Shown piece after piece: positions 1 through 64,000 of a DNA stretch of 64,000 bases. This DNA comes from an uncultured Neglectibacter sp. (GTDB lineage: Bacteria > Bacillota > Clostridia > Oscillospirales > Acutalibacteraceae). How positions within the stretch are numbered: the stretch's first letter is position 1; each line of letters begins with the position of its first letter. The DNA lies in NCBI GenBank assembly GCA_946554335.1, contig CAMNSA010000002.1:1-64000 (forward strand), read 5' to 3'. Below the pieces are notes generated by a model, which saw only the letters and a program-made list of their open reading frames with translations, was not told the origin of the DNA and made no database searches. A program made the translations under genes and the position numbers.

Positions 1-171
1 CGCAGGCTCGAAAAGTACCGGGCTTCTCCAAAGCAGATGGCGCTTTCAGCGCTTAAAAATGACCGCGAAGCGGTCATCACGGAGAACCCCTAAACCGCGA
101 GGCGGTTTCCTTTTCTCGCAGGCTCGAAAAGTACCGGGCTTCTCCAAAGCAGATGGCGCTTTCAGCGCTTA
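1..171. repeat. Direct repeat of 55 bases with intervening small hairpins
   Basis: An identical 55-base block occurs at 1-55 and again at 117-171; both end in a short AGCGCT-type palindrome. Between them are two mini-hairpins with stems GACCGC/GCGGTC (about 61-75) and AACCGC/GCGGTT (about 93-107). No reading frame covers it. The repeat may extend past the left edge of the window. It looks like an intergenic repeat family; no function can be assigned. The remaining stretch to 254 shows no feature beyond the approach to the next gene. Confidence 0.8.
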
Positions 172-254
172 TAGTAAAGTGAACGCTGGACAAAAAAGCT
201 GCCGCCGGTAAAAACGGCGCCGGAGGGCAGGGGCTTTCGCAAATCGTTTAAACT

Positions 255-1055
255 ATGGTATGGAGTGATCGCATTTTGGATTTCAATGCTTTTGATTTTA
301 TTCGCGACGGACTTTCCGAAGAGCTTGCCTCTCAGGGCTTCGGTCCGGCCGTGCCTTTGGAGGAGGAGGAGGGCCGCGCGGAGATGTTTTCCACCGGAGA
401 GCTGGCCTACAGCCTGCTTTACGATAGGGGAAAGCAGCGCTTTGAGCTGCGTTCAGCCACGCTGGACAGCGCGGGCGCTCCAGGGGAATGGCGCAGCCTT
501 TCTCTGTGGCTCTTTGATGAAAAAGAGGGCACGAAGGGCGATCTGGAAAGTATTCTGAATGACTTTCTGGATGTGGTGCGCGGGCCCAAGCGGGTGGCCA
601 TGGCCCAGCAGAAGAAAAAGCGGGGCAAAGACGACGAGCGGACGGTGGATCCTCTGTTTTTCTGCAACCGTCTGATCAATTTGTTCCCGGAGCTGCGGGA
701 GGAGCTTAACCAGGAGAAGATCCTTTACGGACAGGTGCGTTTCGTCGCCTTTACAAAGGAGAAGGTAGCTCCGAAAATGGAGGACCTGATCAAGAAATAT
801 CCGGAAAGCGAGCCGGTGTCTAAGCTTGCTGCCCTTTTTGACGATATGTATAAAAACGGCGACATGAACCTGCGCGCCATCCTGACGGCAGTGCTGCTCA
901 ACGAGCTTAGTGAGGAGGCTTTCGGCATCCTGCGGGAAAAGTTCGCGGACGAGCTGAAAAACGCCTCGAAGTATTCCAGAAAGCTCAAGGGCAAGAACAT
1001 CAAGCCGGAAAAGAAGAAAAAACAGAAACAGGTAGTGGCGAAGCTCTCCGACTGA
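255..1055 (+). CDS. Conserved hypothetical cytoplasmic protein (266 aa)
   Basis: I do not recognise the family. The protein is soluble, acidic in the N-terminal third, with a basic lysine-rich patch near residues 117-127 and a strongly basic Lys-rich tail (about residues 240-260). There is no signal peptide or membrane segment. The ATG at 255 has no good ribosome site; a TTG at 276 lies 10 bases after a GGAG (262-265) and would give a start at the conserved-looking DFNAFDF segment, so the true protein may be seven residues shorter. It ends in a terminator hairpin and sits just upstream of the rpmG-secE-nusG promoter, so it is a separate transcript. Confidence 0.7.
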   Translation: MVWSDRILDFNAFDFIRDGLSEELASQGFGPAVPLEEEEGRAEMFSTGELAYSLLYDRGKQRFELRSATLDSAGAPGEWRSLSLWLFDEKEGTKGDLESILNDFLDVVRGPKRVAMAQQKKKRGKDDERTVDPLFFCNRLINLFPELREELNQEKILYGQVRFVAFTKEKVAPKMEDLIKKYPESEPVSKLAALFDDMYKNGDMNLRAILTAVLLNELSEEAFGILREKFADELKNASKYSRKLKGKNIKPEKKKKQKQVVAKLSD

Positions 1056-1070
1056 TACTCGGAGAGCTTT
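1041..1070 (+). terminator. Hairpin terminator overlapping the end of the 255-1055 gene
   Basis: Stem AAGCTCTCCGA / TCGGAGAGCTT with a 7-base loop, overlapping the stop codon and followed by a mixed T-rich run (TTTGCTCTTTT). Confidence 0.7.
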
Positions 1071-1140
1071 GCTCTTTTGGAGAGCGTGCGCTTCTCCGTT
1101 CCGGATGAGAAACCGGCGGGAAAGAAGATAAAGAAAAGGC

Positions 1141-1170
1141 TTGACAGTGGGCTTTGTCCCATGCTATACT
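1141..1170 (+). promoter_or_regulatory. Sigma-A-type promoter of the rpmG-secE-nusG operon
   Basis: TTGACA at 1141-1146 and TATACT at 1165-1170, spaced by 18 bases, about 100 bases before rpmG. This is the only strong promoter seen before the ribosomal/NusG cluster. Confidence 0.8.
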
Positions 1171-1269
1171 GGGGATACCTCGAAAAGGGGCTATTTTTTT
1201 GTACCCATTTTTGAGGGAGGCTGAGGAGCAGATCCTCAAATTTTATCCGTAAAACGGAGGTGCCGACAA

Positions 1270-1419
1270 ATGAGAGTCAAGATCGTGTTGGCCTGCACAG
1301 AGTGCAAGCAGAGAAACTATAACACGAAGAAGAACAAGAAGAATGATCCGGACAGGCTTGAAATGAACAAGTACTGCAGATTCTGCCGGAAACACACCCT
1401 GCACAGGGAAACCAAGTAA
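1270..1419 (+). CDS. rpmG: 50S ribosomal protein L33
   Basis: The gene encodes 49 residues, the normal length of bacterial L33, a component of the large ribosomal subunit near the E site. Two Cys pairs (CTEC near residues 9-12 and CRFC near residues 36-40) mark the zinc-binding form of L33. An AACGGAGG ribosome site precedes the ATG. It is first in the rpmG-secE-nusG order that is typical of Firmicutes, downstream of a strong promoter. Confidence 0.95.
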
Positions 1420-1430
1420 GGAGCGGGAAT

Positions 1431-1667
1431 ATGGCTGAAAACGAAAAGAAGAAAAACGCGTTTGTGCGCTTCTTCCAGAAAGTCATCAAGTTTTTCCGCG
1501 ATTGCAAGGGCGAGGTAAAGAAGATCGTTTGGCCTACGCCGAAGGCAGTGTTTAAGAATACGGGGGTCGTGCTGGTAACGATTGTCGTTCTTGGACTGTT
1601 CGTCTTTGCGCTGGATACAGGCTTCATGAAGCTTTTGAGCCTGGTGATGGAAGTCGCCCAGGGGTAA
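1431..1667 (+). CDS. secE: Preprotein translocase subunit SecE
   Basis: SecE is the small essential clamp of the SecYEG channel in the cytoplasmic membrane. The 78-residue protein has a basic N-terminal amphipathic part, the conserved VKKIVWPT segment (about residues 27-34) before a single membrane helix (about residues 43-62), which is the single-helix form of SecE found in most bacteria. It lies 11 bases after rpmG and before nusG, the standard order. Confidence 0.95.
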   Translation: MAENEKKKNAFVRFFQKVIKFFRDCKGEVKKIVWPTPKAVFKNTGVVLVTIVVLGLFVFALDTGFMKLLSLVMEVAQG

Positions 1668-1725
1668 CCCAAGGGTAAAAGTCCTTTTGCCGGCTGTATG
1701 TATCTAGGAAAGCGGAGGGAAACAG

Positions 1726-2250
1726 ATGGCAGACGAAGCGAAATGGTATGTGATCCATACCTATTCGGGATATGAAAACAAAGTGGCCTCTAACTTGGAA
1801 AAGACGGTGGAGAACCGGCAGCTTCAGGAGCTGATCCAGGAGGTGCGCGTGCCCACGGAAAAGGTTTTGGAAGTGGGCAGCGACGGCAAGCGCAAGGAAG
1901 TAGAGCGCAAGACTTTTCCCGGATATGTGATCGTAAAAATGGTGATGACCGATGAATCCTGGTACGCGGTGCGCAATATCCGCGGCTGCACAGGCTTTGT
2001 GGGGCCTTCCTCCAAGCCGGTGCCGCTGACAGACGAAGAGGTTTCCCACCTGGGTATTGAAAAGCGGGAGATCCAGGTCAGCTACAAGGTGGGCGATTCC
2101 GTCAATATCGTGGACGGCCCTCTGGAAGGCTTTATCGGTATCGTCGAAGAGCTGGATGTGGAAAAGAACCGCTTGAGAGTGGTGGTTTCCATGTTCGGGC
2201 GGGATACGCCTGTTGAGCTGGAGCTCGACCAGGCGGAGCCTGTGGGATGA
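1726..2250 (+). CDS. nusG: Transcription termination/antitermination factor NusG
   Basis: The 174-residue length matches NusG. The N-terminal NGN domain opens with WYVIHTYSGYE (residues 7-17), contacts RNA polymerase and contains the PGYV segment; the C-terminal KOW domain has the VGDSVNIVDGPLEGF signature (about residues 122-136). It modulates pausing, Rho action and transcription-translation coupling. AAGCGGAGGG precedes the ATG. It is co-transcribed with secE and probably reads into rplK. Confidence 0.96.
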   Translation: MADEAKWYVIHTYSGYENKVASNLEKTVENRQLQELIQEVRVPTEKVLEVGSDGKRKEVERKTFPGYVIVKMVMTDESWYAVRNIRGCTGFVGPSSKPVPLTDEEVSHLGIEKREIQVSYKVGDSVNIVDGPLEGFIGIVEELDVEKNRLRVVVSMFGRDTPVELELDQAEPVG

Positions 2251-2369
2251 GGATCCTGTTTCTTTAGTTCAAAACAAGGTGTCAGACGGAAGCTCCGGAG
2301 CAGATCCTTTAATGGGAATTCCATTTTGGTAAAGCTATTGGAATGTTCGTTTCGAGCGTCCGTTTTGAA

Positions 2370-2440
2370 CGAGGGGCACTGCCCCTGTGGGAGGCGCAGC
2401 TGAAATTTTTTCTGCGGCTGTGCCGCCATCGACCACGAAT
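2370..2440 (+). promoter_or_regulatory. Structured rplK leader, possible L1 autoregulatory site
   Basis: The 207 bases between nusG and rplK carry no gene. They hold a short AGGGGCA/TGCCCCT hairpin (about 2371-2386), then a GTGGGAG motif (2387 onward) leading into a GGCGCAGC/GCTGTGCC stem. In many bacteria L1 represses rplK-rplA by binding a mimic of its 23S rRNA site next to a GGGAG bulge; the motif is suggestive only. Confidence 0.35.
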
Positions 2441-2457
2441 TTTGGAGGTGCAAAAAA

Positions 2458-2883
2458 ATGGCTCAGAAGGTAACGGGCTTTATCAAGCTCCAGATCCCTG
2501 CCGGAAAAGCGACTCCGGCGCCGCCTGTCGGTCCTGCGCTTGGCCAGCATGGCGTCAACATTATGGCGTTTACGAAAGAATTTAACGAGCGTACCAAGAA
2601 TGACGCGGGCCTGATCATTCCCGTCGTAATTACAGTGTATGCCGACCGTTCTTTCACTTTTATTACGAAAACTCCTCCGGCCGCGGTGCTGATCAAGAAG
2701 GCCTGCGGGATCGAGACAGCTTCCGGGGAGCCCAACAAGAAGAAGGTAGCTACCATCACCCGTGAGCAGGTGCAGAAGATCGCCGAGCAGAAGATGCCCG
2801 ATCTCAACGCTGCCTCTGTGGAGACAGCCATGAGCATGATCGCCGGCACTGCCCGCAGCATGGGTATTGAAGTAGTAGATTAA
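2458..2883 (+). CDS. rplK: 50S ribosomal protein L11
   Basis: L11 forms the base of the stalk and the GTPase-associated centre of the large subunit. The 141-residue length is exactly usual. The N-terminal domain shows [30 protein letters not shown] and the C-terminal domain contains the 23S-binding [11 protein letters not shown] segment (about residues 74-84). TTTGGAGGTG precedes the ATG. It is followed 56 bases on by rplA. Confidence 0.97.
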
Positions 2884-2939
2884 TTCCCGGGTGGGAGGAA
2901 ATCCTTTGATCCGATATTTACCACTGGAGGAAAATAACA

Positions 2940-3632
2940 ATGAAACACGGTAAAAAGTATGTGGACGGCGCGAAGCTCATCGACCGCAACAGGCTGTACG
3001 ATGTGGCGGAGGCGCTGGATATCTGTGTCAAGACCGGCACAGCGAAGTTTGATGAAACAGTAGAGCTGCACGTGAAGCTGGGCGTTGACGGCCGTCACGC
3101 TGACCAGCAGGTGCGCGGCGCCATTGTGCTGCCCAACGGCACCGGCAAGTCCGTGCGCGTTCTGGCCATCTGCAAGGGCGACAATATTGAGGCCGCTCAG
3201 GCTGCCGGAGCCGATTATGTAGGCGCGGAAGAGATGGTACAGAAGATCCAGTCTGAGGGCTGGATGGATTTTGATGTTCTAATCACCACCCCTGATATGA
3301 TGGGTCTGGTTGGCCGTCTCGGTAAGGTGCTGGGCCCCCGCGGCCTGATGCCTAACCCCAAGGCGGGAACTGTGACCCCGGATATCGCCAAGGCCATCAC
3401 CGAGGCGAAGGCCGGTAAGATCGAGTATCGTCTGGATAAGACCAACATCATTCACTGCCCCATCGGCAAGGTCTCCTTCGGCGCCCAGAAGCTCTCTGAG
3501 AACTTCGACACGCTGATGGACGCCATCGTCAAGGCGAAGCCTGCCGCAGCGAAGGGCCAGTATGTGCGTACCTGTGTGGTTAGCGCCACCATGGGCCCCG
3601 GCGTGAAGATCAACCCCGCTAAGTTCATCTAA
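2940..3632 (+). CDS. rplA: 50S ribosomal protein L1
   Basis: L1 builds the mobile L1 stalk that guides deacylated tRNA out of the E site and commonly represses its own operon. At 230 residues it has usual length. The signature [15 protein letters not shown] (about residues 131-145) and the final MGPGVKI motif are present. An ACTGGAGG site precedes the ATG. A strong terminator follows, so rplJ-rplL is a separate transcript. Confidence 0.97.
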
Positions 3633-3650
3633 ACAAACACTTACAGATAA

Positions 3651-3684
3651 AAAGGATGGAGAATTTTTCTCCATCCTTTTTTTG
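3651..3684 (+). terminator. Rho-independent terminator after rplA
   Basis: Perfect stem AAAGGATGGAGAA / TTCTCCATCCTTT with a 3-base loop, followed by a run of T residues. Confidence 0.92.
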
Positions 3685-3730
3685 CACCGAATCAAAACCG
3701 GAGCCTCCCGAAAGTTTTTTGGGAAAAAAC

Positions 3731-3759
3731 TTGACAAATTCTCTCCCGTGTGATAACAT
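3731..3759 (+). promoter_or_regulatory. Sigma-A-type promoter of rplJ-rplL
   Basis: TTGACA at 3731-3736 and TAACAT at 3754-3759 with 17-base spacing, directly upstream of the L10 leader. Confidence 0.75.
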
Positions 3760-3769
3760 CTGTTATGTT

Positions 3770-3936
3770 GTCGATCCGAAGACAGCAGGTGCAAACCATG
3801 ACACTGAAGTGCCATGGGGCATAAACGGTTGATCCGGCCTGCCGAGGAAAGAAGCGCAGAGAATCAGTATGCATAATGTCGTATGAGTTGATTCGCGCCT
3901 TTCCGCAGGTTTTGCCGGAAAGGCGCTTTATTTTGT
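3770..3936 (+). ncRNA. Ribosomal L10 leader with attenuator hairpin
   Basis: The segment has the conserved L10-leader features: the GAAGACAGCAGGTGC block (about 3778-3792), the pairing partner GGCCTGCCGAGG (about 3836-3847), and a downstream terminator hairpin GCGCCTTTCCG (3895-3905) / CGGAAAGGCGC (3916-3926) followed by TTTATTTTG. In Firmicutes the L10(L12)4 complex binds this leader and controls read-through into rplJ-rplL. The placement, 40 bases before the rplJ start, fits. Confidence 0.88.
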
Positions 3937-3965
3937 GCCTATTACTCATCCGGAGGTGAAACGAA

Positions 3966-4496
3966 TTGCCCAGTGAGAAAATTCTTGAGCAGAAAAAGCA
4001 GCAGGTCGCAGAGCTGAAAGAAGCTTTCCAGAAGGCCAATGTGGGCGTGCTGGTCAATTACAGCGGCATCACAGTGGAGCAGGACACCAAGCTGAGAAAG
4101 CAGCTGCGGGAAGCGGGATGCGAGTATAAGGTCGTAAAGAATACCCTGCTTTCCCTGGCCTTTAAGGAGGCCGGCATCGACGGCCTGGAGGAGTATCTGA
4201 ACGGTACCACAGCCATCGCCTACAGCGACGCCGGTTATGTGGACGCGCCGAAGATCCTTTCCGAGTATGCTGAGTCCAGCGACACCTTTAAGGTGAAGGC
4301 CGGCTTTATTGACGGCGGCGCGGTGGACACCGAGAGCATTGCCGCCCTGGCGAAGCTGCCTCCCAAGGAGGTTCTGGTCGCACAGGTGCTGGGAGGCCTC
4401 AACTCTCCCATTCAGGGCTTTGCCAATGTGCTCAGCGGCACGATGCGCGGTCTGGTAGTTGCTCTCAACGCTATTGCGCAGAAGCAGTCCGCATAA
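3966..4496 (+). CDS. rplJ: 50S ribosomal protein L10
   Basis: L10 anchors the L7/L12 dimers to the ribosome and, bound to L12, represses its own leader. The 176 residues fit the family; the N-terminal rRNA-binding part shows KANVGVLVNYSGITV and the C-terminal helix that carries L12 dimers follows. Translation starts at TTG 3966, nine bases after CGGAGG; there is no ATG in a plausible place, and the protein opens with the expected PSEKILEQKK. Confidence 0.95.
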   Translation: MPSEKILEQKKQQVAELKEAFQKANVGVLVNYSGITVEQDTKLRKQLREAGCEYKVVKNTLLSLAFKEAGIDGLEEYLNGTTAIAYSDAGYVDAPKILSEYAESSDTFKVKAGFIDGGAVDTESIAALAKLPPKEVLVAQVLGGLNSPIQGFANVLSGTMRGLVVALNAIAQKQSA

Positions 4497-4586
4497 CGCG
4501 GCTGACTTTTCTCCAATGCCTGGAAAGGGGCATTGGCGGAACGAAAACATTTAAGACTGAAAAAATTAAATTTGGAGGTACATGTC

Positions 4587-4970
4587 ATGTCTGAGAAGGT
4601 CACCAATCTGATTGAAGAAGTAAAGGCTCTTACTGTTCTGGAGCTCTCTGAGCTGGTCAAGGCTCTGGAGGAGGAGTTCGGCGTATCCGCTGCCGCTCCT
4701 GCCGCTGTTGCCGTTGCTGCTCCTGCTGCCGGCGGCGCTGCCCCCGCTGCGGAAGAGAAGAGCGAGTTTGATGTCATCCTGAAGGCTGCCGGCGAGAACA
4801 AGATCAATGTGATCAAGGTCGTGAAGGAAGCCACCGGTCTGGGCCTGAAGGAGGCCAAGGCTCTGGTTGACGAGGCTCCCAAGGCCATCAAGGAAGGCGC
4901 TCCCAAGGACGAAGCTGAGGCCCTGAAGGCTAAGCTGACCGAGGCCGGCGCTGAGGTAGAGCTGAAGTAA
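4587..4970 (+). CDS. rplL: 50S ribosomal protein L7/L12
   Basis: This is the acidic stalk protein that recruits and activates translational GTPases. The frame is open back to 4533, but the ATG at 4587 is chosen because TTTGGAGG (4571-4578) precedes it at eight bases and the protein then has 127 residues, the normal size. It shows the N-terminal dimerisation helix, an Ala/Pro-rich hinge (about residues 37-58) and the C-terminal domain with [20 protein letters not shown] 24-base hairpin (4513-4536) lies between rplJ and rplL. rpoB does not follow. Confidence 0.97.
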
Positions 4971-4990
4971 TTTCACCTTTCGGAAAATTG

Positions 4991-5027
4991 ACAGAGCGTT
5001 CCTTTTGGGACGCTCTGTTTTTTTGTG
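4991..5027 (+). terminator. Rho-independent terminator after rplL
   Basis: Stem ACAGAGCGTTCC / GGGACGCTCTGT with a TTTT loop and a run of seven or more T residues. It closes the rplJ-rplL transcript before any rpoB gene. Confidence 0.92.
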
Positions 5028-5199
5028 GGAGAAAATTCGCTTTTCCCAAAGGAAGAGGCAGGTTTGCTTTCAAAAGGGAAGAGGTGAGATCTGTTGGAAA
5101 CATTTCCTCCCATGGGGAAAACCGGTTGAGATCCGGTTGAAAATATGAATATATTGTGAACATTTCAAAAATGGGTTGCATTCTGCGGCAAGGCGTGTT

Positions 5200-5242
5200 A
5201 AACTGTAACTAAATTGTAACACTTGTAATTAAGATGTAATTG
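5200..5242 (+). promoter_or_regulatory. Four phased TGTAA repeats, probable response-regulator site
   Basis: TGTAAC/TGTAAT boxes start at 5204, 5215, 5224 and 5235, that is spacings of 11, 9 and 11 bases, so all sit on nearly one face of the helix. This layout resembles the tandem half-sites of OmpR/PhoB-type regulators. It lies about 80 bases upstream of the small membrane-protein gene. The rest of the 5028-5321 gap shows no gene. The identity of the binder is unknown. Confidence 0.45.
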
Positions 5243-5321
5243 CTTCCCGGATCTTATAAATGAGACCAGATAGCAACTCATTATATGCTACTATTTGTTT
5301 TGTAAGCGAGGTGGCTTTTTG

Positions 5322-5675
5322 ATGAGCCGTACTGCAAAGAATTTTCTAAGCTTTCTGCTTGTTTTTGTTTTGACCGTCATCACGGTAATGGCGCTGAGCC
5401 TTGCCACACAGGCCAAAGAGGAGCCCGCCGCGGCCTATGTGCGTACAGTGGCGGCTCAGACACAGGGGAATAGCCAGCACTCTCTATCCGTCCCTGTGCC
5501 GGAAGAGCAGCCTGCCACCGGCTCATCCCTGGGAGCCTTCCTTCTGCTGCTTGCCATTCCCTGCGGCGGCGGGGCAGCGTTCCTGCTTGCCAGACGCCGG
5601 GGTTTTTCTCCGGAGCGTACTGCGGGCAGACGCTATTCTCCCCGGTATGACATGGCTTTCCGGGAAAGCAGATAA
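5322..5675 (+). CDS. Small membrane-anchored protein of unknown function
   Basis: The frame opens at TTG 5295, but ATG 5322 lies eight bases after CGAGGTGG and starts an N-terminal signal/anchor helix (about residues 6-28, FLSFLLVFVLTVITVMALSL). A short extracytoplasmic stretch of roughly 45 residues follows, then QPATG, a second hydrophobic helix and an ARRRG positive patch, ending in a basic tail. The QPATG-helix-RRR order resembles a sortase sorting signal with Q instead of L, but the protein continues about 25 residues past the basic patch, so a simple two-helix membrane protein is as likely. No family is recognised. Confidence 0.6.
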   Translation: MSRTAKNFLSFLLVFVLTVITVMALSLATQAKEEPAAAYVRTVAAQTQGNSQHSLSVPVPEEQPATGSSLGAFLLLLAIPCGGGAAFLLARRRGFSPERTAGRRYSPRYDMAFRESR

Positions 5676-5713
5676 CAGTTTGCGTATAAGGGTTTTCGTC
5701 CTTTCATATTTTA

Positions 5714-5757
5714 CTAAAAATCAAACCGGCGATAAAATCGCCGGTTTGATTTTTAGG
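5714..5757. terminator. Bidirectional-looking terminator hairpin
   Basis: Near-perfect stem CTAAAAATCAAACCGGCGAT / ATCGCCGGTTTGATTTTTAG around a 3-base loop, with T-rich sequence on the plus strand, ending the 5322-5675 transcript. Confidence 0.85.
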
Positions 5758-5840
5758 ATGGAAAAAGCGGACCCGCTCCTTTCAAACGAAGGTCCGGAAG
5801 ATATTTCCTGACAGGAAAGATGAAAAAAAGCGATATTATC

Positions 5841-5869
5841 TTGAATTTTGCAGGCATTTACGGTATGAT
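5841..5869 (+). promoter_or_regulatory. Promoter of the LRR/SLH surface-protein gene
   Basis: TTGAAT at 5841-5846 and TATGAT at 5864-5869 with 17-base spacing, 40 bases before the ATG at 5910. Confidence 0.7.
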
Positions 5870-5909
5870 TAAAGAACATACATATGTTTTTTGAGAGGAA
5901 ACGAATTCT

Positions 5910-7439
5910 ATGAAAATAAAAAGGATTGCTGCACTGTGTTTATCGCTGGTCCTTTTGGCGGTAATGCTTCCCATACAGGCTTTTGCAGTCGATAATTTGG
6001 TGTACCGTGTTGGCGATAACGGGTATCTTGCCTTGAATCGCTATACCGGCGTTATCATTGACTCTACCAATATCCAGGGGGATGTAACGATCCCCTCCTC
6101 GGTGGAAGGGATCGCCGTCACCGGCATCGCCGACGAGGTGTTTAAGGGCTATGAGAATCTTCGTTCTATCAAGATCCCCTCTTCCGTAGAGAGGATCGGG
6201 GATCAGGCTTTTTGGGGCTGTACCCGGCTGCGCAAGGTAGAGATCGCGGAAGGCCTTTCCTATCTGGGAAAGCGGGCCTTTCAGTACTGCTATTCCCTGA
6301 ATGATGTCACGCTGCCCGCCTCTCTGGACGCTCTGGAGGACTACACCTTCGCCTCCTGCATCAAGCTGGAGTCTGTCAAGGTTCCTTCCGGAGTCCTTCG
6401 GATGGGAAGTTATGTCTTTGAAAAGTGCGAGGTTTTAAAGTCTATCACCCTGCCCCAGGGCCTGACAACCATTGGGGAGTATTCCTTCAGCAACTGCCCC
6501 GCGCTGGAGACGATCGCTCTGCCCTCCGGGCTCACCTCTCTGGAAACAGCTTTGTTTGACAACTGCACTTCTCTTCGTTCCGTCACGGTGCCCAGTACCG
6601 TAAAAACCGTCGGACAATCTGCATTCGGCGGCTGCACCGCCTTAAAGTCCTTAGTGCTGCCGGAAGGGGTAGAACGGATCTCAGACTGGGCTTTTCGCGG
6701 CTGCTCCGCTCTTTCCAAGCTCACAATGCCTGCTTCCATCAAAAGCATTGCGGCCGATTCCTTCTATGGCTGTACAAGCCTTGCCTTTGTAGTGAGCAGC
6801 GATACTTATGCTCAGGCTTTTGCGGCCGCCAACGGGATCCCTTATGAGATCAATGGCGGAGGATCCGGCTCAGATGAGCCGGATCCTCCGGGTCCCAGCG
6901 ATCTGCCCTTTATGGACATTGAATCCCATTGGGCGAAGGACGCCATCCTGTGGGCTTATGAGAACGGCTATTTCAAGGGTACCAGCGAGACGCGCTTTAC
7001 CCCCAACGGGACAGTGAACCGCGCCATGTTTGTGGAGGTCCTTTACCGGATCGAAGGAAGTCCCGCCACAGGTTCACATCCCTTTACGGATGTGCCCCAG
7101 AAGGCCTATTATGTGGGCGCGGTGGCCTGGGCCTCCTCTGCCGGGATCGTGGACGGTACTGGGAAAGGAAAATTCTCGCCCGCCAAAATGATCACCAGAG
7201 AGCAGTTTGCCACCATGCTTTACCGTTATGCCCAGTACAAGGGCCTGGACACCTCCGCCAGGGGAGATCTCAGCCGCTTTGTGGATTCCAATAAGGTGAG
7301 CAATTTCGCCCAGGAGGCGATGACCTGGGCAGTGGGCGAGGAGATTATCACCGGCAAGAACGGTCCCTATCTGAGCCCGAAGGGTAACGCGACCCGCGGT
7401 GAGGCAGCCACTATGCTGCAGCGCTTCCTGGAGAAGTGA
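5910..7439 (+). CDS. BspA-type leucine-rich-repeat protein with three SLH domains
   Basis: A 509-residue exported surface protein. Residues 1-27 form a clear signal peptide ending AFA. Residues about 45-310 hold about ten 23-residue BspA/TpLRR-type repeats (pattern FxxCxxLxxVxLPxxLxxIGxxAF). After a Gly/Pro linker (about 313-327), three S-layer-homology domains (about residues 330-385, 390-445 and 450-509) would bind pyruvylated secondary cell-wall polymer and hold the protein on the wall. BspA-like LRR proteins of gut bacteria bind host or bacterial ligands; the ligand here is unknown. GAGAGGAAA precedes the ATG. Monocistronic between its promoter and a terminator. Confidence 0.9.
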   Translation: MKIKRIAALCLSLVLLAVMLPIQAFAVDNLVYRVGDNGYLALNRYTGVIIDSTNIQGDVTIPSSVEGIAVTGIADEVFKGYENLRSIKIPSSVERIGDQAFWGCTRLRKVEIAEGLSYLGKRAFQYCYSLNDVTLPASLDALEDYTFASCIKLESVKVPSGVLRMGSYVFEKCEVLKSITLPQGLTTIGEYSFSNCPALETIALPSGLTSLETALFDNCTSLRSVTVPSTVKTVGQSAFGGCTALKSLVLPEGVERISDWAFRGCSALSKLTMPASIKSIAADSFYGCTSLAFVVSSDTYAQAFAAANGIPYEINGGGSGSDEPDPPGPSDLPFMDIESHWAKDAILWAYENGYFKGTSETRFTPNGTVNRAMFVEVLYRIEGSPATGSHPFTDVPQKAYYVGAVAWASSAGIVDGTGKGKFSPAKMITREQFATMLYRYAQYKGLDTSARGDLSRFVDSNKVSNFAQEAMTWAVGEEIITGKNGPYLSPKGNATRGEAATMLQRFLEK

Positions 7440-7492
7440 GGCTGAAAAAGCCGCCCCTCCCGAAAGCAGGGATTTTTGAACTGAATTTTTCC

Positions 7493-7533
7493 AGCGATTT
7501 CAGCCAAATTCGGTTGAAATCGCTTTTCTTTTC
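7493..7533 (+). terminator. Terminator after the LRR/SLH gene
   Basis: Stem AGCGATTTCA (7493-7502) / TGAAATCGCT (7515-7524) followed by TTTCTTTTC. Confidence 0.8.
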
Positions 7534-7552
7534 AGAAAATTTCGAAAAGGAA

Positions 7553-7581
7553 TTGACAAAACTCTTATTTTTCTTTATATT
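7553..7581 (+). promoter_or_regulatory. Strong promoter upstream of the pot leader region
   Basis: TTGACA at 7553-7558 and TATATT at 7576-7581 with 17-base spacing. Predicted transcription start is near 7588, about 325 bases before potA, so a long leader or a separate small RNA is made. Confidence 0.75.
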
Positions 7582-7587
7582 TATTCC

Positions 7588-7722
7588 ATTGCGTTTGCAT
7601 CTGAAAAAGAAGGCCGGCGCCAGGGAGGTATCAGATCCCGGCCTTCATAAAAGCGGTCCTGCTGTGTTGCCGCGGTTTCTTTTTGTGGATCGGGTGCGCC
7701 CGTAAAACGGGCGCGCTTTTTC
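7588..7722 (+). ncRNA. Candidate structured leader or small RNA ending in a terminator, upstream of potABCD
   Basis: Between the 7553 promoter and potA there is no convincing gene. A perfect 9-bp stem GAAGGCCGG (7609-7617) / CCGGCCTTC (7638-7646) encloses a 20-base loop, a second imperfect hairpin follows (about 7650-7677), then an intrinsic terminator, stem 7694-7702 / 7708-7716 with a TTTTTCT tail. This is the layout of a riboswitch/attenuator or of a free small RNA. I do not recognise a known class. Two further hairpins lie nearer to potA (7796-7822 and 7825-7844). Confidence 0.5.
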
Positions 7723-7795
7723 TGTATAAGAGAAATCTCGTTTTGATCCTTTGCGGGAGGCAATTCTGATAAGCGGGGCCGGGTTATTGTGTGCA

Positions 7796-7844
7796 GCAGA
7801 AATACAGATCCTGTGTTTCTGCCGGAAAAAGCGAAAGCTTTTTC
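7796..7844 (+). other. Two leader hairpins before potA
   Basis: Stem GCAGAAA / TTTCTGC (7796-7802 with 7816-7822) containing an inner CAG/CTG pair, then a perfect GAAAAAGC-GAAA-GCTTTTTC tetraloop hairpin (7825-7844). They separate the upstream terminator from the potA ribosome site and may protect a processed 5' end. No protein is encoded here. Confidence 0.5.
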
Positions 7845-7913
7845 TCAGGGGATAATGAAGACACGCAGAACTGATTTTGGCACGCTGTGCCGCCGCAAAG
7901 GAGATGCATATCC

Positions 7914-9053
7914 ATGGGAGATCCTATCATTTCACTGAAAGACATTGCCGTTTCGTTTGATGGCGAACAGGTCCTCAAAAGCTTTAACCTGGAGATCCAG
8001 GACGGAGAGTTCGTAACGCTGCTGGGCCCTTCCGGGTGCGGAAAGACCACGGTGCTGCGCACCATTGGAGGATTTGTCACACCGGATGGAGGCGAGGTCT
8101 TTTTTAATGGAAAAAGAATTACTTCACTGCCTCCTCACAAGCGGGAGGTGAATACCATTTTTCAGAAATACGCCCTGTTTCCTCATCTGAATGTATACGA
8201 CAATATCGCCTTTGGGATGCGCCTCAAAGGGAAAAGCGAAAAAGAGGTCAAAAAGACGGTGCACGAAATGCTTGCCATGGTGAATCTCACCGGCTTCTCT
8301 CACAGGGGAGTGGTCCAGCTTTCCGGCGGTCAGCAGCAGCGTGTGGCCATCGCCCGGGCCCTGGCCAACGATCCCAAGGTGCTGCTTCTGGACGAACCAT
8401 TGGGAGCGCTTGACCTGAAGCTGCGCAAGGATATGCAGGTGGAGCTGAAAAAGATCCAGCAGCAGACGGGGATCACCTTCCTCTTTGTCACCCACGACCA
8501 GGAGGAGGCCCTCTCCATGTCTGACACCGTGGTGGTGATGGATAAAGGAGAGATCCAGCAGATCGGCACGCCTACCGATATTTACAATGAGCCGCAAAAC
8601 GCCTTTGTGGCGGACTTTATTGGGGAATCCAATATCCTGGACGGCATGATGCTGGAGGATTACTGGGTGAAATTCGCCGGAAGAAAGTTCCGGTGCCTGG
8701 ATTCCGGCTTCGGCAGGAATGTTCCGGTGGATGTGGTGATCCGGCCGGAGGATATCGATGTGACTGAGCCGGACTCCACCCTGATCACCGGAGAGGTCAC
8801 CGGCGTCACCTTCAAGGGCGTTCATTATGAGATCATCGTGGATGTAAACGGCTTTAAGTGGATGATCCAGTCCACAGACTGCCGGGAGGTGGGGGACCGC
8901 ATCGGGCTCTCCTTAGGCCCGGACGACATCCATGTGATGGCAAAGTCGGAATACTCCGGGACCTTCGGAGATTACAGCACCTTTTCGGATGAGATGGAAG
9001 AGGACATCAATGCTTCTGAGGAGGCAGAGCAGGAGGAAGAGCATGAAATCTAA
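7914..9053 (+). CDS. potA: Spermidine/putrescine ABC transporter ATP-binding protein
   Basis: The ATPase that powers polyamine uptake through PotBC. Start ATG 7914 is preceded by CAAAGGAG at ten bases; an in-frame GTG at 7887 is unlikely. Residues about 38-45 hold Walker A (GPSGCGKT), LSGGQQQR is the ABC signature (about 135-142), LLLDEP is Walker B (about 157-162), and the H-loop follows in FVTHDQEEA. The C-terminal third (about 270-360) is a TOBE-type regulatory domain. The final acidic Glu-rich tail overlaps the potB start. First gene of potABCD. Confidence 0.93.
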   Translation: MGDPIISLKDIAVSFDGEQVLKSFNLEIQDGEFVTLLGPSGCGKTTVLRTIGGFVTPDGGEVFFNGKRITSLPPHKREVNTIFQKYALFPHLNVYDNIAFGMRLKGKSEKEVKKTVHEMLAMVNLTGFSHRGVVQLSGGQQQRVAIARALANDPKVLLLDEPLGALDLKLRKDMQVELKKIQQQTGITFLFVTHDQEEALSMSDTVVVMDKGEIQQIGTPTDIYNEPQNAFVADFIGESNILDGMMLEDYWVKFAGRKFRCLDSGFGRNVPVDVVIRPEDIDVTEPDSTLITGEVTGVTFKGVHYEIIVDVNGFKWMIQSTDCREVGDRIGLSLGPDDIHVMAKSEYSGTFGDYSTFSDEMEEDINASEEAEQEEEHEI

Positions 9054-9867
9054 CTCCAAAGCGCTCTCCGCACCCTATACGGTCTGGATGGTCATCTTCA
9101 TCGTGGTGCCCATGCTGTTGGTGGGCTATTTTGCCTTCACAGATAAATCGGGCCAGTTTACTCTGGAAAACCTGCTTAGCGTAGGGCAGTATTCCAATGT
9201 GTTCCTCCGTTCCATCTGGCTGGGAGCCCTGGCCACGGTTCTCTCTTTGCTGCTGGGTTATCCTTTAGCCTATATCATTGCCAGGATGAGCGAGAAACAG
9301 CAAAGCGTCATGGTGATGCTCACCATGCTGCCTATGTGGATGAACTTTCTTTTGCGCACCTACGCCTGGATGTCCCTTTTGGAGGACAATGGGCTGATCA
9401 ACAGCGCCCTTTCCGCCCTGGGACTGCCCAAAGCCCATATGATTAATACGGCGGGAGCAGTGGTGCTGGGGATGGTCTATAACTATATTCCCTATATGAT
9501 CCTGCCCCTTTACTCCGTGCTGACGAAGATCGACCCCAGCGTGATTGAAGCGGCCCAGGATCTGGGCGCAAATGACCGGAAGGTTTTTCTTCGGGTGGTG
9601 CTGCCCATGAGTATGCCCGGGATGATCTCCGGCGTCACCATGGTGTTTGTGCCTGCGGTAAGCACCTTTATCATCTCCAAAATGCTGGGAGGAGGCGGAA
9701 ATCTGCTCATCGGCGACCTGATCGATATGCAGTTTCTGGGAAGCGCCTATAACCCCAATTTGGGCTCCGCCATTTCTCTGGTGCTGATGGTCATTATCCT
9801 GATCTGCATGGGGATCATGAACCAGTTTGACGACGGGGAGAATGTAGGGGGAGGTGTGCTGCCTTGA
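9043..9867 (+). CDS. potB: Spermidine/putrescine ABC transporter permease PotB
   Basis: Inner-membrane permease half of the polyamine importer, 274 residues with six predicted helices. The EAA loop that docks PotA is seen as EAAQDLGANDRKVFLRVVLP (about residues 168-187). ATG 9043 overlaps the end of potA by 11 bases and follows AGGAGGAAG, indicating translational coupling; the longer frame from 8989 lies inside potA. Confidence 0.92.
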   Translation: MKSNSKALSAPYTVWMVIFIVVPMLLVGYFAFTDKSGQFTLENLLSVGQYSNVFLRSIWLGALATVLSLLLGYPLAYIIARMSEKQQSVMVMLTMLPMWMNFLLRTYAWMSLLEDNGLINSALSALGLPKAHMINTAGAVVLGMVYNYIPYMILPLYSVLTKIDPSVIEAAQDLGANDRKVFLRVVLPMSMPGMISGVTMVFVPAVSTFIISKMLGGGGNLLIGDLIDMQFLGSAYNPNLGSAISLVLMVIILICMGIMNQFDDGENVGGGVLP

Positions 9868-10682
9868 AAAAAGCTGGCGCAAGACTTTACACATTCCTGA
9901 TGTTCCTGTTTCTGTATGCGCCGATTTTGGTGCTGATCGTTTTTTCCTTTAACGATACCGATACGGGAAGCCGCAGCGTTTGGGGCGGATTTTCCCTGCG
10001 CTGGTATCAAAAACTGTTTGAAGACCGGCTGATTCTGGAAGCGCTGTGCAACACCCTTCTGATCGCTGTGATCGCCGCGGTGGGCTCCACCATTCTGGGA
10101 ACTATGGCGGCTATCGGAATCCGTTCCATGAAGCGGATCCCGCGGCGCATCATGATGAATGTCACCAATTTCCCCATGGTAAATCCGGAGATCGTCACCG
10201 GCGTTTCCCTGATGCTGCTCTTCGTGTTCGCGGTCCGGCTCCTGGGCGGTCGTTCTCTGGGAATGGGCTCGCTGATCGCCGCGCATATCACCTTTTGCCT
10301 GCCCTATGTGATTCTGTCTGTGCTGCCGAAGCTCAGGCAGATGAATCCTAACCTCTATGAGGCGGCCCAGGATCTGGGCTGCCCGCCGGTGAAGGCGTTT
10401 TTCAAGGTGGTGCTGCCGGAGATCCTGCCCGGTATTGTGACGGGGATGATCATGGCCTTTACCCTCTCCATCGACGACTTTGTGATCAGTTATTTTACCA
10501 GCGGCACAACGCAGACTTTACCCATCTATATCTACTCCATGACCAGGAAGCGTGTTAGCCCCGAGATCAACGCCCTGTCTACCGTCCTGTTCGGGGCGGT
10601 CATGGTGCTGCTTCTCATTGTGAATATCCGCCAGAAAAAGGAGAAGCCCTCCTGGGAGAAAAAGGAGGAAGAGACTCTATGA
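9864..10682 (+). CDS. potC: Spermidine/putrescine ABC transporter permease PotC
   Basis: Second permease subunit, 272 residues, six membrane helices, EAA loop YEAAQDLGCPPVKAFFKVVL (about residues 168-187). Translation begins at TTG 9864, which overlaps the potB stop by four bases and follows GGGGGAGGTG; no ATG lies nearby. Pairs with PotB to form the channel. Confidence 0.92.
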   Translation: MKKAGARLYTFLMFLFLYAPILVLIVFSFNDTDTGSRSVWGGFSLRWYQKLFEDRLILEALCNTLLIAVIAAVGSTILGTMAAIGIRSMKRIPRRIMMNVTNFPMVNPEIVTGVSLMLLFVFAVRLLGGRSLGMGSLIAAHITFCLPYVILSVLPKLRQMNPNLYEAAQDLGCPPVKAFFKVVLPEILPGIVTGMIMAFTLSIDDFVISYFTSGTTQTLPIYIYSMTRKRVSPEINALSTVLFGAVMVLLLIVNIRQKKEKPSWEKKEEETL

Positions 10683-11857
10683 AACAATGTTTTACTTTGG
10701 GTTTTACTCTCCTATTCGTTTTCTTCTGTGGGGTTTCCGTTTCCGCAAAAGAGACGGCCGCGCCGGATCGCGGCGTGACCATCAATGTCTACAACTGGGG
10801 AGAGTATATCGCCAACGGCACCGAGGGCTCCCTGGATGTGAACGCGGAATTTACCCGGCGTACCGGTATTCAGGTAAATTACACCACCTTTGACAGCAAC
10901 GAGTCTCTCTATTCCAAGCTGGCGGGGGGCGGGGCGGACTACGATGTGATCATTCCCTCTGAGTACATGGTGTCCAAGCTGATCGAGGAGGGGATGCTCT
11001 CCAAACTGAATTTTGAGAATATTCCCAATTTTCAGTATATCGACGAGCCCTTCCGCAACCCCAACTACGACCCGGACAATCTCTATTCCGTGCCCTATAC
11101 CTGGGGCGTGGTGGGCGTTTTCTACAACACCGATTATGTGGAGAGCGTGGATAGCTGGGCGGACCTTTGGAATGAGGATTATGCGGGGAAGATTCTGATG
11201 TTTGACAACCCCAGAGACGCCTTTGCCATTGCCCAATTCCGGCTGGGCTGCTCCTTGAATACCACCGAAGAATCCCAGTGGCGGGAGGCCGCCTCCCTTC
11301 TCAAGGAGCAGCGTCCCCTTGTGCAGGCGTATGTGATGGACCAGATTTTTGACAAGATGGAAAGCGGCGAGGCCTGGATAGCTCCTTACTATTCCGGGGA
11401 CGCGGCGATCCTGGTAGACAATCACGAAAACATCCGTTTTGCGATCCCGAAAGAGGGGACAAACTACTTTGTAGACGCGGCCTGTATTCCCATCACCTCC
11501 AGTCACCAGCGGGAGGCGGAGGAATATATCAATTTCCTCTGCGATCCGGAGATCGCGGGGGCCAATATGGACTATGTAGGCTATTCCACCCCGGAGACTG
11601 CCGCGAAGGCTTATCTTTCCCCGGAGGTGGCCCAAAGCCCTCTGCACTATCCTACAGAGGAGGTGCTTGCCCGTACCGAAGCCTTTGTGAATCTCCCGGA
11701 ATCTACCAGCAAGCTGGTGGATTCTCTGTGGGCAGAGGTGAAGATGGGCGGTCCGGGAGAGTCCTTTGTCCTGGTGGCGATCATCCTCTGTTTCTTTGGG
11801 GTCTATGTGAGTATTATCGTCTATAAACGAAACAAACGGAAAAGAGAAATGAAATAG
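10679..11857 (+). CDS. potD: Polyamine-binding protein PotD, membrane-anchored at the C-terminus
   Basis: Extracytoplasmic solute-binding protein (bacterial SBP family 1) of the PotABCD importer, 392 residues, so longer than the usual 340-360. Residues 1-23 are a signal peptide without a lipobox. The conserved YNWGEYI (about 38-44), DVIIPSEYMV and PYTWGVVGVFYNT (about 140-152) segments match PotD. Unusually, residues about 362-382 form a transmembrane helix followed by a KRNKRKREMK basic tail, so the protein is held at the membrane by its C-terminus, not by lipid. Starts four bases inside potC. Confidence 0.9.
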   Translation: MKQCFTLGFTLLFVFFCGVSVSAKETAAPDRGVTINVYNWGEYIANGTEGSLDVNAEFTRRTGIQVNYTTFDSNESLYSKLAGGGADYDVIIPSEYMVSKLIEEGMLSKLNFENIPNFQYIDEPFRNPNYDPDNLYSVPYTWGVVGVFYNTDYVESVDSWADLWNEDYAGKILMFDNPRDAFAIAQFRLGCSLNTTEESQWREAASLLKEQRPLVQAYVMDQIFDKMESGEAWIAPYYSGDAAILVDNHENIRFAIPKEGTNYFVDAACIPITSSHQREAEEYINFLCDPEIAGANMDYVGYSTPETAAKAYLSPEVAQSPLHYPTEEVLARTEAFVNLPESTSKLVDSLWAEVKMGGPGESFVLVAIILCFFGVYVSIIVYKRNKRKREMK

Positions 11858-11929
11858 AATTCCCCGGACAGAAGCTTTTGCGCCCATTTGTACGGACAGC
11901 ACCCCCCTGACGGGAGACATGAAATCATG

Positions 11930-11968
11930 CGGACAGGCGCTGCGCAAGCGGCTCCTGTCCGTTTTTTA
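11930..11968 (+). terminator. Terminator after potABCD
   Basis: Stem CGGACAGG / CCTGTCCG with an inner GCGC-rich loop (11930-11961) and a T6 tail. The 11858-12145 gap otherwise shows no gene. Confidence 0.85.
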
Positions 11969-12145
11969 CTGGATTCGTTGATCCCACAAAGAGCAAAAAA
12001 CCATTCATGAGCTTTTGAACCTCTCGAAAGGCAGCGGTCTACTATCGGTATTCGGAAGTCCTTGCCGCTTGAAAATTCCGGTTCCATGTTTCGTGTGGAT
12101 ATGCTACAACATGGACAAATCTTTCCGGCGAAAGGAGATCCTTTC

Positions 12146-13296
12146 ATGACCGAAACGGAGCGCAGACAGGCGGCGAAACAGTTTGCTGAGGACTGGAAAA
12201 ACAAGGGCGACGAGAAGCAGGAAACCCAACGGTTCTGGCTGTCGCTGCTGCGAAATGTGTTGGGCGTTTCTCAGCCGGAAAATATCATAGAATTTGAAAA
12301 GCGTGTGGAGGTCGTGAACAACGACGGTTCCGCTACCACAAAATACATAGACGGATATTTGCCCTCTACCCGCGTTTTAATAGAACAAAAGGGGGCAAAA
12401 ATCGACCTGAAAAAGGGCGAACGCCAGTCGGACGGAGCAATTTTGAACCCCTTCCAGCAGGGCAGACGGTACGGCGGATTTCTGCCCAATTCCGAGCAGC
12501 CCCGCTGGATCGTGGTGTGCAATTTCCAGAGCTTTGAGATACACGACATGAACCGGCCCAACGAGGAGCCGGAGATCGTGCTGCTGGAGAATCTGGAAAA
12601 GGAGTATCGCCGCCTGGGCTTTCTGGTGGATACGGGAAACGAAAATATCAAAAAGGAGATGGAAATTTCCCTGCAGGCCGGAGAGCTGGTAGGGAAGCTC
12701 TACGACGCGTTACTCAAGCAATACAAGGACCCGGACGACCCGGCGACGCTTCAAAGCCTGAACAAGCTGTGCGTGCGGCTGGTATTTTGTCTGTACGCAG
12801 AGGACGCTGGGATTTTCGGGAAAAGGAATCTCTTTCACGACTATCTGCAAGCCCATTCTGCCGAGTCCCGTGACGCATTAATCAAACTGTTCAAAATATT
12901 GGATATAAGGCCGGAAGACAGAGACCCCTATGAAAGCGATGACCTGCTGGCCTTTCCCTATGTAAACGGAGGCCTGTTTGTGGGCGGTTGGAAATGAGAT
13001 ACAGCTATTCTAATACGATTGTCTATAACAACTTCCCCTGGCCTACACCCACAGAAGAACAAAAGACCAAAATAGAAGAAACGGCACAGGCTATTCTGGA
13101 CGCCCGTTCCCTCTATCCTGATTCCAGTCTTGCCGATCTGTACGATGAAACCACTATGCCGCCGGAGCTTAGAAAAGCGCACCAGCATAACGACAAGGCC
13201 GTGATGGCCGCCTATGGCTTCGATGTGAAAACCATGACGGAAAGTTCTTGTGTGGCAGAGCTGATGAAGCTTTATCAGAAGCTGACGGAAAACTGA
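12146..13296 (+). pseudogene. Remnant of an MmeI-like type IIL restriction-modification enzyme, methylase core deleted
   Basis: Two fragments of one gene remain. 12146-12997 encodes 283 residues matching the N-terminal part of MmeI/'class I SAM-dependent DNA methyltransferase' proteins: a nuclease-like domain (GYLPSTRVLIEQKG, about residues 70-83) and the helical domain ending PYVNGGLF. 12988-13296 encodes, in another frame, the C-terminal part (SNTIVYNNFPWPTP, RSLYPDSSLADLYDETTMPPELRKAH). The central methyltransferase and target-recognition domains (normally about 500-600 residues with NPPF) are missing and the junction near 12985-12997 is out of frame. ATG 12146 follows AAAGGAG. A degraded defence gene, not expected to cut or methylate DNA. 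Confidence 0.78.
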
Positions 13297-13309
13297 AAGG
13301 GTTGATTTT

Positions 13310-13340
13310 CCTTGGCTCCCCTGCGTAAGGGGAGCTGGGG
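13310..13340 (+). terminator. Short GC-rich hairpin after the MmeI-like remnant
   Basis: Stem CTCCCC / GGGGAG (about 13316-13334) without a clean T run; weak evidence for termination. Confidence 0.35.
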
Positions 13341-13387
13341 ATAAAAAATCCGCCTCCGCAAAAAGAGACAAAAACCTGAAAAATCCC

Positions 13388-13417
13388 TTGACTTCATGCC
13401 TCCTCATGTGGTAAGCT
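13388..13417 (+). promoter_or_regulatory. Probable promoter of rplU-prp-rpmA
   Basis: TTGACT at 13388-13393 and TAAGCT at 13412-13417, 18-base spacing; the minus-10 element is weak and a TATATA a few bases further on is an alternative. Confidence 0.45.
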
Positions 13418-13423
13418 ATATAA

Positions 13424-13525
13424 GCCGCTTATTGTGGGTCGTGGGGGTTCTATGCCCTTTTGCGGAAAGTGACGGCTTCCCGGCTGGAAAGCTGCTCCAC
13501 CCAACAGTAGCGAGACTAGAAAAAG
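13424..13525 (+). ncRNA. Candidate L21 leader RNA
   Basis: The untranslated region before rplU holds a GTGGGTCGTGGG block (about 13435-13446) that can pair with CCACCCAACAG (about 13497-13507), closing a multi-hairpin domain. Position and layout are those of Firmicute L21 leaders that feed back on rplU; I cannot confirm the covariance model by eye. Confidence 0.45.
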
Positions 13526-13537
13526 GCAGGCAAAAGG

Positions 13538-13846
13538 ATGTTTGCAGTTATCGAGACCGGAGGAAAGCAGTACAAGGTTCAATACGGCGATGTGATCTAT
13601 GTGGAGAAGCTGGACGCTGCCGATGAGGCAGAGGTAGAATTCCCCGTAGTGGCCGTATTCGGAGACGAAGGCAACAAGATCGGTACTCCCTATGTGGAGG
13701 GCGCGGTAGTCACCGGTAAGGTGGTCAAGAGCGGAAAAGCAAAGAAGATCACCGTGTTTACCTATAAGCCCAAGAAGAACGAAAAGCGCAAGATGGGCCA
13801 CAGACAGCCCTATACCAAGGTGCAGATCGAAGCGATCAAGGCTTAA
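13538..13846 (+). CDS. rplU: 50S ribosomal protein L21
   Basis: L21 binds 23S rRNA in the large subunit. Length 102 residues is standard; it opens [14 protein letters not shown] and carries the [11 protein letters not shown]-like signature near the C-terminus ([13 protein letters not shown], residues 84-96). The stop overlaps the start of prp by one base. First gene of the rplU-prp-rpmA operon. Confidence 0.97.
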
Positions 13847-14175
13847 TGATCTGCGCGGAGTTTTTGGCTGAGCCCGGCGGGCGTGTGCTTGGTTTTTCCA
13901 TTACCGGCCATTCTGACCTGGGGGAAGAGGGAGAGGATATCCTGTGTGCATCGGTGTCTTCGGCCGCTTATCTCACCGCCAACGCCGTGACGGAGATCCT
14001 GAAGGTTTCCCCCGCTTCCCTGCGGGTGCGAGACGGCGATATGCTTCTTCAGGTCGAGCCAAAGGACGAGCCGCGATGCCGGGATTTCCTGTCGGCGCTC
14101 AGGCTTCATCTGATCGCTCTGGAAGGGCAGTATCCCGGAAATTTACAGGTGGATTACAGAGAACTTTCATTTTAG
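13846..14175 (+). CDS. prp: Ribosomal-processing cysteine protease Prp
   Basis: Prp (YsxB family) removes the N-terminal extension of L27 in Firmicutes and related bacteria. The 109-residue protein has the catalytic pair in [18 protein letters not shown]: His22 and Cys34. The ATG overlaps the rplU stop (TAATG), so translation is coupled. Its substrate rpmA is the next gene and carries the cleavable extension, so enzyme and substrate are adjacent. Confidence 0.95.
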
Positions 14176-14201
14176 AAACTATAGGGAAGGAAGAGAACAA
14201 T

Positions 14202-14483
14202 ATGCTTAAGATCAATATCCAGCTTTTTGCTCATAAAAAAGGAATGGGCTCCACGAAGAACGGCCGCGATTCCGAATCCAAGCGCCTGGGCGTGAAGCGT
14301 GCCGACGGCCAGTTCGTTCTGGCCGGGAATATCCTGGTCAAACAGCGCGGGACCAAGATCCATCCCGGCAACAATGTAGGCCGCGGCTCTGACGACACGC
14401 TGTTTGCCCTGGTAGACGGCAAGGTGAAGTTTGAGCGTCTGGGAGCTGACCGCAAGCAGGTCAGTGTTTACGCCGAGCAGTGA
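14202..14483 (+). CDS. rpmA: 50S ribosomal protein L27 with Prp-cleavable N-terminus
   Basis: L27 reaches the peptidyl-transferase centre with its N-terminus. The ATG at 14202 follows GGGAAGGAAGAG and gives 93 residues. The first nine residues (MLKINIQLF) are the extension recognised by Prp; cutting after LFA-type F/A would expose [14 protein letters not shown], the mature end. This extension is not found in Gram-negative L27. Confidence 0.96.
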
Positions 14484-14523
14484 TAAGCCGGAGGCTTTGC
14501 CGCCGGGATAAACAAAGCACCTC

Positions 14524-14561
14524 AAAAGCTTCTTCGGGCACTGTCTGAAGAAGCTTTTTTG
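14524..14561 (+). terminator. Terminator after rpmA
   Basis: Stem AAAAGCTTCTTC / GAAGAAGCTTTT with an 11-base loop and T6 tail. Confidence 0.9.
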
Positions 14562-14699
14562 CACGAAAGCGCTTTTCCCGTAAAAGGGGAAAGACTATAG
14601 GCACAGGATCGTGTTTGTAAAAAAAGAGAAACGACACCGAACGCTGGAAGGCCGCCGATGGCTTTTCCTGCGCCGGTTTTGTGTTGTGAGGCGGTTGGC

Positions 14700-15971
14700 A
14701 TGTTTATTGACGTTGCGAAAATCAAGCTCAAGGCTGGAGACGGAGGGGACGGAGCCGTTGCCTTCCATCGGGAAAAGTATGTGGCTTCCGGCGGCCCGGA
14801 CGGGGGAGACGGCGGCCGGGGCGGCAATGTGGTATTTCAGGTGGACGACAATCTTTCCACCCTGGCCGATTTCCGCTATCAAAGAAAATATGTGGCAAAG
14901 CGGGGCGAAAACGGGCGCGGGAACCGGTGCTTTGGGAAAAGCGCGCCGGATCTTCTGGTATTTGTTCCTCGCGGAACCGTGGTGAAGGATGCGCAGAGCG
15001 GCCGGATCCTGGCGGACCTCTCCGGGGACGAACCCCAGGTGATTGCCAAGGGAGGAAAGGGAGGCTGGGGCAACGCCCATTTCGCCACCCCCACCAGGCA
15101 GACTCCCCGTTTTTCCCGTCCGGGCGCTCCGGGCGAGGAGCTGGAGGTACAGCTGGAGCTGAAGCTTTTGGCGGATGTGGGCTTAGTAGGCTTTCCCAAT
15201 GTGGGAAAGTCCACACTGATCTCGGTGGTAAGTCAGGCAAAGCCTAATATCGCAAATTATCACTTTACCACCCTGACCCCTGTGCTGGGAGTGGTGAACA
15301 GACAGGATAAAAAATCCTTTGTGATGGCGGATATCCCGGGGCTGGTGGAGGGCGCCTGGCAGGGCGTGGGCCTGGGTCATCAGTTCCTTCGTCATGTAGA
15401 GCGCTGCAGGATGCTGATCCATGTGGTGGACGTTTCCGGCAGCGAGGGACGAGACCCGAGGGAGGACTTTGAGATCATCAACCGGGAGCTTGCGAACTTC
15501 AATCCGGAACTGTCAGAGCGTCCCATGCTGGTGGCGGGGAACAAGTGTGATATGGCAGCTCCTGAACAGATCGAGTCGTTCCGGAAGTTTATCGAAGAAA
15601 AGGGTCTGGAGTTCTTTCCCATCATGGCCCCCATCCACGAGGGCGTGGACGAGCTGATGGACCGCACATTGGCGCTGCTTTCCAAGCTGCCGCCCATAAA
15701 GCGGTTCGAGCCGGATCCCGTGCCTCAGACGCCTGTGGAAGAGCTGGAGAGAGGCAGGGTGGACATCACCTGCGAGGAGGGCGTCTATTTCGTGAAGGCG
15801 CCGTGGCTGTTGAAGATCCTGGGTGGGATCAATTTTGACGATACCGATTCGGCCCAGTATTTTCAGCGGGTTTTGATCCATACAGGCGTCATTGACGCCC
15901 TGCGGGAGGCAGGCATCAACGAGGGAGATACGGTGAACCTTTACGACTTGGAGTTCGACTTTGTAGAATAA
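14700..15971 (+). CDS. obgE: GTPase Obg (50S assembly / stress GTPase)
   Basis: An essential GTPase that aids 50S subunit maturation and links to the stringent response. ATG 14700 follows GTGAGGCGG and yields 423 residues starting MFIDVAKIKLKAGDGG; the open frame from 14658 is upstream noise. Glycine-rich Obg fold spans residues 1-158, the G domain about 159-330 with GFPNVGKST (G1), ADIPG (G3), NKCD (G4), and the C-terminal OCT domain about 345-423. The location after rplU-rpmA is conserved in many bacteria. Confidence 0.96.
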   Translation: MFIDVAKIKLKAGDGGDGAVAFHREKYVASGGPDGGDGGRGGNVVFQVDDNLSTLADFRYQRKYVAKRGENGRGNRCFGKSAPDLLVFVPRGTVVKDAQSGRILADLSGDEPQVIAKGGKGGWGNAHFATPTRQTPRFSRPGAPGEELEVQLELKLLADVGLVGFPNVGKSTLISVVSQAKPNIANYHFTTLTPVLGVVNRQDKKSFVMADIPGLVEGAWQGVGLGHQFLRHVERCRMLIHVVDVSGSEGRDPREDFEIINRELANFNPELSERPMLVAGNKCDMAAPEQIESFRKFIEEKGLEFFPIMAPIHEGVDELMDRTLALLSKLPPIKRFEPDPVPQTPVEELERGRVDITCEEGVYFVKAPWLLKILGGINFDDTDSAQYFQRVLIHTGVIDALREAGINEGDTVNLYDLEFDFVE

Positions 15972-16010
15972 CCGAGAAACGCAGGAAAAAGAGAACAGGA
16001 GGGAACAGCA

Positions 16011-16409
16011 TTGCCGGGATTAGAGCCTCAAATGCGGGAGGATCCCAATCTATTGAGCCCCCTCACCCTGGCCTTTGTAGGGGACGGTGTATACGAGCTT
16101 TTGGTGAGGCAGTATCTGGTGGGGAAGGGAAATTGTCCCGTGAAGAAGCTGCACAGCAGAGCGGTGGAATATGTAAGGTGTGAAACTCAGGCGCGGCTCC
16201 TTTCCGAGAAGCTTTTTCCTCTGTTGTCCCCACAGGAGCAGGCCGTATGCCTGCGAGGCAGAAACGCCCATGTGGGCCATGTGCCGAAGAACGCCAGCGT
16301 GGCCGATTATCATGGAGCGACGGCTTTGGAAGCTCTGTTTGGCTGGCTTTATCTCAAGGGAGAACTGGAGCGGATCCGGGAATTGTTTTTGCTGGTAGTG
16401 GAATCCTAA
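16011..16409 (+). CDS. mrnC: Mini-ribonuclease 3 (23S rRNA processing)
   Basis: Mini-III matures 23S rRNA in Gram-positive bacteria by double-stranded cleavage. It is the RNase III catalytic domain alone (132 residues, no dsRBD). The signature LTLAFVGDGVYELLVR (about residues 18-33) carries the catalytic Asp, and YHGATALEALFGWLYL (about residues 99-114) the partner Glu. Start is TTG 16011, nine bases after ACAGGAGGG. Confidence 0.93.
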   Translation: MPGLEPQMREDPNLLSPLTLAFVGDGVYELLVRQYLVGKGNCPVKKLHSRAVEYVRCETQARLLSEKLFPLLSPQEQAVCLRGRNAHVGHVPKNASVADYHGATALEALFGWLYLKGELERIRELFLLVVES

Positions 16410-16491
16410 AGAGCAGAAAGCGTCTGTCTGCATAATTTGGATAGAGGAAAGCAGAGGCTTTGCAAACCGTTTGAAAGGGAAGGACCATTCC

Positions 16492-17412
16492 ATGAAAAAA
16501 GCAAAAAAATACCTCCTTGACCTGCTGTTTATGCTGGCGGGAGCCTGTATTTACAGCGTTAGCGTAAACGCATTTACGGCGCCCAATCAAATCGCTCCCG
16601 GAGGGATCACCGGCGTCGCTACCATGCTCAACTATCTGTTCTCCACGCCTATCGGACTTGTGGTGATGCTGATTAATATCCCTATCATCCTCTGGGCAGT
16701 AGTGGAGATCGGCTATCAGCTGGTGGCGAAAACCATCGTGGCGATTCTCCTGTCCTCTGTCGCCATTGATTTATTTTCCTACTTTCTTCCTCCTTACCGG
16801 GGAGACCCGATCCTGGTGTCTCTTCTGGCCGGTGTATGTGAAGGGGTAGGCCTTTCCCTCACCTTTATTCGGGGCGCGACCACCGGCGGCACCGATATGC
16901 TGGCAAGGCTTTTGGGAAGAAGATTCCCCCACTTCTCCATGGGGAAGCTGATGCTGTTTATCGACGGACTGATCGTGGTGGCTTCCGCGTTCGTTTTCGG
17001 AAGCATCGATAACGCGGTGTATGCCTGTATCGTCATTTTTGTCTCCACCTCCATCATCGACGCGATCCTCTATGGCACGGATGTGGGTACGGGCAAGCTC
17101 TTCTTTGTCATGTCTCCCCGGGTACGGGAGATCGGGGATCGGATCCTGAAGGAGCTGGACCGAGGCGTGACCTATCTGGATTCCAAGGGAGGCTATTCTG
17201 AGGCTCCCGGAGAAACGCTGCTGTGCGCGGTACGCCGCTTTGAGGTGTATCAGATCCACGCCATCATTCGGGAAACGGACCCCGGCGCCTTTGTGATCGT
17301 GGGAGACGCCGGAGAGATCACCGGGGAAGGCTTCCGCTCTGCCCGCTCTGACGATAAGCCCTTGAAGGAGCTGATCCGGGGCCTGAAAAAAGAAAAGGGA
17401 GAGCATAAGTGA
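16492..17412 (+). CDS. YitT-family membrane protein (DUF161 + DUF2179)
   Basis: A 306-residue integral membrane protein with five predicted helices (residues about 1-190) belonging to the YitT/DUF161 family, with the typical NAFTAPNQIAPGGITGVA and TTGGTDMLARL segments, and a C-terminal soluble DUF2179 domain (about residues 215-280; GGYSEAPGETLLCAVRRFEV). Substrate is not established for the family. ATG 16492 follows GGGAAGGA; the TTG at 16471 lies before that ribosome site. Ends in a convergent terminator shared with the small minus-strand gene. Confidence 0.88.
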   Translation: MKKAKKYLLDLLFMLAGACIYSVSVNAFTAPNQIAPGGITGVATMLNYLFSTPIGLVVMLINIPIILWAVVEIGYQLVAKTIVAILLSSVAIDLFSYFLPPYRGDPILVSLLAGVCEGVGLSLTFIRGATTGGTDMLARLLGRRFPHFSMGKLMLFIDGLIVVASAFVFGSIDNAVYACIVIFVSTSIIDAILYGTDVGTGKLFFVMSPRVREIGDRILKELDRGVTYLDSKGGYSEAPGETLLCAVRRFEVYQIHAIIRETDPGAFVIVGDAGEITGEGFRSARSDDKPLKELIRGLKKEKGEHK

Positions 17413-17435
17413 ACTGTCCGCTCGGGTAATAAGGA

Positions 17436-17483
17436 AACGGGCGGGGTAAATCGCAGCTTACCCCGCCCGCTCTGCCGTTTTTT
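17436..17483. terminator. Convergent terminator between the YitT gene and the Q/N-rich gene
   Basis: Perfect stem CGGGCGGGGTAA (17438-17449) / TTACCCCGCCCG (17458-17469); outer AAACGG / CCGTTT can add pairs, and a long T run follows on the plus strand. Confidence 0.85.
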
Positions 17484-17657
17484 TTAGAACTGAGAATTCT
17501 CTTCAGAGTCGTATTTCCGGTTTTCGTAATTCTGGTCGTTCTCCTTGGAATTCTTGCTCTGGTTCTGGGACCGGTTCTGGCTGTTCTGCTGCTGCCGGTT
17601 CTGAGAATTCTTGGAGTTCTGGTTAGACTTGTTCTGATTGTTTTGGTTCTGGCTCAT
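17484..17657 (-). CDS. Small Q/N-rich basic peptide, probable spore-associated (57 aa)
   Basis: Translated by eye on the minus strand: 57 residues starting MSQNQNNQNKSNQN and ending SEENSQF; 16 Asn and 13 Gln, so about half of the residues are Q or N, with many Ser and Lys/Arg and no hydrophobic core. AAAGGGG lies eight bases before the ATG (start codon at 17657). Composition resembles gamma-type small acid-soluble spore proteins and other tiny Q/N-rich clostridial peptides. An upstream GCATA-17-AAAACTA element fits a forespore (sigma-F/G) promoter, and the gene ends at a strong hairpin. Function inferred only from composition and promoter. Confidence 0.72.
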   Translation of the reverse strand: MSQNQNNQNKSNQNSKNSQNRQQQNSQNRSQNQSKNSKENDQNYENRKYDSEENSQF

Positions 17658-17679
17658 GATTATCGCCCCTTTCCGATTC

Positions 17680-17708
17680 TAGTTTTTGCGGGTACGGGGC
17701 AAATATGC
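17680..17708 (-). promoter_or_regulatory. Candidate sigma-F/sigma-G forespore promoter
   Basis: On the minus strand GCATA (17704-17708) and AAAACTA (17680-17686) are 17 bases apart; the forespore consensus is about GYATA-16/18-CAHWHTA, so one mismatch. Start of transcription would fall just before the ribosome site of the Q/N-rich gene. Confidence 0.4.
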
Positions 17709-17748
17709 CGGAAATTTTTAGAAATTTTCAAATGGAGGAGAAATCGGG

Positions 17749-19122
17749 ATGGAGCTGACCGGGGAGACCCGAATGGACCTTCCGAGGAAGATTTATTCGG
17801 ATCTTCCTTTGGATTTTCAAAAAAGAATGAAAGAGCTGTTGGGCAAAGACTGGGAGTCGTTTCGGGAAAGCTTTTTTGCGCCGCCCTTTCAGGGTGTTCG
17901 CCTCAATTCCCTGAAATGTTCTCTGCCCACCTTAAAGGCGGCCTTGCCCTTTGAGATCGTTCCCGCTCCCTTTTCTCCGGTTTCCTTTTACGGGCCGGGG
18001 GAGAAGGTGGGAAGGCTTCCTGCCCATCACAGTGGGATGTTTTATGCCCAGGAGCCCTCTGCCGCCTGTGCCGTCACTGTGCTGGACCCAAGGCCGGGAG
18101 AAAAAATACTGGATCTCTGCGCCGCTCCGGGCGGAAAATCCGGGCAGATTGCGGCCCTTTTAGAAGGAGAGGGCCTTTTGTGGTCCAATGAGATCGTCCG
18201 CTCCCGGGCGGCGGCCCTGCTCTCCAATCTGGAGCGTCTGGGCGTGAGGAACAGTGTGGTGTCCTCCTGCCATCCAGAGCCTCTATGCGAGAAGCTTCAG
18301 GGCTTTTTTGACAGGATCCTGGTGGACGCCCCATGCTCCGGAGAAGGCATGTTCCGGCGAGACCCGGAGGCTCTTGCCCAGTGGACGCCGAACAGCGCGG
18401 AAGCCTGCGCGAGACGGCAGGAAAATATTTTGGACTGCGCCGCACAGGCTGTCCGGGAAGGGGGCGTGCTGGTGTACTCCACCTGTACCTTCTCTTTGGA
18501 GGAGAACGAGAAAACGATCCTCCGCTTTTTAAAGACCCATCCGGAGTTTTCTCCCGAGCCTGTGAAGGTGAGCTTTGGAAGACACGCGTTGCTGGGCGTT
18601 TCCGGGGTCCGAATCTATCCCATGGACGGGGGAGAAGGTCATTTTGTGGCGAAGCTTCGCAGAACAGGGGAGAATCCCTTTTCGGGAAAGCTTTGCAGTT
18701 CATTTCTCCCCGAGAAGAGAGAAAGGGAGATCTCCAAGTGGTACGAAGAGCTGTTCTCCTCTCAGCTTTCAGAGCGGATCCTTTTTGCGGGGGACAGGCT
18801 TTATGAAGCGCCTGAATGTCTGCCGGAATTCTCCAAGCTGGGAGTTTTGCGGGCAGGCGTGGAATTGGGGAAGCTTCGCGGGGAACGGATCGAACCCGCT
18901 CACGGCCTTTTTATGAGCCGAACAAAGAAGGAATGTCGGCAAGCGGCGGATTTTTCCCCTTCCGCCCGGGAATTGGAGTTGTTTCTAAAGGGGGAAGAGA
19001 TCCCCTTTGAAGGGACGGGATACGCGGCGGTGTGTGTAAGCGGCGTCGTTACCGGATTTGGAAAAGCTTCCGGAGGCAGGCTGAAAAATCATTACCCAAA
19101 GGGCTTACGGAACCGGGAGTAA
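17749..19122 (+). CDS. RsmF/YebU-like rRNA (cytosine-C5) methyltransferase
   Basis: A NOL1/NOP2/Sun-family enzyme that transfers methyl from SAM to C5 of cytosine in rRNA. 457 residues: N-terminal RNA-binding region (1-100), SAM domain with DLCAAPGGKS (about 121-130), DAPCSGEGMFRR (about 196-207; first catalytic-loop Cys) and YSTCTFSLEENE (about 243-254; second Cys nucleophile), then a C-terminal RsmF-type/PUA-like region (about 320-457). ATG 17749 follows TGGAGGAG at eight bases; ATG 17773 is a less likely alternative. Exact target base cannot be told from sequence. Confidence 0.88.
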   Translation: MELTGETRMDLPRKIYSDLPLDFQKRMKELLGKDWESFRESFFAPPFQGVRLNSLKCSLPTLKAALPFEIVPAPFSPVSFYGPGEKVGRLPAHHSGMFYAQEPSAACAVTVLDPRPGEKILDLCAAPGGKSGQIAALLEGEGLLWSNEIVRSRAAALLSNLERLGVRNSVVSSCHPEPLCEKLQGFFDRILVDAPCSGEGMFRRDPEALAQWTPNSAEACARRQENILDCAAQAVREGGVLVYSTCTFSLEENEKTILRFLKTHPEFSPEPVKVSFGRHALLGVSGVRIYPMDGGEGHFVAKLRRTGENPFSGKLCSSFLPEKREREISKWYEELFSSQLSERILFAGDRLYEAPECLPEFSKLGVLRAGVELGKLRGERIEPAHGLFMSRTKKECRQAADFSPSARELELFLKGEEIPFEGTGYAAVCVSGVVTGFGKASGGRLKNHYPKGLRNRE

Positions 19123-19273
19123 ATCTTTCCGTTTTCCGAAAACAATCAGGGACTCTTCAGATTCTGATCACAATGGGAGAATAAACTAAAGCATGTTACA
19201 ACGCAAGAAGCTCTTTTGTTTCTTCATTCCTCCTTTCGGGAAGGCTGTAAATCTGCGGTCTTCCTTTTTTCTC

Positions 19274-19302
19274 TTGTCAAATGATGAAACTTGGAGTATG
19301 AT
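19274..19302 (+). promoter_or_regulatory. Promoter of the inositol-monophosphatase-family gene
   Basis: TTGTCA at 19274-19279 and TATGAT at 19297-19302, 17-base spacing, 50 bases before the ATG. The preceding 19123-19273 shows no gene. Confidence 0.65.
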
Positions 19303-19352
19303 GACTCAGGAAACTGATTGAATGGGAATTGCATTTTCGGGAGGAAAGACCT

Positions 19353-20150
19353 ATGGAAATGAGAATAGACGGGAAAGCGCTGCTGAACGCTGTGGAGAAG
19401 GTTGCGAAAAAGGCCGGGGAGCTCATCCTTTCCATGAAACACCCGGAGGTATATACCAAGGAGGGACATGCGAATTTCGTTACGGAGGCGGACCTTGCCT
19501 CTCAGCGGCTTTGCCTCAAAGAGCTTGCCCCGCTGCTGGAGGGCGCTCACTTCTATGCGGAGGAGCAAAAGGAAAATAAGATGATGCCGGGGTTCAACTG
19601 GGTCATCGACCCCATTGACGGCACTACGAACTTTATGCGCGGATACAACCATTCCGCCATCTCCATCGGGCTTGTAAAAGACGGAAAGGCTGTGCTGGGC
19701 GTGGTGCATAATCCTTTCGCGAACGAGACCTTTTCCGCCTTCCTGGGGGAAGGGGCCTACCTTAACGGTGAGCGGATCCATGTCACACAGCTCCCCATGG
19801 AACAGGCGCTGGTGCTGTTCGGCTCCTCTCCCTACTGCCGTGAGTTGGCGGAGGAGACCTTCCGGGTGGTGAAGGAGATCTTTCTGCACTGCGGAGATAT
19901 CCGCCGTTCCGGCTCTGCCGCGCTGGATCTCTGTTATGTGGCCTGCGGCCGCTGCGACGGTTTCTACGAAGGCCAGCTTTCTCCCTGGGACTACGCGGCA
20001 TCCGCGGCGATCATTTCCGAGGCGGGAGGTAAAATTGGGACGGTCGAGCCCCACGCTCTCACCTTTGACCGGACGCAGCCGCTGCTTGCGGGAAATCCGG
20101 GAGTCTATCAGGCGCTGCAGAAAATTGCGGCCGCTAAAAAAATAGGATAA
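19353..20150 (+). CDS. Inositol monophosphatase family phosphatase
   Basis: A Mg/Li-sensitive phosphatase-fold enzyme, 265 residues, the family length. Metal and substrate motifs are present: FVTEAD (about 38-43), AEEQ (about 70-73), DPIDGTTNF (about 86-94) and WDYAAS (about 210-215). The family includes SuhB/IMPase, fructose-1,6-bisphosphatase-like and PAP phosphatases, so the physiological substrate is not certain. ATG 19353 follows CGGGAGG at eight bases; the GTG/ATG-like start at 19329 is upstream of this site. Confidence 0.9.
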   Translation: MEMRIDGKALLNAVEKVAKKAGELILSMKHPEVYTKEGHANFVTEADLASQRLCLKELAPLLEGAHFYAEEQKENKMMPGFNWVIDPIDGTTNFMRGYNHSAISIGLVKDGKAVLGVVHNPFANETFSAFLGEGAYLNGERIHVTQLPMEQALVLFGSSPYCRELAEETFRVVKEIFLHCGDIRRSGSAALDLCYVACGRCDGFYEGQLSPWDYAASAAIISEAGGKIGTVEPHALTFDRTQPLLAGNPGVYQALQKIAAAKKIG

Positions 20151-20165
20151 ACTCGGAAATCTTAC

Positions 20166-20194
20166 TTGACTTTTTTTCGGGAACAGGATATAAT
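20166..20194 (+). promoter_or_regulatory. Promoter of tRNA-Thr
   Basis: TTGACT at 20166-20171 and TATAAT at 20189-20194, 17-base spacing, 22 bases before the tRNA. Confidence 0.85.
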
Positions 20195-20216
20195 AATCAA
20201 GCGCGAAAAAAGTCTT

Positions 20217-20292
20217 GCTGGTGTAGCTCAGTTGGTAGAGCAGCTGATTTGTAATCAGCAGGTCGGGGGTTCAAGTCCGTCCACCAGCTCCA
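20217..20292 (+). tRNA. tRNA-Thr (anticodon TGT)
   Basis: Acceptor stem GCTGGTG pairs with CACCAGC; D arm GCTC..GAGC; anticodon loop TTTGTAA gives TGT (Thr); TTCAAGT T loop; CCA is encoded (20290-20292). The T stem has one G-G mismatch. Followed by about 180 bases of hairpin-rich, gene-free sequence (20293-20476). Confidence 0.95.
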
Positions 20293-20476
20293 CCTCGTCG
20301 CAGTGGTCTTTGTGGTTCGCCCTCGTCGTAGCTCGGTCTTGTGGCTTGGAGCACCGCAAGCGGCGCTCCGGTCGCCTGACGACCGGTTCCTCCTCTCAAA
20401 GAAAAATCTTGCGGTTTTTCTTTGGAAAGGGCGCGGGCAAAGCCCTCTCTAATATCTAATTTCTAAAATCTAATAC

Positions 20477-20561
20477 GGGAGAGTTCCCGAGTGGCCAAAG
20501 GGGACAGACTGTAAATCTGCTGGCTATGCCTTCGGTGGTTCGAATCCACCCTCTCCCACCA
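20477..20561 (+). tRNA. tRNA-Tyr (anticodon GTA)
   Basis: Acceptor GGGAGAG / CTCTCCC, anticodon loop CTGTAAA gives GTA (Tyr), long class II variable arm, T loop TTCGAAT, encoded CCA (20559-20561). This is the last clear host gene before the mobile element. Confidence 0.95.
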
Positions 20562-20570
20562 AACACGAGT

Positions 20571-20615
20571 AATCCGAATCCAACGCCGATTGGCGAGGGA
20601 TTCGGATTTCTTGTT
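20571..20615 (+). terminator. Terminator after tRNA-Tyr
   Basis: Stem AATCCGAATCC / GGATTCGGATT enclosing CGCCGATTGGCG, followed by TCTTGTTTC. Confidence 0.8.
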
Positions 20616-20676
20616 TCTATGTTTGAGTTTGAATCTATGATGGTATGACTCTGTTTCTATTACATATTGTATCTTG

Positions 20677-20715
20677 CCGCCTGAGTTTTGCTCAGGCGGC
20701 CTTTCTTTTTTCTGG
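20677..20715 (+). terminator. Strong intrinsic terminator at the left element border
   Basis: Stem GCCGCCTGAG / CTCAGGCGGC with a TTTTG loop and a TTTCTTTTTTC tail. A near-copy of this hairpin lies at 27631-27672 inside the element. Confidence 0.85.
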
Positions 20716-20826
20716 ATATAGCAATGCTTTCCTTTGAGTGTTCTTCTACCAAAACAACGGAGGAAATGAGTGCCTTTCCTTAATACTTGCTTGAAAAAGA
20801 GGTTGCTTTCATATAGGCAGAAGAGA

Positions 20827-20862
20827 ATAACCACCAGCGCCGATTTGACGCTGGTGGTTATG
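20827..20862 (-). terminator. Terminator of the minus-strand recombinase operon
   Basis: Stem ATAACCACCAGCG / CGCTGGTGGTTAT with a 10-base loop, 16 bases after the stop of the metallophosphoesterase gene, T-rich on the minus strand. Confidence 0.8.
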
Positions 20863-20877
20863 ACCATTCCCACAATT

Positions 20878-21621
20878 TCATAGCACTTGAACAATTTGCT
20901 CGTACAGAAGCGTGTAGTTCGTATAGAATCTCTTGTTGTCGTGGTAGTGACCAAACAGCCACTGGTCGAAAGAGGTGCGCTCTCTCACTTCGTCCAAGAA
21001 ATCTGTCAGATCATCTCTCTTATAATGTGGGTCTATCAACCCCTGGATTGATGTGGGGCAACAGTGAGAAATAACAAAATCAACGGAGAAGTTCATACTC
21101 TCCAGGTTCCGCCATGCCTCAGCATACTCGTCCTTGCTGGGGAGCTCCTCGCTCCACCAGGACACTCCCTTTACTCGGAACATTCCGTACATCATGCGGA
21201 GAGCTTGATAATCTTCCTTGAAGGTCGGTGACTTGGGATCGAGTATCCCGTCTTGAATGTCGTGGCTCCTCGCTCCTCCCATAGTAAAGAACCTGCGTCC
21301 CTCAATTTCATAGACCTGTCCTCTCATAAGGTGCAGGATATGGGGACGGACGATATGCACTCTGCCGCCTTTCCATGCCATTTCCGGGAGGGAATACAGC
21401 AATTCAAAGTTCTCATGGTTCCCGTCAACAAACAGGGTGGTAAAGGGCATATTCTCCAGCCAGTCCAATATCTTGCTTTCTTTCGACGAGCCTGACCAGA
21501 CGCCGCCAAAGTCGCCGCAGATCAAAACATAATCATCACGGGTTATTTCCTCAGCTTCAAAGAAATTTTCAGGTTTGAACCTGTCAAAATCCCCGTGTGT
21601 ATCTCCCGTTGCGAACAGCAT
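20878..21621 (-). CDS. Calcineurin-like metallophosphoesterase, ICE cargo/last gene of the recombinase operon
   Basis: 247 residues with the two-metal phosphoesterase motifs in order: GDTHGD (about 6-11), GDFGG (about 36-40), GNHE (about 67-70), SHCCP (about 188-192) and GHYHD (about 227-231). Such enzymes hydrolyse phosphomono- or diesters; nucleic acid, nucleotide or protein substrates are all possible. ATG 21621 is preceded by AAGGGGGCG; the frame is open to 21657. It lies 48 bases after the preceding gene and ends at a terminator, making it the eighth gene of the operon. Confidence 0.85.
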   Translation of the reverse strand: MLFATGDTHGDFDRFKPENFFEAEEITRDDYVLICGDFGGVWSGSSKESKILDWLENMPFTTLFVDGNHENFELLYSLPEMAWKGGRVHIVRPHILHLMRGQVYEIEGRRFFTMGGARSHDIQDGILDPKSPTFKEDYQALRMMYGMFRVKGVSWWSEELPSKDEYAEAWRNLESMNFSVDFVISHCCPTSIQGLIDPHYKRDDLTDFLDEVRERTSFDQWLFGHYHDNKRFYTNYTLLYEQIVQVL

Positions 21622-21669
21622 ATCATCGCCCCCTTGCTTCCAAGTATTGTAACACAACGCTGGACCTTA

Positions 21670-22335
21670 CTACAAATCTTCTGCCTTTGTATCCTGTTCT
21701 GCCCTATAAAGCCGCAGAGCCTCCGCCTCTATCTCCTGCCGTTCCGAAGGGCTGTGTAATGCTCCAAATCTTCGCCAGTAATCCTCCCATTCAAAAAGAA
21801 GCAAATCCGGCTTACCTTCCTCTGTGATCCGAATAGGACTAACGCCTGATTCACACTTCTCCAATATCAAGTCAAAATCTCTCTCAAACTCAGCTCTGGT
21901 TACGGAGTAGCAGTTTTTCAAATACAGCGGGGCTAACCCCTGCTTCTCTTTTAGTTCAATCGTAAATTTCACGACCTGTGCCTTGTCAACCTGTCCTGTA
22001 ACGAATCTCAGCAGAGCATGAACGAGCTTTTCCATTTCAACCTCATTTTTCTCGCACCAACGCTGGGTTTCGTTATAGAGAGCTTCCTCAATCGGAATCG
22101 TAACCTCTACTGCATTTTCGGGAATATTAAATTGAGAGCCCTTAATTTCCGTTTTGATCGCTTCTTTGCACTTTTCGTGGATACCGGGGTCAGAAGGGTT
22201 CCGGTAAAAAGCTCGGATTGCCGGTGTGTTCAAGACAAGCTCTGCGTCATGGCAATCAAGAAGATGATCGTAGAACAGAATCAGGGACACATCGCCCGTC
22301 AGCGGAATAAGAGTTTCTATCCTCAGCCTTTCCAT
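21670..22335 (-). CDS. Antitoxin/DNA-binding-like protein with RHH-like and Phd-like segments
   Basis: 221 residues, unknown as a whole. Residues about 75-110 (VEVTIPIEEALYNETQRWCE...) look like a ribbon-helix-helix/RelB-type segment. Residues about 143-185 (NCYSVTRAEFERDFDLILE..., ITEEGKPDLLLFEWEDYW) strongly resemble Phd/YefM antitoxins. The N-terminal 70 residues match nothing I know. No toxin gene is adjacent. AAAGGTG precedes the ATG, one base after the stop of the upstream gene, so it is co-translated with the recombinase-accessory genes and may regulate excision. Confidence 0.6.
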   Translation of the reverse strand: MERLRIETLIPLTGDVSLILFYDHLLDCHDAELVLNTPAIRAFYRNPSDPGIHEKCKEAIKTEIKGSQFNIPENAVEVTIPIEEALYNETQRWCEKNEVEMEKLVHALLRFVTGQVDKAQVVKFTIELKEKQGLAPLYLKNCYSVTRAEFERDFDLILEKCESGVSPIRITEEGKPDLLLFEWEDYWRRFGALHSPSERQEIEAEALRLYRAEQDTKAEDL

Positions 22336-22336
22336 A

Positions 22337-22690
22337 TTATAGCACCTTTAGCGGGAACACGACGGCGTTAAGGCGCTCATCATATTCTCCCGTTATCGCA
22401 TAGTTCTGTGTGGGGTCCATGTCATTCGCTTGGAACAGCTCATCGGTAAATTGCTTGCAGTAAATCCTCATTCTTCTATCTTTGTTTGTCCGCATTTCTG
22501 CCGGAACAGTTAATGCCAAAGGTTCTTCGGGTGCACAAGGTCCAATCGCCATGGTTTGCTTGTTTTCACTTTTCAAAAAACAGACGCACTTTGGCCAACC
22601 AAGAGCACTGATCACGGAACGGCTGATTCTGATTCCACATTGCGGCCCTATTAATGAAATGATTAGATTCCCGGAAATACGCTCTCCCAT
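22337..22690 (-). CDS. Stand-alone recombinase-associated domain protein (117 aa)
   Basis: By eye the whole protein aligns with the C-terminal domain of the adjacent serine recombinase and with the 22694-23446 product: an IISLIGPQCGIRIS start, a CVCFLK strand, the F..EL helix, then NYAITGEY and VVFPLKVL at the end. It has no catalytic recombinase domain. It follows its neighbour by three bases with a GGGGTGAAG ribosome site. Proposed role: accessory or directionality partner of the recombinase; this is inference. Confidence 0.6.
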   Translation of the reverse strand: MGERISGNLIISLIGPQCGIRISRSVISALGWPKCVCFLKSENKQTMAIGPCAPEEPLALTVPAEMRTNKDRRMRIYCKQFTDELFQANDMDPTQNYAITGEYDERLNAVVFPLKVL

Positions 22691-22693
22691 GCT

Positions 22694-23446
22694 TCACCCC
22701 TCATCTCTCGCAACATCTGGAGTAGATGGCTGTTCTCCCACTGAACCGGCTTCATCTTGCGGGATATTTCCAGGGGGAGTGCCGTTATCGTAGCTTACTA
22801 TATCTTCAAAGATGTTCAGCTGCCGTGACGCTTCATAATCGTTGTAGGACTTACCAATGCAATCCTTATACTGATCCGGGAAGTATTTGACCTGCCGTTT
22901 CTTGACTTCTCCGGTCTTGTGATCGACATACTCCTGCATATCAGGCGTGAACATGATGGCTTCTTCCAGATCGAACACCAGAATCAAGCCTCTGTCTGAG
23001 GTTGCCAGCCTGCCAAGGACCTTATAGCGGCACTCTCTATCCCAATTAAGAAAAAGAAACAGTTTCTCAATGAATTCAAGAGAGGTGATCGTCTTGTTTA
23101 CCCAGGTTTCACCGTTTTTGAGCCTTGCCCACTCGACGGACGAGCTTTCTTCCTCCTGGCATAAAGCAACTGCAAGCCTCTTTTTCTGCGTGTTTACCAG
23201 TGGCAAGATAAACTGAATCCCTTCAAACAGACGAATACACGCCATATTGAAAGTCATCTGACCGTATTTGATGGAAACCGCAGGCTTTTTCAGCATGGAA
23301 AACTGAGTTCGAGGTGGAAGTTCGTACCCCTCAAAGCTCTCATATTCCATGGGCTGGTTCTGCGCCTTTTTCGTCTGGATCAGCTCTTGGATCAGCGAAA
23401 TCTCTTTTTGAGCAAGCTTTTGTTCTTCAACACTCACCGTAGGCAT
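22694..23446 (-). CDS. Recombinase-associated domain protein (250 aa)
   Basis: Residues about 55-166 resemble the recombinase C-terminal domain (AVSIKYGQMTFN, a VEW segment, WDRECRYKVLGRL, LVFDLEEAI). An N-terminal helical segment (1-50) and an acidic, Pro/Gly-rich C-terminal tail (about 225-250) flank it; a VDHKTGEVKKRQVKYFPDQY segment (about 175-194) looks basic and exposed. It starts 14 bases after the recombinase gene with a GGGAG site. It is not an integrase itself. No database family is recognised. Confidence 0.6.
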   Translation of the reverse strand: MPTVSVEEQKLAQKEISLIQELIQTKKAQNQPMEYESFEGYELPPRTQFSMLKKPAVSIKYGQMTFNMACIRLFEGIQFILPLVNTQKKRLAVALCQEEESSSVEWARLKNGETWVNKTITSLEFIEKLFLFLNWDRECRYKVLGRLATSDRGLILVFDLEEAIMFTPDMQEYVDHKTGEVKKRQVKYFPDQYKDCIGKSYNDYEASRQLNIFEDIVSYDNGTPPGNIPQDEAGSVGEQPSTPDVARDEG

Positions 23447-23460
23447 TCAAATCACTCCCT

Positions 23461-25386
23461 TCACATTGCCTGGAGAAGCTGCTCCAGCTCAGTTTCGATT
23501 TCTTCTTGTGTAGGAACACTGCCAATCAAAGGATTTTCAATCGCAACTCCGTGATTCAGGACATCTTCTTCCTCAATCTCAGAAATGATACTATCCCGAT
23601 TCATGCGTACAACATAGGCCATGCCTGTAAGTTCTTCACTGATCTCACCCTGCACCATGCCGTTTTCAGAGGATTCGTGGCTTTTTGCTTCCGAACTCGC
23701 AGGCTTGGTTTTTGCAAGAACAACAGGCTCGTCCAAGGAAAAGACCAGGAAACTTGTGTTGCCCCGTTTTCTCAAAACTCCTCTGATTTTATAGTCCATG
23801 TCGCTGTTCCAGCGCTGGATCATATAGATACTCTCTGAGAAAGCTCTCGTGTAAAGCGTCTGTACTGGCTTCCCGTCTGCGTTGACCCAGCAAACACAGT
23901 TAGGAGATTTCTCATCACTGGCTCGTACAATCAGTGTTTGCAGGACAGGGTGATAAAGGACATCTACATATTTACAGGACTGGAGCCGGTCATGGCATAC
24001 CTTATTGAATTTTAGCCCCCTTGGAGTAACCGTGAGGGACGGGACAGTCCGATTAATAAAGTACGCACCCGACGGCACCTGATACCCGGATAGAGTCATG
24101 GAAAGAATATTGCTTTGTCCTTCCTCGCCGATCAACCTTACACGGTCAGAGAGCTTCTGGATTTCCTCGCTGGTGTAGACATCAAGACATACAGCCATAA
24201 GAGTTTCAGCGTCAATCCCTGCAAATCCGGGACACAAGCCAATGAACCCTTTCAAGCTTCCTTCCTGAATCACACACAAATCAAAAACGCCCTTTGCTAT
24301 CGACCGGCTGCTTGCGGCTACCAGCTTTGCAGCTTTCGCTATTGCCGGGGTCACGATTCCCTGATGGTGCCCTGGAACATAGGCGGAATCCCGCTGCCCA
24401 CGGTTTCTTGTGACAATTCCGTGCTTGTAGTCCACAACAATGGTTTTCCGTGCCTCCAGATCACCCCATGTTCGCTCATTTGACATGATACTTGCTACCA
24501 TTGAAGCCGTCCACCTGGTATTCCCTTTCAGTGTAGGACGCTTCTTTTCAGTCAGAATCTCAGCAATCTTCTCACGGGAATACCCAATCATGCTTGCCAG
24601 GAACATGAACCGAACTGTTTTTGCCTCCTCCGGCTCAATGATAAGATTACCGTCTTTCGTGTGTCGCAGCCCCAGAGAGTCCGACACGGGATACTGGCCT
24701 GTCAAAATCCGCTGGTCATAGGAAAGAATCATTCGGCGGCTCTTGTTTGCGGACTCCCAATCAGCAAGCATAGCGTGAATACTGAAGCTCTGGTCGCTGT
24801 CTGGGTCCAGCGTGTAGATGTTCTCCGTTTCAAAGTAAACGCCAATTGGCTTTTGCGGGTGCATGGTTTTTAGTTTTGCCACCTGATCCAGGCAATCTGA
24901 GATATTCCTTGCGAAGCGGGAAACGCTGGCACACAAAATCAAGTCCATTTTCTGTTCCTCTGCGTCAGCCATCATGCGTCGAAAAGCGTCCCGATGTTTG
25001 AGAGAAGTTCCCGATTTCCCCTCGTCGCTGTAAATCTCCTGCATTTCCCAATTAGGATTATCAGAGATCTTCTTCTCATAGTAGAGCGTCTGGTTTTCAA
25101 TAGAAGAAACCTGGCTCTCACTTGTAGTGCTGACACGGGCATAAACGGCAACCGTCTTTTTTCCTTCGTCCTGAATCGTAGGTTTTGGCTTCGCCGGCCT
25201 GAAATACTCGCTTTTTCCGGTAGACCCTCTGACTCTTTTCCTTATTTCCGACCTTGCGATTTCTCTTTCCTGGTGCCGTTTCACCCAGTCCTGCATGGAC
25301 GATCCCTGAGTTTCCTCGATGGTCTGGTCTTCTATCTGAGATTGCTTTTCTTCCAAAGGCGCAAGCTCCTGATCCTTGTAATCCAT
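23461..25386 (-). CDS. Large serine recombinase (site-specific integrase/excisionase of the element)
   Basis: 641 residues. An unusual N-terminal extension of about 76 residues precedes the resolvase domain (about 77-225): VYARVST with nucleophile Ser86, SRFARN (about 150-155). The Recombinase domain follows (about 240-340; LTEKKRPTLKGNTRW..MVASIMSNE). The usual zinc ribbon and coiled coil are not evident; instead residues about 450-556 form a domain shared with the two downstream genes. It would cut at attachment sites and exchange strands through a Ser-DNA link. AGCGAGGTC precedes ATG 25386. Central gene of the operon. Confidence 0.9.
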   Translation of the reverse strand: MDYKDQELAPLEEKQSQIEDQTIEETQGSSMQDWVKRHQEREIARSEIRKRVRGSTGKSEYFRPAKPKPTIQDEGKKTVAVYARVSTTSESQVSSIENQTLYYEKKISDNPNWEMQEIYSDEGKSGTSLKHRDAFRRMMADAEEQKMDLILCASVSRFARNISDCLDQVAKLKTMHPQKPIGVYFETENIYTLDPDSDQSFSIHAMLADWESANKSRRMILSYDQRILTGQYPVSDSLGLRHTKDGNLIIEPEEAKTVRFMFLASMIGYSREKIAEILTEKKRPTLKGNTRWTASMVASIMSNERTWGDLEARKTIVVDYKHGIVTRNRGQRDSAYVPGHHQGIVTPAIAKAAKLVAASSRSIAKGVFDLCVIQEGSLKGFIGLCPGFAGIDAETLMAVCLDVYTSEEIQKLSDRVRLIGEEGQSNILSMTLSGYQVPSGAYFINRTVPSLTVTPRGLKFNKVCHDRLQSCKYVDVLYHPVLQTLIVRASDEKSPNCVCWVNADGKPVQTLYTRAFSESIYMIQRWNSDMDYKIRGVLRKRGNTSFLVFSLDEPVVLAKTKPASSEAKSHESSENGMVQGEISEELTGMAYVVRMNRDSIISEIEEEDVLNHGVAIENPLIGSVPTQEEIETELEQLLQAM

Positions 25387-25411
25387 TTGCTTTGACCTCG
25401 CTTATGTTCTA

Positions 25412-25903
25412 TCAGAGAACAACTTTATTCATGCCCTGCACGACCTTATCCCGCCAGCGTTTGTACTCGTCCGGGAGCAGAGATACACGGGACTTTGCCA
25501 TGCGGTACAGTTCTTCTCGTTGGTGATCCACATTCTTAATGGTGTCAATTCGGTATCTGTCATCATCAGCCGAAACGATGTCGATCCGACTGGAGAACTC
25601 GAAAAGGAAGTGAATGAGGAAGCATAATTCTTCATTGTTTGCCGCAAAGTAAGCTCTTGTCTGCATGAAGATACAGTCTATCTTGCCCAAAGTGCAGTCC
25701 CGAAGAAGACGCAGCATTTCCGGGCGCTTGTAGGTTTCCTTATACCCTGTAATATCAATATAGACATCTACAAGCTCATAATCTGGATCGTCTTCAAACA
25801 GGTCTTCAAAGTATCCTCTATGAAATGCCAATGCCTTTGACCTGTTTCGCTCCCAGAGCTTCGCCAGCTTTACATACCCGGCGACCCTTTTCTTACTCTC
25901 CAT
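25412..25903 (-). CDS. Catalytically degenerate serine-recombinase-like protein (163 aa)
   Basis: The protein follows the resolvase fold (RVAGYVKLAKL..., ELVDVYIDITGY, LLRDCTLGKIDCIFMQT) but the active-site serine motif YxRVS is replaced by YVKLAKL and the SRFARN arginine motif by TRAYFAAN, so it cannot perform strand cleavage. No DNA-binding Recombinase domain follows. ATG 25903 is preceded by AAGAGGAG and lies one base after the stop of the ATPase gene (TAGTATG); the frame is open to 25960. Likely a structural partner of the active recombinase encoded next. Confidence 0.75.
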   Translation of the reverse strand: MESKKRVAGYVKLAKLWERNRSKALAFHRGYFEDLFEDDPDYELVDVYIDITGYKETYKRPEMLRLLRDCTLGKIDCIFMQTRAYFAANNEELCFLIHFLFEFSSRIDIVSADDDRYRIDTIKNVDHQREELYRMAKSRVSLLPDEYKRWRDKVVQGMNKVVL

Positions 25904-25904
25904 A

Positions 25905-26885
25905 CTAAGGCTCCTCTTGATCGACGGTATCTTCTCCTGGCAAGGAAAGATACCAGACATTCCCTCGCTTCATCGGGACGACCCCTAACTCGTGCTGTGC
26001 GCTTCTTACGGTGCGTTCTGAGATATTGAGCCATTCCATGCGCCGGAATATCTCTTTACTCTCCACGGGACCGGCTGAAAGAATAATACGGAGCAGGTCT
26101 TTTGCCGTTTCTTTTTTGCTCTTGCTCCGGGCAACGATGACCTTTTCCTCGCTCGGCATGGAACACCGCCCAATCCAGTGAAATCCTGTTTCCTGGTCAA
26201 GAATGAAGCCCACAGGCGGTCCTTCCGGAGCAAGGCTCTGTTTCACCGTGACCATGTAGCGGATGTCCGGGTTTTCCTCATCACGCACGATCATCAATAC
26301 GCTCCTGGCAATGGCTGAAATATCTATACTGCCAAGACCACGATAGATAGACTTGCCGCCGCTAGACTTGTTCAAGTGCCCAATCAGGATCATGGCACAT
26401 CGGTACTTCTCCGCAACTGAGGACAGCCGGCGGAGAAGATTTCTCATGCGTGTTGCGCTTTGCATATCCCCGTCCTGGTGGATATAGGACTGAATAGGGT
26501 CGATAATGAGCAGCCGAGCCGAGGTTTCCTCTAACGCCTTTGAGATACGCTGGTCATCAAGGGTCAGCGAATCCTCGCTATCCAGAATAAAAGCCACCCT
26601 GTTACAGTCTGCTCCTGCTGAAATCAGGCGTGGCTTAATGGTGTCCTCATTGTTGTCCTCTGCACATTGATAGATCACGGTAGCCTTATTCTTGATAAGC
26701 GTTCCATCCGGCAACGGGCTTCCTCTTGTGAGAGCAGCCGCAAGATGGAGTGCAAATGTTGACTTTCCCTCGCCGGGGTCTCCTTGCAGCAGCGTCAGCT
26801 TACCATAAGGAATGTATGGATACCAAAGCCATTCTACGGGCTGTTCTCTCACAGCAGAGTAATACTGATAGATCGGTTCTGCCAT
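25905..26885 (-). CDS. RepA/RegA-like RecA-fold ATPase (replicative helicase-like)
   Basis: 326 residues of the AAA_25/RepA (RecA-like hexameric helicase) type. Walker A is GDPGEGKST (about residues 35-43), Walker B LLIIDP (about 124-129), and HLNK (about 167-170) is the sensor. The C-terminus (about 255-320) looks like a winged helix. Such proteins drive plasmid-like replication of excised elements or act as integration ATPases. AAGGAG precedes the ATG, 20 bases after the XRE gene. Next to it lies the iteron-bearing intergenic region. Confidence 0.82.
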   Translation of the reverse strand: MAEPIYQYYSAVREQPVEWLWYPYIPYGKLTLLQGDPGEGKSTFALHLAAALTRGSPLPDGTLIKNKATVIYQCAEDNNEDTIKPRLISAGADCNRVAFILDSEDSLTLDDQRISKALEETSARLLIIDPIQSYIHQDGDMQSATRMRNLLRRLSSVAEKYRCAMILIGHLNKSSGGKSIYRGLGSIDISAIARSVLMIVRDEENPDIRYMVTVKQSLAPEGPPVGFILDQETGFHWIGRCSMPSEEKVIVARSKSKKETAKDLLRIILSAGPVESKEIFRRMEWLNISERTVRSAQHELGVVPMKRGNVWYLSLPGEDTVDQEEP

Positions 26886-26904
26886 GTGATCTCTCCTTAT
26901 ACAG

Positions 26905-27213
26905 TCACTTATCTCTAAGCGAATTGTTCTTCTGCCGCAGGTTCTCTACAAGCTCTGCAACGATCTTGTGGTCCCGTGCAGTGAGCCCGGAAACATCCAG
27001 TATATCTCCCATTTTGCGACCAAGCAGATAGTCTGTTGAAACATGAAACACATCGGCAAGACGAACCAGAATCGAATATTCAGGCTGTCTTTGATCGTTT
27101 TCGTAGTTATGTATTGTTGATCTTGACACCCCAAGGAGCTTTCCAAGCTGCGACTGTTGGATATTTGCGGCACACCTCAACTTTTTGAGCCTATTTCCAA
27201 ATGTATCAGTCAT
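26905..27213 (-). CDS. XRE-family repressor, first gene of the recombinase operon
   Basis: 102 residues from ATG 27213. The helix-turn-helix spans about residues 8-60 (QSQLGKLLGVSRSTIHNYENDQRQPEYSIL), a Cro/C1-type domain; the C-terminal part is a short helix. A second in-frame ATG lies two codons earlier (27219), but AAAGGTG is too close to it and fits 27213 better. An inverted repeat overlaps the ribosome site (27214-27235), suggesting self-control of the eight-gene operon. Confidence 0.88.
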   Translation of the reverse strand: MTDTFGNRLKKLRCAANIQQSQLGKLLGVSRSTIHNYENDQRQPEYSILVRLADVFHVSTDYLLGRKMGDILDVSGLTARDHKIVAELVENLRQKNNSLRDK

Positions 27214-27235
27214 GTGCATTCACCTTTCTATGCAC
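27214..27235. promoter_or_regulatory. Inverted repeat, candidate operator of the XRE repressor
   Basis: GTGCAT (27214-27219) and ATGCAC (27230-27235) are perfect inverted copies around the repressor's ribosome site; a further TGCA-centred copy lies just upstream. Confidence 0.45.
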
Positions 27236-27384
27236 TATGAAGGTTCATGCAACAAAGCACTAAGCATATCGTACCATATAACTGTTGACAGAGGGTCGCA
27301 TTCAGGTGCCGTATTGTCACATTCAGGAGAAAATCCATAGTACATCGACGGAAAAGGCTCAATATTGTCCCTTGGCACCCTCTT

Positions 27385-27508
27385 TTGCAGAGTTGCCGAC
27401 TTGCAGACTTGGATCAAACGGGAGCCATAAAGGTTGAAACGAGCAGGTGTTTGAAAGAAAAGCAGCCATTAGGACAGGCGAATCGTTGCAGACTTGATTG
27501 CAGACTTG
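27385..27508. repeat. Four 11-bp iterons TTGCAGACTTG
   Basis: Exact copies at 27401-27411, 27486-27496 and 27498-27508 and a one-mismatch copy at 27385-27395. They sit in a gene-free stretch next to the RepA-like ATPase operon. A second pair, CATTCAGG, is found at 27299 and 27320. Iteron-like arrays are typical of replication origins or regulator sites; the binder is unknown. Confidence 0.6.
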
Positions 27509-27630
27509 AATTGGCACGAGCGCTGCTTTAGAGGAGTCCAGAGCCTCAAACCGAGCTCCGGCTGAGCCGATTATGTTATTTTGTGCATATATCATACCAG
27601 TATAAGTGCAGGTAATCAAAAGTGAACTAT

Positions 27631-27675
27631 GGCCGTCTGAGCTATACTCAGGCGGCCGTTTCGTTTTTTTAGAAA
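27631..27675 (+). terminator. Terminator in the intergenic region before parA
   Basis: Stem GGCCGTCTGAG / CTCAGGCGGCC with a short loop and TTTCGTTTTTTT tail. It resembles the 20677 hairpin. Its presence suggests a short transcript or insulation from the left. Confidence 0.75.
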
Positions 27676-27819
27676 AAATATTTTGCTTAGTTTCGTTTTG
27701 AGGTTTCCGTGTAGCAATAAGGAAGTAGAGGGCCTTTTCCCTCACATGAACCTTGAAAAATGAATAAGTCATTCGCTAAGACATCAATTCCGGTTTCGAG
27801 CCACCTTAGTTTGGTACGC

Positions 27820-28096
27820 CAAGACCTCCTGAAAAGGAGCGAGCGAGAAAACCTGCTATAAGTGCGGGGCTGTCACCCGCATGGCCAGGACAGCCGGAAG
27901 GACAATGGTACTCCCGTCCAGCCACAGCCCTGCTTACGCAGGATCACGCAATGGGGGCGGCTCTGTCAGAACGACAGCTGGGGTGGAACTCCCGTGAGGC
28001 GGTCAACTAACTGCCGCTTAGCGACTTCCCGGCAGAAATGCCAGCACACGGGGTGTCGAGGACAAATAGTGTGCATTACATAGCCACAGGCTATGA
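27820..28096 (+). ncRNA. Highly structured intergenic region upstream of parA, candidate element RNA
   Basis: About 280 bases without a believable frame contain seven or more local hairpins: CTCCT/AGGAG (27826-27839), GGCTGTC/GACAGCC (27868-27895), GGAC/GTCC, CCTGC/GCAGG (27929-27942), CTGTC/GACAG (27963-27977), GGCGG/CTGCC, GGCA/TGCC and CATAGCC/GGCTATG (28079-28095). GGGCTGT (about 27867) can also pair with ACAGCCC (about 27924), closing a larger domain. The last hairpin abuts the parA ribosome site. I do not recognise a known RNA class. Confidence 0.5.
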
Positions 28097-28118
28097 ATCT
28101 GAGAAAGGAGGGAAAAAA

Positions 28119-28946
28119 GTGGATAGGTGCAAAGTCACTGCGATTGCAAACCAGAAAGGCGGCGTTGGAAAGACGGTTTCCACCATCAGCCTCGGCATAG
28201 GCTTTGCCGCAGCCGGGGAAAAGGTCCTGCTGGTGGACGCAGACCCGCAAGCCAGCTTGACCGTGAGCCTGGGTATCAAATCTCCGGACGAATTGGATAC
28301 TACCATTTCTACTGCCATGGAAGCAGTGATCGCCGAGAAGCCGCCCCCTGACGGGAACGGTATCATTCACCATGCCGAAGGGGTTGACCTTCTTCCGGCA
28401 AACATTGAACTGTCTGCTCTTGAAGTGAATCTCACAAGCATTATGAGCCGTGAGTATGTACTCCAGGAAGTCTTGGAGCCGCTGAGAAGCCGGTATGACC
28501 GCATTCTCATCGACTGTATGCCTTCTCTTGGCATGATGACCATCAACGCACTTGGGGCGGCTGATAGCGTTATCGTTCCGTCACAGCCTAACTACCTGTC
28601 TACCAAGGGCTTGTCCCTGCTCATGGGGACGATTGCCAGAGTGCGACGGCAAATCAATCCGGGGCTGAAAATCGACGGCGTTCTACTGACCATGGTTGAC
28701 AACCGCACCAACAACGCAAAGGCAGTGATCGCCTCCCTGCGTCAGACGGGAGAGTATTTGAGGGTTTTTGACACTGAGATACCCTATTCTGTCCGGGCAG
28801 CGGAAACCAGCAGCGAGGGCAAGAGCATTTTCGCCCATGACCGAAATGGAAAGGTCGCCGCAGCCTATCGGAAACTTGTGGAGGAGGTGACAGAGTATGA
28901 GCACAGCCAAAGTCCTCGATCTCGGTCTGAAAACCGCATACGATGA
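28119..28946 (+). CDS. parA: ParA-type partition ATPase
   Basis: A Walker-type segregation ATPase, 275 residues from GTG 28119, which follows GAAAGGAGGG. The deviant Walker A KGGVGKT is at about residues 13-19 (QKGGVGKTVSTI), Walker A' is LLVDADPQ (about 41-48), Walker B LIDCMPS (about 125-131). The open frame to 28038 runs into the structured leader. parB overlaps by 50 bases. Works with ParB to segregate or stabilise the excised element. Confidence 0.93.
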   Translation: MDRCKVTAIANQKGGVGKTVSTISLGIGFAAAGEKVLLVDADPQASLTVSLGIKSPDELDTTISTAMEAVIAEKPPPDGNGIIHHAEGVDLLPANIELSALEVNLTSIMSREYVLQEVLEPLRSRYDRILIDCMPSLGMMTINALGAADSVIVPSQPNYLSTKGLSLLMGTIARVRRQINPGLKIDGVLLTMVDNRTNNAKAVIASLRQTGEYLRVFDTEIPYSVRAAETSSEGKSIFAHDRNGKVAAAYRKLVEEVTEYEHSQSPRSRSENRIR

Positions 28947-29835
28947 GCTGTTCATGGACGATAAGGGCCGTGAGGACAACCGGGCAGACAAAATCTACAG
29001 CCTCCCGCTGGAACTCATCGACGATTTTCCTGACCACCCATACCATGTCCGCATGGACGAGGACATGACACAGCTCGTCCAGAGCGTAAAGGAGCGAGGG
29101 ATCATAACGCCTGTCATTGTCATTCCCAAGGAGGACGGGCGCTATATGATGGTGTCAGGGCACCGCCGCAAAAAAGCTTGTGAGCTGGCTGGACTGGAAA
29201 CCATCAAAGCCGACATCAAGGAAATGACGCTGGACGAGGCAATCATGCTTATGGTAGATTCCAACCTCCAGAGAACGACCATTCTCCCAAGTGAAAAAGC
29301 CTTTGCGTATAAAATGCGCTTGGAGGCTATGAATCGCCAGGGACAGCGTACAGATTTAACTTCTGTGCCACTGGCACAGAAGTTGACTTCAAGAGAGGCT
29401 CTCGGCAAAGAGGTGGGTGAAAGCCAAGACCAGGTTCGTCGTTATGTCCGTTTGACAAACCTCATTCCCAACCTGTTAAACCTGGTGGACGATGGGAAGA
29501 TCGCCCTGCGGCCTGCGGTGGAGCTGTCCTATCTATCAAGGGAGGAACAGGAGAACCTAGCAGAAACCATTTCCTATGAGGACGCAACTCCTTCTCATGC
29601 TCAGGCTCTGAAAATGCGGAAGTTTTCGGAAAATGGACAGCTCAATGAAGATGTGATTCTATCCATCATGTGTGAACAGAAGCCCAATCAAAGAGAAAAA
29701 TACTCGTTTCATGCGGATACCTTGCGCCCATATCTCCCTTCCAACCTTCCCAGGAACCAGACCGAAAGTTATGTTCTCAAAGCGCTGGAGTATTACAAGC
29801 GGTATCTAGATAGGAAACGGGAAAATGCAAGATGA
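28897..29835 (+). CDS. parB: ParB-family partition protein
   Basis: 312 residues. The ParB/Srx domain (about 30-130) holds the HPYHVR and GHRRKKACELAG box, which corresponds to the CTP-binding GERRxRA motif with an H in place of E; a central helix-turn-helix part follows (about 150-230). Centromere sites are not identified. GGAGGAGGTG precedes the ATG inside parA. Ends 180 bases before a terminator. Confidence 0.9.
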   Translation: MSTAKVLDLGLKTAYDELFMDDKGREDNRADKIYSLPLELIDDFPDHPYHVRMDEDMTQLVQSVKERGIITPVIVIPKEDGRYMMVSGHRRKKACELAGLETIKADIKEMTLDEAIMLMVDSNLQRTTILPSEKAFAYKMRLEAMNRQGQRTDLTSVPLAQKLTSREALGKEVGESQDQVRRYVRLTNLIPNLLNLVDDGKIALRPAVELSYLSREEQENLAETISYEDATPSHAQALKMRKFSENGQLNEDVILSIMCEQKPNQREKYSFHADTLRPYLPSNLPRNQTESYVLKALEYYKRYLDRKRENAR

Positions 29836-30015
29836 GTTCACGCCTGGGGAGTAGTGCGTCCTGACATGGCACTGCTCGTCAATCCAATTCCCCCTCATAC
29901 TCCCCCAAAGCCTACCGGCTGAAAACAATAATTTGTCTTTCAGCAGGTAACTTCTGGCTATGAAAGGAATTGGGTCATCATGTAAAAGTGAATCAGAAAC
30001 CAAGGGCTGAGTTTT

Positions 30016-30046
30016 CTCCGTTGTACTTGCAACGGAGCTTTTTTAT
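30016..30046 (+). terminator. Terminator between parB and the surface-protein gene
   Basis: Stem CTCCGTTG / CAACGGAG with a 6-base loop and CTTTTTT tail. The remainder of 29836-30079 shows no gene. Confidence 0.85.
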
Positions 30047-30079
30047 GCCCAAAACACTTTATTTTCAGGAGGTCAACAG

Positions 30080-33000
30080 ATGAACAAAAAGTACAAGCAT
30101 GGCTGTCATCGCCTGATGACAATGCTCCTTGCGGTCATTACGGTCTTTTCTGCTTTCGGTGGGACCGCCTTTGCCGTTCAGGAATACAACTACCATGATC
30201 CTGCGGAGCACTGGCTCGAAGCATTGAATCGCACTAATGAATTTGACAGGAACGCTGTTGTTACCCGTGGAAACGGTACTTGCGCTGTCTGCGGTCATGC
30301 AACGACATTCATCACCTATCGGGTGCCGGAGTACACACGGGATGGCATCACTGCCGCAACCCGCAATGTCCGCTATTCAGATGGCACTCTGGTTGGTGGT
30401 GAGGGCACCGGTCTGCTGATGTCTGGTACTCCCGGAAAAGATTCCTTTTATACGGGTTACCACTGGACTAAGGCGTGCTGTAACACCTGCGGCACCATCA
30501 ACTCCAATATGGGTATTGGTGATTACTGCTTCGGAAAAAATGTCTACTATCTCTACGACTGCGCCCCGGAATTCTTTGAGGATCTGGACGAAACCGTGAC
30601 ATTTACCTCCGTCGATAGCGCCTATCACACGAAAACGACCAAGAGCGGCAGCTACTGCGGCTACTGCTACGGCACGAACCACAAGGACAGCGCTGTGCTG
30701 GAGCGCCACAATATGCAGACTGAGGTCATTCCGCAGATCAGCAACAACCGCTTCGCTATCGTCAAGCATTGCAAGGACTGTGAGTACACCAGCACCAGCT
30801 ATGTGGGAGCCAAGTCCGTTATCGCTGACTACTATGGCGTGGTAGACGGGAAGTCCCATACGATCACGATTTCTGATCTGTCCGAGGCTGGTGTGTCTAC
30901 CCAGATTCGATATGGTAATTCCGCTGAGTCCTGCACGCTGACGAGCGCTCCTAACTATACCGAAAAGGGACAGTATGCGGTCTATTATGAAATCACCTAC
31001 AGCTATTCCGGCATGACGATGACCGAAAACGGCGTTGCCAATGTCTGGCTGCACGATGAAAAGGAAGATACCGACTGTCCCTGCGGCTGCGGCGATCCCG
31101 ACTGCGACTGCAAAAATCCCGATTGCAACGGAAGTTGCCATAAGGGAAACTGCGTAGATAAGCACAATTTTGTTGTCCTTGAGCCGGTCAACCCCACCTG
31201 CAAGACCCTTGGTTATACCCGCTACCTTTGCGTAGACTGCGGAAAAGTTGAGAAGCGTGACTATGTGGACTCTCTGGACCATTCCTGGCAGACCATCGTG
31301 ATTCGTGAGGCCACCTGCGAGATGGGTGGCAAGACGCTGAAAGTCTGTAAGAACTGCGGCGAAGTTCAGGAGAATCTCACGCCCAAGGGAGAGCACAAGT
31401 ATGCAACCTACACGGTGGAACCTACCTGCGTCAATCCCGGCTACAAGGTCAAGGAGTGTGAGATTTGCGGTGACCGCCATATTACAGACATTCAGGCGGC
31501 AAAGCCCCATAACTATGAGGCTATCGTAACTCCCGCCAACTGTGAGAACGGCGGTTATACCCTGCATTTGTGCCAAGGCTGCGGCAGCTCCTTCACCACC
31601 GATTTCACTGATCCGCTGGGCCACAGCTTCGATGAGGGCACTGTTGTGACTTCTCCCTCCTGCACCGGCGAGGGTGTTACCGAGTTCCGCTGTGAGCGTT
31701 GTGGCTACCACTATATTGATGGGAATACCGCCGTGGGTCATAAGCCCGGCGACGCCGCTACCTGCACCAAGCCCCAGCTCTGTACCGTTTGCGGAGCAGT
31801 GATCCATCAGGCATTGGGCCACAGCTACAAGTCCGAGATCACCGCTCCCACCTGCACTGACATGGGCTTCACCACCTTTGTCTGCGAGCGCTGCGGCGAA
31901 ACCTATAAGAGCGACTATGTAAAGGCAAATGGTCATAAAGTCAGCGACTGGATCATCGACAAGGAACCTACCACCAGCAGCGAGGGCAGCAAGCACAAAG
32001 AGTGCGAGGTCTGCGGCGAAAAGCTGGAAACGGCAACTATTGAGAAGCTATATCTGACTGCCACCACAGACAGCAAGGGCGAAGCAGTTGTAGGTGGCTA
32101 TCTGGTAATCGTAACCGATACGGACACCACAGAGCCTGTGTCCGGGGCAAAGGTCATGCTGAATGAGGGCGGGGACATCTCCATTCGCCTTCCCAACAGC
32201 CGTATCCTCGACTACGCTGATCAGACCACCGTCACGGTAAAGCTCGTTAAGGACAACTCTCCCGTCAACGGCCTCTCTACTTCCGTGACCGACAAATTCT
32301 CCAACTACTCCGCTGGAATGACCAGCAAGAACGGTCAGTTGATTGTTCCCGGCAAAACCGAGAACAGCAACGATGATGGCAAGGCCACTATTGGCGGAAA
32401 GGACTCCGATGGCGACTGTTACACCATCACCGTGAAGGTGGAGGACTACGAAACAGGTCGCCCCATTGAGGACGCCGCCGTTTCGATTGGGAAGACCGGA
32501 ACCATCACCGTCAAGCTGCCCGAAGATGTCGACATGGACGAGAACAATCGAATCATCGTCACTGTCACGGACAACGAGCAGAACCCGCTGAAAGACAAGT
32601 CCATCGTCGTCAAAGGCGATCTGGGCCAGAACGCCTCCGGCAAGACCGATGAGGACGGCAGAATTGTCGTTCCCGCTGTTATCCGCACGATGAAGCATGG
32701 CGCTTATATCGTGGGTTATCCCGATGGCACCTTCGGTCCTGAAAAGGATATGACCCGCAGCGAGGCAGCAGCTATCTTTGCCCGGCTTTTGGCCGAAAGA
32801 AAGGGTGAAACCCTCCCGACGAGTGGAAAAACCCATTTCAAGGATATTCCCAATGGTGCCTGGTACAGCGGCGCTGTGCGCTACTTGACCGAGTATGGCG
32901 TGACCTTTGGAACCGGTGAAAACAACTTTGCACCTGATCGGAGTATTACCAGAGCCGAGTTCGTGACCATGGCGGTCCGCTTCTTCAATGTCTACGGCGA

Positions 33001-33340
33001 AGGCAATACAGAGATCATGGAGCAGTATGCCGAGTTTACCGATGTGCCCAACGGATATTGGGCGGCTGAGTATATCCGGGACGCTGCTATTCACGGCTGG
33101 ATTTACGGCTATGGCGATGGCACCTTCCGGGCTGAGTCCAAAACCACCCGTGCTGAGGTGGTCAGCATTGTCAACCGCCTGCTGGATCGCACCGCCGACA
33201 GTGCCTATATCGGCAAGAATATCAACAAGCTCAACTCTTTCCCCGATGTCAGCGAAAAGCATTGGGCGTACCTTGCGATTGTAGAGGCGGCGAACTCCCA
33301 CACTGCAACCTTTGACCCTGCGGAGATGTGGAGCAAGTAA
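30080..33340 (+). CDS. Large secreted CxxC-repeat surface protein with SLH domains
   Basis: 1086 residues. Signal peptide about 1-32. Residues about 330-345 form a dense Cys/Asp cluster (CPCGCGDPDCDC). About 360-650 carries at least seven repeats of roughly 40 residues (pattern PTCxxxGxTxxxCxxCG...GH), each with a CxxC pair suggesting a metal-stabilised knuckle. Two carboxypeptidase-regulatory/Ig-like modules follow (about 665-880). Three S-layer-homology domains (about 880-1080; AYIVGYPDGTFGP, GVTFGTGENNFAPDRSITRAEF, GWIYGYGDGTFRAESKTTRAE) attach it to the wall. Probably an adhesin or surface factor displayed by ICE-bearing cells. CAGGAGG precedes the ATG. Confidence 0.85.
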   Translation: MNKKYKHGCHRLMTMLLAVITVFSAFGGTAFAVQEYNYHDPAEHWLEALNRTNEFDRNAVVTRGNGTCAVCGHATTFITYRVPEYTRDGITAATRNVRYSDGTLVGGEGTGLLMSGTPGKDSFYTGYHWTKACCNTCGTINSNMGIGDYCFGKNVYYLYDCAPEFFEDLDETVTFTSVDSAYHTKTTKSGSYCGYCYGTNHKDSAVLERHNMQTEVIPQISNNRFAIVKHCKDCEYTSTSYVGAKSVIADYYGVVDGKSHTITISDLSEAGVSTQIRYGNSAESCTLTSAPNYTEKGQYAVYYEITYSYSGMTMTENGVANVWLHDEKEDTDCPCGCGDPDCDCKNPDCNGSCHKGNCVDKHNFVVLEPVNPTCKTLGYTRYLCVDCGKVEKRDYVDSLDHSWQTIVIREATCEMGGKTLKVCKNCGEVQENLTPKGEHKYATYTVEPTCVNPGYKVKECEICGDRHITDIQAAKPHNYEAIVTPANCENGGYTLHLCQGCGSSFTTDFTDPLGHSFDEGTVVTSPSCTGEGVTEFRCERCGYHYIDGNTAVGHKPGDAATCTKPQLCTVCGAVIHQALGHSYKSEITAPTCTDMGFTTFVCERCGETYKSDYVKANGHKVSDWIIDKEPTTSSEGSKHKECEVCGEKLETATIEKLYLTATTDSKGEAVVGGYLVIVTDTDTTEPVSGAKVMLNEGGDISIRLPNSRILDYADQTTVTVKLVKDNSPVNGLSTSVTDKFSNYSAGMTSKNGQLIVPGKTENSNDDGKATIGGKDSDGDCYTITVKVEDYETGRPIEDAAVSIGKTGTITVKLPEDVDMDENNRIIVTVTDNEQNPLKDKSIVVKGDLGQNASGKTDEDGRIVVPAVIRTMKHGAYIVGYPDGTFGPEKDMTRSEAAAIFARLLAERKGETLPTSGKTHFKDIPNGAWYSGAVRYLTEYGVTFGTGENNFAPDRSITRAEFVTMAVRFFNVYGEGNTEIMEQYAEFTDVPNGYWAAEYIRDAAIHGWIYGYGDGTFRAESKTTRAEVVSIVNRLLDRTADSAYIGKNINKLNSFPDVSEKHWAYLAIVEAANSHTATFDPAEMWSK

Positions 33341-33445
33341 TCCACGCCTCAACGACCTGCGGAAACGCAGGCCGTACATACCCGTTTGCATATTTGCAAA
33401 CCTTTCGCCCTTATAGGATAATGATGGTAAAAGGAGGGGTTGCAA

Positions 33446-33601
33446 ATGTTCAAACGGAAAAAGAACGATGTCATCATAGAGGTCACGCTTTCTGAACTGA
33501 GGCTCATGGTCGAAAGCCTCCTCTCCCTGCGGGACAGGCTTCATGCAGAAGGCAGGTATTCCGATGTGGTAGACGAAATGCTAATAAAGCTCCTTGCATA
33601 A
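33446..33601 (+). CDS. Small conserved-looking ICE protein (51 aa)
   Basis: Translated directly: 51 residues beginning MFKRKKNDVIIEVTLSEL, ending MLIKLLA; a basic start and two amphipathic helices (SELRLMVESLLSLRDRL, SDVVDEMLIKLL). AAAGGAGGGG precedes ATG 33446 at nine bases, a strong site, so it is very likely expressed. The function is unknown. A terminator hairpin follows. Confidence 0.7.
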   Translation: MFKRKKNDVIIEVTLSELRLMVESLLSLRDRLHAEGRYSDVVDEMLIKLLA

Positions 33602-33619
33602 TCAAAACAGACCTACATA

Positions 33620-33657
33620 CACCGACCCTCAAAAAGCAGAGGGCCGGTGTTCTTTTT
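33620..33657 (+). terminator. Terminator after the 51-aa gene
   Basis: Stem CCGACCCTC / GAGGGCCGG (one G-A mismatch) with TTCTTTTT tail. Confidence 0.7.
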
Positions 33658-33676
33658 GCGAAAGGGGGCTCTATCC

Positions 33677-33766
33677 ATGGAACTGAAATCCATTGTTGGA
33701 ATTGGTCTTGTGGCTTTTATCCTGGCAGGACTGGCATTCCTGTTCTTTAGGAACCGCAAGAAGTAG
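33677..33766 (+). CDS. Tiny single-helix membrane peptide (29 aa)
   Basis: Translated directly: MELKSIVGIGLVAFILAGL then AFLFFRNRKK; one transmembrane helix (about residues 5-23) and a basic C-terminus. GAAAGGGGG lies about nine bases before ATG 33677. The peptide may be real given the site and the flanking terminators, but no family is recognised. Confidence 0.5.
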   Translation: MELKSIVGIGLVAFILAGLAFLFFRNRKK

Positions 33767-33783
33767 CAGGGGGTATGGAAAAT

Positions 33784-33803
33784 CCCCGTCCACCCGGACG
33801 GGG
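33784..33803. terminator. Bidirectional terminator between convergent genes
   Basis: Perfect stem CCCCGTCC / GGACGGGG with a 4-base loop, between the tiny membrane peptide (+) and the stalk-domain gene (-). Confidence 0.75.
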
Positions 33804-33819
33804 CAAATCTTTTAAGCTG

Positions 33820-34452
33820 TTACTTGATCCAAACGGAAGCGGGCTTGAAGCCGGACACTTCATATTCTCCGTAGGCAAAGGCCGTGCCCAGCGAGTAGGT
33901 CCCATAGGAGAAATACATGGTCACTGTGTAGCCGGGGTTGAGGCTTTGAGCTTCTGCTGCAAGCTGTTCGGCGGCTCTGGAAATCTCATCTTCGGAAAAG
34001 GATTTCCACCAAGTCTTGAAGTCCTCCTTGCCAAGACCTCCGCTATAGGTGGCTGTGAAGACTTTTTCGCTGCCGTAGTCCGTGACCGGCTTCTCCTTGA
34101 CTTCCCACTGAGAAGTAAAATCGGACGATGTGGCGGGAACCGCTGTGCTTTCTTGTCCCGGTCTTGTCACAGTCGCCGTTTTCGTCTTGGAATCGTAACC
34201 GACTGTCAGCCCGTAAGCCTCTGCCAATGCCCTGAGTGGGGCGTATGTCGTGCCATTGTATGTAAAAACCTCCACCGGCTTGCCGTTGCCGTCCTTTGGC
34301 TGGAATACCTCTCCATCCACCTTGATGTTGATGGGATAGACGGTTATGTTCCAGCCATTGGACGCAGCAAAGGCGGTCACGGAAAGTCCCAGCACAAGAA
34401 CGGTACTGACAACGCCTGCTAAAAACGAACTGAATTTACTTTTGCCTTTCAT
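33820..34452 (-). CDS. Exported stalk-domain (copper amine oxidase N-terminal-like) protein
   Basis: 210 residues from ATG 34452, eight bases after TGGAGG. Signal peptide about 1-30 (FLAGVVSTVLVLGLSVTAFAAS). The segment from about 35-100 (PINIKVDGE..., YAPLRALAEAYGLTVGYDSKTKTATV) is the copper-amine-oxidase N-like 'stalk' domain common in exported Firmicute proteins; the C-terminal half (about 115-210) is unknown. It is the only minus-strand gene between parAB and the toxin-antitoxin pair, so it is an inserted cargo gene. No amine-oxidase catalytic domain exists. Confidence 0.75.
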   Translation of the reverse strand: MKGKSKFSSFLAGVVSTVLVLGLSVTAFAASNGWNITVYPINIKVDGEVFQPKDGNGKPVEVFTYNGTTYAPLRALAEAYGLTVGYDSKTKTATVTRPGQESTAVPATSSDFTSQWEVKEKPVTDYGSEKVFTATYSGGLGKEDFKTWWKSFSEDEISRAAEQLAAEAQSLNPGYTVTMYFSYGTYSLGTAFAYGEYEVSGFKPASVWIK

Positions 34453-34548
34453 GGATAACGCCTCCAAAAAGTTTATTTGTCTTTCGACAAGACAATGATA
34501 GCGTTATCTCCCTGAGAAGACAAAGGTGCGAAAGAAGGAGTGAGAGAG

Positions 34549-35136
34549 TTGAGCGAGAAAAGAATGGCTGGAGATTATGAAATCCTCCAGGCTCTTTCGA
34601 TAGGCAGGAGGGAAATCGTCATAGGCGAAAACCCGCTTGCAGACCTGGATTCCCGGTATATGTGCGCTTTCTGTGTCAGTGACGCTCTGTTTGACAGCTA
34701 TAACGATGTCATGGTGAGCGACAACTATATGGAGATTCTTCAGCTTTTCAACAACAGAGTTGCGACAGCCACCCAGGAACTTTCCAGAGAGTCTGAAAAA
34801 AGCGCAGCACTGGACGAAGGTCTACCGGTTCAGAGAGGATACAAGCTCCTCTCTGCTGACGATGATCTTCGTGGAAAGGTGGTTGTTCTCAAGCCCGAAA
34901 CCTTAAAGAAGGAGTATCAGACTGCGGTACACCAGTACCAGCTTGTAACAGGAGGCTTCGGAGCCTCCCCGAACAGTCGAGGAAATGCCTGTTACTGCAT
35001 AAGCCTCTATGGTGGAGAAAATAGCCGTTATGAGCGCTATCAGATACTCGGTATCGCAGAGGAACTTCCCCATTGGGCTGAGAAAGCCTTAGAGCAGGTA
35101 AGGACCGAGCAGAAAAAGGATAAGGGGGCAAGATAA
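34549..35136 (+). CDS. ICE maintenance protein, DUF3849-like
   Basis: 195 residues from TTG 34549, eight bases after AAGGAG; GTG 34540 overlaps that site and is less likely. Segment YMCAFCVSDALFDSYNDVMVSDNY (in pieces, about residues 37-60) resembles the N-terminal part of DUF3849-type element proteins. No enzymatic motif is seen. Starts a run of four overlapping small genes leading to the giant helicase, suggesting a leading-region/anti-restriction operon. Confidence 0.6.
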   Translation: MSEKRMAGDYEILQALSIGRREIVIGENPLADLDSRYMCAFCVSDALFDSYNDVMVSDNYMEILQLFNNRVATATQELSRESEKSAALDEGLPVQRGYKLLSADDDLRGKVVVLKPETLKKEYQTAVHQYQLVTGGFGASPNSRGNACYCISLYGGENSRYERYQILGIAEELPHWAEKALEQVRTEQKKDKGAR

Positions 35137-36095
35137 TGGATTTATTCATTCGACCCATGACAGAACAGGAACAGCTTTACGCATACCGGCAGAGCTCCCA
35201 GATTGCAGGTCAGATGGGAAACATCGGCTATTTACGGGGTGATTTTGGCTCAGGTGGGGAGCAGTTTTACACCACCTGGGAGGATATTCGGAGCGATTTC
35301 AAAACGGACACTTTCAAGACCGAATTTGACAATGTTGTCAACGCCCTTCGTTTTGATGAGCGCTACGGTCTACTCATCGGCGACCGCAGAACCCTTGCCC
35401 AATACTGCGCCCGCTTCCCCGAAAGCCTGATGAAAGGAAGCGACAGATGGTATGGATTCCGAATTGAGTCCGGTGATTACTCCTATCTTCTGCGTCTTTC
35501 GTCTACGCAGGGAGATTACAACTTCTATATCAACTGCTACAAGCAGGACTTCTTCAACAGTCACATGAAACGGGCTGAAAACGGGATACGCTTCATTACT
35601 CCGGACTACGATGAAAAATTCAGAGTCCAGGACGGTGATATGATTCGCATTGTCAGATCAGATGGGACAGCCAGAGATCTGACCTGCCGGTATATCGACG
35701 AAACCTATGTGGAAATCGGGAACGGCTGGGACAGTATCTTTCATATCTGCCAGTTTGCAGAGGAGATGGAGCGCTGTGGGAATACGGTCATACCCCTCCG
35801 CTCCTCTCTCCCGGAGCAGTGCTACAGCACTCTCCTGGACACCGGCATGATCGTCATTCTGAAAAAGGGAGAAATGGGTTACTACAAGACGGATATTCCC
35901 TATACGGATATAGAGGAGGCAAAAGAAATTGCCGATCAGGCTAATGAGAAGCTGGGAGTAACCAAAGCACAGGCGGAAGCCATGAAAGCAGGTTCCCTGT
36001 TTGGCTGGGCTGTCCCGGCGGCAGACCCGGCAAACTATGACGAGCAGGGACAGCCCATTCTGAAAAAGAACAGGGATAGAGGTGAAGCCAGATGA
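35136..36095 (+). CDS. ICE-encoded DUF4316/LPD28-like protein
   Basis: 319 residues, soluble. It looks like the conserved protein found before the helicase in Tn1549-type elements (MTEQEQLYAYRQSSQI..., GDFGSGGEQFYTTW). The C-terminus has the VPAADPANYDEQGQP tail. Function unknown; domains of this kind occur in poly-domain element proteins. The ATG overlaps the upstream stop by one base, and AAGGGGG precedes it. Confidence 0.6.
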   Translation: MDLFIRPMTEQEQLYAYRQSSQIAGQMGNIGYLRGDFGSGGEQFYTTWEDIRSDFKTDTFKTEFDNVVNALRFDERYGLLIGDRRTLAQYCARFPESLMKGSDRWYGFRIESGDYSYLLRLSSTQGDYNFYINCYKQDFFNSHMKRAENGIRFITPDYDEKFRVQDGDMIRIVRSDGTARDLTCRYIDETYVEIGNGWDSIFHICQFAEEMERCGNTVIPLRSSLPEQCYSTLLDTGMIVILKKGEMGYYKTDIPYTDIEEAKEIADQANEKLGVTKAQAEAMKAGSLFGWAVPAADPANYDEQGQPILKKNRDRGEAR

Positions 36096-36637
36096 CCGAG
36101 AAGGACCATTTGATCTGGACTAACTACGACATCGACTATGAGGACTGGCGAGAGTATCTGGAAGACGAATACCCGGAGCTGTCTGAAGACGAGCGTGCTG
36201 CCCTGATGTATGACATTAACGGCGACTACCTGGACGATGAGCGAACCAATCTGAATATCCAGCTTTCCGCTCCCATTCTTGTCATCGGCGACCTTGGATT
36301 GTGGCACGGGCGGCGCATGGGCTACAAGGAAATTGCCAGCGGAAATATCAGGGACTGCCTCTATTCCGATACGGATTACTCCACCTGGTATGTGGATAAG
36401 CTGGGCGATCTGCGCTGCGACGCTATCCACCACGATGGAACCAACCATTACCTCTACCGCACCTATAAGGAGGGCGTATCAGAGGAGCAGATCGAAAACC
36501 TGAAGGACAAGCTCTATTATGGAACAGCGACCCGTTCCGACATCACAAGAATCACCCGCAGGCTTGGCGACGAAATCTGCCAGGTGTACGGCTGGGAAAT
36601 TCCCCATCAAAGAAAGCCCGTATCTATGGAAAGGTAG
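36092..36637 (+). CDS. Conserved ICE protein of unknown function (181 aa)
   Basis: Acidic 181-residue soluble protein; start overlaps the preceding stop by four bases (ATGA). It opens with an LIWTNYDIDYEDWREYLEDEYPE stretch seen, to my knowledge, in many conjugative elements, and ends ..YGWEIPHQRKPV. No catalytic motif. Part of the cluster 34549-36975. Confidence 0.55.
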   Translation: MTEKDHLIWTNYDIDYEDWREYLEDEYPELSEDERAALMYDINGDYLDDERTNLNIQLSAPILVIGDLGLWHGRRMGYKEIASGNIRDCLYSDTDYSTWYVDKLGDLRCDAIHHDGTNHYLYRTYKEGVSEEQIENLKDKLYYGTATRSDITRITRRLGDEICQVYGWEIPHQRKPVSMER

Positions 36638-36645
36638 GATCAGAG

Positions 36646-36975
36646 ATGAACAAAGGAATGGCTATCTGCTGCTTTTTGAAGAAATACCATACCGGAAAAG
36701 GAAATGCCGTTCACAGCAAGGAGCTGGAACGGATTTTTTCTTTAGACGGGAGAAATCTCAGACGAAAGGTCAGCGCCTTGCGTCAGGACGGTTTTCCCAT
36801 TTGCAGTGATGAGGACGGCTACTATTACGCAGAGTCACAGAGTGAGGTCAACGCCACGGTTTGCCGCCTCAATACCCTTGTGTCGAAAATCTCCAATGCC
36901 AGAACCGGTATGCTCTATGCCTCGGTGCTGGGTGACGGAGATCTCACGCTGAACATCAATATCAGTCTGGAATAA
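36646..36975 (+). CDS. Putative winged-helix DNA-binding protein
   Basis: 109 residues. Residues about 18-62 (NAVHSKELERIFSLDGRNLRRKVSALRQDGFPICSDEDGYYYA, described in parts) form a helix-turn-helix with a wing ending in GYYYA, typical of small MarR/HTH-11-like domains. C-terminal helix then a beta tail. Probably a regulator of the adjacent element genes; exact family unsure. Confidence 0.6.
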   Translation: MNKGMAICCFLKKYHTGKGNAVHSKELERIFSLDGRNLRRKVSALRQDGFPICSDEDGYYYAESQSEVNATVCRLNTLVSKISNARTGMLYASVLGDGDLTLNINISLE

Positions 36976-36989
36976 GGAGGTTCGTGCCA

Positions 36990-39900
36990 ATGCCGAGTAA
37001 GTATCAATTCATATCGGAGCTGGCAGCACAGGAAGCCGCCTCGATTACCTCCGATGTGGGTAAGTACGAGGCATTTCTGACCACCGCTGCCAACAACTAC
37101 AAATACTCCTTCCGAGAACAGTTGCTCATTCACGCTCAGAAGCCCAATGCGACAGCCTGTGCCGAAATATCCCTCTGGAACAGGCTGGGCAGATGGGTCA
37201 ATCGTGGCACTAAAGGAATTGCCCTGCTGGTGGACGAGCCGAATCGGTATAAGCTACGCTATATCTTCGATATTTCCGATACCAACAGCCGGGACGGTCA
37301 CCAGGTTACGCTTTGGAAGCTCGAAAGCCGTTATGAGGACAGGGTTCTGGAATCTCTGGAAAACAGCTTCGGTGCTCTGGAAAACCATGCCGGCTTTGAT
37401 TCTAACCTGATTGCCATTACGCAGGAGCTGGTCGATGACAATATCTCCGACTACCTGGATATGCTGCTGCAAGTCAGGTCCGGCAGTCTGCTGGAGGACC
37501 TCGACGATATAAGCACAGAGGTCTGGTTCCGCAATTTGTTAAGGTCAAGCGTGGCGTTTATGACCCTGACCCGCTGCGGAAAGGACCCCAGCCTCTATCT
37601 GGACGCCATGGACTTTGCCCACCTGTACGAGTTTAGCACCCCGGAGGTGGCCTCCGTGCTGGGCACGGCGGCCAGCGATATTTCCGAACTGGCTTTGCGA
37701 ACTGTCGAAATCACAGTTCGGTCTATGGAGAAGGAAGAAAGAAAAGAAATTCGCACATTTGAATCTATGCCGGCAATGGGCGATAATAAGCGTACCAACA
37801 TTGAAAGGAGCGACACACATGGAACTGACTTACCATCAGGAGGGAGATTACCTTCTGCCAGACCTGATCCCGCCGGAGAGCCCGAAGATTGGGAAGTATG
37901 GAATGCTGCGGCAAAGCTACCTCAGACAGCACAAGTCCCCGATCTACACGGGAATGATGTTGTCCGGGAAGCTCAACAGCCATTTAGAGGAAGTGGATCG
38001 GCAGTCCAACGAGCTGATGGAGAGCCTGACCGCACAGATGGCGAGCCAAGAGGGCGTGACGGAGGAACTGAAAGCACAGGATCAGATGAAGTGGATCGGA
38101 CTGATGAACAACATCCGTCAGAGGGCGGAGGAAGTCGTGATGAGGGATCTGATTTATCGCTAAACGCTCAGGGAACAAAGTATGCTGTCGCCCCTGAATA
38201 CGGTCCTACCGGGCTCACGAACCTTCACCATGATTTTGACGCTCGAAGAAGCATTCCCTATTTTCACGAGGACAATGAGAAAAACGAGCTTCTCCGTACC
38301 TGCGACGCACTGAAAGACCATCGCATTGAAATCGCCACATTCTTTGAAACCCATACGGATGACAAAGAGCGTGGCGATTTTATTAAGTCCTTCTTTGATG
38401 ACACCTATGTTGAGAAGATTCTCAGCAACGAACAGAGAGCCGGGTATCACGCATGGGACGATGTGCTGGAATTGTGGCGTGGCTCCTACAACGGGCGTGA
38501 AAAGGAAGAATATCTGCGCTGGACAAGCGTAGCAGGCAGAATCGGAGGAATGATTCTGCTGGAACAGTGGCTTGACCCTGACGAGCGACCCCTTCCCAGC
38601 GAAAATGAACAGCTTTCATGGATAGACCGGGCCGAGGCTGAAAAAGCCCCGGCTTTTTTTATTCCCCAAGCAGCCATTGATTATGTCCTTTGCGGCGGTA
38701 GCGGAGTGTCGCAGGGAAAATTCCGAATCTATGAGCAGTTCCGAAAGGCAGAGTCCAAAAGTGAGAATATCCGTTTCTTGAAGCAGGAATACGGCATTGG
38801 CGGTCACTCTGACGCTATTCCCGGCAGCGGCTATTGGCTGGACCACGATGGAAAAGGGATCACCATTACAAGAAGCCGTGAAGGAAACTACGACAAGTTC
38901 ACGCTTTCCTGGGATAAGGTTGAACGCCGTATTGGGGAACTCATTTCCGCAGACCGATATTTGAACCGGGCTGAAACGGAGCAGTACCCTCAGTATATGG
39001 CGCAGGAAGAAGCACGGACAGAGCGCCAGAGGTTCGCCCTGGAAATTCGCTCTATCATCAGCGACTATGTAGACTTCAAGACCCAGCTTGGCGAGAAGGA
39101 CCAGACTCCCGATATGTCGCTTGCCTTGCGCTGTGCGGATAGCCTTGGTGCCGGTGAGAAAAAGTGCTATGTTCTCACATCGGAGGGGAGCTTTGTCCTC
39201 CCCACCATCAGGAATGCTTTGCGGGCTATCATTGACGATAAGACACATTTGACAGAACGCTGTGAAGCTGCTCTTGCCACACTCAGCGGTCCGCTCGCAA
39301 CTCCGCTGGAGCCGACAGGGGCGGAATTGAATCCACCGCCGCCTCCGAGGAAGGAATATCGCCTGTCCCTGGGAGATACCCTTTACCTGGGAGCAACGGA
39401 GTATGAACTGGCTGCATATGACGAGAACACCGTGCGCCTGTTTGAACCGGATTACCCACTGTTCACAAAGGAGATGACCCGTGACGACTTTGACCGGCAG
39501 CTGACAGAATCGCCGCTGAATGACCATCTTCTTCAAGAAGTTATAGAAAGCCCGGCCCCAGAGCCTGAAACGGAAGTTCACGAGCGCCCAATAGGGCGAA
39601 TCGACTACCTGGGCACAGACGGAACGGTTGGCGATAGCTCGGAGTTTACTAATGAGGATAAGTTCCTTGCGGCTATTCGTGATGATACCTACTCCGGTGT
39701 TCCCATGACCGTAGTGCTGTATCGGGACAAAGATGGTCAGACCATCCCGCAGGACTTCCTTGCGGAGCTTGACCCGCCTCCCAAGGGCTTTCAGGTCGTT
39801 GATGTCAATGAGGCAATGCTGACAAGGGCCCGGAATCTCATCAACGATTACACCATGAGTGAGTTTGACCAGGAGGCGGATTACTCTGACCTTCACCATG

Positions 39901-42900
39901 TAGACCTGGCCTTCTCCTCTACTGGTGATGGAGAGCACACCATCAGCGTATATGCTGACCTCGTTGATTCCCGGCTGCTCTATGAGGTGGACGGAGAGGT
40001 AGTTGTGAGGCTTCAATGCTATGATCTCGCCGATCTGAACCAATACCTCCAGAACATGGATTTTGACGAGATGATAGCGTATGCGGAGGAACAGTACGAA
40101 AAGCAGCGTGAAGAAAGCACCCAGGAAGCTGAGGGTGTTGCCTCCGATGAGCCGGTCACAAATTCCGCCGTCCAGCAGATCATGGATGAGGTGGACCGTG
40201 CCGCCGCCAACGAGGTTCCTCCCTATGAGCGCTTTTCCATCATTGAAATAGACAACGGCTACGCCATATGGGACGATATTCGGGGTGAGATCTACACTGA
40301 TAGCGAGGGCGTCCAGGAGGAGTTCTCCAGCGAGTGGCAGGCTGAGGACTATCTAATGCGGGTCCAAAAAGAAGTAGCGGACAAAGAAAGCGCCGAATGG
40401 CTCTATGTTGAACAGAGCAAACAAAAGGCTGAAAATGAACAGCCGGAAACGAACTTGGAGAATATTCTTCCCGCACCTGCCCCAAGACACAACGGCAAAG
40501 TGACTCCGGTGCTGCTCTACCCTGTAATCCCAGACGCTGAGAGACATGACTACCGTATTTCAGACGACGCCATTGGCGTAGGAACTCCGAGCCAGCGGTA
40601 TGAAAACAATGTCCGGGCAATCCGGCTTCTAAAGCAGATCGAAGCGGAATCACGCCTTGCCACTCCGGAGGAACAGGAGATTCTCGCTCAATATGTGGGC
40701 TGGGGCGGTTTGGCGGACTGCTTTGACGAGCGCCACAGCCGGTATAACGAGTTAAAGACTCTCCTGAGTGAAGATGAGTATGAGGCGGCAAGAGAATCCG
40801 CATTGACTGCCTTCTATACGCCGCCCACCGTGATACGGGCCATGTACCAGGTGCTGGAGAAGGCGGGCTTCCAGGAAGGAAACATTTTGGAGCCTTCCTG
40901 CGGTATCGGCAATTTCTTTGGCATGAAGCCGGAAAGCCTGTCAGAGTCCAAAATCTACGGTGTGGAACTGGATTCCCTCAGCGGACGGATTGCCCAACAG
41001 CTCTACCAGAAATCCTCCATCGCCGTTCAGGGCTATGAAAAGGTTGACCTGCCGGACAGCTTCTTCGATGTGGCCATCGGCAACATTCCCTTTGGCAACT
41101 ATAAGCTGAACGACAAGAGATACGACAAGAACAACTTTCTGATCCACGACTACTTCCTGGCGAAGACCCTGGATAAAGTGCGTCCGGGTGGTATTATCGC
41201 ATTCATTACCTCCAAGGGAACGATGGATAAGGAAAACCCTGCTGTGCGTAGGTATCTGGCGCAAAGGGCTGACCTTCTGGGCGCAATCCGTTTGCCCAAC
41301 AACACCTTCAAGGACGCAGCTGGCACAGAAGTGACCAGCGACATTCTGTTCTTCCAGAAACGGGACACCCTCGCCATCAATGAGCCAGATTGGGTCCACC
41401 TTGGCACGGACGCTAACGGGCTGAAAATGAATCAGTATTTCATCGACAATCCTGATATGGTGATGGGCGAAATGCGAGAGGTCAGCGGTCCATTCGGGCC
41501 AGAAACCGCCTGCGTTCCTTATGAGGGCCAGGAGCTGGAAGAACTGCTGAATGAGGCGGTGCAGAACATCAACGGCTCCATAACGGAGTACGAGTTCGAT
41601 GAGGTTGTGGAGGACGAGGTGGATAAATCCATTCCTGCCGACCCTTCTGTACGCAATTTCAGCTACACGGTGTTAGACGGTCAAATCTACTACCGTGAAA
41701 ACAGCCGCATGAATCCCGTCGATGTTTCTCTGACGGGAGCCAACAGGATCAAGGGTCTGATTGAAATCCGGGATTGTGTCCGGCAGCTCATAGAGTACCA
41801 GACCGAGGATTATCCCGAAGAAGACATCAAAGGCGAGCAGAAAAGGTTGAATGAGCTCTATGACAAGTTCGTGAAGAAATACGGGCGAATCAATACAAGA
41901 GCGAATAAGTCCGTGTTCCTATCAGACAACGCCTACTTTCTGCTTTCTTCCCTGGAGGTTCTGGACGGCAAGGGCAATTTCAAAGAAAAAGCTGCAGTGT
42001 TCTACAAGCGCACCATTAAGCAGCGAATTGAGATCACCCATGTAGATACCGCAACTGAGGCTCTGGCGGTGTCACTGTCTGAAAAGGCAAAGGTGGATAT
42101 GCCCTATATGATGGGGCTTACCGGCAAAACCGAGCAGGAGATTTTCTCCGACCTGAAGGGCGTGATCTTCCTTAATCCCATGTATGGTTACGGAAACTAC
42201 AGTGAGGAACAGTATCTTCCGGCAGATGAATACCTTTCGGGCAATGTGAGGCGGAAGCTGGAGTGGGCAAGGAGATCCGCCAGGCTGTACCCCGAAGACT
42301 ACGCCGCCAACGTGGAAGCGCTGGAACGGGTCCAGCCCGTAGACCTGACCGCAGCTGAAATCTCCGTCCGAATCGGCGCAACATGGATTTCAGCGGAAGA
42401 CTATGCTGATTTCATGTACGACCTGTTTGGAACGCCCCACTACAACAGAAGCAACATCAATATCCACTACGCCAAGCATACCGGAGAGTGGAACATCGAA
42501 GGTAAAAGCTACGACCGTGGCAACATCAAGGTAAACAGCGTCTATGGTACGAACCGTATCAATGCCTACAAGATTTTGGAACAGACCCTGAATCTCCGGG
42601 AAGTCAAGGTGTTTGACTATATTGAAGATGAAAACAGAAGAAAGGTCGCAGTTCTGAATCGCAAGGAAACGACTATCGCCCAGAGCAAACAGGAGCTTAT
42701 CAAGCAGGCATTTGAGGACTGGATATGGAAGGACCCGGACCGGCGTGAACGGTTAACAAAATACTACAATGAAAAGTTCAATAGTATCCGCCCAAGAGAG
42801 TATGACGGGAGCCACCTCAATCTGATCGGGATCAATCCGGAAATCGTCCTGAAGCCGCACCAGCTCAACGGCGTTGCGAGAGGTCTATATGGGAAGAATG

Positions 42901-45320
42901 TGCTGCTGGGACATGTCGTGGGGGCTGGCAAGACCTTCACAATGGTCGCTCTGGCGCAGGAGGCTAAACGCCTGGGCCTTTGTCACAAGAGCTTGATCGT
43001 CGTTCCGAATCATATTACGGATCAGTGGGCAAGCGAATATCTCCAGCTCTATCCCAGCGCCAATATTCTGGTGGCGACGGCAAAGGACTTTGAGGCACAA
43101 AACCGCAAGAGGCTGTGCAGCCGGATCGCCACCGGGGACTACGACGCTATCATCATCGGACACAGCCAGTTGGAAAAGATTCCCCTGTCCGTTGAACGGC
43201 AGCAGGAATACCTCCGGCAGGAGCTGCAAGAGATCATGGACGGCATAGCGGAAATCAAGGCAAACAGAGGCGACCGGTTCTCGGTAAAGCAGATGGAGCG
43301 GTCCAAAAAGCAGGTCTTGGCCAAACTGGAACGGCTGCATGACCAGAGTCGCAAGGACGATGTGGTCACCTTTGAGGAGCTGGGCGTGGATAAGCTGTTC
43401 ATCGACGAAGCGCATTATTTCAAGAACCTCGCCGCATTCACGAAAATGCGGAATGTGGCGGGAATCAGTCAGACCGAAGCGCAGAAGTCCAGCGACCTGT
43501 TCCTAAAGTGCCGTTACCTGGATGAGATCACCGGAGGGCACGGTATCGTCTTCGCCACCGGGACACCAATCTCCAATACCATGATTGAAATGTACACCAT
43601 GCAGAAATACCTGCAATACAACACCCTGCTCGAAAATGATCTGCTCCACTTCGACGCATGGGCCTCGACCTTTGGTGAAACCGTTACCGCCATCGAGCTG
43701 GCTCCGGAGGGTACAGGGTATCGGACGAAAAGACGGTTCAGCAAATTCTTTAACCTCCCGGAACTGATTGCCATGTTCAAAGAGGTCGCTGATATTCAAA
43801 CCTTCGATATGCTGAATCTCCCTGTTCCAAAGGCAAACTATCATACCGTGGTGCTAAAGCCTTCGGTAATCCAGCTTCAAATGGTTTCCGACCTCGCAGT
43901 ACGGGCCGAGAAAATACGGAGCGGTATGGTGAAGTCCTATGAGGACAATATGCTTGTCATCACAAACGATGGCCGCAAGCTGGCGCTGGATCAGCGGCTG
44001 ATAAACCCACTCCTTCCTGACAGCGGAACGGGAAAAGTTGCTGCCTGCGCCAAAAATGTCTTTGAAATATGGGAACTGACCGCAGAGCAGCGCTCGACGC
44101 AGATGGTTTTCTGCGACCTTTCCACGCCCCACAACGATGGAGAGTTCAATGTCTATGACGATTTGCGGGACAAGCTGAAAGCCATGGGCATACCGGCTGA
44201 AGAAATAGCCTATATCCATGAGGCAAAGACTGAAACCCAAAAGAGGGACCTATTTGCCAAGGTCAAAGTTGGAGAGGTTCGTGTGCTCATCGGTTCTACG
44301 CAGAAAATGGGGGCAGGAACCAATGTTCAGCAGAAGCTCGTTGCGCTCCACCACCTGGATTGTCCCTGGCGTCCGGCTGATTTACAGCAGCGGGAGGGTC
44401 GTATTATCCGTCAGGGCAACGAGAACCCGGAGGTGGAGATCTTCACCTATGTGACCGAAAACACCTTTGACGCATATCTCTATCAGCTTGTGGAATCCAA
44501 GCAGAAGTTCATCGGTCAGATCATGACCTCAAAATCTCCGGTCCGTTCAGCAGAAGACATTGACGAAACCGCCCTGTCCTATGCGGAGATCAAAGCCTTG
44601 TGTTCGGGCAACCCAGAAATCAAGGAGAAGATGGACTTGGATGTGGAGGTTCAGAAGCTGAAACTACTGAAAGCGAACCATCTCAGTCAGCGGTACGCCT
44701 TGGAAGACCAGGTCACCAAGTATCTGCCGCAAAAGATAGCAGCTCTTAAAGAGCGCATAGAAGGGTTCACCGCCGACATGAACCGAGTGAAAGAGAACAC
44801 TCACCCAAATGAGGACGGCTTCTCCCCGATGGAGGTGGACGGCACCGTCTACACCGACAAGAAGGCGGCTGGCAGTGCGATCCTCGCTGCCTGTAAAGCC
44901 ATGACCAGTCCGGAAGCCGTAAACATTGGGCATTACCGTGGCTTTGCCATGGAACTGACCTTTGAGAGCTTTTCCAAAGAGTATCAGGTGACGCTCAAAG
45001 GAATGCTCCGCCATACCGCAAGTCTGGGCACAGACATTTACGGTAATATCGTGCGGCTTGACAATCTGCTGGGCGGCTTGGAGGAAAGAATGATCGTCTG
45101 CCGGGAGGAGCTCGAAAATGTCAAAGTCCAGTTAGAAAACGCCAAGCAGGAGGTGGAAAAGCCCTTCCCCAAGGAAGACGAGCTGCAAACGAAGCAAGCC
45201 CGGCTCAACGAGCTGAACATCTCTCTGAACCTCGACAAGAAGGAAAACGAATTTGCCGATGGGGACAGAGATGATTCCGACGAGGAACCAACCCGTAAGG
45301 AAAAATCTCTGGAGCGATGA
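36990..45320 (+). CDS. Giant ArdC-like / N6-adenine methylase / SNF2 helicase fusion
   Basis: 2776 residues from ATG 36990 (ten bases after GGAGG; GTG 36984 is too close). N-terminus (about 1-100) is ArdC/LtrC-like antirestriction. A hydrophilic linker (about 265-395) overlaps tnpV. Central methylase: LEPSCGIGNFF (about 1300, SAM motif I) and IGNIPFGNY (about 1362, the NPPY-like catalytic motif). C-terminal SNF2-type helicase: GHVVGAGKTF (about 1973, Walker A), FIDEAH (about 2136, motif II), REGRIIRQGNEN (about 2466, motif VI), then a coiled-coil tail. It likely modifies or protects incoming single strands. Typical of Tn1549-like elements. Confidence 0.85.
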   Translation: MPSKYQFISELAAQEAASITSDVGKYEAFLTTAANNYKYSFREQLLIHAQKPNATACAEISLWNRLGRWVNRGTKGIALLVDEPNRYKLRYIFDISDTNSRDGHQVTLWKLESRYEDRVLESLENSFGALENHAGFDSNLIAITQELVDDNISDYLDMLLQVRSGSLLEDLDDISTEVWFRNLLRSSVAFMTLTRCGKDPSLYLDAMDFAHLYEFSTPEVASVLGTAASDISELALRTVEITVRSMEKEERKEIRTFESMPAMGDNKRTNIERSDTHGTDLPSGGRLPSARPDPAGEPEDWEVWNAAAKLPQTAQVPDLHGNDVVREAQQPFRGSGSAVQRADGEPDRTDGEPRGRDGGTESTGSDEVDRTDEQHPSEGGGSRDEGSDLSLNAQGTKYAVAPEYGPTGLTNLHHDFDARRSIPYFHEDNEKNELLRTCDALKDHRIEIATFFETHTDDKERGDFIKSFFDDTYVEKILSNEQRAGYHAWDDVLELWRGSYNGREKEEYLRWTSVAGRIGGMILLEQWLDPDERPLPSENEQLSWIDRAEAEKAPAFFIPQAAIDYVLCGGSGVSQGKFRIYEQFRKAESKSENIRFLKQEYGIGGHSDAIPGSGYWLDHDGKGITITRSREGNYDKFTLSWDKVERRIGELISADRYLNRAETEQYPQYMAQEEARTERQRFALEIRSIISDYVDFKTQLGEKDQTPDMSLALRCADSLGAGEKKCYVLTSEGSFVLPTIRNALRAIIDDKTHLTERCEAALATLSGPLATPLEPTGAELNPPPPPRKEYRLSLGDTLYLGATEYELAAYDENTVRLFEPDYPLFTKEMTRDDFDRQLTESPLNDHLLQEVIESPAPEPETEVHERPIGRIDYLGTDGTVGDSSEFTNEDKFLAAIRDDTYSGVPMTVVLYRDKDGQTIPQDFLAELDPPPKGFQVVDVNEAMLTRARNLINDYTMSEFDQEADYSDLHHVDLAFSSTGDGEHTISVYADLVDSRLLYEVDGEVVVRLQCYDLADLNQYLQNMDFDEMIAYAEEQYEKQREESTQEAEGVASDEPVTNSAVQQIMDEVDRAAANEVPPYERFSIIEIDNGYAIWDDIRGEIYTDSEGVQEEFSSEWQAEDYLMRVQKEVADKESAEWLYVEQSKQKAENEQPETNLENILPAPAPRHNGKVTPVLLYPVIPDAERHDYRISDDAIGVGTPSQRYENNVRAIRLLKQIEAESRLATPEEQEILAQYVGWGGLADCFDERHSRYNELKTLLSEDEYEAARESALTAFYTPPTVIRAMYQVLEKAGFQEGNILEPSCGIGNFFGMKPESLSESKIYGVELDSLSGRIAQQLYQKSSIAVQGYEKVDLPDSFFDVAIGNIPFGNYKLNDKRYDKNNFLIHDYFLAKTLDKVRPGGIIAFITSKGTMDKENPAVRRYLAQRADLLGAIRLPNNTFKDAAGTEVTSDILFFQKRDTLAINEPDWVHLGTDANGLKMNQYFIDNPDMVMGEMREVSGPFGPETACVPYEGQELEELLNEAVQNINGSITEYEFDEVVEDEVDKSIPADPSVRNFSYTVLDGQIYYRENSRMNPVDVSLTGANRIKGLIEIRDCVRQLIEYQTEDYPEEDIKGEQKRLNELYDKFVKKYGRINTRANKSVFLSDNAYFLLSSLEVLDGKGNFKEKAAVFYKRTIKQRIEITHVDTATEALAVSLSEKAKVDMPYMMGLTGKTEQEIFSDLKGVIFLNPMYGYGNYSEEQYLPADEYLSGNVRRKLEWARRSARLYPEDYAANVEALERVQPVDLTAAEISVRIGATWISAEDYADFMYDLFGTPHYNRSNINIHYAKHTGEWNIEGKSYDRGNIKVNSVYGTNRINAYKILEQTLNLREVKVFDYIEDENRRKVAVLNRKETTIAQSKQELIKQAFEDWIWKDPDRRERLTKYYNEKFNSIRPREYDGSHLNLIGINPEIVLKPHQLNGVARGLYGKNVLLGHVVGAGKTFTMVALAQEAKRLGLCHKSLIVVPNHITDQWASEYLQLYPSANILVATAKDFEAQNRKRLCSRIATGDYDAIIIGHSQLEKIPLSVERQQEYLRQELQEIMDGIAEIKANRGDRFSVKQMERSKKQVLAKLERLHDQSRKDDVVTFEELGVDKLFIDEAHYFKNLAAFTKMRNVAGISQTEAQKSSDLFLKCRYLDEITGGHGIVFATGTPISNTMIEMYTMQKYLQYNTLLENDLLHFDAWASTFGETVTAIELAPEGTGYRTKRRFSKFFNLPELIAMFKEVADIQTFDMLNLPVPKANYHTVVLKPSVIQLQMVSDLAVRAEKIRSGMVKSYEDNMLVITNDGRKLALDQRLINPLLPDSGTGKVAACAKNVFEIWELTAEQRSTQMVFCDLSTPHNDGEFNVYDDLRDKLKAMGIPAEEIAYIHEAKTETQKRDLFAKVKVGEVRVLIGSTQKMGAGTNVQQKLVALHHLDCPWRPADLQQREGRIIRQGNENPEVEIFTYVTENTFDAYLYQLVESKQKFIGQIMTSKSPVRSAEDIDETALSYAEIKALCSGNPEIKEKMDLDVEVQKLKLLKANHLSQRYALEDQVTKYLPQKIAALKERIEGFTADMNRVKENTHPNEDGFSPMEVDGTVYTDKKAAGSAILAACKAMTSPEAVNIGHYRGFAMELTFESFSKEYQVTLKGMLRHTASLGTDIYGNIVRLDNLLGGLEERMIVCREELENVKVQLENAKQEVEKPFPKEDELQTKQARLNELNISLNLDKKENEFADGDRDDSDEEPTRKEKSLER
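37819..38163 (+). CDS. tnpV: TnpV-like protein encoded inside the giant gene in the +1 frame
   Basis: 114 residues starting MELTYHQEGDYLLPDLIPP and containing LSGKLNSHLEEVD, QGVTEELKAQDQMKWIGLMNNIRQRAEEVVMRDLIY, which match the TnpV family of Tn4451-type elements. ATG 37819 follows AAAGGAG at eight bases, so the start looks genuine. The gene lies wholly within 36990-45320, read one base out of phase with it, so the DNA codes for two proteins. TnpV has no settled function. Confidence 0.8.
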   Translation: MELTYHQEGDYLLPDLIPPESPKIGKYGMLRQSYLRQHKSPIYTGMMLSGKLNSHLEEVDRQSNELMESLTAQMASQEGVTEELKAQDQMKWIGLMNNIRQRAEEVVMRDLIYR

Positions 45321-45368
45321 ACAAATGCGGCATGACCCTATGCCGCATACATAGCAACACATGGGATA

Positions 45369-45397
45369 TTGATGGGCTGCTGATTATGTGTTATAAT
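45369..45397 (+). promoter_or_regulatory. Promoter of the NYN-domain gene
   Basis: TTGATG at 45369-45374 and TATAAT at 45392-45397 with 17-base spacing, 59 bases before the ATG. The gene is thus not dependent on the upstream operon. Confidence 0.75.
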
Positions 45398-45455
45398 TGA
45401 AAGGTAGAACCCCTGCTTTTTGAAGGGATAATCTAAATAAAGGAGGCCAGGCCCT

Positions 45456-46841
45456 ATGGACGAACTCATCAGTACACAAAGTGAATCATCTGAACGAATG
45501 ACTTACAAAGACAGCACATATGAAATCGTATCAAAAGTAGCATACTTGATTGGAGTCCCCAAAAGAATATTTGAAAATCCGCATGAACCACCGAAATTGG
45601 ATGTATTTGAAAAAATGGAATTAGATAAAAATGCTCGAATAGTACGACACCTATGTATATTGAGGACTGCAATAGAAAGAAATTTCAGAAAAATCAACGA
45701 TGAATTGACTTACAGCGTTAAATCAATCTATTCAATGCCAGAGTATATTCCTTCTGACAGTTTCAATCAGCTATCCGCTGACGGAATACGCCTCACCAAA
45801 AAACAGAACGCACAGTTAAGCGCCCTAATCGTTGACATCAATAGACTTATTTCTGATCGGATCAATAACTGCCGGGGGATTTTCCCGCTTTGGATAAATT
45901 GGGACTATATCAGAGAGTTGTTTATCATGCCGGACGGTCTGATAGAAGAAAGTACAAAGGACGCTGCTATCACCTACTACGAGGGTATGTCATTTTATCC
46001 CTACCAGATGTATATCAACTGGAATCCAAAGGATTTTGGCAATATCCTCTATTGCGACCGAAAGTTTGTTGAGCTTCTGTATTCCTGGCACGACCAGGAA
46101 TTTACAGACTATGGCAAGGTATCTGACGCTGGGAGCTTTTTCAAAAAAAACATCTACGACTTCATTGATGACAGTGAGCAGGTAGTCGTGGTAGTGGATT
46201 GTGAGAATGTGGACCCCTACAGGCTCAGCGCCACGCTTCGGGGACTGAATAAAGAAAGCGTTGGGAAAATAGAATCCATCATTCTCTTTGATGATATTCA
46301 CACCTCATCGGGTTGGGACTTGCTGGAGCAATTCACTTCAATTCCGGTGGAACACATTGAAATCGAGCGGGTAAAGGAAAACAAGTCACTGGTTGACATG
46401 AGATTAGCCCTGCGGGTCAGCCAGGAGTTTTACGAGAAAAAGGTTGACTCCTATATTCTGGTTTCCAGTGATTCTGACTATTGGGCGCTCATATCTTCTC
46501 TACCCAAGGCACATTTCCTTGTGATGGTTGAGCATGACAAATGCGGCCCCGACCTTAAAAACGCTCTTGCAGAGCACGGTATATTCTACTGCTATTTAGA
46601 TGATTTCTACTCCGGTGATTCGGAGGACTTGAAGAAGAAAGCTATATTGCGTGAAATGACTATGTACTTACAGCAAGCAATGCAGCTCAATTTGAACACC
46701 ATGCTGGACGAAGCACTCCGGGCTACAAGGGTCACCATGACATCTGCGGAGAGAAAACAATATTATGACCGATACCTCAGAAATCTCCAAATGAGCATAG
46801 CAGATGATGGAGAAGTGTCACTTTCAATCAAAATGAAATAG
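45456..46841 (+). CDS. NYN-domain (PIN-like) putative ribonuclease, ICE cargo
   Basis: 461 residues, visibly richer in A+T than its neighbours. The N-terminal half (1-235) is unrecognised. Residues about 243-385 form a NYN/PIN-like fold: VVVVVDCENVDPY (first Asp about 248), KSLVDMRLAL (Asp about 312) and SSDSDYWALI (Asps about 338-340), placing the expected acidic metal-binding residues. A helical C-terminus ends the protein. Such domains are Mg-dependent RNases or act in defence. Own promoter, AAGGAGG ribosome site and hairpin terminator mark it as independently acquired cargo. Defence role is inference. Confidence 0.75.
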   Translation: MDELISTQSESSERMTYKDSTYEIVSKVAYLIGVPKRIFENPHEPPKLDVFEKMELDKNARIVRHLCILRTAIERNFRKINDELTYSVKSIYSMPEYIPSDSFNQLSADGIRLTKKQNAQLSALIVDINRLISDRINNCRGIFPLWINWDYIRELFIMPDGLIEESTKDAAITYYEGMSFYPYQMYINWNPKDFGNILYCDRKFVELLYSWHDQEFTDYGKVSDAGSFFKKNIYDFIDDSEQVVVVVDCENVDPYRLSATLRGLNKESVGKIESIILFDDIHTSSGWDLLEQFTSIPVEHIEIERVKENKSLVDMRLALRVSQEFYEKKVDSYILVSSDSDYWALISSLPKAHFLVMVEHDKCGPDLKNALAEHGIFYCYLDDFYSGDSEDLKKKAILREMTMYLQQAMQLNLNTMLDEALRATRVTMTSAERKQYYDRYLRNLQMSIADDGEVSLSIKMK

Positions 46842-46882
46842 GGAACAGTCTTTGTATAATTCTTCAGTTAATGCCGTTCTAA

Positions 46883-46925
46883 ACAACATAGCCGTCCGTT
46901 ATACAACGGGCGGCTATGTTGTTTC
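46883..46925 (+). terminator. Terminator after the NYN gene
   Basis: Long near-perfect stem AACAACATAGCCGTCCGTT / AACGGGCGGCTATGTTGTT with an ATAC loop and T-rich tail; similar to the hairpins at 47780. Confidence 0.85.
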
Positions 46926-46947
46926 AAGGGAACTGATGATATAAGAA

Positions 46948-46977
46948 TGCCTACCAAGCAGCGCTTGATAGGCATTT
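46948..46977 (-). terminator. Terminator of the relE/abrB-type operon
   Basis: Stem AATGCCTATCAAGCG / GCTTGGTAGGCATT (minus strand, one mismatch) just past the toxin stop; T-rich on that strand. Confidence 0.7.
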
Positions 46978-46979
46978 TC

Positions 46980-47270
46980 TCATTTCATGTAGCGTTTCAG
47001 TTCCTTGTAGAAGTTCTCCCTTGTTCCAGCCAAAAGAACGACCACCAGCTTTCCGTTTTCCTCATAAATACGGTAGGCGATCTCATAATTGGTTTTGTTG
47101 TAGTAGACATCAAAACCATAGATACCGGCGAGGTCGCCCCGCTTCATTTCTCCGATATACGGGTCATCCGCAAGCTCTGTGAAAGCTTTCCGAAAGGCAG
47201 TCTTCAATCCCTTGTCCTTGATCTTCTTGAAGAAACGCTCCGCTCCCGGAAGAAACCGCAATTCATACAT
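46980..47270 (-). CDS. RelE/ParE-family toxin
   Basis: 96 residues with the RelE/ParE fold: FLPGAERFFKKIKDKGL, a basic GTRENFYKELKRYMK C-terminus and the central AGIYGFDVYYNK/YRIYEE strands. RelE-type toxins cleave mRNA on the ribosome; ParE-type poison gyrase, and the sequence does not decide. The gene follows the antitoxin by three bases, the usual order. No further odd feature. Confidence 0.85.
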   Translation of the reverse strand: MYELRFLPGAERFFKKIKDKGLKTAFRKAFTELADDPYIGEMKRGDLAGIYGFDVYYNKTNYEIAYRIYEENGKLVVVLLAGTRENFYKELKRYMK

Positions 47271-47273
47271 GGG

Positions 47274-47642
47274 TCAGTCCTCCATGCCAAAGAGGTCATC
47301 ATAACTGGTTCCCTGGCCCTCCTGTGCGGCAAGCTCATCTGCCTCTGCAATCAAACGCTCTACTGCCGGACGAACCTTTCTCTGTTCCGCCTTGAACCGC
47401 TGGAGCAGCTCATCACCGGAATATCCCTGGGCGACCAGATCAGCCAGAATCTGCTCGGCAAACTCTCCGCCGCCCTGCCTCGTCACGGGACGAATAATGA
47501 GCTCAGAACCACGAAGAAAACACTCGGCCTCGCCCTCAAAACCAAGCTGTTCATAGTATCTCTGCGGAATGGTGATCTGCCGCTTATTGGAAATGCTGAT
47601 CGTTTTTCGTTCCATAGGTGTTCTCCTTGTTGCCGTTGCCAT
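47274..47642 (-). CDS. AbrB/SpoVT-type antitoxin
   Basis: 122 residues. The swapped-hairpin AbrB DNA-binding segment is KTISISNKRQITIPQRYYEQLGF (about residues 13-35). The C-terminal helix (about 70-122) would wrap the toxin. Start ATG 47642 follows GGAGGAG; ATG 47615 is a second possible start with its own AAGGAG site. Pairing an AbrB antitoxin with a RelE/ParE toxin is less common than RHH or Phd antitoxins. Confidence 0.8.
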   Translation of the reverse strand: MATATRRTPMERKTISISNKRQITIPQRYYEQLGFEGEAECFLRGSELIIRPVTRQGGGEFAEQILADLVAQGYSGDELLQRFKAEQRKVRPAVERLIAEADELAAQEGQGTSYDDLFGMED

Positions 47643-47731
47643 ATTCTTCTCCTCCAGTCTATGCAGGAATAGCGCATTTATTCCGCTTTCCCGCTTTCCC
47701 GTTTTCCGGGTTTCTTTGTTTCTTGGCTTTC

Positions 47732-47760
47732 ATGATAACATATGACATGAGGCTTGTCAA
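47732..47760 (-). promoter_or_regulatory. Promoter of the toxin-antitoxin operon
   Basis: On the minus strand TTGACA (47755-47760) and TATCAT (47732-47737) are 17 bases apart. The leader to 47642 holds a tandem GGGAAAGC-type repeat (about 47680-47705), a likely AbrB-antitoxin operator. Confidence 0.7.
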
Positions 47761-47779
47761 GGTCTTCCTGCTTTTCTAC

Positions 47780-47810
47780 ATAGCCGCCCGCTGAAAAAAG
47801 GGCGGCTATT
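47780..47810 (+). terminator. Hairpin before the DUF3848 gene
   Basis: Stem ATAGCCGCCC / GGGCGGCTAT with a 10-base loop; it could end transcription or serve as an operon leader. Confidence 0.55.
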
Positions 47811-47833
47811 ACTATTTCTAAGGAGCTGATGAC

Positions 47834-48175
47834 ATGGACGAAGAAAAGCTGAATCAGGCACTGTACGACAAGATGTTTGGCGAGCAGGAAAATTTTCGTG
47901 AGAAACTGCTGACCCTTCCTCCCAAGGAGATTCTTGACCGGGCGTATGAATACGCTTTGCGGGAGGATATTCTCTATTCCCAGGAATTTACGGATCACAG
48001 CGTTGAAACCTGCAAAGCCCTTCTGGAGAGAAAGAACCTGCTTGAAGATCTGACCAACTATATTCTCAAACAGGACAGCCCCATGATGGAGATGATTCCG
48101 GACGCTATCGCTGTCTACGCAAAAGGCAAAGGCAGTCTGGGAAAAGAGCCAAGAAGTACCGGCGACGCCCGTTGA
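47834..48175 (+). CDS. DUF3848 domain protein
   Basis: 113 residues. The LYDKMFGEQENFREKLLTLPPKEILDRAYEYALREDIL segment (quoted in parts, residues 8-45) matches the small DUF3848 family found in Clostridia conjugative elements. Helical, soluble, no motif for catalysis. TAAGGAG precedes the ATG. First gene of the 47834-50688 operon. Confidence 0.75.
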   Translation: MDEEKLNQALYDKMFGEQENFREKLLTLPPKEILDRAYEYALREDILYSQEFTDHSVETCKALLERKNLLEDLTNYILKQDSPMMEMIPDAIAVYAKGKGSLGKEPRSTGDAR

Positions 48176-48189
48176 GGGAGGGACGGTCT

Positions 48190-49143
48190 ATGCCCTATGT
48201 GACAACAGAGGAAATCCAGGCAGCAAAACGAGTGGATTTGTTGTCCTATCTGCAAACTCAACAGCCTGATGAGCTTGTGAAGCTGTCTGGCGGGACCTAC
48301 TGCACGAAGGAGCATGACAGCCTGAAAATCAGTAACGGAAAATGGAACTGGTTTAGTCGTGGGTTCGGAGGAACCACCGCTCTGGACTATCTCATCAAAG
48401 TCCAGGGCTATTCCTTCCCCGAAGCAGTACAAACCATTCTGGGAAGCAGAGCTATTCCTGCTCCTGTCAGTCCTCATACTCCAAAAGCAGAGCCGGAGCG
48501 CTGCCTATGCCTGCCGGAGCGGAACGCAAATAACGAGGCAGTCATTCGCTATCTGACGGGTCGAGGTATTGACCGGGACATTCTGCGACATTGTATGGCC
48601 CAAGGACAGGTCTACGAGTCCCGAAAGTACCACAATGCTGTCTTTGTGGGCTTTGATTCAAGTGGAACTGCCCGCTATGCCATGCTCCGGGGGACCTATG
48701 GCGATTTTAAGGGAGAAGCCGGTGGAAGCGATAAAAGATTTGGCTTCCTCCTGGCGAATCAGGCTGACGCCAGCGCCGTTCATCTTTTTGAATCCCCCAT
48801 TGACGCTCTGAGCTACGCCACTTTGCTGAAAATGACAGGGCGGGACTGGCAGTACACGCCGTTGCTCTCCCTGGGCGGTGTTTTCAAAAAAGGCAAGGAA
48901 AAAGGCACTGTGCCGGCTGCACTGGAATCTTATCTTTCCTCCCACGCTGGAACAAGGTCTATCCTTCTGCACCTGGATAATGACGATACCGGCAGAGGCG
49001 CAGCGGCCCTTCTCCAAGAGGAACTGAGCGCCCGGTATCAGGTAGTAGACAGTCCTGCACCATTTGGCAAAGATGTCAACGAGTACCTGACCCAAAGGAT
49101 AGCAAGACAAATCCAAAAGAAAAGAGAGGTAGCAGTTAGATGA
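48190..49143 (+). CDS. DUF3991/TOPRIM primase-like protein
   Basis: 317 residues from ATG 48190 after GGGAGGG; the TTG at 48172 is before the site. N-terminal Zn-finger-like primase domain (about 10-90; GGTYCTKEHDSLKIS, GKWNWFSRGFGGTTALDYL) and a C-terminal TOPRIM fold (about 200-300): LFESPIDALSYATL carries the Glu, and LLHLDNDDTGRGAA the DxD. Similar proteins prime replication of transferred single strands. The stop overlaps the next start by four bases. Confidence 0.82.
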   Translation: MPYVTTEEIQAAKRVDLLSYLQTQQPDELVKLSGGTYCTKEHDSLKISNGKWNWFSRGFGGTTALDYLIKVQGYSFPEAVQTILGSRAIPAPVSPHTPKAEPERCLCLPERNANNEAVIRYLTGRGIDRDILRHCMAQGQVYESRKYHNAVFVGFDSSGTARYAMLRGTYGDFKGEAGGSDKRFGFLLANQADASAVHLFESPIDALSYATLLKMTGRDWQYTPLLSLGGVFKKGKEKGTVPAALESYLSSHAGTRSILLHLDNDDTGRGAAALLQEELSARYQVVDSPAPFGKDVNEYLTQRIARQIQKKREVAVR

Positions 49144-49331
49144 ATCAATATGAAGTCACAATCCGTGAGTATCTGGAAAGGACCGTTCAGATCAAGGCCA
49201 ACAGCAAAGAGGAAGCCATAGTTGAGGTCCAGCGGCAATGGGATAAGGGAGAAATGATCCTGACCGCAGATGATTTCACTCATGCTGAGTTTTCCGCAAA
49301 ATCTGTCAGAGAGCGCAATGAGGAAAGGTGA
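49140..49331 (+). CDS. DpnD/PcfM-like small protein
   Basis: 63 residues: a YEVTIREYLERTVQIKANSKEEAI segment (in parts) is typical of the DpnD/PcfM C-terminal family, which accompanies conjugation genes. The ATG overlaps the upstream TGA by three bases. No known activity. Confidence 0.6.
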   Translation: MNQYEVTIREYLERTVQIKANSKEEAIVEVQRQWDKGEMILTADDFTHAEFSAKSVRERNEER

Positions 49332-49336
49332 ATGAA

Positions 49337-49447
49337 ATGAAAATCACGATTTATCAGGTCAATCTTGACCGGGACGAGAAGAATGCGGACTTTCTCTCCT
49401 TAGAGAGTATTCCTTATGTGCCCAAAGACAAGTCCAGAGAAAGATAG
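49337..49447 (+). CDS. Short YodL-like peptide (36 aa), probably truncated
   Basis: Translated directly: starts MKITIYQVNLDRDEKNADFL and ends PKDKSRER. The first ten residues are those of the YodL-domain (about 100 residues) proteins often found in these elements; here the frame stops after 36 codons. AGGAAAGGTG precedes ATG 49337. A relic or a minimal variant. Confidence 0.5.
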   Translation: MKITIYQVNLDRDEKNADFLSLESIPYVPKDKSRER

Positions 49448-49456
49448 GAGGACTCC

Positions 49457-50371
49457 ATGATTATCCAAAACGGCATAGCCGTGATTGGTGTCGATCACGG
49501 CTACGGAAATATCAAAACCGCAAACTGCTCCTTCCCTGCCGGCGTTACCGCTCACCAGAAGAAGCCCTACTTCACGGAGAATCTGATGGTCTATGAGGGT
49601 AGGTATTACACCATCGGGCTTGGGCATAAGGAGTATTCCAATCTGAAGACCTCAGACGATGACTACTACCTGATGACCCTTGCGGCAATCGCCAGGGAGC
49701 TTTCCCTCCAAAAGCTGACGAAAGCAAATGTGCTGATTGCCTCCGGTCTTCCTCTTTCCTGGGTCATGGACCAGCAGGACGAGTTCAAGGCATACCTGCT
49801 GAAAAACGATGAAGCGGAGTTCAACTTCCGTGGAACCGAGTTTGCTGTCAAGTTCGTAGGTGGAACAATTTACCCGCAGAGCTTCGCCGCAGTTGCCGAT
49901 CGCCTGACCGAGTTCCGTGGCGTGAACATGATAGCGGACATCGGGAACGGCACCGTCAACCTTCTGCGGATCATCGACAGCCGCCCGGACCCTACGACTA
50001 TGGCGACGGAAGCCTGCGGTGTAAAGGACTGCGCTGTTGCCATGCGTCTGGCGCTTGCCAATGAACACGCTGGAGCAAAGGTAGACAATTCCATCATAGA
50101 GCGGATTATCCGCAAAGGTGCCGCCGATGTGGACGCAGGGTATCTCAAAACGATGACCCAGGCTGCACGGGTGTATACAGAAAGCCTCTTTCGCAGAATG
50201 AGAGAGGCTGGATATGACCCCAAGACCATGCGGCTCCATGTTCTGGGCGGCGGGAGTTGCCTGATCCGGAACTTCGGCGAGTACGACCCGGCAAGAGTGA
50301 CCTTCAACAACGACATTCATGCCAATGCAAAGGGCTACGAACACTTGGCTCTGGCAGGGTTAAAGAGATGA
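49457..50371 (+). CDS. parM: ParM/StbA actin-like partition protein
   Basis: 304 residues of the actin-like (Alp/ParM) fold: phosphate-1 GVDHGYGNIKT (about residues 11-21), phosphate-2 ADIGNGTVNLL (about 158-168), adenosine motif LGGGSCLIRNFG (about 263-274). It would polymerise to push copies of the element apart. TAGGAGG precedes the ATG. The stop overlaps the next small gene, which is the expected adaptor. Confidence 0.88.
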   Translation: MIIQNGIAVIGVDHGYGNIKTANCSFPAGVTAHQKKPYFTENLMVYEGRYYTIGLGHKEYSNLKTSDDDYYLMTLAAIARELSLQKLTKANVLIASGLPLSWVMDQQDEFKAYLLKNDEAEFNFRGTEFAVKFVGGTIYPQSFAAVADRLTEFRGVNMIADIGNGTVNLLRIIDSRPDPTTMATEACGVKDCAVAMRLALANEHAGAKVDNSIIERIIRKGAADVDAGYLKTMTQAARVYTESLFRRMREAGYDPKTMRLHVLGGGSCLIRNFGEYDPARVTFNNDIHANAKGYEHLALAGLKR

Positions 50372-50688
50372 GGCGCTCCATGAAAGCAAAAAGAGTTTTC
50401 CTCTACCTCAACCCTTCTGACGAGCGTCAGAACCGGGTGCTGCAATATCTGCGGTCTTCTGATCTGTCCGCATCCGAGGCGGTGACGGTCGCCGTCACAG
50501 GCTATCTGAAACAGCAGGAACGGCGAAATGAGCAGGAGGACCTGTTGAGAGCAATCAAAGGAACCGTTCTGGACGCTCTCAGCCAGCAGCCTACCGCTTC
50601 TTTAGCCGCCAGATTTGAGGGAGAAAGCGAGAGGGATGTGGAGAACGAGGCCGTAGCCAGCGATTTTCTCTCATTTTTCAGAAAGTGA
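50368..50688 (+). CDS. ParR-like adaptor of the actin-type partition system
   Basis: 106 residues from ATG 50368, which overlaps the parM stop (ATGA); ATG 50380 is an alternative. Starts KAKRVFLYLNPSDERQNRVLQYLRSSDLSASEAVTVAVTGYL (given in parts), a ribbon-helix-helix type, then a helical tail. Position directly after the actin-like gene and before repeats is what a ParR-type centromere binder needs. Confidence 0.65.
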   Translation: MRRSMKAKRVFLYLNPSDERQNRVLQYLRSSDLSASEAVTVAVTGYLKQQERRNEQEDLLRAIKGTVLDALSQQPTASLAARFEGESERDVENEAVASDFLSFFRK

Positions 50689-50701
50689 CGGCAGATTCCA
50701 T

Positions 50702-51021
50702 GAATTGTGCCGTCGCATTTTTCAGCGAAAGGTCGCTTGCAAGCGATATACCGTCACATTATGCGAATTGTGCCGCCACATTTTGATTCGCAGCAGATAA
50801 AAACGAGTAATGTGCCGGTATTTGCGACGGCACATTGCCAAAAAGGAGGCTTCAAAAGTCGATTACGGAGCCATCCGAAACCGACAACACGGTCCGAAAG
50901 GGGCTTCCCCACGAAGGGGATACGCCCCAACCACATCCAGGTGGAAATGGGGATGGCGCTGTCTTAGCAAGCAACGAATTGTGGGGCCACAATTCAGCTT
51001 GACAGGGGCTTTGCGCCCCTA
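50702..51021. other. Repeat-rich oriT and possible parC centromere
   Basis: The 360 bases between parR-like and mobC have no gene. GAATTGTGCCG occurs at 50702-50712 and 50765-50775; TGTGCCG (50811) and CGGCACA (50828) form an inverted copy; a 9-bp perfect palindrome GAATTGTGG / CCACAATTC is centred at 50985; GC-rich GGGG/CCCC hairpins lie near 50899-50935 and 51003-51020. Direct repeats near the ParM/ParR genes suggest a centromere; the palindromes next to mobC and the relaxase suggest oriT. The nick site cannot be fixed. Confidence 0.55.
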
Positions 51022-51048
51022 TGACCCCGCAGAGAAAGGGTGAATTAT

Positions 51049-51369
51049 TTGAAACGAACACTTGAAATGAAAGTGCGCTTTACCAAGGACGAGCTTGACA
51101 CCCTCACAAAGAAAGCCAGAAAAGCCGGGCTCTCCAGAGAGGGTTACTGCCGGCGTATTCTCAATGAATCCGTGGTAAAGGCTGCGCCCGCCGCCGATGT
51201 TCCGCTGCTGATCCGGGAGGTCAGGAGAGTTGGCAGTAACATCAATCAGCTTCTCCTTATCTCCCGCACAAACGGCTGGCTCAATTCCAAAGAGCTGGAA
51301 AAGGCGCTGGAGAGCAACAGAACAGTTGAGAAGCTGATCGTGGGCACCTACGCCACCGACCCTGACTGA
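51049..51369 (+). CDS. mobC: MobC-type relaxosome protein
   Basis: 106 residues from TTG 51049, eight bases after AAAGGG; GTG 51040 overlaps that site. Ribbon-helix-helix start (KRTLEMKVRFTKDELDTLTKKA, in parts) and a middle LIREVRRVGSNINQLLLI helix are the MobC signature. It bends oriT DNA and recruits the relaxase. Directly upstream of the relaxase gene and downstream of the palindromes. Confidence 0.85.
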   Translation: MKRTLEMKVRFTKDELDTLTKKARKAGLSREGYCRRILNESVVKAAPAADVPLLIREVRRVGSNINQLLLISRTNGWLNSKELEKALESNRTVEKLIVGTYATDPD

Positions 51370-51370
51370 T

Positions 51371-52807
51371 ATGGCAGTTACCGCAATCTGGCCCATTAAG
51401 GGCAGGCTTGATAAGGTCATCAACTACGCACGAAACCCGGAGAAGACCACAGAGGTAAGCTCGGAAATGCAATCTGCACTTCATGTCGTCAATGATGTGG
51501 TGGAATATGCAGCCGATGATATGAAGACTGAGCGGCGCTCTTATGTGTCTTGTCTGAACTGCCGGGAGGAAACCGCAGCGGCGCAATTCACCGAAACCAA
51601 ACAGCTATGGGGCAAAATGGGCGGACGAGTATGCTACCATGGCTACCAGTCCTTTAAGGCAGACGAGGTGACAGCGGAAATAGCCCATGAAATTGGCTTG
51701 AAGCTGGCGCAGGAGTTATGGGGCGACCGCTTTGAGGTACTGGTTGCCACCCACTGTAACACCGGGCATTACCACAATCACTTCGTTATAAACTCCGTTT
51801 CCTTTGCGGACGGCTACAAGTTCTACAATTCTCCTGCTGACTACGCCCTTATGCGGAAAGTATCTGATAGGCTCTGCCGGGAATACAAAATCTCAGTCAT
51901 TGAGAACCCAGAGGGAAAAGCCAAGCAGTACAGCGAATGGAGAGCGGAAAATCAGGGACAAACGACCCAGCGAGGCACGATTCGGGCTGACATCGACCGG
52001 GAAATCAGCGACAGCCTGACCCGTGATGACTTCTTTGATGGCCTTAAGGAGATGGGCTATGAGCTGAAGCTTTACGACAAAAAGGGAGATTGGCTGGAAT
52101 ACCCGGCGTTAAAACCGCCCGGAGCGAAGGGCTTTTTCCGCTTCCATAAGCTGGGACCAGGCTACGACATGGACGAGATCACCCGCAGGATACAGAAAAA
52201 TCTTGTAAGGAATGAGCCATTCCCCGAAGCGGAGGAAGAACAGGTACAGCAGTACCGCAGAGAGCATATCCCACCGCAGTTTGATTGGAAAAAGCCCAGG
52301 CTCTACAAGCTCTATCTCCGATATTGCTATGAACTTCACATCATCGAGCAACACCCGGCTTCCCAGAGGCGGGTGTCTTTTTTTATGCGTGAAGACCTCG
52401 CAAGGCTGGAGCGATTAGATCTCCAGACCCGGTTCCTTACCAAGAATCAGTTTTCCACGGCAGAGGAACTCATAACCCATAAGGAAAGGGCTCAGTTGCA
52501 GATTGACGCTCTGTACTCCCAGCGCTCTCAGCTTCGAAATGAAGTAAAGCGACTGGAGCGCAGGGGCGACGCCACAGGAGCGGAGAAAGCAAAGGAACAG
52601 ATTTCCGACATTATTCGACAAATCCGTGCCATCAAAAAGGAGGTGGTATTATGTGACGCTATTCTTTCCCGTTCCTCCCAGACCGAAGAGGAATTGGATC
52701 AGTTGCTAAACGAGCAGGAAAAGAAACCAAGAGAGGAGGAAATGAGCGATGAGCTACTCAGGGGACGCAGCGGAACAGGTCGTGAGAATGACGCTCGAAG
52801 GCGCTGA
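51371..52807 (+). CDS. MOB-P-type relaxase
   Basis: 478 residues of the Relaxase/mobilisation nuclease family. The catalytic Tyr is expected in the N-terminal VINYARNPEK region (Tyr18), and the metal-binding HxxH..H motif is HCNTGHYHNHFVIN (about residues 126-139). A C-terminal coiled coil (about 345-450) follows. It nicks oriT and pilots the strand through VirD4. Its end overlaps the pcfB start by 59 bases. Confidence 0.9.
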   Translation: MAVTAIWPIKGRLDKVINYARNPEKTTEVSSEMQSALHVVNDVVEYAADDMKTERRSYVSCLNCREETAAAQFTETKQLWGKMGGRVCYHGYQSFKADEVTAEIAHEIGLKLAQELWGDRFEVLVATHCNTGHYHNHFVINSVSFADGYKFYNSPADYALMRKVSDRLCREYKISVIENPEGKAKQYSEWRAENQGQTTQRGTIRADIDREISDSLTRDDFFDGLKEMGYELKLYDKKGDWLEYPALKPPGAKGFFRFHKLGPGYDMDEITRRIQKNLVRNEPFPEAEEEQVQQYRREHIPPQFDWKKPRLYKLYLRYCYELHIIEQHPASQRRVSFFMREDLARLERLDLQTRFLTKNQFSTAEELITHKERAQLQIDALYSQRSQLRNEVKRLERRGDATGAEKAKEQISDIIRQIRAIKKEVVLCDAILSRSSQTEEELDQLLNEQEKKPREEEMSDELLRGRSGTGRENDARRR

Positions 52808-53534
52808 GGTTGCCGCCAAGATTACCGGCGAGGGCGCAAAACAGGTCGCACTTCTGCTTTACGCCGTCCTGAAAGACCAAAAAAAGACCAAAGGCAAAAC
52901 GAGGCTTACCAATATGCTTCGCTCCGGCAAGGAACTGAAGGTCTTTGCCGTCAAAGATGACGAGCTGGCCAAGTTCTGCAAAGAGGCCAAGAAGTACGGC
53001 GTTCTGTACTGTGTTCTGAAAGACCGGGACGCCACCGATGGCATATGCGATGTGATGGTTCGTGCGGAGGACGCCAGTAAGGTCAACCGTATCTTCGACC
53101 GCTTCCAGCTCAGCACCGTGGATATGGCCTCTGTCCGCAGTGAAATCGAGCGTGCAAAAGCCAAGCGTGAGGAAACCCAACAGCAGCCGGAGAGGACTGA
53201 GCCGGAACGGAGCAAGGAAGATGTATTTCTGGACGCTCTGATGTCTAACCCCAGCAAGGAAGAAATGCAAACCGAAAACCCTACGGAGGCACGGGTGGCG
53301 AAATCTCGTCAGTCCGTGCCTTCCTCAAAGCCCAAAGAGCCACCGGCTTCACGATCTCGCACCGGGCAAGGCCGAAGCCCTAAAGATGAGGAAGAACAAC
53401 GACGGCCCTCAGTGCGGCAGGAGCTAAAGGAAATCCGTGCAGAACTGACCCAAAAGAGCCAGAACCGCCAGAAAACCAGAGAGCCGCTACAACATCAGGC
53501 TCCCAAGAAGAAACCGAAGAAAAAGGAGAGGTAA
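52749..53534 (+). CDS. pcfB: PcfB/DUF3801 relaxosome accessory protein
   Basis: 261 residues. The N-terminal DUF3801 region (about 5-135; RMTLEGAEVAAKITGEGAKQVALLLYAV, quoted in parts) links relaxosome and coupling protein in Gram-positive systems. The C-terminal 100 residues are low-complexity and basic (PKKKPKKKER end). AGAGGAGG precedes ATG 52749, inside the relaxase gene. Confidence 0.85.
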   Translation: MSYSGDAAEQVVRMTLEGAEVAAKITGEGAKQVALLLYAVLKDQKKTKGKTRLTNMLRSGKELKVFAVKDDELAKFCKEAKKYGVLYCVLKDRDATDGICDVMVRAEDASKVNRIFDRFQLSTVDMASVRSEIERAKAKREETQQQPERTEPERSKEDVFLDALMSNPSKEEMQTENPTEARVAKSRQSVPSSKPKEPPASRSRTGQGRSPKDEEEQRRPSVRQELKEIRAELTQKSQNRQKTREPLQHQAPKKKPKKKER

Positions 53535-53539
53535 TCACT

Positions 53540-54439
53540 ATGCCAAATTTTGATGATCTGTTCCGTGAGCAGGCTGAATCCGAAGCTGCCGAGCTCCCCG
53601 CCTTTGACGAGGCTGAGTTCCGGGAGAGAAAGCAAAAGGAGCGTGAGGACACCTTTGCCCTCATTGATTCCACCGCCGAGGCCATGAAGACTGACGGTGA
53701 GCTGTTCCAAACCTTTTTGGACGTTCAATCCAGATTCGACCGCTACTCCGTAAGCAATGCGCTTCTGGTTACGGCTCAGAACCCGGAGGCCACCAAGCTC
53801 AATGATTTTGACACCTGGAAGAAGGCCAATGTCAGCATTAAGAGCGGAGAAACCGCCATTACGATTCTCAAAGCCGGGAAAGAGTTTGAGCGTACCGATG
53901 GAACCGTGGGAGTCTATTACAACCCCACCAAGGTTTTTGATATTAGCCAGACCAATTCCAGGCTGAGAACTTCCCCCACAGTCACCCGTGATGAGCGGCT
54001 GCTCCTGAAATCCCTAATCACCCATGCGCCCTGCAAGATGGAGATCAGCGAGCAGATGGCTGACCAGATCAATGCCGTTTACAGACCGCAGGAGAAGACG
54101 ATCTATGTTCGCCAAGGGTTGGACGCTCCCACCATCTTCAAGGCGCTGTCCCAGGAGTTGGCTCATGCCCACATGGATAGTGGCGAGGGGTATCGGCGTT
54201 CTGACTGCGCCAATGCCGCCTACTGCGTGTCTTATCTGCTGTGCAAGCGTTACGGTGTTGCTACCGACACCTTTAACTTCTCCAGTATGCCGGAGCAGTA
54301 CAAGACGATGGAAACCAAGGACTTTCGACAGGAGCTTTCCCGAATCAGAGAAACCTTCAAGGAGATCTCCGTGGATATGGGACGCTTTCTGGAAGACCAG
54401 GAGCGCTCTAAGCGTGAGCGTAGCGATGACGCCAGGTAA
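53540..54439 (+). CDS. LtrC/ArdC-like antirestriction-type protein with degenerate zincin motif
   Basis: 299 residues. The N-terminal ArdC/DUF1738-like domain (about 50-125) begins FLDVQSRFDRYSVSNALLVTAQNP. The C-terminal zincin-like segment has SQELAHAHMDSGEG (about residues 204-217); the usual HELxH is QELAH, so the first zinc-binding His is missing and peptidase activity is doubtful. ArdC-type proteins shield incoming single strands from restriction. Follows pcfB by five bases. Confidence 0.75.
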   Translation: MPNFDDLFREQAESEAAELPAFDEAEFRERKQKEREDTFALIDSTAEAMKTDGELFQTFLDVQSRFDRYSVSNALLVTAQNPEATKLNDFDTWKKANVSIKSGETAITILKAGKEFERTDGTVGVYYNPTKVFDISQTNSRLRTSPTVTRDERLLLKSLITHAPCKMEISEQMADQINAVYRPQEKTIYVRQGLDAPTIFKALSQELAHAHMDSGEGYRRSDCANAAYCVSYLLCKRYGVATDTFNFSSMPEQYKTMETKDFRQELSRIRETFKEISVDMGRFLEDQERSKRERSDDAR

Positions 54440-54451
54440 AGGAGGCGGACC

Positions 54452-54643
54452 ATGTTTGAGGAAAAGCGTGTCTTGACATTTGACAGCAGTGAGCAACAGC
54501 TTATGGTCCGAAGCCTCTATGACCTGCGCTCTACTCAATTGGAGAAAAACGGTCCCACGGAAGATGTTGAGGACCTGCTGCTGCGTGTCATTGACGCACC
54601 CACGAGGAAGGAGAAACGGCGAATTGAACGGAAAGAACGATAA
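54452..54643 (+). CDS. Small ICE protein between the ArdC-like gene and virD4
   Basis: 63 residues, charged, helical, ending RKEKRRIERKER. AAAGGAGG precedes ATG 54452 at seven bases. It overlaps the virD4 start by 20 bases, so the two are coupled. Function unknown. Confidence 0.65.
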   Translation: MFEEKRVLTFDSSEQQLMVRSLYDLRSTQLEKNGPTEDVEDLLLRVIDAPTRKEKRRIERKER

Positions 54644-56450
54644 GTTTGACCACGCTCATATTGCCCTCTATCTCCTTGGTGTATTGCCCGTCATCTGGCT
54701 TGGACTTCTGATTGCTCCTGCTCTGGACGGCGGTCTTGCCGGTTTCCTCAGTCAAGCGGGAGAGCTTCTCAATCACCCCCTACAAATTACGGTGTGCGAG
54801 GACAGTCTGAGGGCTGTCCTCGTATGCCTTCTTCTCTACGGCTTGGGGATAGCTATCTTTCTCTCCAATGACCGCAACTACCGCAGGCGGGAGGAGCACG
54901 GCTCTGCCAAGTGGGGCAATCCGAGTGCAATCAACAAGAAATATGCGGACAGGAACAAGGAAGCTAATAAAATCCTGACTCAAAATGTTGCCATCGGGCT
55001 GGATGGGAAAAAGCACCGCAGGAACCTGAATGTTCTGGTCTGCGGCGGGTCAGGTGCTGGTAAGACCCGCTTCTATGCGAAACCGAATCTCCTTAATGCA
55101 AACAGTAGCTATGTCTGCCTTGACCCAAAGGGCGAGCTGCTCCGGGATACCGGTTCCCTTCTCCAAGCCAAAGGATACAGAATCAAAGTCATCGACCTTA
55201 TCAACATGGAGAAAAGCCATTGCTATAACCCCTTTGTCTATCTCCGTAGCGATAACGATATTCAGAGATTAGTGACAAATTTATTCAAAAATACGACCCC
55301 CAAGGGAAGTCAGACACAGGACCCGTTCTGGGATCAGGCGGCAATGATGTTGCTCCTGGCGCTGGTCTTTTACCTTCACTATGAAGCGCCCGACGATGAG
55401 CAGAACTTCCCGATGGTATTGGAGATGATACGGGCCGGTGAGGTCAAAGAGGACGATGATGATTTTCGTTCTCCGCTGGATATTCTGTTCCAGCGGCTGG
55501 AGGACCGTAATCCAGAACACATCGCTTTGAAATACTACAAGAGCTATCGCTCCGGCAGCGGCAAAACCCTGAAATCCATTCAGATCACGCTCATATCCCG
55601 TCTGGAGAAGTTCAATCTTGAATCTCTTGCGAATATCACGCAGACAGACGAGTTGGAGCTTGAACGGCTGGGCGATGAGAAAACCGTCCTCTATGCAGTG
55701 ATTCCCGATAATGATTCCAGCTTCAACTTCATTATCGGTATGCTATACACGCAGTTATTCCAGCAGCTCTACTATCAGGCAGATATGGTCCATGGCGGCA
55801 GCCTCATAGTTCCCGTCCATTTTGTAATGGACGAATTTGCAAATGTGGCGCTCCCCGACGAGTTTGATAAGCTGCTCAGTACCATGAGAAGCAGAGGGAT
55901 TTCCGTCAGTATCATTCTGCAAAATCTGGCTCAGTTGAAAGCGCTTTACGAGAAGCAATGGGAGAGCATAGTTGGAAACTGCGATTCATTTCTGTACCTT
56001 GGCGGCAATGAGCAATCGACGCATGAGTATGTATCGAAGCTGCTGGGCAAAGAAACCATCGACATGAACACTTATGGTCAATCCAAAGGAAGAAGCGGCA
56101 GTTACTCCACGAACTGGCAGATTACAGGGCGTGAACTGATGACCCCCGATGAGGTGCGTATGCTGGACAACCAGTATGCGCTTCTTTTTATTCGAGGGGA
56201 GCGTCCAGTTAAAGACTTGAAATATGACATTCTCAAACATCCCAATGTCAAACTGACCACGGACGGAGGAGCCGAACCGTTCCAGCATGGGGAGGACACC
56301 ATCAGTATTGCTGCCATCACTATAGATTCCCAGCTCCTACCGGAAGCTGTTGATATAGAAGAAGAAACGCACCACTATGAGATTCTTTCCAGTGAAGAAC
56401 TGGAGGAAAAATTACAGAAAATGGAGGAACAGCAGAATGAAAAAGCATAA
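54624..56450 (+). CDS. virD4: VirD4/TraG-type coupling protein
   Basis: Hexameric ATPase that brings the relaxase-DNA complex to the secretion channel. Start TTG 54624 follows AAGGAG at ten bases; the frame is open to 54480 but covers no expected residues. 608 residues: two N-terminal membrane helices (about 8-30 and 55-75), Walker A GGSGAGKT (about 142-149), Walker B FVMDEFANVALP (about 402-413), and a C-terminal regulatory tail. Overlaps both neighbours. Confidence 0.93.
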   Translation: MNGKNDKFDHAHIALYLLGVLPVIWLGLLIAPALDGGLAGFLSQAGELLNHPLQITVCEDSLRAVLVCLLLYGLGIAIFLSNDRNYRRREEHGSAKWGNPSAINKKYADRNKEANKILTQNVAIGLDGKKHRRNLNVLVCGGSGAGKTRFYAKPNLLNANSSYVCLDPKGELLRDTGSLLQAKGYRIKVIDLINMEKSHCYNPFVYLRSDNDIQRLVTNLFKNTTPKGSQTQDPFWDQAAMMLLLALVFYLHYEAPDDEQNFPMVLEMIRAGEVKEDDDDFRSPLDILFQRLEDRNPEHIALKYYKSYRSGSGKTLKSIQITLISRLEKFNLESLANITQTDELELERLGDEKTVLYAVIPDNDSSFNFIIGMLYTQLFQQLYYQADMVHGGSLIVPVHFVMDEFANVALPDEFDKLLSTMRSRGISVSIILQNLAQLKALYEKQWESIVGNCDSFLYLGGNEQSTHEYVSKLLGKETIDMNTYGQSKGRSGSYSTNWQITGRELMTPDEVRMLDNQYALLFIRGERPVKDLKYDILKHPNVKLTTDGGAEPFQHGEDTISIAAITIDSQLLPEAVDIEEETHHYEILSSEELEEKLQKMEEQQNEKA

Positions 56451-56781
56451 CAATGAGAACCGTCTTTCCACTCCGGGCAAGGTGAAGAAGGGCTTTCGCT
56501 TCTATGCGGCTACGGTCCTTTCCCTTGCACTGATGTCCTGCTTCGCCATGACCGCCTTTGCGGCTGGCGATGACCCCTTGACCGTTGTCAACAACCTTTC
56601 CACCTTTATCTTCGGCTTGATCCGAGCGGTGGGCATTATCCTCCTGGGCTGGGGGATTGTTCAGGTGGGCCTCTCCCTTCAGAGCCATGATCCGTCCCAG
56701 CGATCCAATGGCTTTCTGACCCTTGCCGGTGGCATTGTCATAACCTTTGCGAAGGAGATTCTTGACCTTATCATCGGCTAA
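56437..56781 (+). CDS. VirB2/TrbC-like or Maff2-like membrane protein
   Basis: 114 residues from ATG 56437, inside the virD4 end. Signal peptide (about 20-45; FYAATVLSLALMSCFAMTAFAAG, in parts), then a short loop and two membrane helices (about 55-75, 88-110) around LQSHDPSQRSNGF. This resembles small pilin/VirB2-like and Maff2 proteins of Gram-positive T4SS. The open frame upstream (56377) is not needed. Confidence 0.65.
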   Translation: MKKHNNENRLSTPGKVKKGFRFYAATVLSLALMSCFAMTAFAAGDDPLTVVNNLSTFIFGLIRAVGIILLGWGIVQVGLSLQSHDPSQRSNGFLTLAGGIVITFAKEILDLIIG

Positions 56782-56849
56782 TAACTCTCTTATCCGCACA
56801 ATCGGGCGGGTCAGCGTAGGACTGACCTGCCCCAAAGGAGGCGAAAAGA

Positions 56850-57686
56850 GTGTCGGATAATTGGGTAATCCAGAATCTTGAGAATGCGTTGCAGGTCTGG
56901 AATGGAAAGCTGAGCGAGATCTGGCAGCTGATCACGCAGTCTCCGCAGGACTTCAAAGGCGGCGCAATCTGGAATGTAGTGGTAAGTATCCACGGCGGAC
57001 TTCAAGCTATCGGTTACGCCCTGCTGGTGCTGTTTTTCGTGATAGGTGTCATGAAAACCTGCGGCAGTTTTGCAGAGATCAAAAAGCCGGAACACGCACT
57101 AAAGCTGTTCGTCCGTTTTGCACTGGCAAAGGGAGTTATCACTTATGGAATGGAGCTAATGCTTGCCCTTTTGAACATTATCCAGGGCGTCATCTCCACT
57201 ATTATGAATGCAGCGGGGTTCGGAGCACCGCAGGACACGGTTTTGCCGCAAGAGATCGTGACAGCCATTGAGGACTGCGGCTTTTTTGAATCGATTCCCT
57301 TGTGGGCAGTTACCTTGATAGGAGGTCTGTTTATCTGGGTACTGTCCTTTATTATGATTCTGAGCGTCTACGGACGCTTTTTCAAAATGTATATGTACAC
57401 CGCTATCGCTCCGATTCCCCTCTCGTCCTTTGCGGGGGAGCCGAGCCAGAATGTCGGTAAGAGCTTTTTGAAAAGCTATGCCGCAGTATGCCTGGAGGGG
57501 GCTATCATTGTACTCGCCTGCATTATCTTCTCAGTATTCGCAAGCTCTCCGCCTGTAGTCAACCCGGACGCAGCCGCAGCTTCCATGGTATGGAGCTATA
57601 TCGGAGAGCTGATTTTCAATATGCTCATCTTGGTCGGCTCTGTGAAAATGGCTGACAGGATCGTGCGTGAGATGATGGGGTTGTAA
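56850..57686 (+). CDS. VirB6/TrbL-like inner-membrane channel protein
   Basis: 278 residues with six or so hydrophobic helices (about 50-70, 95-115, 150-180, 205-225, 245-265). GTG 56850 follows CAAAGGAGG at eight bases. Its place between the VirB2-like gene and prgI is that of the CD0411/TrbL-type protein of Tn1549-like elements, which forms part of the membrane core. Confidence 0.82.
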   Translation: MSDNWVIQNLENALQVWNGKLSEIWQLITQSPQDFKGGAIWNVVVSIHGGLQAIGYALLVLFFVIGVMKTCGSFAEIKKPEHALKLFVRFALAKGVITYGMELMLALLNIIQGVISTIMNAAGFGAPQDTVLPQEIVTAIEDCGFFESIPLWAVTLIGGLFIWVLSFIMILSVYGRFFKMYMYTAIAPIPLSSFAGEPSQNVGKSFLKSYAAVCLEGAIIVLACIIFSVFASSPPVVNPDAAAASMVWSYIGELIFNMLILVGSVKMADRIVREMMGL

Positions 57687-57688
57687 GC

Positions 57689-57889
57689 GTGAAAACAGAA
57701 TTCACAAAAATCTACAACAAATGGCAGGGCTACAGCGTGAAAGACTGTGACTGCCGCTATTGTCTATACTACGGCGGAAAGCGCAAGGGCGAGGTACAAT
57801 GCCTTGCCCTTTCTTGCGTTTGCAGAGAGGAACTCAGAGAAGCTCTACGCCGGGAAAGGAAGCAACATGGAAGTCAAAATCAACCGTGA
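57689..57889 (+). CDS. Small Cys-rich ICE protein
   Basis: 66 residues from GTG 57689, two bases after the VirB6-like stop. Cys residues cluster as DCDCRYC and CLALSCVC, suggestive of zinc or iron-sulphur binding. Overlaps prgI by 23 bases. No family is recognised. Confidence 0.6.
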   Translation: MKTEFTKIYNKWQGYSVKDCDCRYCLYYGGKRKGEVQCLALSCVCREELREALRRERKQHGSQNQP

Positions 57890-58253
57890 AATCCGAAATT
57901 ACAGCGAAAGTGTATTCTTCGGTCTATCTCTGCGTCAGTGCGTCTTTTCCGTCCTGGCTATGGGAGTTGCAGTCGCCCTCTATTTCGGGTTGAAGCCCTT
58001 AGTCGGCTTGGAAACCGTGTCCTGGCTTTGTATATTGGGTGCTGCGCCCTTTGCCGCCATGGGATTTATCAACTATCATGGCATGACCGCAGAGCAGTTC
58101 CTATGGGCGTGGCTGCGCTCCGAGCTGTTGGAGCCGAGAGAAATACGCTTTGAACCTGTCAACCTTTATTACGAGGTGATGAAAGGTTCCATCGAAAAGA
58201 GATTCAAGGAGGTATCGAAAGGAAATGATGAAGTCGCTTCAGAGAGTAATTAA
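57867..58253 (+). CDS. prgI: PrgI/VirB3-like membrane protein
   Basis: 128 residues from ATG 57867 after GGGAAAGGAAG. PrgI family signature NREIRNYSESVFFGLSLRQ (about 6-24), then two helices (about 25-46, 50-68). It anchors VirB4 in Gram-positive conjugation systems. The stop lies 29 bases inside virB4. Confidence 0.88.
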   Translation: MEVKINREIRNYSESVFFGLSLRQCVFSVLAMGVAVALYFGLKPLVGLETVSWLCILGAAPFAAMGFINYHGMTAEQFLWAWLRSELLEPREIRFEPVNLYYEVMKGSIEKRFKEVSKGNDEVASESN

Positions 58254-60564
58254 ACAGGATAAGGAAGTGTACCGTGTTCCTCATAAGGTTCAAGATGTCA
58301 TTCCCATCAGGCGAATCTGGCCCGATGGGATTTTTCTTGTAGGCAACAAGTACAGCAAGATGTATCGTTTCTCTGACATCAATTACCTGGTCGCCAGCCG
58401 TGAGGATAAGGAGAGTATGTTCCTCCGTTATTCTGACCTGCTCAACAGTCTGGATAGCGGTGCAACAACCAAAATCACCATCAACAATCGCAGGGTCAAT
58501 AAGAGGGACTTTGAAAAGGACATTCTCATGCCCCTGCGTGGCGACGACATGGACCAGTATCGGAAAGAGTACAACCAAATGCTTCTGGATAAGGCTACCG
58601 GCGGAAATGGAATCATGCAGGACAAGTATTTGACTGTATCCGTCCAGAAGAAAGATATTGAGGAAGCCAGAACCTACTTTGGGCGAATCGGGGCAGACCT
58701 CACATCTCACTTCTCCAAACTCGGCTCCAAATGTGTGGAGCTGAATGCCACCCAGCGCCTCCAGGTGCTCCATGACTTCTACCGTTCCGGCGAGGAAAGT
58801 GCCTTTCGCTTTGACATGAAGGATATGGCGAAAAAGGGGCATGACTTCAAGGACTATATTTGCCCGGACTATGTGGAAAAGCACAGCGATTACCTGAAGC
58901 TGGGTGACAAGTTTTGCCGTGTTCTGTTTCTCAAAGACTATGCGTCCTACATCAAGGACAGCATGGTGTCTGAACTGACCGATTTCAATAGGAATATGAT
59001 GATGTCCTTTGATGTGATCCCGGTCCCCACCGATGAAGCGGTCAAGGAAGTGGAAAGTCGGCTTTTGGGGGTGGAAACCAATATCACAAATTGGCAGCGT
59101 CGCCAGAACAGCAACAACAATTTTTCCGCCGTGGTTCCGTATGACATGGAACTCCAGCGCAAAGAGAGCAAGGAGTTTTTGGACGATCTCACGACCAGAG
59201 ATCAGAAAATGATGTTCGTGGTGGTCACGCTCGTAATCATGGCAGACAGCAGGGAGCAGCTTGATTCTGACACAGAGGCTATCCTGGCGGTAGCCCGAAA
59301 GAATATGTGCCAGATGGCCACCCTGAAGTATCAGCAGCTCGACGGTTTGAATACCGTCCTGCCCATCGGGGCACGGAAGATCAACACCTTCCGAACCTTG
59401 ACCACGGAATCGCTGGCAGTGTTTACGCCCTTTAAGGTGCAGGAAATCCAGGACAAAGGCGGTATCTACTTCGGCGAAAACGCCATTTCCCACAATCTCA
59501 TCATGTGCAACAAGGAAAATCTGCTGAACCAGTCCGCATTTCTTCTGGGAGTGCCCGGTTCCGGCAAGTCGTTTAGCGCTAAGGAACTGATTACCTTCCT
59601 GACCCTGAACACAGATGATGACATTCTGATCTGTGATCCGGAGGGAGAATATGCCCCGTTGATTGAGGCTATGGGAGATATTGGAACGGTGATCCATGTT
59701 GCCGCAGGCGGCAAAGACCGCCTGAACGCCATGTATATGGTGGACGGTTACGCAGAAGCGAATCCCATTGTCGTAAAGTCGCAGTTCATCATGTCCCTGA
59801 TTGAACAGATTGATGACAAAAGCGTGGGAGCACAGCAAAAGTCCATCATTGACCGCTGTATCACCCTCGTCTACCAGGAGGCAAAGGAAACCGGGATCGT
59901 GCCCACCTTGACCACTCTGCGTGAAAAGCTCATGGAACAGCCGGAACCCGAAGCAGGACAGATCGCACTATCTCTGGAACTCTATACTACCGGCTCTCTG
60001 GATATTTTCGGAAAGCAAAGCAATGTTGACATGGATAAGCGAATCGTAGTCTTTGATATTCACGGACTCGGCGCTCAGTTAAAGCCTGCCGGATTGCTCG
60101 TCATTACCGATACTATGTTGAACCGGGTAGGCGTCAACTGGAAGAACGGGAAACGCACTCACATCTTCATTGATGAGTTTCATGTTGTCTTTGAGAATGA
60201 GTTCTCCGCAGCTTTCTTCAACTCCGCTTGGCGGCAGTTCCGTAAACGCAACGCCTATCCCACTGCCATCACGCAGAATGTTGAGTACCTCCTGGATTCC
60301 GTACAGGCAAGTACCATGCTCTCCAACTCTGAGTTCGTGGTCATGCTCAATCAAGCAGCTTCTGACCGTGACAAGCTCTCAAAGCTGCTGAATATCTCCG
60401 CAGAGCAAATGAGCTATATCACCAATGCTGACGCTGGGTGCGGATTGATTAAATACGGTTCAGCTCTGGTTCCCTTCATCAACCGTTTTCCGCAGAAAAC
60501 CAGGCTTTATGAGCTGATGACCACCCGCCCCGGTGAGGGGAGCTTCGCTCTTGGAACAGATTAA
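58225..60564 (+). CDS. virB4: VirB4-type conjugation ATPase
   Basis: 779 residues. Walker A is GVPGSGKSF (about residues 443-451), Walker B HIFIDEFHV (about 645-653). The N-terminal domain (1-400) resembles the TraC/VirB4 N-domain. It powers substrate transfer with VirD4. ATG 58225 overlaps prgI; the downstream ATG at 58228 is equivalent. Encoded next to the CHAP hydrolase, the order of Tn1549-like elements. Confidence 0.93.
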   Translation: MMKSLQRVIKQDKEVYRVPHKVQDVIPIRRIWPDGIFLVGNKYSKMYRFSDINYLVASREDKESMFLRYSDLLNSLDSGATTKITINNRRVNKRDFEKDILMPLRGDDMDQYRKEYNQMLLDKATGGNGIMQDKYLTVSVQKKDIEEARTYFGRIGADLTSHFSKLGSKCVELNATQRLQVLHDFYRSGEESAFRFDMKDMAKKGHDFKDYICPDYVEKHSDYLKLGDKFCRVLFLKDYASYIKDSMVSELTDFNRNMMMSFDVIPVPTDEAVKEVESRLLGVETNITNWQRRQNSNNNFSAVVPYDMELQRKESKEFLDDLTTRDQKMMFVVVTLVIMADSREQLDSDTEAILAVARKNMCQMATLKYQQLDGLNTVLPIGARKINTFRTLTTESLAVFTPFKVQEIQDKGGIYFGENAISHNLIMCNKENLLNQSAFLLGVPGSGKSFSAKELITFLTLNTDDDILICDPEGEYAPLIEAMGDIGTVIHVAAGGKDRLNAMYMVDGYAEANPIVVKSQFIMSLIEQIDDKSVGAQQKSIIDRCITLVYQEAKETGIVPTLTTLREKLMEQPEPEAGQIALSLELYTTGSLDIFGKQSNVDMDKRIVVFDIHGLGAQLKPAGLLVITDTMLNRVGVNWKNGKRTHIFIDEFHVVFENEFSAAFFNSAWRQFRKRNAYPTAITQNVEYLLDSVQASTMLSNSEFVVMLNQAASDRDKLSKLLNISAEQMSYITNADAGCGLIKYGSALVPFINRFPQKTRLYELMTTRPGEGSFALGTD

Positions 60565-60590
60565 CCCCTGCTCCATGGGAGGTGTAAGCC

Positions 60591-62561
60591 ATGAGTAAAA
60601 TCAAAACCCGTGAGCGAGTCCGTGACATCAAGGTTCTGGATAAGTCGCTGGTCGCCGGCGAGCGGATGAAGCAAGCCTTTATCCGCTCAAAGCAGTCCAC
60701 CGCTGACCTGATGGATAATAGCTCTGCCTCCTCCAGCGAATACGCCGAAAGCCGGGTTGAACACAGCATGGAGGGTATAGGTCGGGAAGCGTCTTATGTG
60801 ACATTCCAGCAAGGAAAGAGGCTGGCTCGAAAAGGCAGAGAATCCTTGCAGGAACACCTATCGCATGAGCAAGAAGGCGGTTCTCCCTCCAATTCCTACG
60901 CAGAGGAACCGCATAGGCCACAGTCTGACGGTCGCACCTACGAACCACAGAGAAGCGCCCCCACAGTTCAAAGAGAAAGCATGGAACACCCAACGCAATC
61001 TCCAACTGAGCGGGGCCGTCAACTCGCCAAGGACAAGGCGAAAACGAAGGTACAGGAGAAACGGCGGATCAAGAGCAGAGCGGAACTCTCTGTTCGGACC
61101 TATGACAATCTCGTCCGGTCGGATATTCCCTCGCCTGGTCCAGAGAGCGTCCACAGCACGAGCAGAGCGGATCGCATTCGACATTTAACGACGGATAAGA
61201 CGATCAAGACCGCAAAGCAGACAGACCGGACCATAAAGCAGACTGCCCGAACTACCGGAAAAGCAGCTGTAAAATCCTCCAAGCGCACCATAAAGACCGC
61301 TGAACGCACCTCAAAATCCGCTATTAAGACAGCACAGGCCACGGCGAAAACAGCAGAGAAATCAGCAAAGGCAGCAGCCAAGGCTTCTCAGAAAGCGGCC
61401 CAGGCAGCACGGGTGGCAGCAAAAACCGCCGCCGAAGCCGCTAAGGTAGCGGCAAAAGCCGTTGCAACGACAGTGAAAGCGATTATTGCCGCTGTGAAAT
61501 CTCTTGTTGCGGCAATCGCTGCTGGGGGCTGGGTCGCAGTGGTAGCCATTGTGATTATTTGCCTGATAGGTCTTCTTGTTGCCTCTTGCTTTGGTATCTT
61601 CTTCTCTGGAGAGGATACCGGCACGGGACAGTCCATGCCCACCGCCGTCCGTGAAATCAATCAGGAGTATGAAGACAGGCTGGAGAAAATCAAGGCGAAT
61701 AACAGCCATGATACCCTCGAAATGGCAGGCTCAAGAGCTGTCTGGCCTGATGTTTTGGCTATCTACTCTGTCAAGACCACCACTGATCCTGATAACGCCC
61801 AGGAGGTGGCCAGCATGGACGATGGCAAGAAAGCACTGTTAAAGGAGGTCTTTTGGGCTATGAATGAGATCTCCTACCGTACAGAGAGCCATACCACGAC
61901 CTCGACCGTTGAAGCGGCAGATGAAGACGGAAATATCGTCACAGAAGAAGTCGAGGAAACCGTAACGACCCTCTATATCACAGTGACACATAAGACGGTC
62001 GATGATATGGCACTGCAATACGGATTCAATGAGGAACAGAAAGCCCAGCTTGCAGAACTGCTCTCGGAGGAAAACCGAAGTTTGTGGAGCAGCGTCCTAT
62101 ATGGGATCGGCATAGGGGACGGCGAGATCGTGACAGTCGCTCTTTCCCAGATAGGAAATGTAGGCGGTCAGCCATACTGGAGCTGGTACGGTTTCGGTTC
62201 CCGTGTGGAGTGGTGCGCCTGCTTCGTTTCCTGGTGTGCGAATGAATGCGGATATATTGACGCCGGCGTGATTCCCAAGTTTGCCGGCTGCGTGACTGGC
62301 GTACAGTGGTTCCGTGACAGGGGCCTTTGGATGGATAACGCAGCAGAGCCAAGACCCGGCGACATCATCTTTTTCGACTGGAACAATCCCGGAGGGTCCT
62401 CTGGTCCGCAGGACGGTGAGGCTGACCATGTGGGAATTGTGGAGAAGGTAGAAAACGGCATTGTCTACACCATCGAGGGCAACTCCGGCGATAGCTGTCG
62501 GGAGAATCACTATCCCATTGGTTATTATGAAATCCTGGGGTACGGGTGCCCGCAGTATTAA
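60591..62561 (+). CDS. Membrane-anchored CHAP-domain peptidoglycan hydrolase
   Basis: 656 residues. Cytoplasmic N-terminus (1-205), a Lys/Ala/Thr repeat region (about 205-300) likely binding DNA or wall polymer, one membrane helix (about 310-335), an extracellular linker, then a C-terminal CHAP amidase (about 515-656): [15 protein letters not shown] carries the catalytic Cys (about 540) and ADHVGIVE the His. It opens a hole in the cell wall for the secretion channel. AGGTG precedes ATG 60591. Confidence 0.88.
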
Positions 62562-62596
62562 AAAAGCTGCCACCTCATTAGGTGGCAGTTAGTTAC
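62562..62596 (-). terminator. Terminator for the 62600 repressor gene
   Basis: Stem GCTGCCACCT / AGGTGGCAGT; the T run is on the minus strand (after the repressor stop), but it can also halt the plus-strand T4SS operon. Confidence 0.75.
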
Positions 62597-62599
62597 ATA

Positions 62600-62908
62600 T
62601 CATTTCTTGAGCCCCTTAGCCAGGTTGATAAGGCTATCAACTTGTTCATTGCTCAGCGTCTTTGCAATCTCGAACAGCTCTTTTGCCTTTGATGGATTGG
62701 CGGAATCAACATCGAAAAAATCCTTTGGGGTGATACCAAGGTATTCGCAAATGAAGAAAATTCCTGAGAGCGATGGCTTTGATTTTCCACTCTCAATGTT
62801 ATTGATATATCCTGGATTTTGTCCCATAGACAGGCTCATATCACGGGCAGAAACGCCCTTTTCGCTTCGCAATCTGGCCAAGCGAAGGGAAAATTCCTTC
62901 TCGGTCAT
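62600..62908 (-). CDS. XRE-family transcriptional regulator
   Basis: 102 residues. Cro/C1-type helix-turn-helix about 6-58 (FSLRLARLRSEKGVSARDMSLSMGQNPGYINNIESGKSKPS, quoted in parts). A C-terminal helix follows. GGAAGGTGG precedes the ATG at 62908. It is divergent from the SLOG gene, and the pair share a palindrome in between. Likely a regulator of the right arm. Confidence 0.85.
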   Translation of the reverse strand: MTEKEFSLRLARLRSEKGVSARDMSLSMGQNPGYINNIESGKSKPSLSGIFFICEYLGITPKDFFDVDSANPSKAKELFEIAKTLSNEQVDSLINLAKGLKK

Positions 62909-62933
62909 CCTTGAATCACCACCTTCCGATATA

Positions 62934-63012
62934 TTTTAACCCACACAAGAGTTAAAAATATGGGCGGTGGGGCTGTAAATGCCTTGATGTAATGGCTGTT
63001 AGATGTTATTAT
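62934..63012. promoter_or_regulatory. Divergent operator/promoter between repressor and SLOG gene
   Basis: TTTTAAC (62934-62940) and GTTAAAA (62951-62957) form an inverted repeat suitable for the XRE protein. On the plus strand TTGATG (62984-62989) and TATTAT (63007-63012), 17 bases apart, make the promoter of the 63035 gene. Confidence 0.6.
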
Positions 63013-63034
63013 AGCTTGAGGTGGTGGTTTTGAG

Positions 63035-63523
63035 ATGACAGAACTTGAAAAGAGGCAGAAAAGATGTTGTTTTACCGGTCATAGACCGCAAAAGCTACAT
63101 CGAGCGGAGAGCGACATCAAAAAGGATTTAGAGGAAGCCATCAGGGAAGCTATATCGTCCGGATACAGGACTTTTATTACCGGAATGGCTTATGGGGTGG
63201 ATATTTGGGCAGGAGAGATTGTAGTTCGACTAAGAGAAGCAAATCCCGAACTGCATTTAATCGCTGCAATACCATTTCCCGATTTTAGCACTCGATGGTC
63301 AAATGACTGGAAACGAAGGTATGATTCTCTACTTGAGAATGCAGACCTGATTAAGTATATTTGTCCTTCGTATAATGCAGGAGCATATCAGCGGCGGAAT
63401 GAATGGATGGTGGATCACTCAACCCATGTAATAGCTGTGTTCAATGGAGAAAAGAGTGGGACAAAGAACACCATCGACTACGCTCGCAAGTGTGAAATAG
63501 AAATTGAGATTATTCAGGCATAA
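63035..63523 (+). CDS. SLOG-superfamily (DUF1273/YpsA-like) protein
   Basis: 162 residues. CCFTGHRPQKL (about 10-20) is the signature of the YpsA/DUF1273 branch of the SLOG fold; the Rossmann-like segments TGMAYGVDIWA (about 47-57) and FNGEKSGTKNTIDYA (about 137-151) follow. SLOG domains bind nucleotides and occur in several anti-phage systems, but this small single-domain form alone is common in Firmicutes. GAGGTGGTGG precedes the ATG. Confidence 0.85.
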   Translation: MTELEKRQKRCCFTGHRPQKLHRAESDIKKDLEEAIREAISSGYRTFITGMAYGVDIWAGEIVVRLREANPELHLIAAIPFPDFSTRWSNDWKRRYDSLLENADLIKYICPSYNAGAYQRRNEWMVDHSTHVIAVFNGEKSGTKNTIDYARKCEIEIEIIQA

Positions 63524-63536
63524 GGAGCGTGTTGTT

Positions 63537-64000
63537 GTGTCTGTAATATATGAAAAGCACTATCCTCACCCAACAATCGAGGAAGAAATGAAGGAATTGG
63601 AGGAGTATCAGAAGGTAATCGAAACTTCACCCGATTGTAAGTTTGAACCTATTAAGCCTTTTAACGAGTTCTTTAAGGACATAATAGAGAATCGTACCCT
63701 TATTCTGCTCCCTGAAAGAATGAAAGGGGCAGAAGCGTTTATACAACTTGCTATTGAAACCTCCGAATTCTATGAGTTTGATACGAGGATTAATCGAGAG
63801 GATAGCCATATAGCGGTGAGCTACTCCTTTGATAGCGGTGGTGATATGGCATACTTGATTCCGGTTATTCGGCTGGCAGACAGTATCTCTTTCTTCACGG
63901 GCATTCATGGTTTCGAGATCACTATTTCGCTTGACTACTATACTCATGCTGTTTATGACAAGGGAAGACTTTGCCACCCGAAAGACCTATCATCATTTTT
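63537..64000 (+). CDS. Hypothetical protein, cut off by the window edge
   Basis: Read from GTG 63537 (AAGGAG nine bases before), 154 codons stay open to the last base. It starts MSVIYEKHYPHPTIEEEM and is an acidic, alpha/beta-looking soluble protein. It follows the SLOG gene by 13 bases, so the two form one operon. No family is recognised in the visible part; the C-terminus is missing. Confidence 0.65.
   Translation, partial: MSVIYEKHYPHPTIEEEMKELEEYQKVIETSPDCKFEPIKPFNEFFKDIIENRTLILLPERMKGAEAFIQLAIETSEFYEFDTRINREDSHIAVSYSFDSGGDMAYLIPVIRLADSISFFTGIHGFEITISLDYYTHAVYDKGRLCHPKDLSSF

Follow-up and report, generated by a model that had tools for sequence, protein, structure and literature searches.

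A domain common to a serine recombinase lacking the zinc ribbon and to two stand-alone neighbours in mobile elements of Clostridia

What stands in for the zinc ribbon in a large serine recombinase that has none, and why does the domain near its C-terminus recur in two adjacent genes? Which sites pair, and in which direction, is decided in ordinary large serine recombinases by the zinc ribbon together with the coiled coil, and serine integrases are usually treated as single-protein systems, with direction set via the zinc-domain coiled coil and one helper. These questions are raised by a 64,000-nucleotide stretch of DNA from an uncultured Neglectibacter sp. (the window, meaning the whole stretch analysed), in which a first-pass annotation had recognized a recombinase (P1) and two smaller proteins (P2 and P3) with common motifs; the three reading frames lie where it had put them, with the motifs present in register. 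The module and its immediate neighbours are organized as follows:

22337..22690, minus strand, P3, 117 aa, essentially the shared domain only
22694..23446, minus strand, P2, a 250-aa stand-alone protein (BLASTP to P1, 8e-11, plus profiles)
22949..23287, minus strand, shared domain of P2, residues about 54-166 (BLASTP and profile comparison)
23461..25386, minus strand, P1, a 641-aa large serine recombinase (PF00239, 2.2e-24 at residues 79-226; PF07508, 7e-12 at residues 252-353)
23716..24039, minus strand, shared domain of P1, residues about 450-557 (profile matches; strands and helices of the P1 model)
24328..24633, minus strand, recombinase domain (PF07508) of P1
24700..25158, minus strand, catalytic domain and long helix of P1, residues about 77-229
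25412..25960, minus strand, P0, a 182-aa resolvase-like domain directly upstream of P1, lacking the catalytic serine and the SRFAR arginines (PF00239, E 0.0087, below the cut-off)
25905..26885, minus strand, AAA_25 ATPase upstream of P0 (PF13481, 8.3e-30)
26905..27219, minus strand, HTH_3-type regulator, upstream (PF01381, 2.5e-16)

ParA and ParB are encoded beside the module on the other strand, and the trio is followed downstream by a 221-aa protein and then a metallophosphatase (calcineurin-type phosphoesterase, 20878-21657). The closest plasmid relative, OY725878, has a reading frame that, judged by eye, looks similar to this phosphoesterase and likewise lies downstream of its trio (L033:13414-14163).

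P1 is composed of a helical N-terminal extension, a catalytic domain, a recombinase domain, and the shared domain near its C-terminus, without a zinc ribbon (AlphaFold2 model, pLDDT 82.3). The catalytic set Y82/R84/S86 is kept in 73 of 74 aligned relatives, the remaining one having a gap, and R132, S156, R157, and R160 are kept in all 74. The 74 P1 proteins scanned, taken from 90 non-redundant sequences, all match both PF00239 and PF07508, and none matches the zinc ribbon PF13408 at E≤0.01, compared with all seven of the other recombinases examined in these elements or loci, six belonging to relatives and the seventh encoded at the far end of the element that carries the P1 of the window; the absence of an obvious zinc ribbon, remarked on when the sequence was first read, is thus borne out across the family. 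By its sequence, P1 is a serine recombinase with an intact catalytic core and a different tail, and recombination activity is predicted. Ten integrases without a zinc ribbon are reported in PMC4701971, so its loss is by itself no novelty, and on that account the ribbon is usual rather than strictly defining in large serine recombinases.

The tail of P1 is related to both small proteins. P1 and P2 align by BLASTP (E 8e-11, P1 431-574 with P2 37-180), but BLASTP gives no match of P3 to P2 and only an out-of-register alignment of P3 to P1 (best E 0.054), and family profiles were therefore built. Small profiles of 14 P2, 12 P1, and 7 P3 sequences match one another in all three combinations (P2 with P3, 9.3e-14; P1 with P3, 1.7e-13; P1 with P2, 8.9e-37), and larger ones, made from 64 of 97 non-redundant P2 sequences, 75 of 114 P3 sequences, and 57 C-termini from the 74 aligned P1 proteins, do so more strongly in hhalign (2.1e-18, 2.6e-20, and 4.7e-52 in the same order, each E-value applying to a single comparison). 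The corresponding scores are 116, 122, and 333, against maxima of 24.7, 14.9, and 18.1 in 30 column-shuffles for each profile pair. Removal of the window's own rows leaves the P3 comparisons nearly unchanged (2.6e-18 with P2 and 2.7e-20 with the P1 C-terminal domain), and the window's P3 alone matches the P2 and P1 profiles without those rows at 1.8e-5 and 3e-5, respectively.

Separate structure predictions lead to the same alignment. The AlphaFold2 model of P3 (pLDDT 89.2) has the same helix, strand, or coil state as the P1 model at 96 of 114 sequence-aligned residues, and when the P3 states are slid ungapped along the whole of P1, the best of 525 offsets falls at residue 439 (83 of 117 states agreeing; mean, 39). 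The proposal of a domain of about 110 residues common to P1, P2, and P3 is thus confirmed by BLASTP for P1 and P2, by significant profile matches for all three pairs, and by models of P1 and P3 in register. Its description as new is likewise supported, in that no Pfam, NCBIfam, or PHROGs model covers it; the matches are chance rows below the cut-off, those at E≤1 in the shared domain of the window's proteins being DXP_redisom_C (0.18, P1) and FRP (0.039, P3). Searched against the sequences of solved structures, the P2 profile finds nothing at E≤10 and the best match of the P3 profile is at 0.2 (CusF), and profile comparison does not support an internal repeat within the domain.

The one lead to a known fold is to MraZ, a tandem AbrB-like DNA-binding protein. 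P3, by its model, may have a similar fold (the Z is modest), lacks a sequence-profile match to MraZ, and occurs, unlike MraZ, in recombinase operons. Foldseek finds no match of the P3 model in the PDB at E≤0.001, and the matches listed by VIA-align for P1 span about residues 75-363, so that list is uninformative on the C-terminal domain. Neither PF02381 (MraZ) nor PF04014 (SpoVT-AbrB) is among the matches of 75 P3 proteins at E≤0.05; hhalign of P3 with MraZ gives E 0.09, with 1 of 20 shuffles equally high, AbrB profile comparison is suggestive for P3 only (best E 5e-4), and the P1 and P2 domain halves match AbrB or MraZ no better than shuffles do. A pooled-domain profile (AbrB, E 0.022 with 0 of 30 shuffles as high; MraZ, E 0.051 with 2 of 30) was not accepted as proof. 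Taken from models, an MraZ/AbrB-like fold would point as readily to accessory-DNA binding or autoregulation as to a role in synapsis or direction. P3-like folds are also seen, at E 2e-4 to 1e-3, in the uncharacterised BFVD proteins G8GDL7, A0A2H5BNB3, and A6MAH0, of Salmonella phage PhiSH19, Klebsiella phage Menlow, and Lactococcus phage KSY1 (Gp105), respectively.

A survey of neighbouring genes, which the first-pass annotation had suggested, shows that P1, P2, and P3 form a conserved operon in almost all of the relatives surveyed. These were drawn from 14 of 148 related genomes, the window's own among them, from 19 phage records and one plasmid record, and from two contig collections, with 80 of 266 confirmed stretches kept in genome_contigs and 80 of 128 stretches in viral_contigs; single-protein scans of the latter with P2 and P1 gave no relatives, and alignment queries found them. 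With the P1 C-terminus as bait in viral_contigs (80 kept of 102), P2 and P3 lie downstream of all 64 P1 genes with 2 kb of downstream sequence, ten more being too near a contig end. Because two of nine checked loci had matched in P2, the count was redone, and both P2 and P3 accompany every one of the 61 testable P1 genes in which the bait motif itself is present (51 distinct P1); the contigs are redundant, the 64 P1 forming 41 clusters at 80% and 17 at 60%. With P2 as bait, P1 and P3 are both within the set distances at 124 of 132 loci, with 15 more too near a contig end; five of the 132 are organized as P1-P2-P2b with P3 undetected even in stop-to-stop frames, and in three near-identical ones P2 is about 800 nt off. 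The gap between P1 and P2, counted from the first possible start, deviates from zero by no more than 60 nt in 189 of 207 cases. Where a locus has one P1 and a P3, a second middle copy (P2b) is present in 53 cases and absent in 82.

The family is found in Clostridia and their phages, with many records coming, by title, from gut or rumen samples. When the class was sampled evenly, 13 of 391 genomes gave any match, six of them with an open P1-type frame on reading of the rows, and the weak matches of this survey were inspected in part (G378, G262, G301, and G347). The C-terminus of a 619-aa G378 protein (L368:2475-4334) weakly matches the shared-domain profile and the protein has no recombinase match; this may be chance. 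Both of the phage records inspected, out of the 19, are filed under Ca. Heliusvirales, and a word search of the main text of the Heliusviridae paper (PMC9226167), to which this statement is confined, finds none of "recombinase," "integrase," and "invertase."

The domain copies also separate by gene position. After dereplication at 60% and with at most 40 sequences per position (P1, 40 of 59; P3, 40 of 85; P2, 15; P2b, 34), a first tree with score-assigned labels places all 40 P3 copies in a group of their own (support 1.0), all 40 P1 copies with six others (0.938), 27 of 34 P2b copies together (1.0), and 12 of 15 P2 copies with two others (0.977). Six rows were then dropped and two relabelled, in agreement with their places in gene order (for example, fragments ahead of the P2 gene); as the misplaced rows were spotted in the first tree, this cleaning is not independent of it. 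In the rebuilt tree, the copies on their own side of a branch are 40 of 40 for P1, 27 of 27 for P2b, 40 of 40 for P3, and 14 of 16 for P2, with the P2 of the window and that of the plasmid outside the P2 group; the P3 grouping is identical before and after cleaning. We read these separate lineages as duplications older than the spread of these families, the copies looking old.

P0, which goes unmentioned in the first-pass annotation of the domain, matches P1 by BLASTP (2e-7), and it and 13 distinct aligned relatives have lost the catalytic serine, with one or both SRFAR arginines changed. Among the upstream reading frames beside 200 P1 genes with at least 800 nt upstream, 25 match the P0 profile: 19 are short and P0-like (13 distinct, none with a YxRVS motif), one is a recombinase fragment of 254 aa, and five are 523-aa recombinases. 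One more P0-like frame adjoins P1 in G403. P0-like frames thus abut or overlap P1 in part of the family and are missing beside most P1 genes, and P0 resembles a resolvase-type domain without its active site, predicted to be inactive.

The module is carried by an integrative conjugative element, marked by relaxase, VirD4, PrgI, VirB4, and CHAP protein genes. Its left end is probably just after tRNA-Tyr (20477-20561), and tRNA-Thr and tRNA-Tyr follow the left-flank gene in two of nine relatives' stretches; these nine contain no empty site for the element, and 20440-20960 shares no exact repeat longer than 12 nt with 82000-90500, the att sites not having been found. Also encoded within the element are a protein of 2778 aa that combines N6-methylase and SNF2-type helicase domains (36984-45320) and NYN-domain (45456-46841), actin-like (49457-50371), and S-layer-homology (30080-33340) proteins. 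At the other end, beyond the window, is a canonical 512-aa serine recombinase with a zinc ribbon (contig 82875-84413; L198:994-2532), so P1-P3 may not be the integrase of the element. Just before it is a 187-aa reading frame (contig 82019-82582) that is MazF-like by eye only. With long flanks, other recombinases are near P1 in 11 of 33 three-gene loci (none in 22) and in 16 of 24 four-gene loci (none in 8). In many relatives' loci, L031, L087, and L117 among them, two additional canonical recombinases lie a few kb away from the trio, giving three recombinase genes in one element.

The common domain, the conserved operon, and the separate lineages fit subunits of one complex, as far as sequences can indicate, and we lean slightly towards P1, P2, and P3 (here with P0) belonging, as subunits, to a single machine for site-specific recombination in mobile elements and phages of Clostridia. 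Several other explanations deserve weighing. That small beta-rich proteins resemble one another by chance might be suspected from the blindness of BLASTP to P3, but profile scores that exceed the shuffled maxima about 5- to 18-fold and the agreement in register of the separate P1 and P3 models already refute it, leaving it vanishingly improbable. P2 and P3 could instead be MraZ/AbrB-like regulators of the recombinase operon, with P1 having secondarily captured the domain for DNA binding; this is quite improbable given the lack of Pfam MraZ or AbrB matches in the 75 P3 proteins, the shuffle-level results for the P1 and P2 halves, the E of 0.09 for P3 with MraZ (1 of 20 shuffles as high), and the HTH regulator already present upstream.

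Small proteins encoded beside a serine integrase can be directionality factors, and since P2 and P3 resemble the tail of P1 by profiles, one or both might serve P1 in this way, acting in excision only through like-with-like contact. We consider this unlikely: the phiC31 directionality factor binds the integrase zinc domain (by the title of PMC5814800), a target that is absent from P1 by profile, and a single factor would hardly seem to need two or three copies, separate and conserved. A further, tentative possibility is that the module is a recombination system other than an integrase, resolving multimers or inverting DNA, with the canonical recombinase at contig 82875-84413 integrating the element. 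The zinc-ribbon recombinase at the other end, the adjoining ParA/ParB, and the two further recombinases that follow in 26 of 57 three-gene loci with at least 6 kb downstream favor such a role, and the 22 of 33 long-flank three-gene loci with no other recombinase within the flanks count against it.

In a multi-subunit recombination machine, P1 would bind and cut the att core via its recombinase domain, and its C-terminal domain would dock P2 and P3, of the same fold, into a hetero-assembly. The charges of the families suggest a division of labor, P3 being basic (median net charge +5, with a basic residue at position 21 in 95%), P2 acidic (median -5), and the P1 shared domain near neutral (median +1): P3, the most basic, might touch flanking DNA and P2, acidic on average, might act as a bridge, the window's own P3 showing part of the basic pattern with a net charge of only +1. 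The assembly would take over the job of the zinc ribbon and coiled coil in deciding which sites pair and in which direction, and in one subclade P0 could pair with P1 as a non-cutting subunit. More speculatively, and less probably than not, the recombinase may work only as a hetero-oligomer of active P1, inactive P0 (in one subclade), and two or three MraZ-like P2/P2b/P3 proteins that, with the P1 tail, assemble at the att sites into a ring or arc, replacing the zinc ribbon and coiled coil and deciding synapsis and direction. The interpretation first offered, of an accessory domain with free subunits of one recombination complex, is as a whole partly supported.

Among known systems, the large serine recombinase XisF of cyanobacteria depends on two other proteins, XisH and XisI, and the arrangement here would be similar in associating such a recombinase with two more proteins; the match of the XisF model to P1 (E 3.5e-4) is limited to residues 82-224. 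The serine integrases of phiC31, Bxb1, and SPbeta differ from the P1 relatives, of which 0 of 74 have a zinc ribbon and which have another C-terminal domain, and the P1 operon adds two or three free paralogues of that domain. Streptococcal ICEs have triplets of adjacent serine integrases that cluster by position in the set, as described in PMC4701971, and are alike in that mobile elements carry a run of adjacent related genes grouping by position; by that description all three streptococcal genes are recombinases, whereas the extra genes here code for a free domain and an apparently inactive resolvase-like protein. The window does not have three adjacent complete serine-integrase genes, P1 alone being complete and P0 a 182-aa inactive domain. 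No paper describing this arrangement was found in titles and abstracts of mostly openly accessible literature, which is no proof of absence.

The P1-P2-P3 set is a new variant among large serine recombinase systems. A lineage that lacks the zinc-ribbon part and retains another domain in two or three free copies would point to a different control of strand exchange. It also offers a defined domain family for characterisation and a named candidate for a multi-subunit recombinase.
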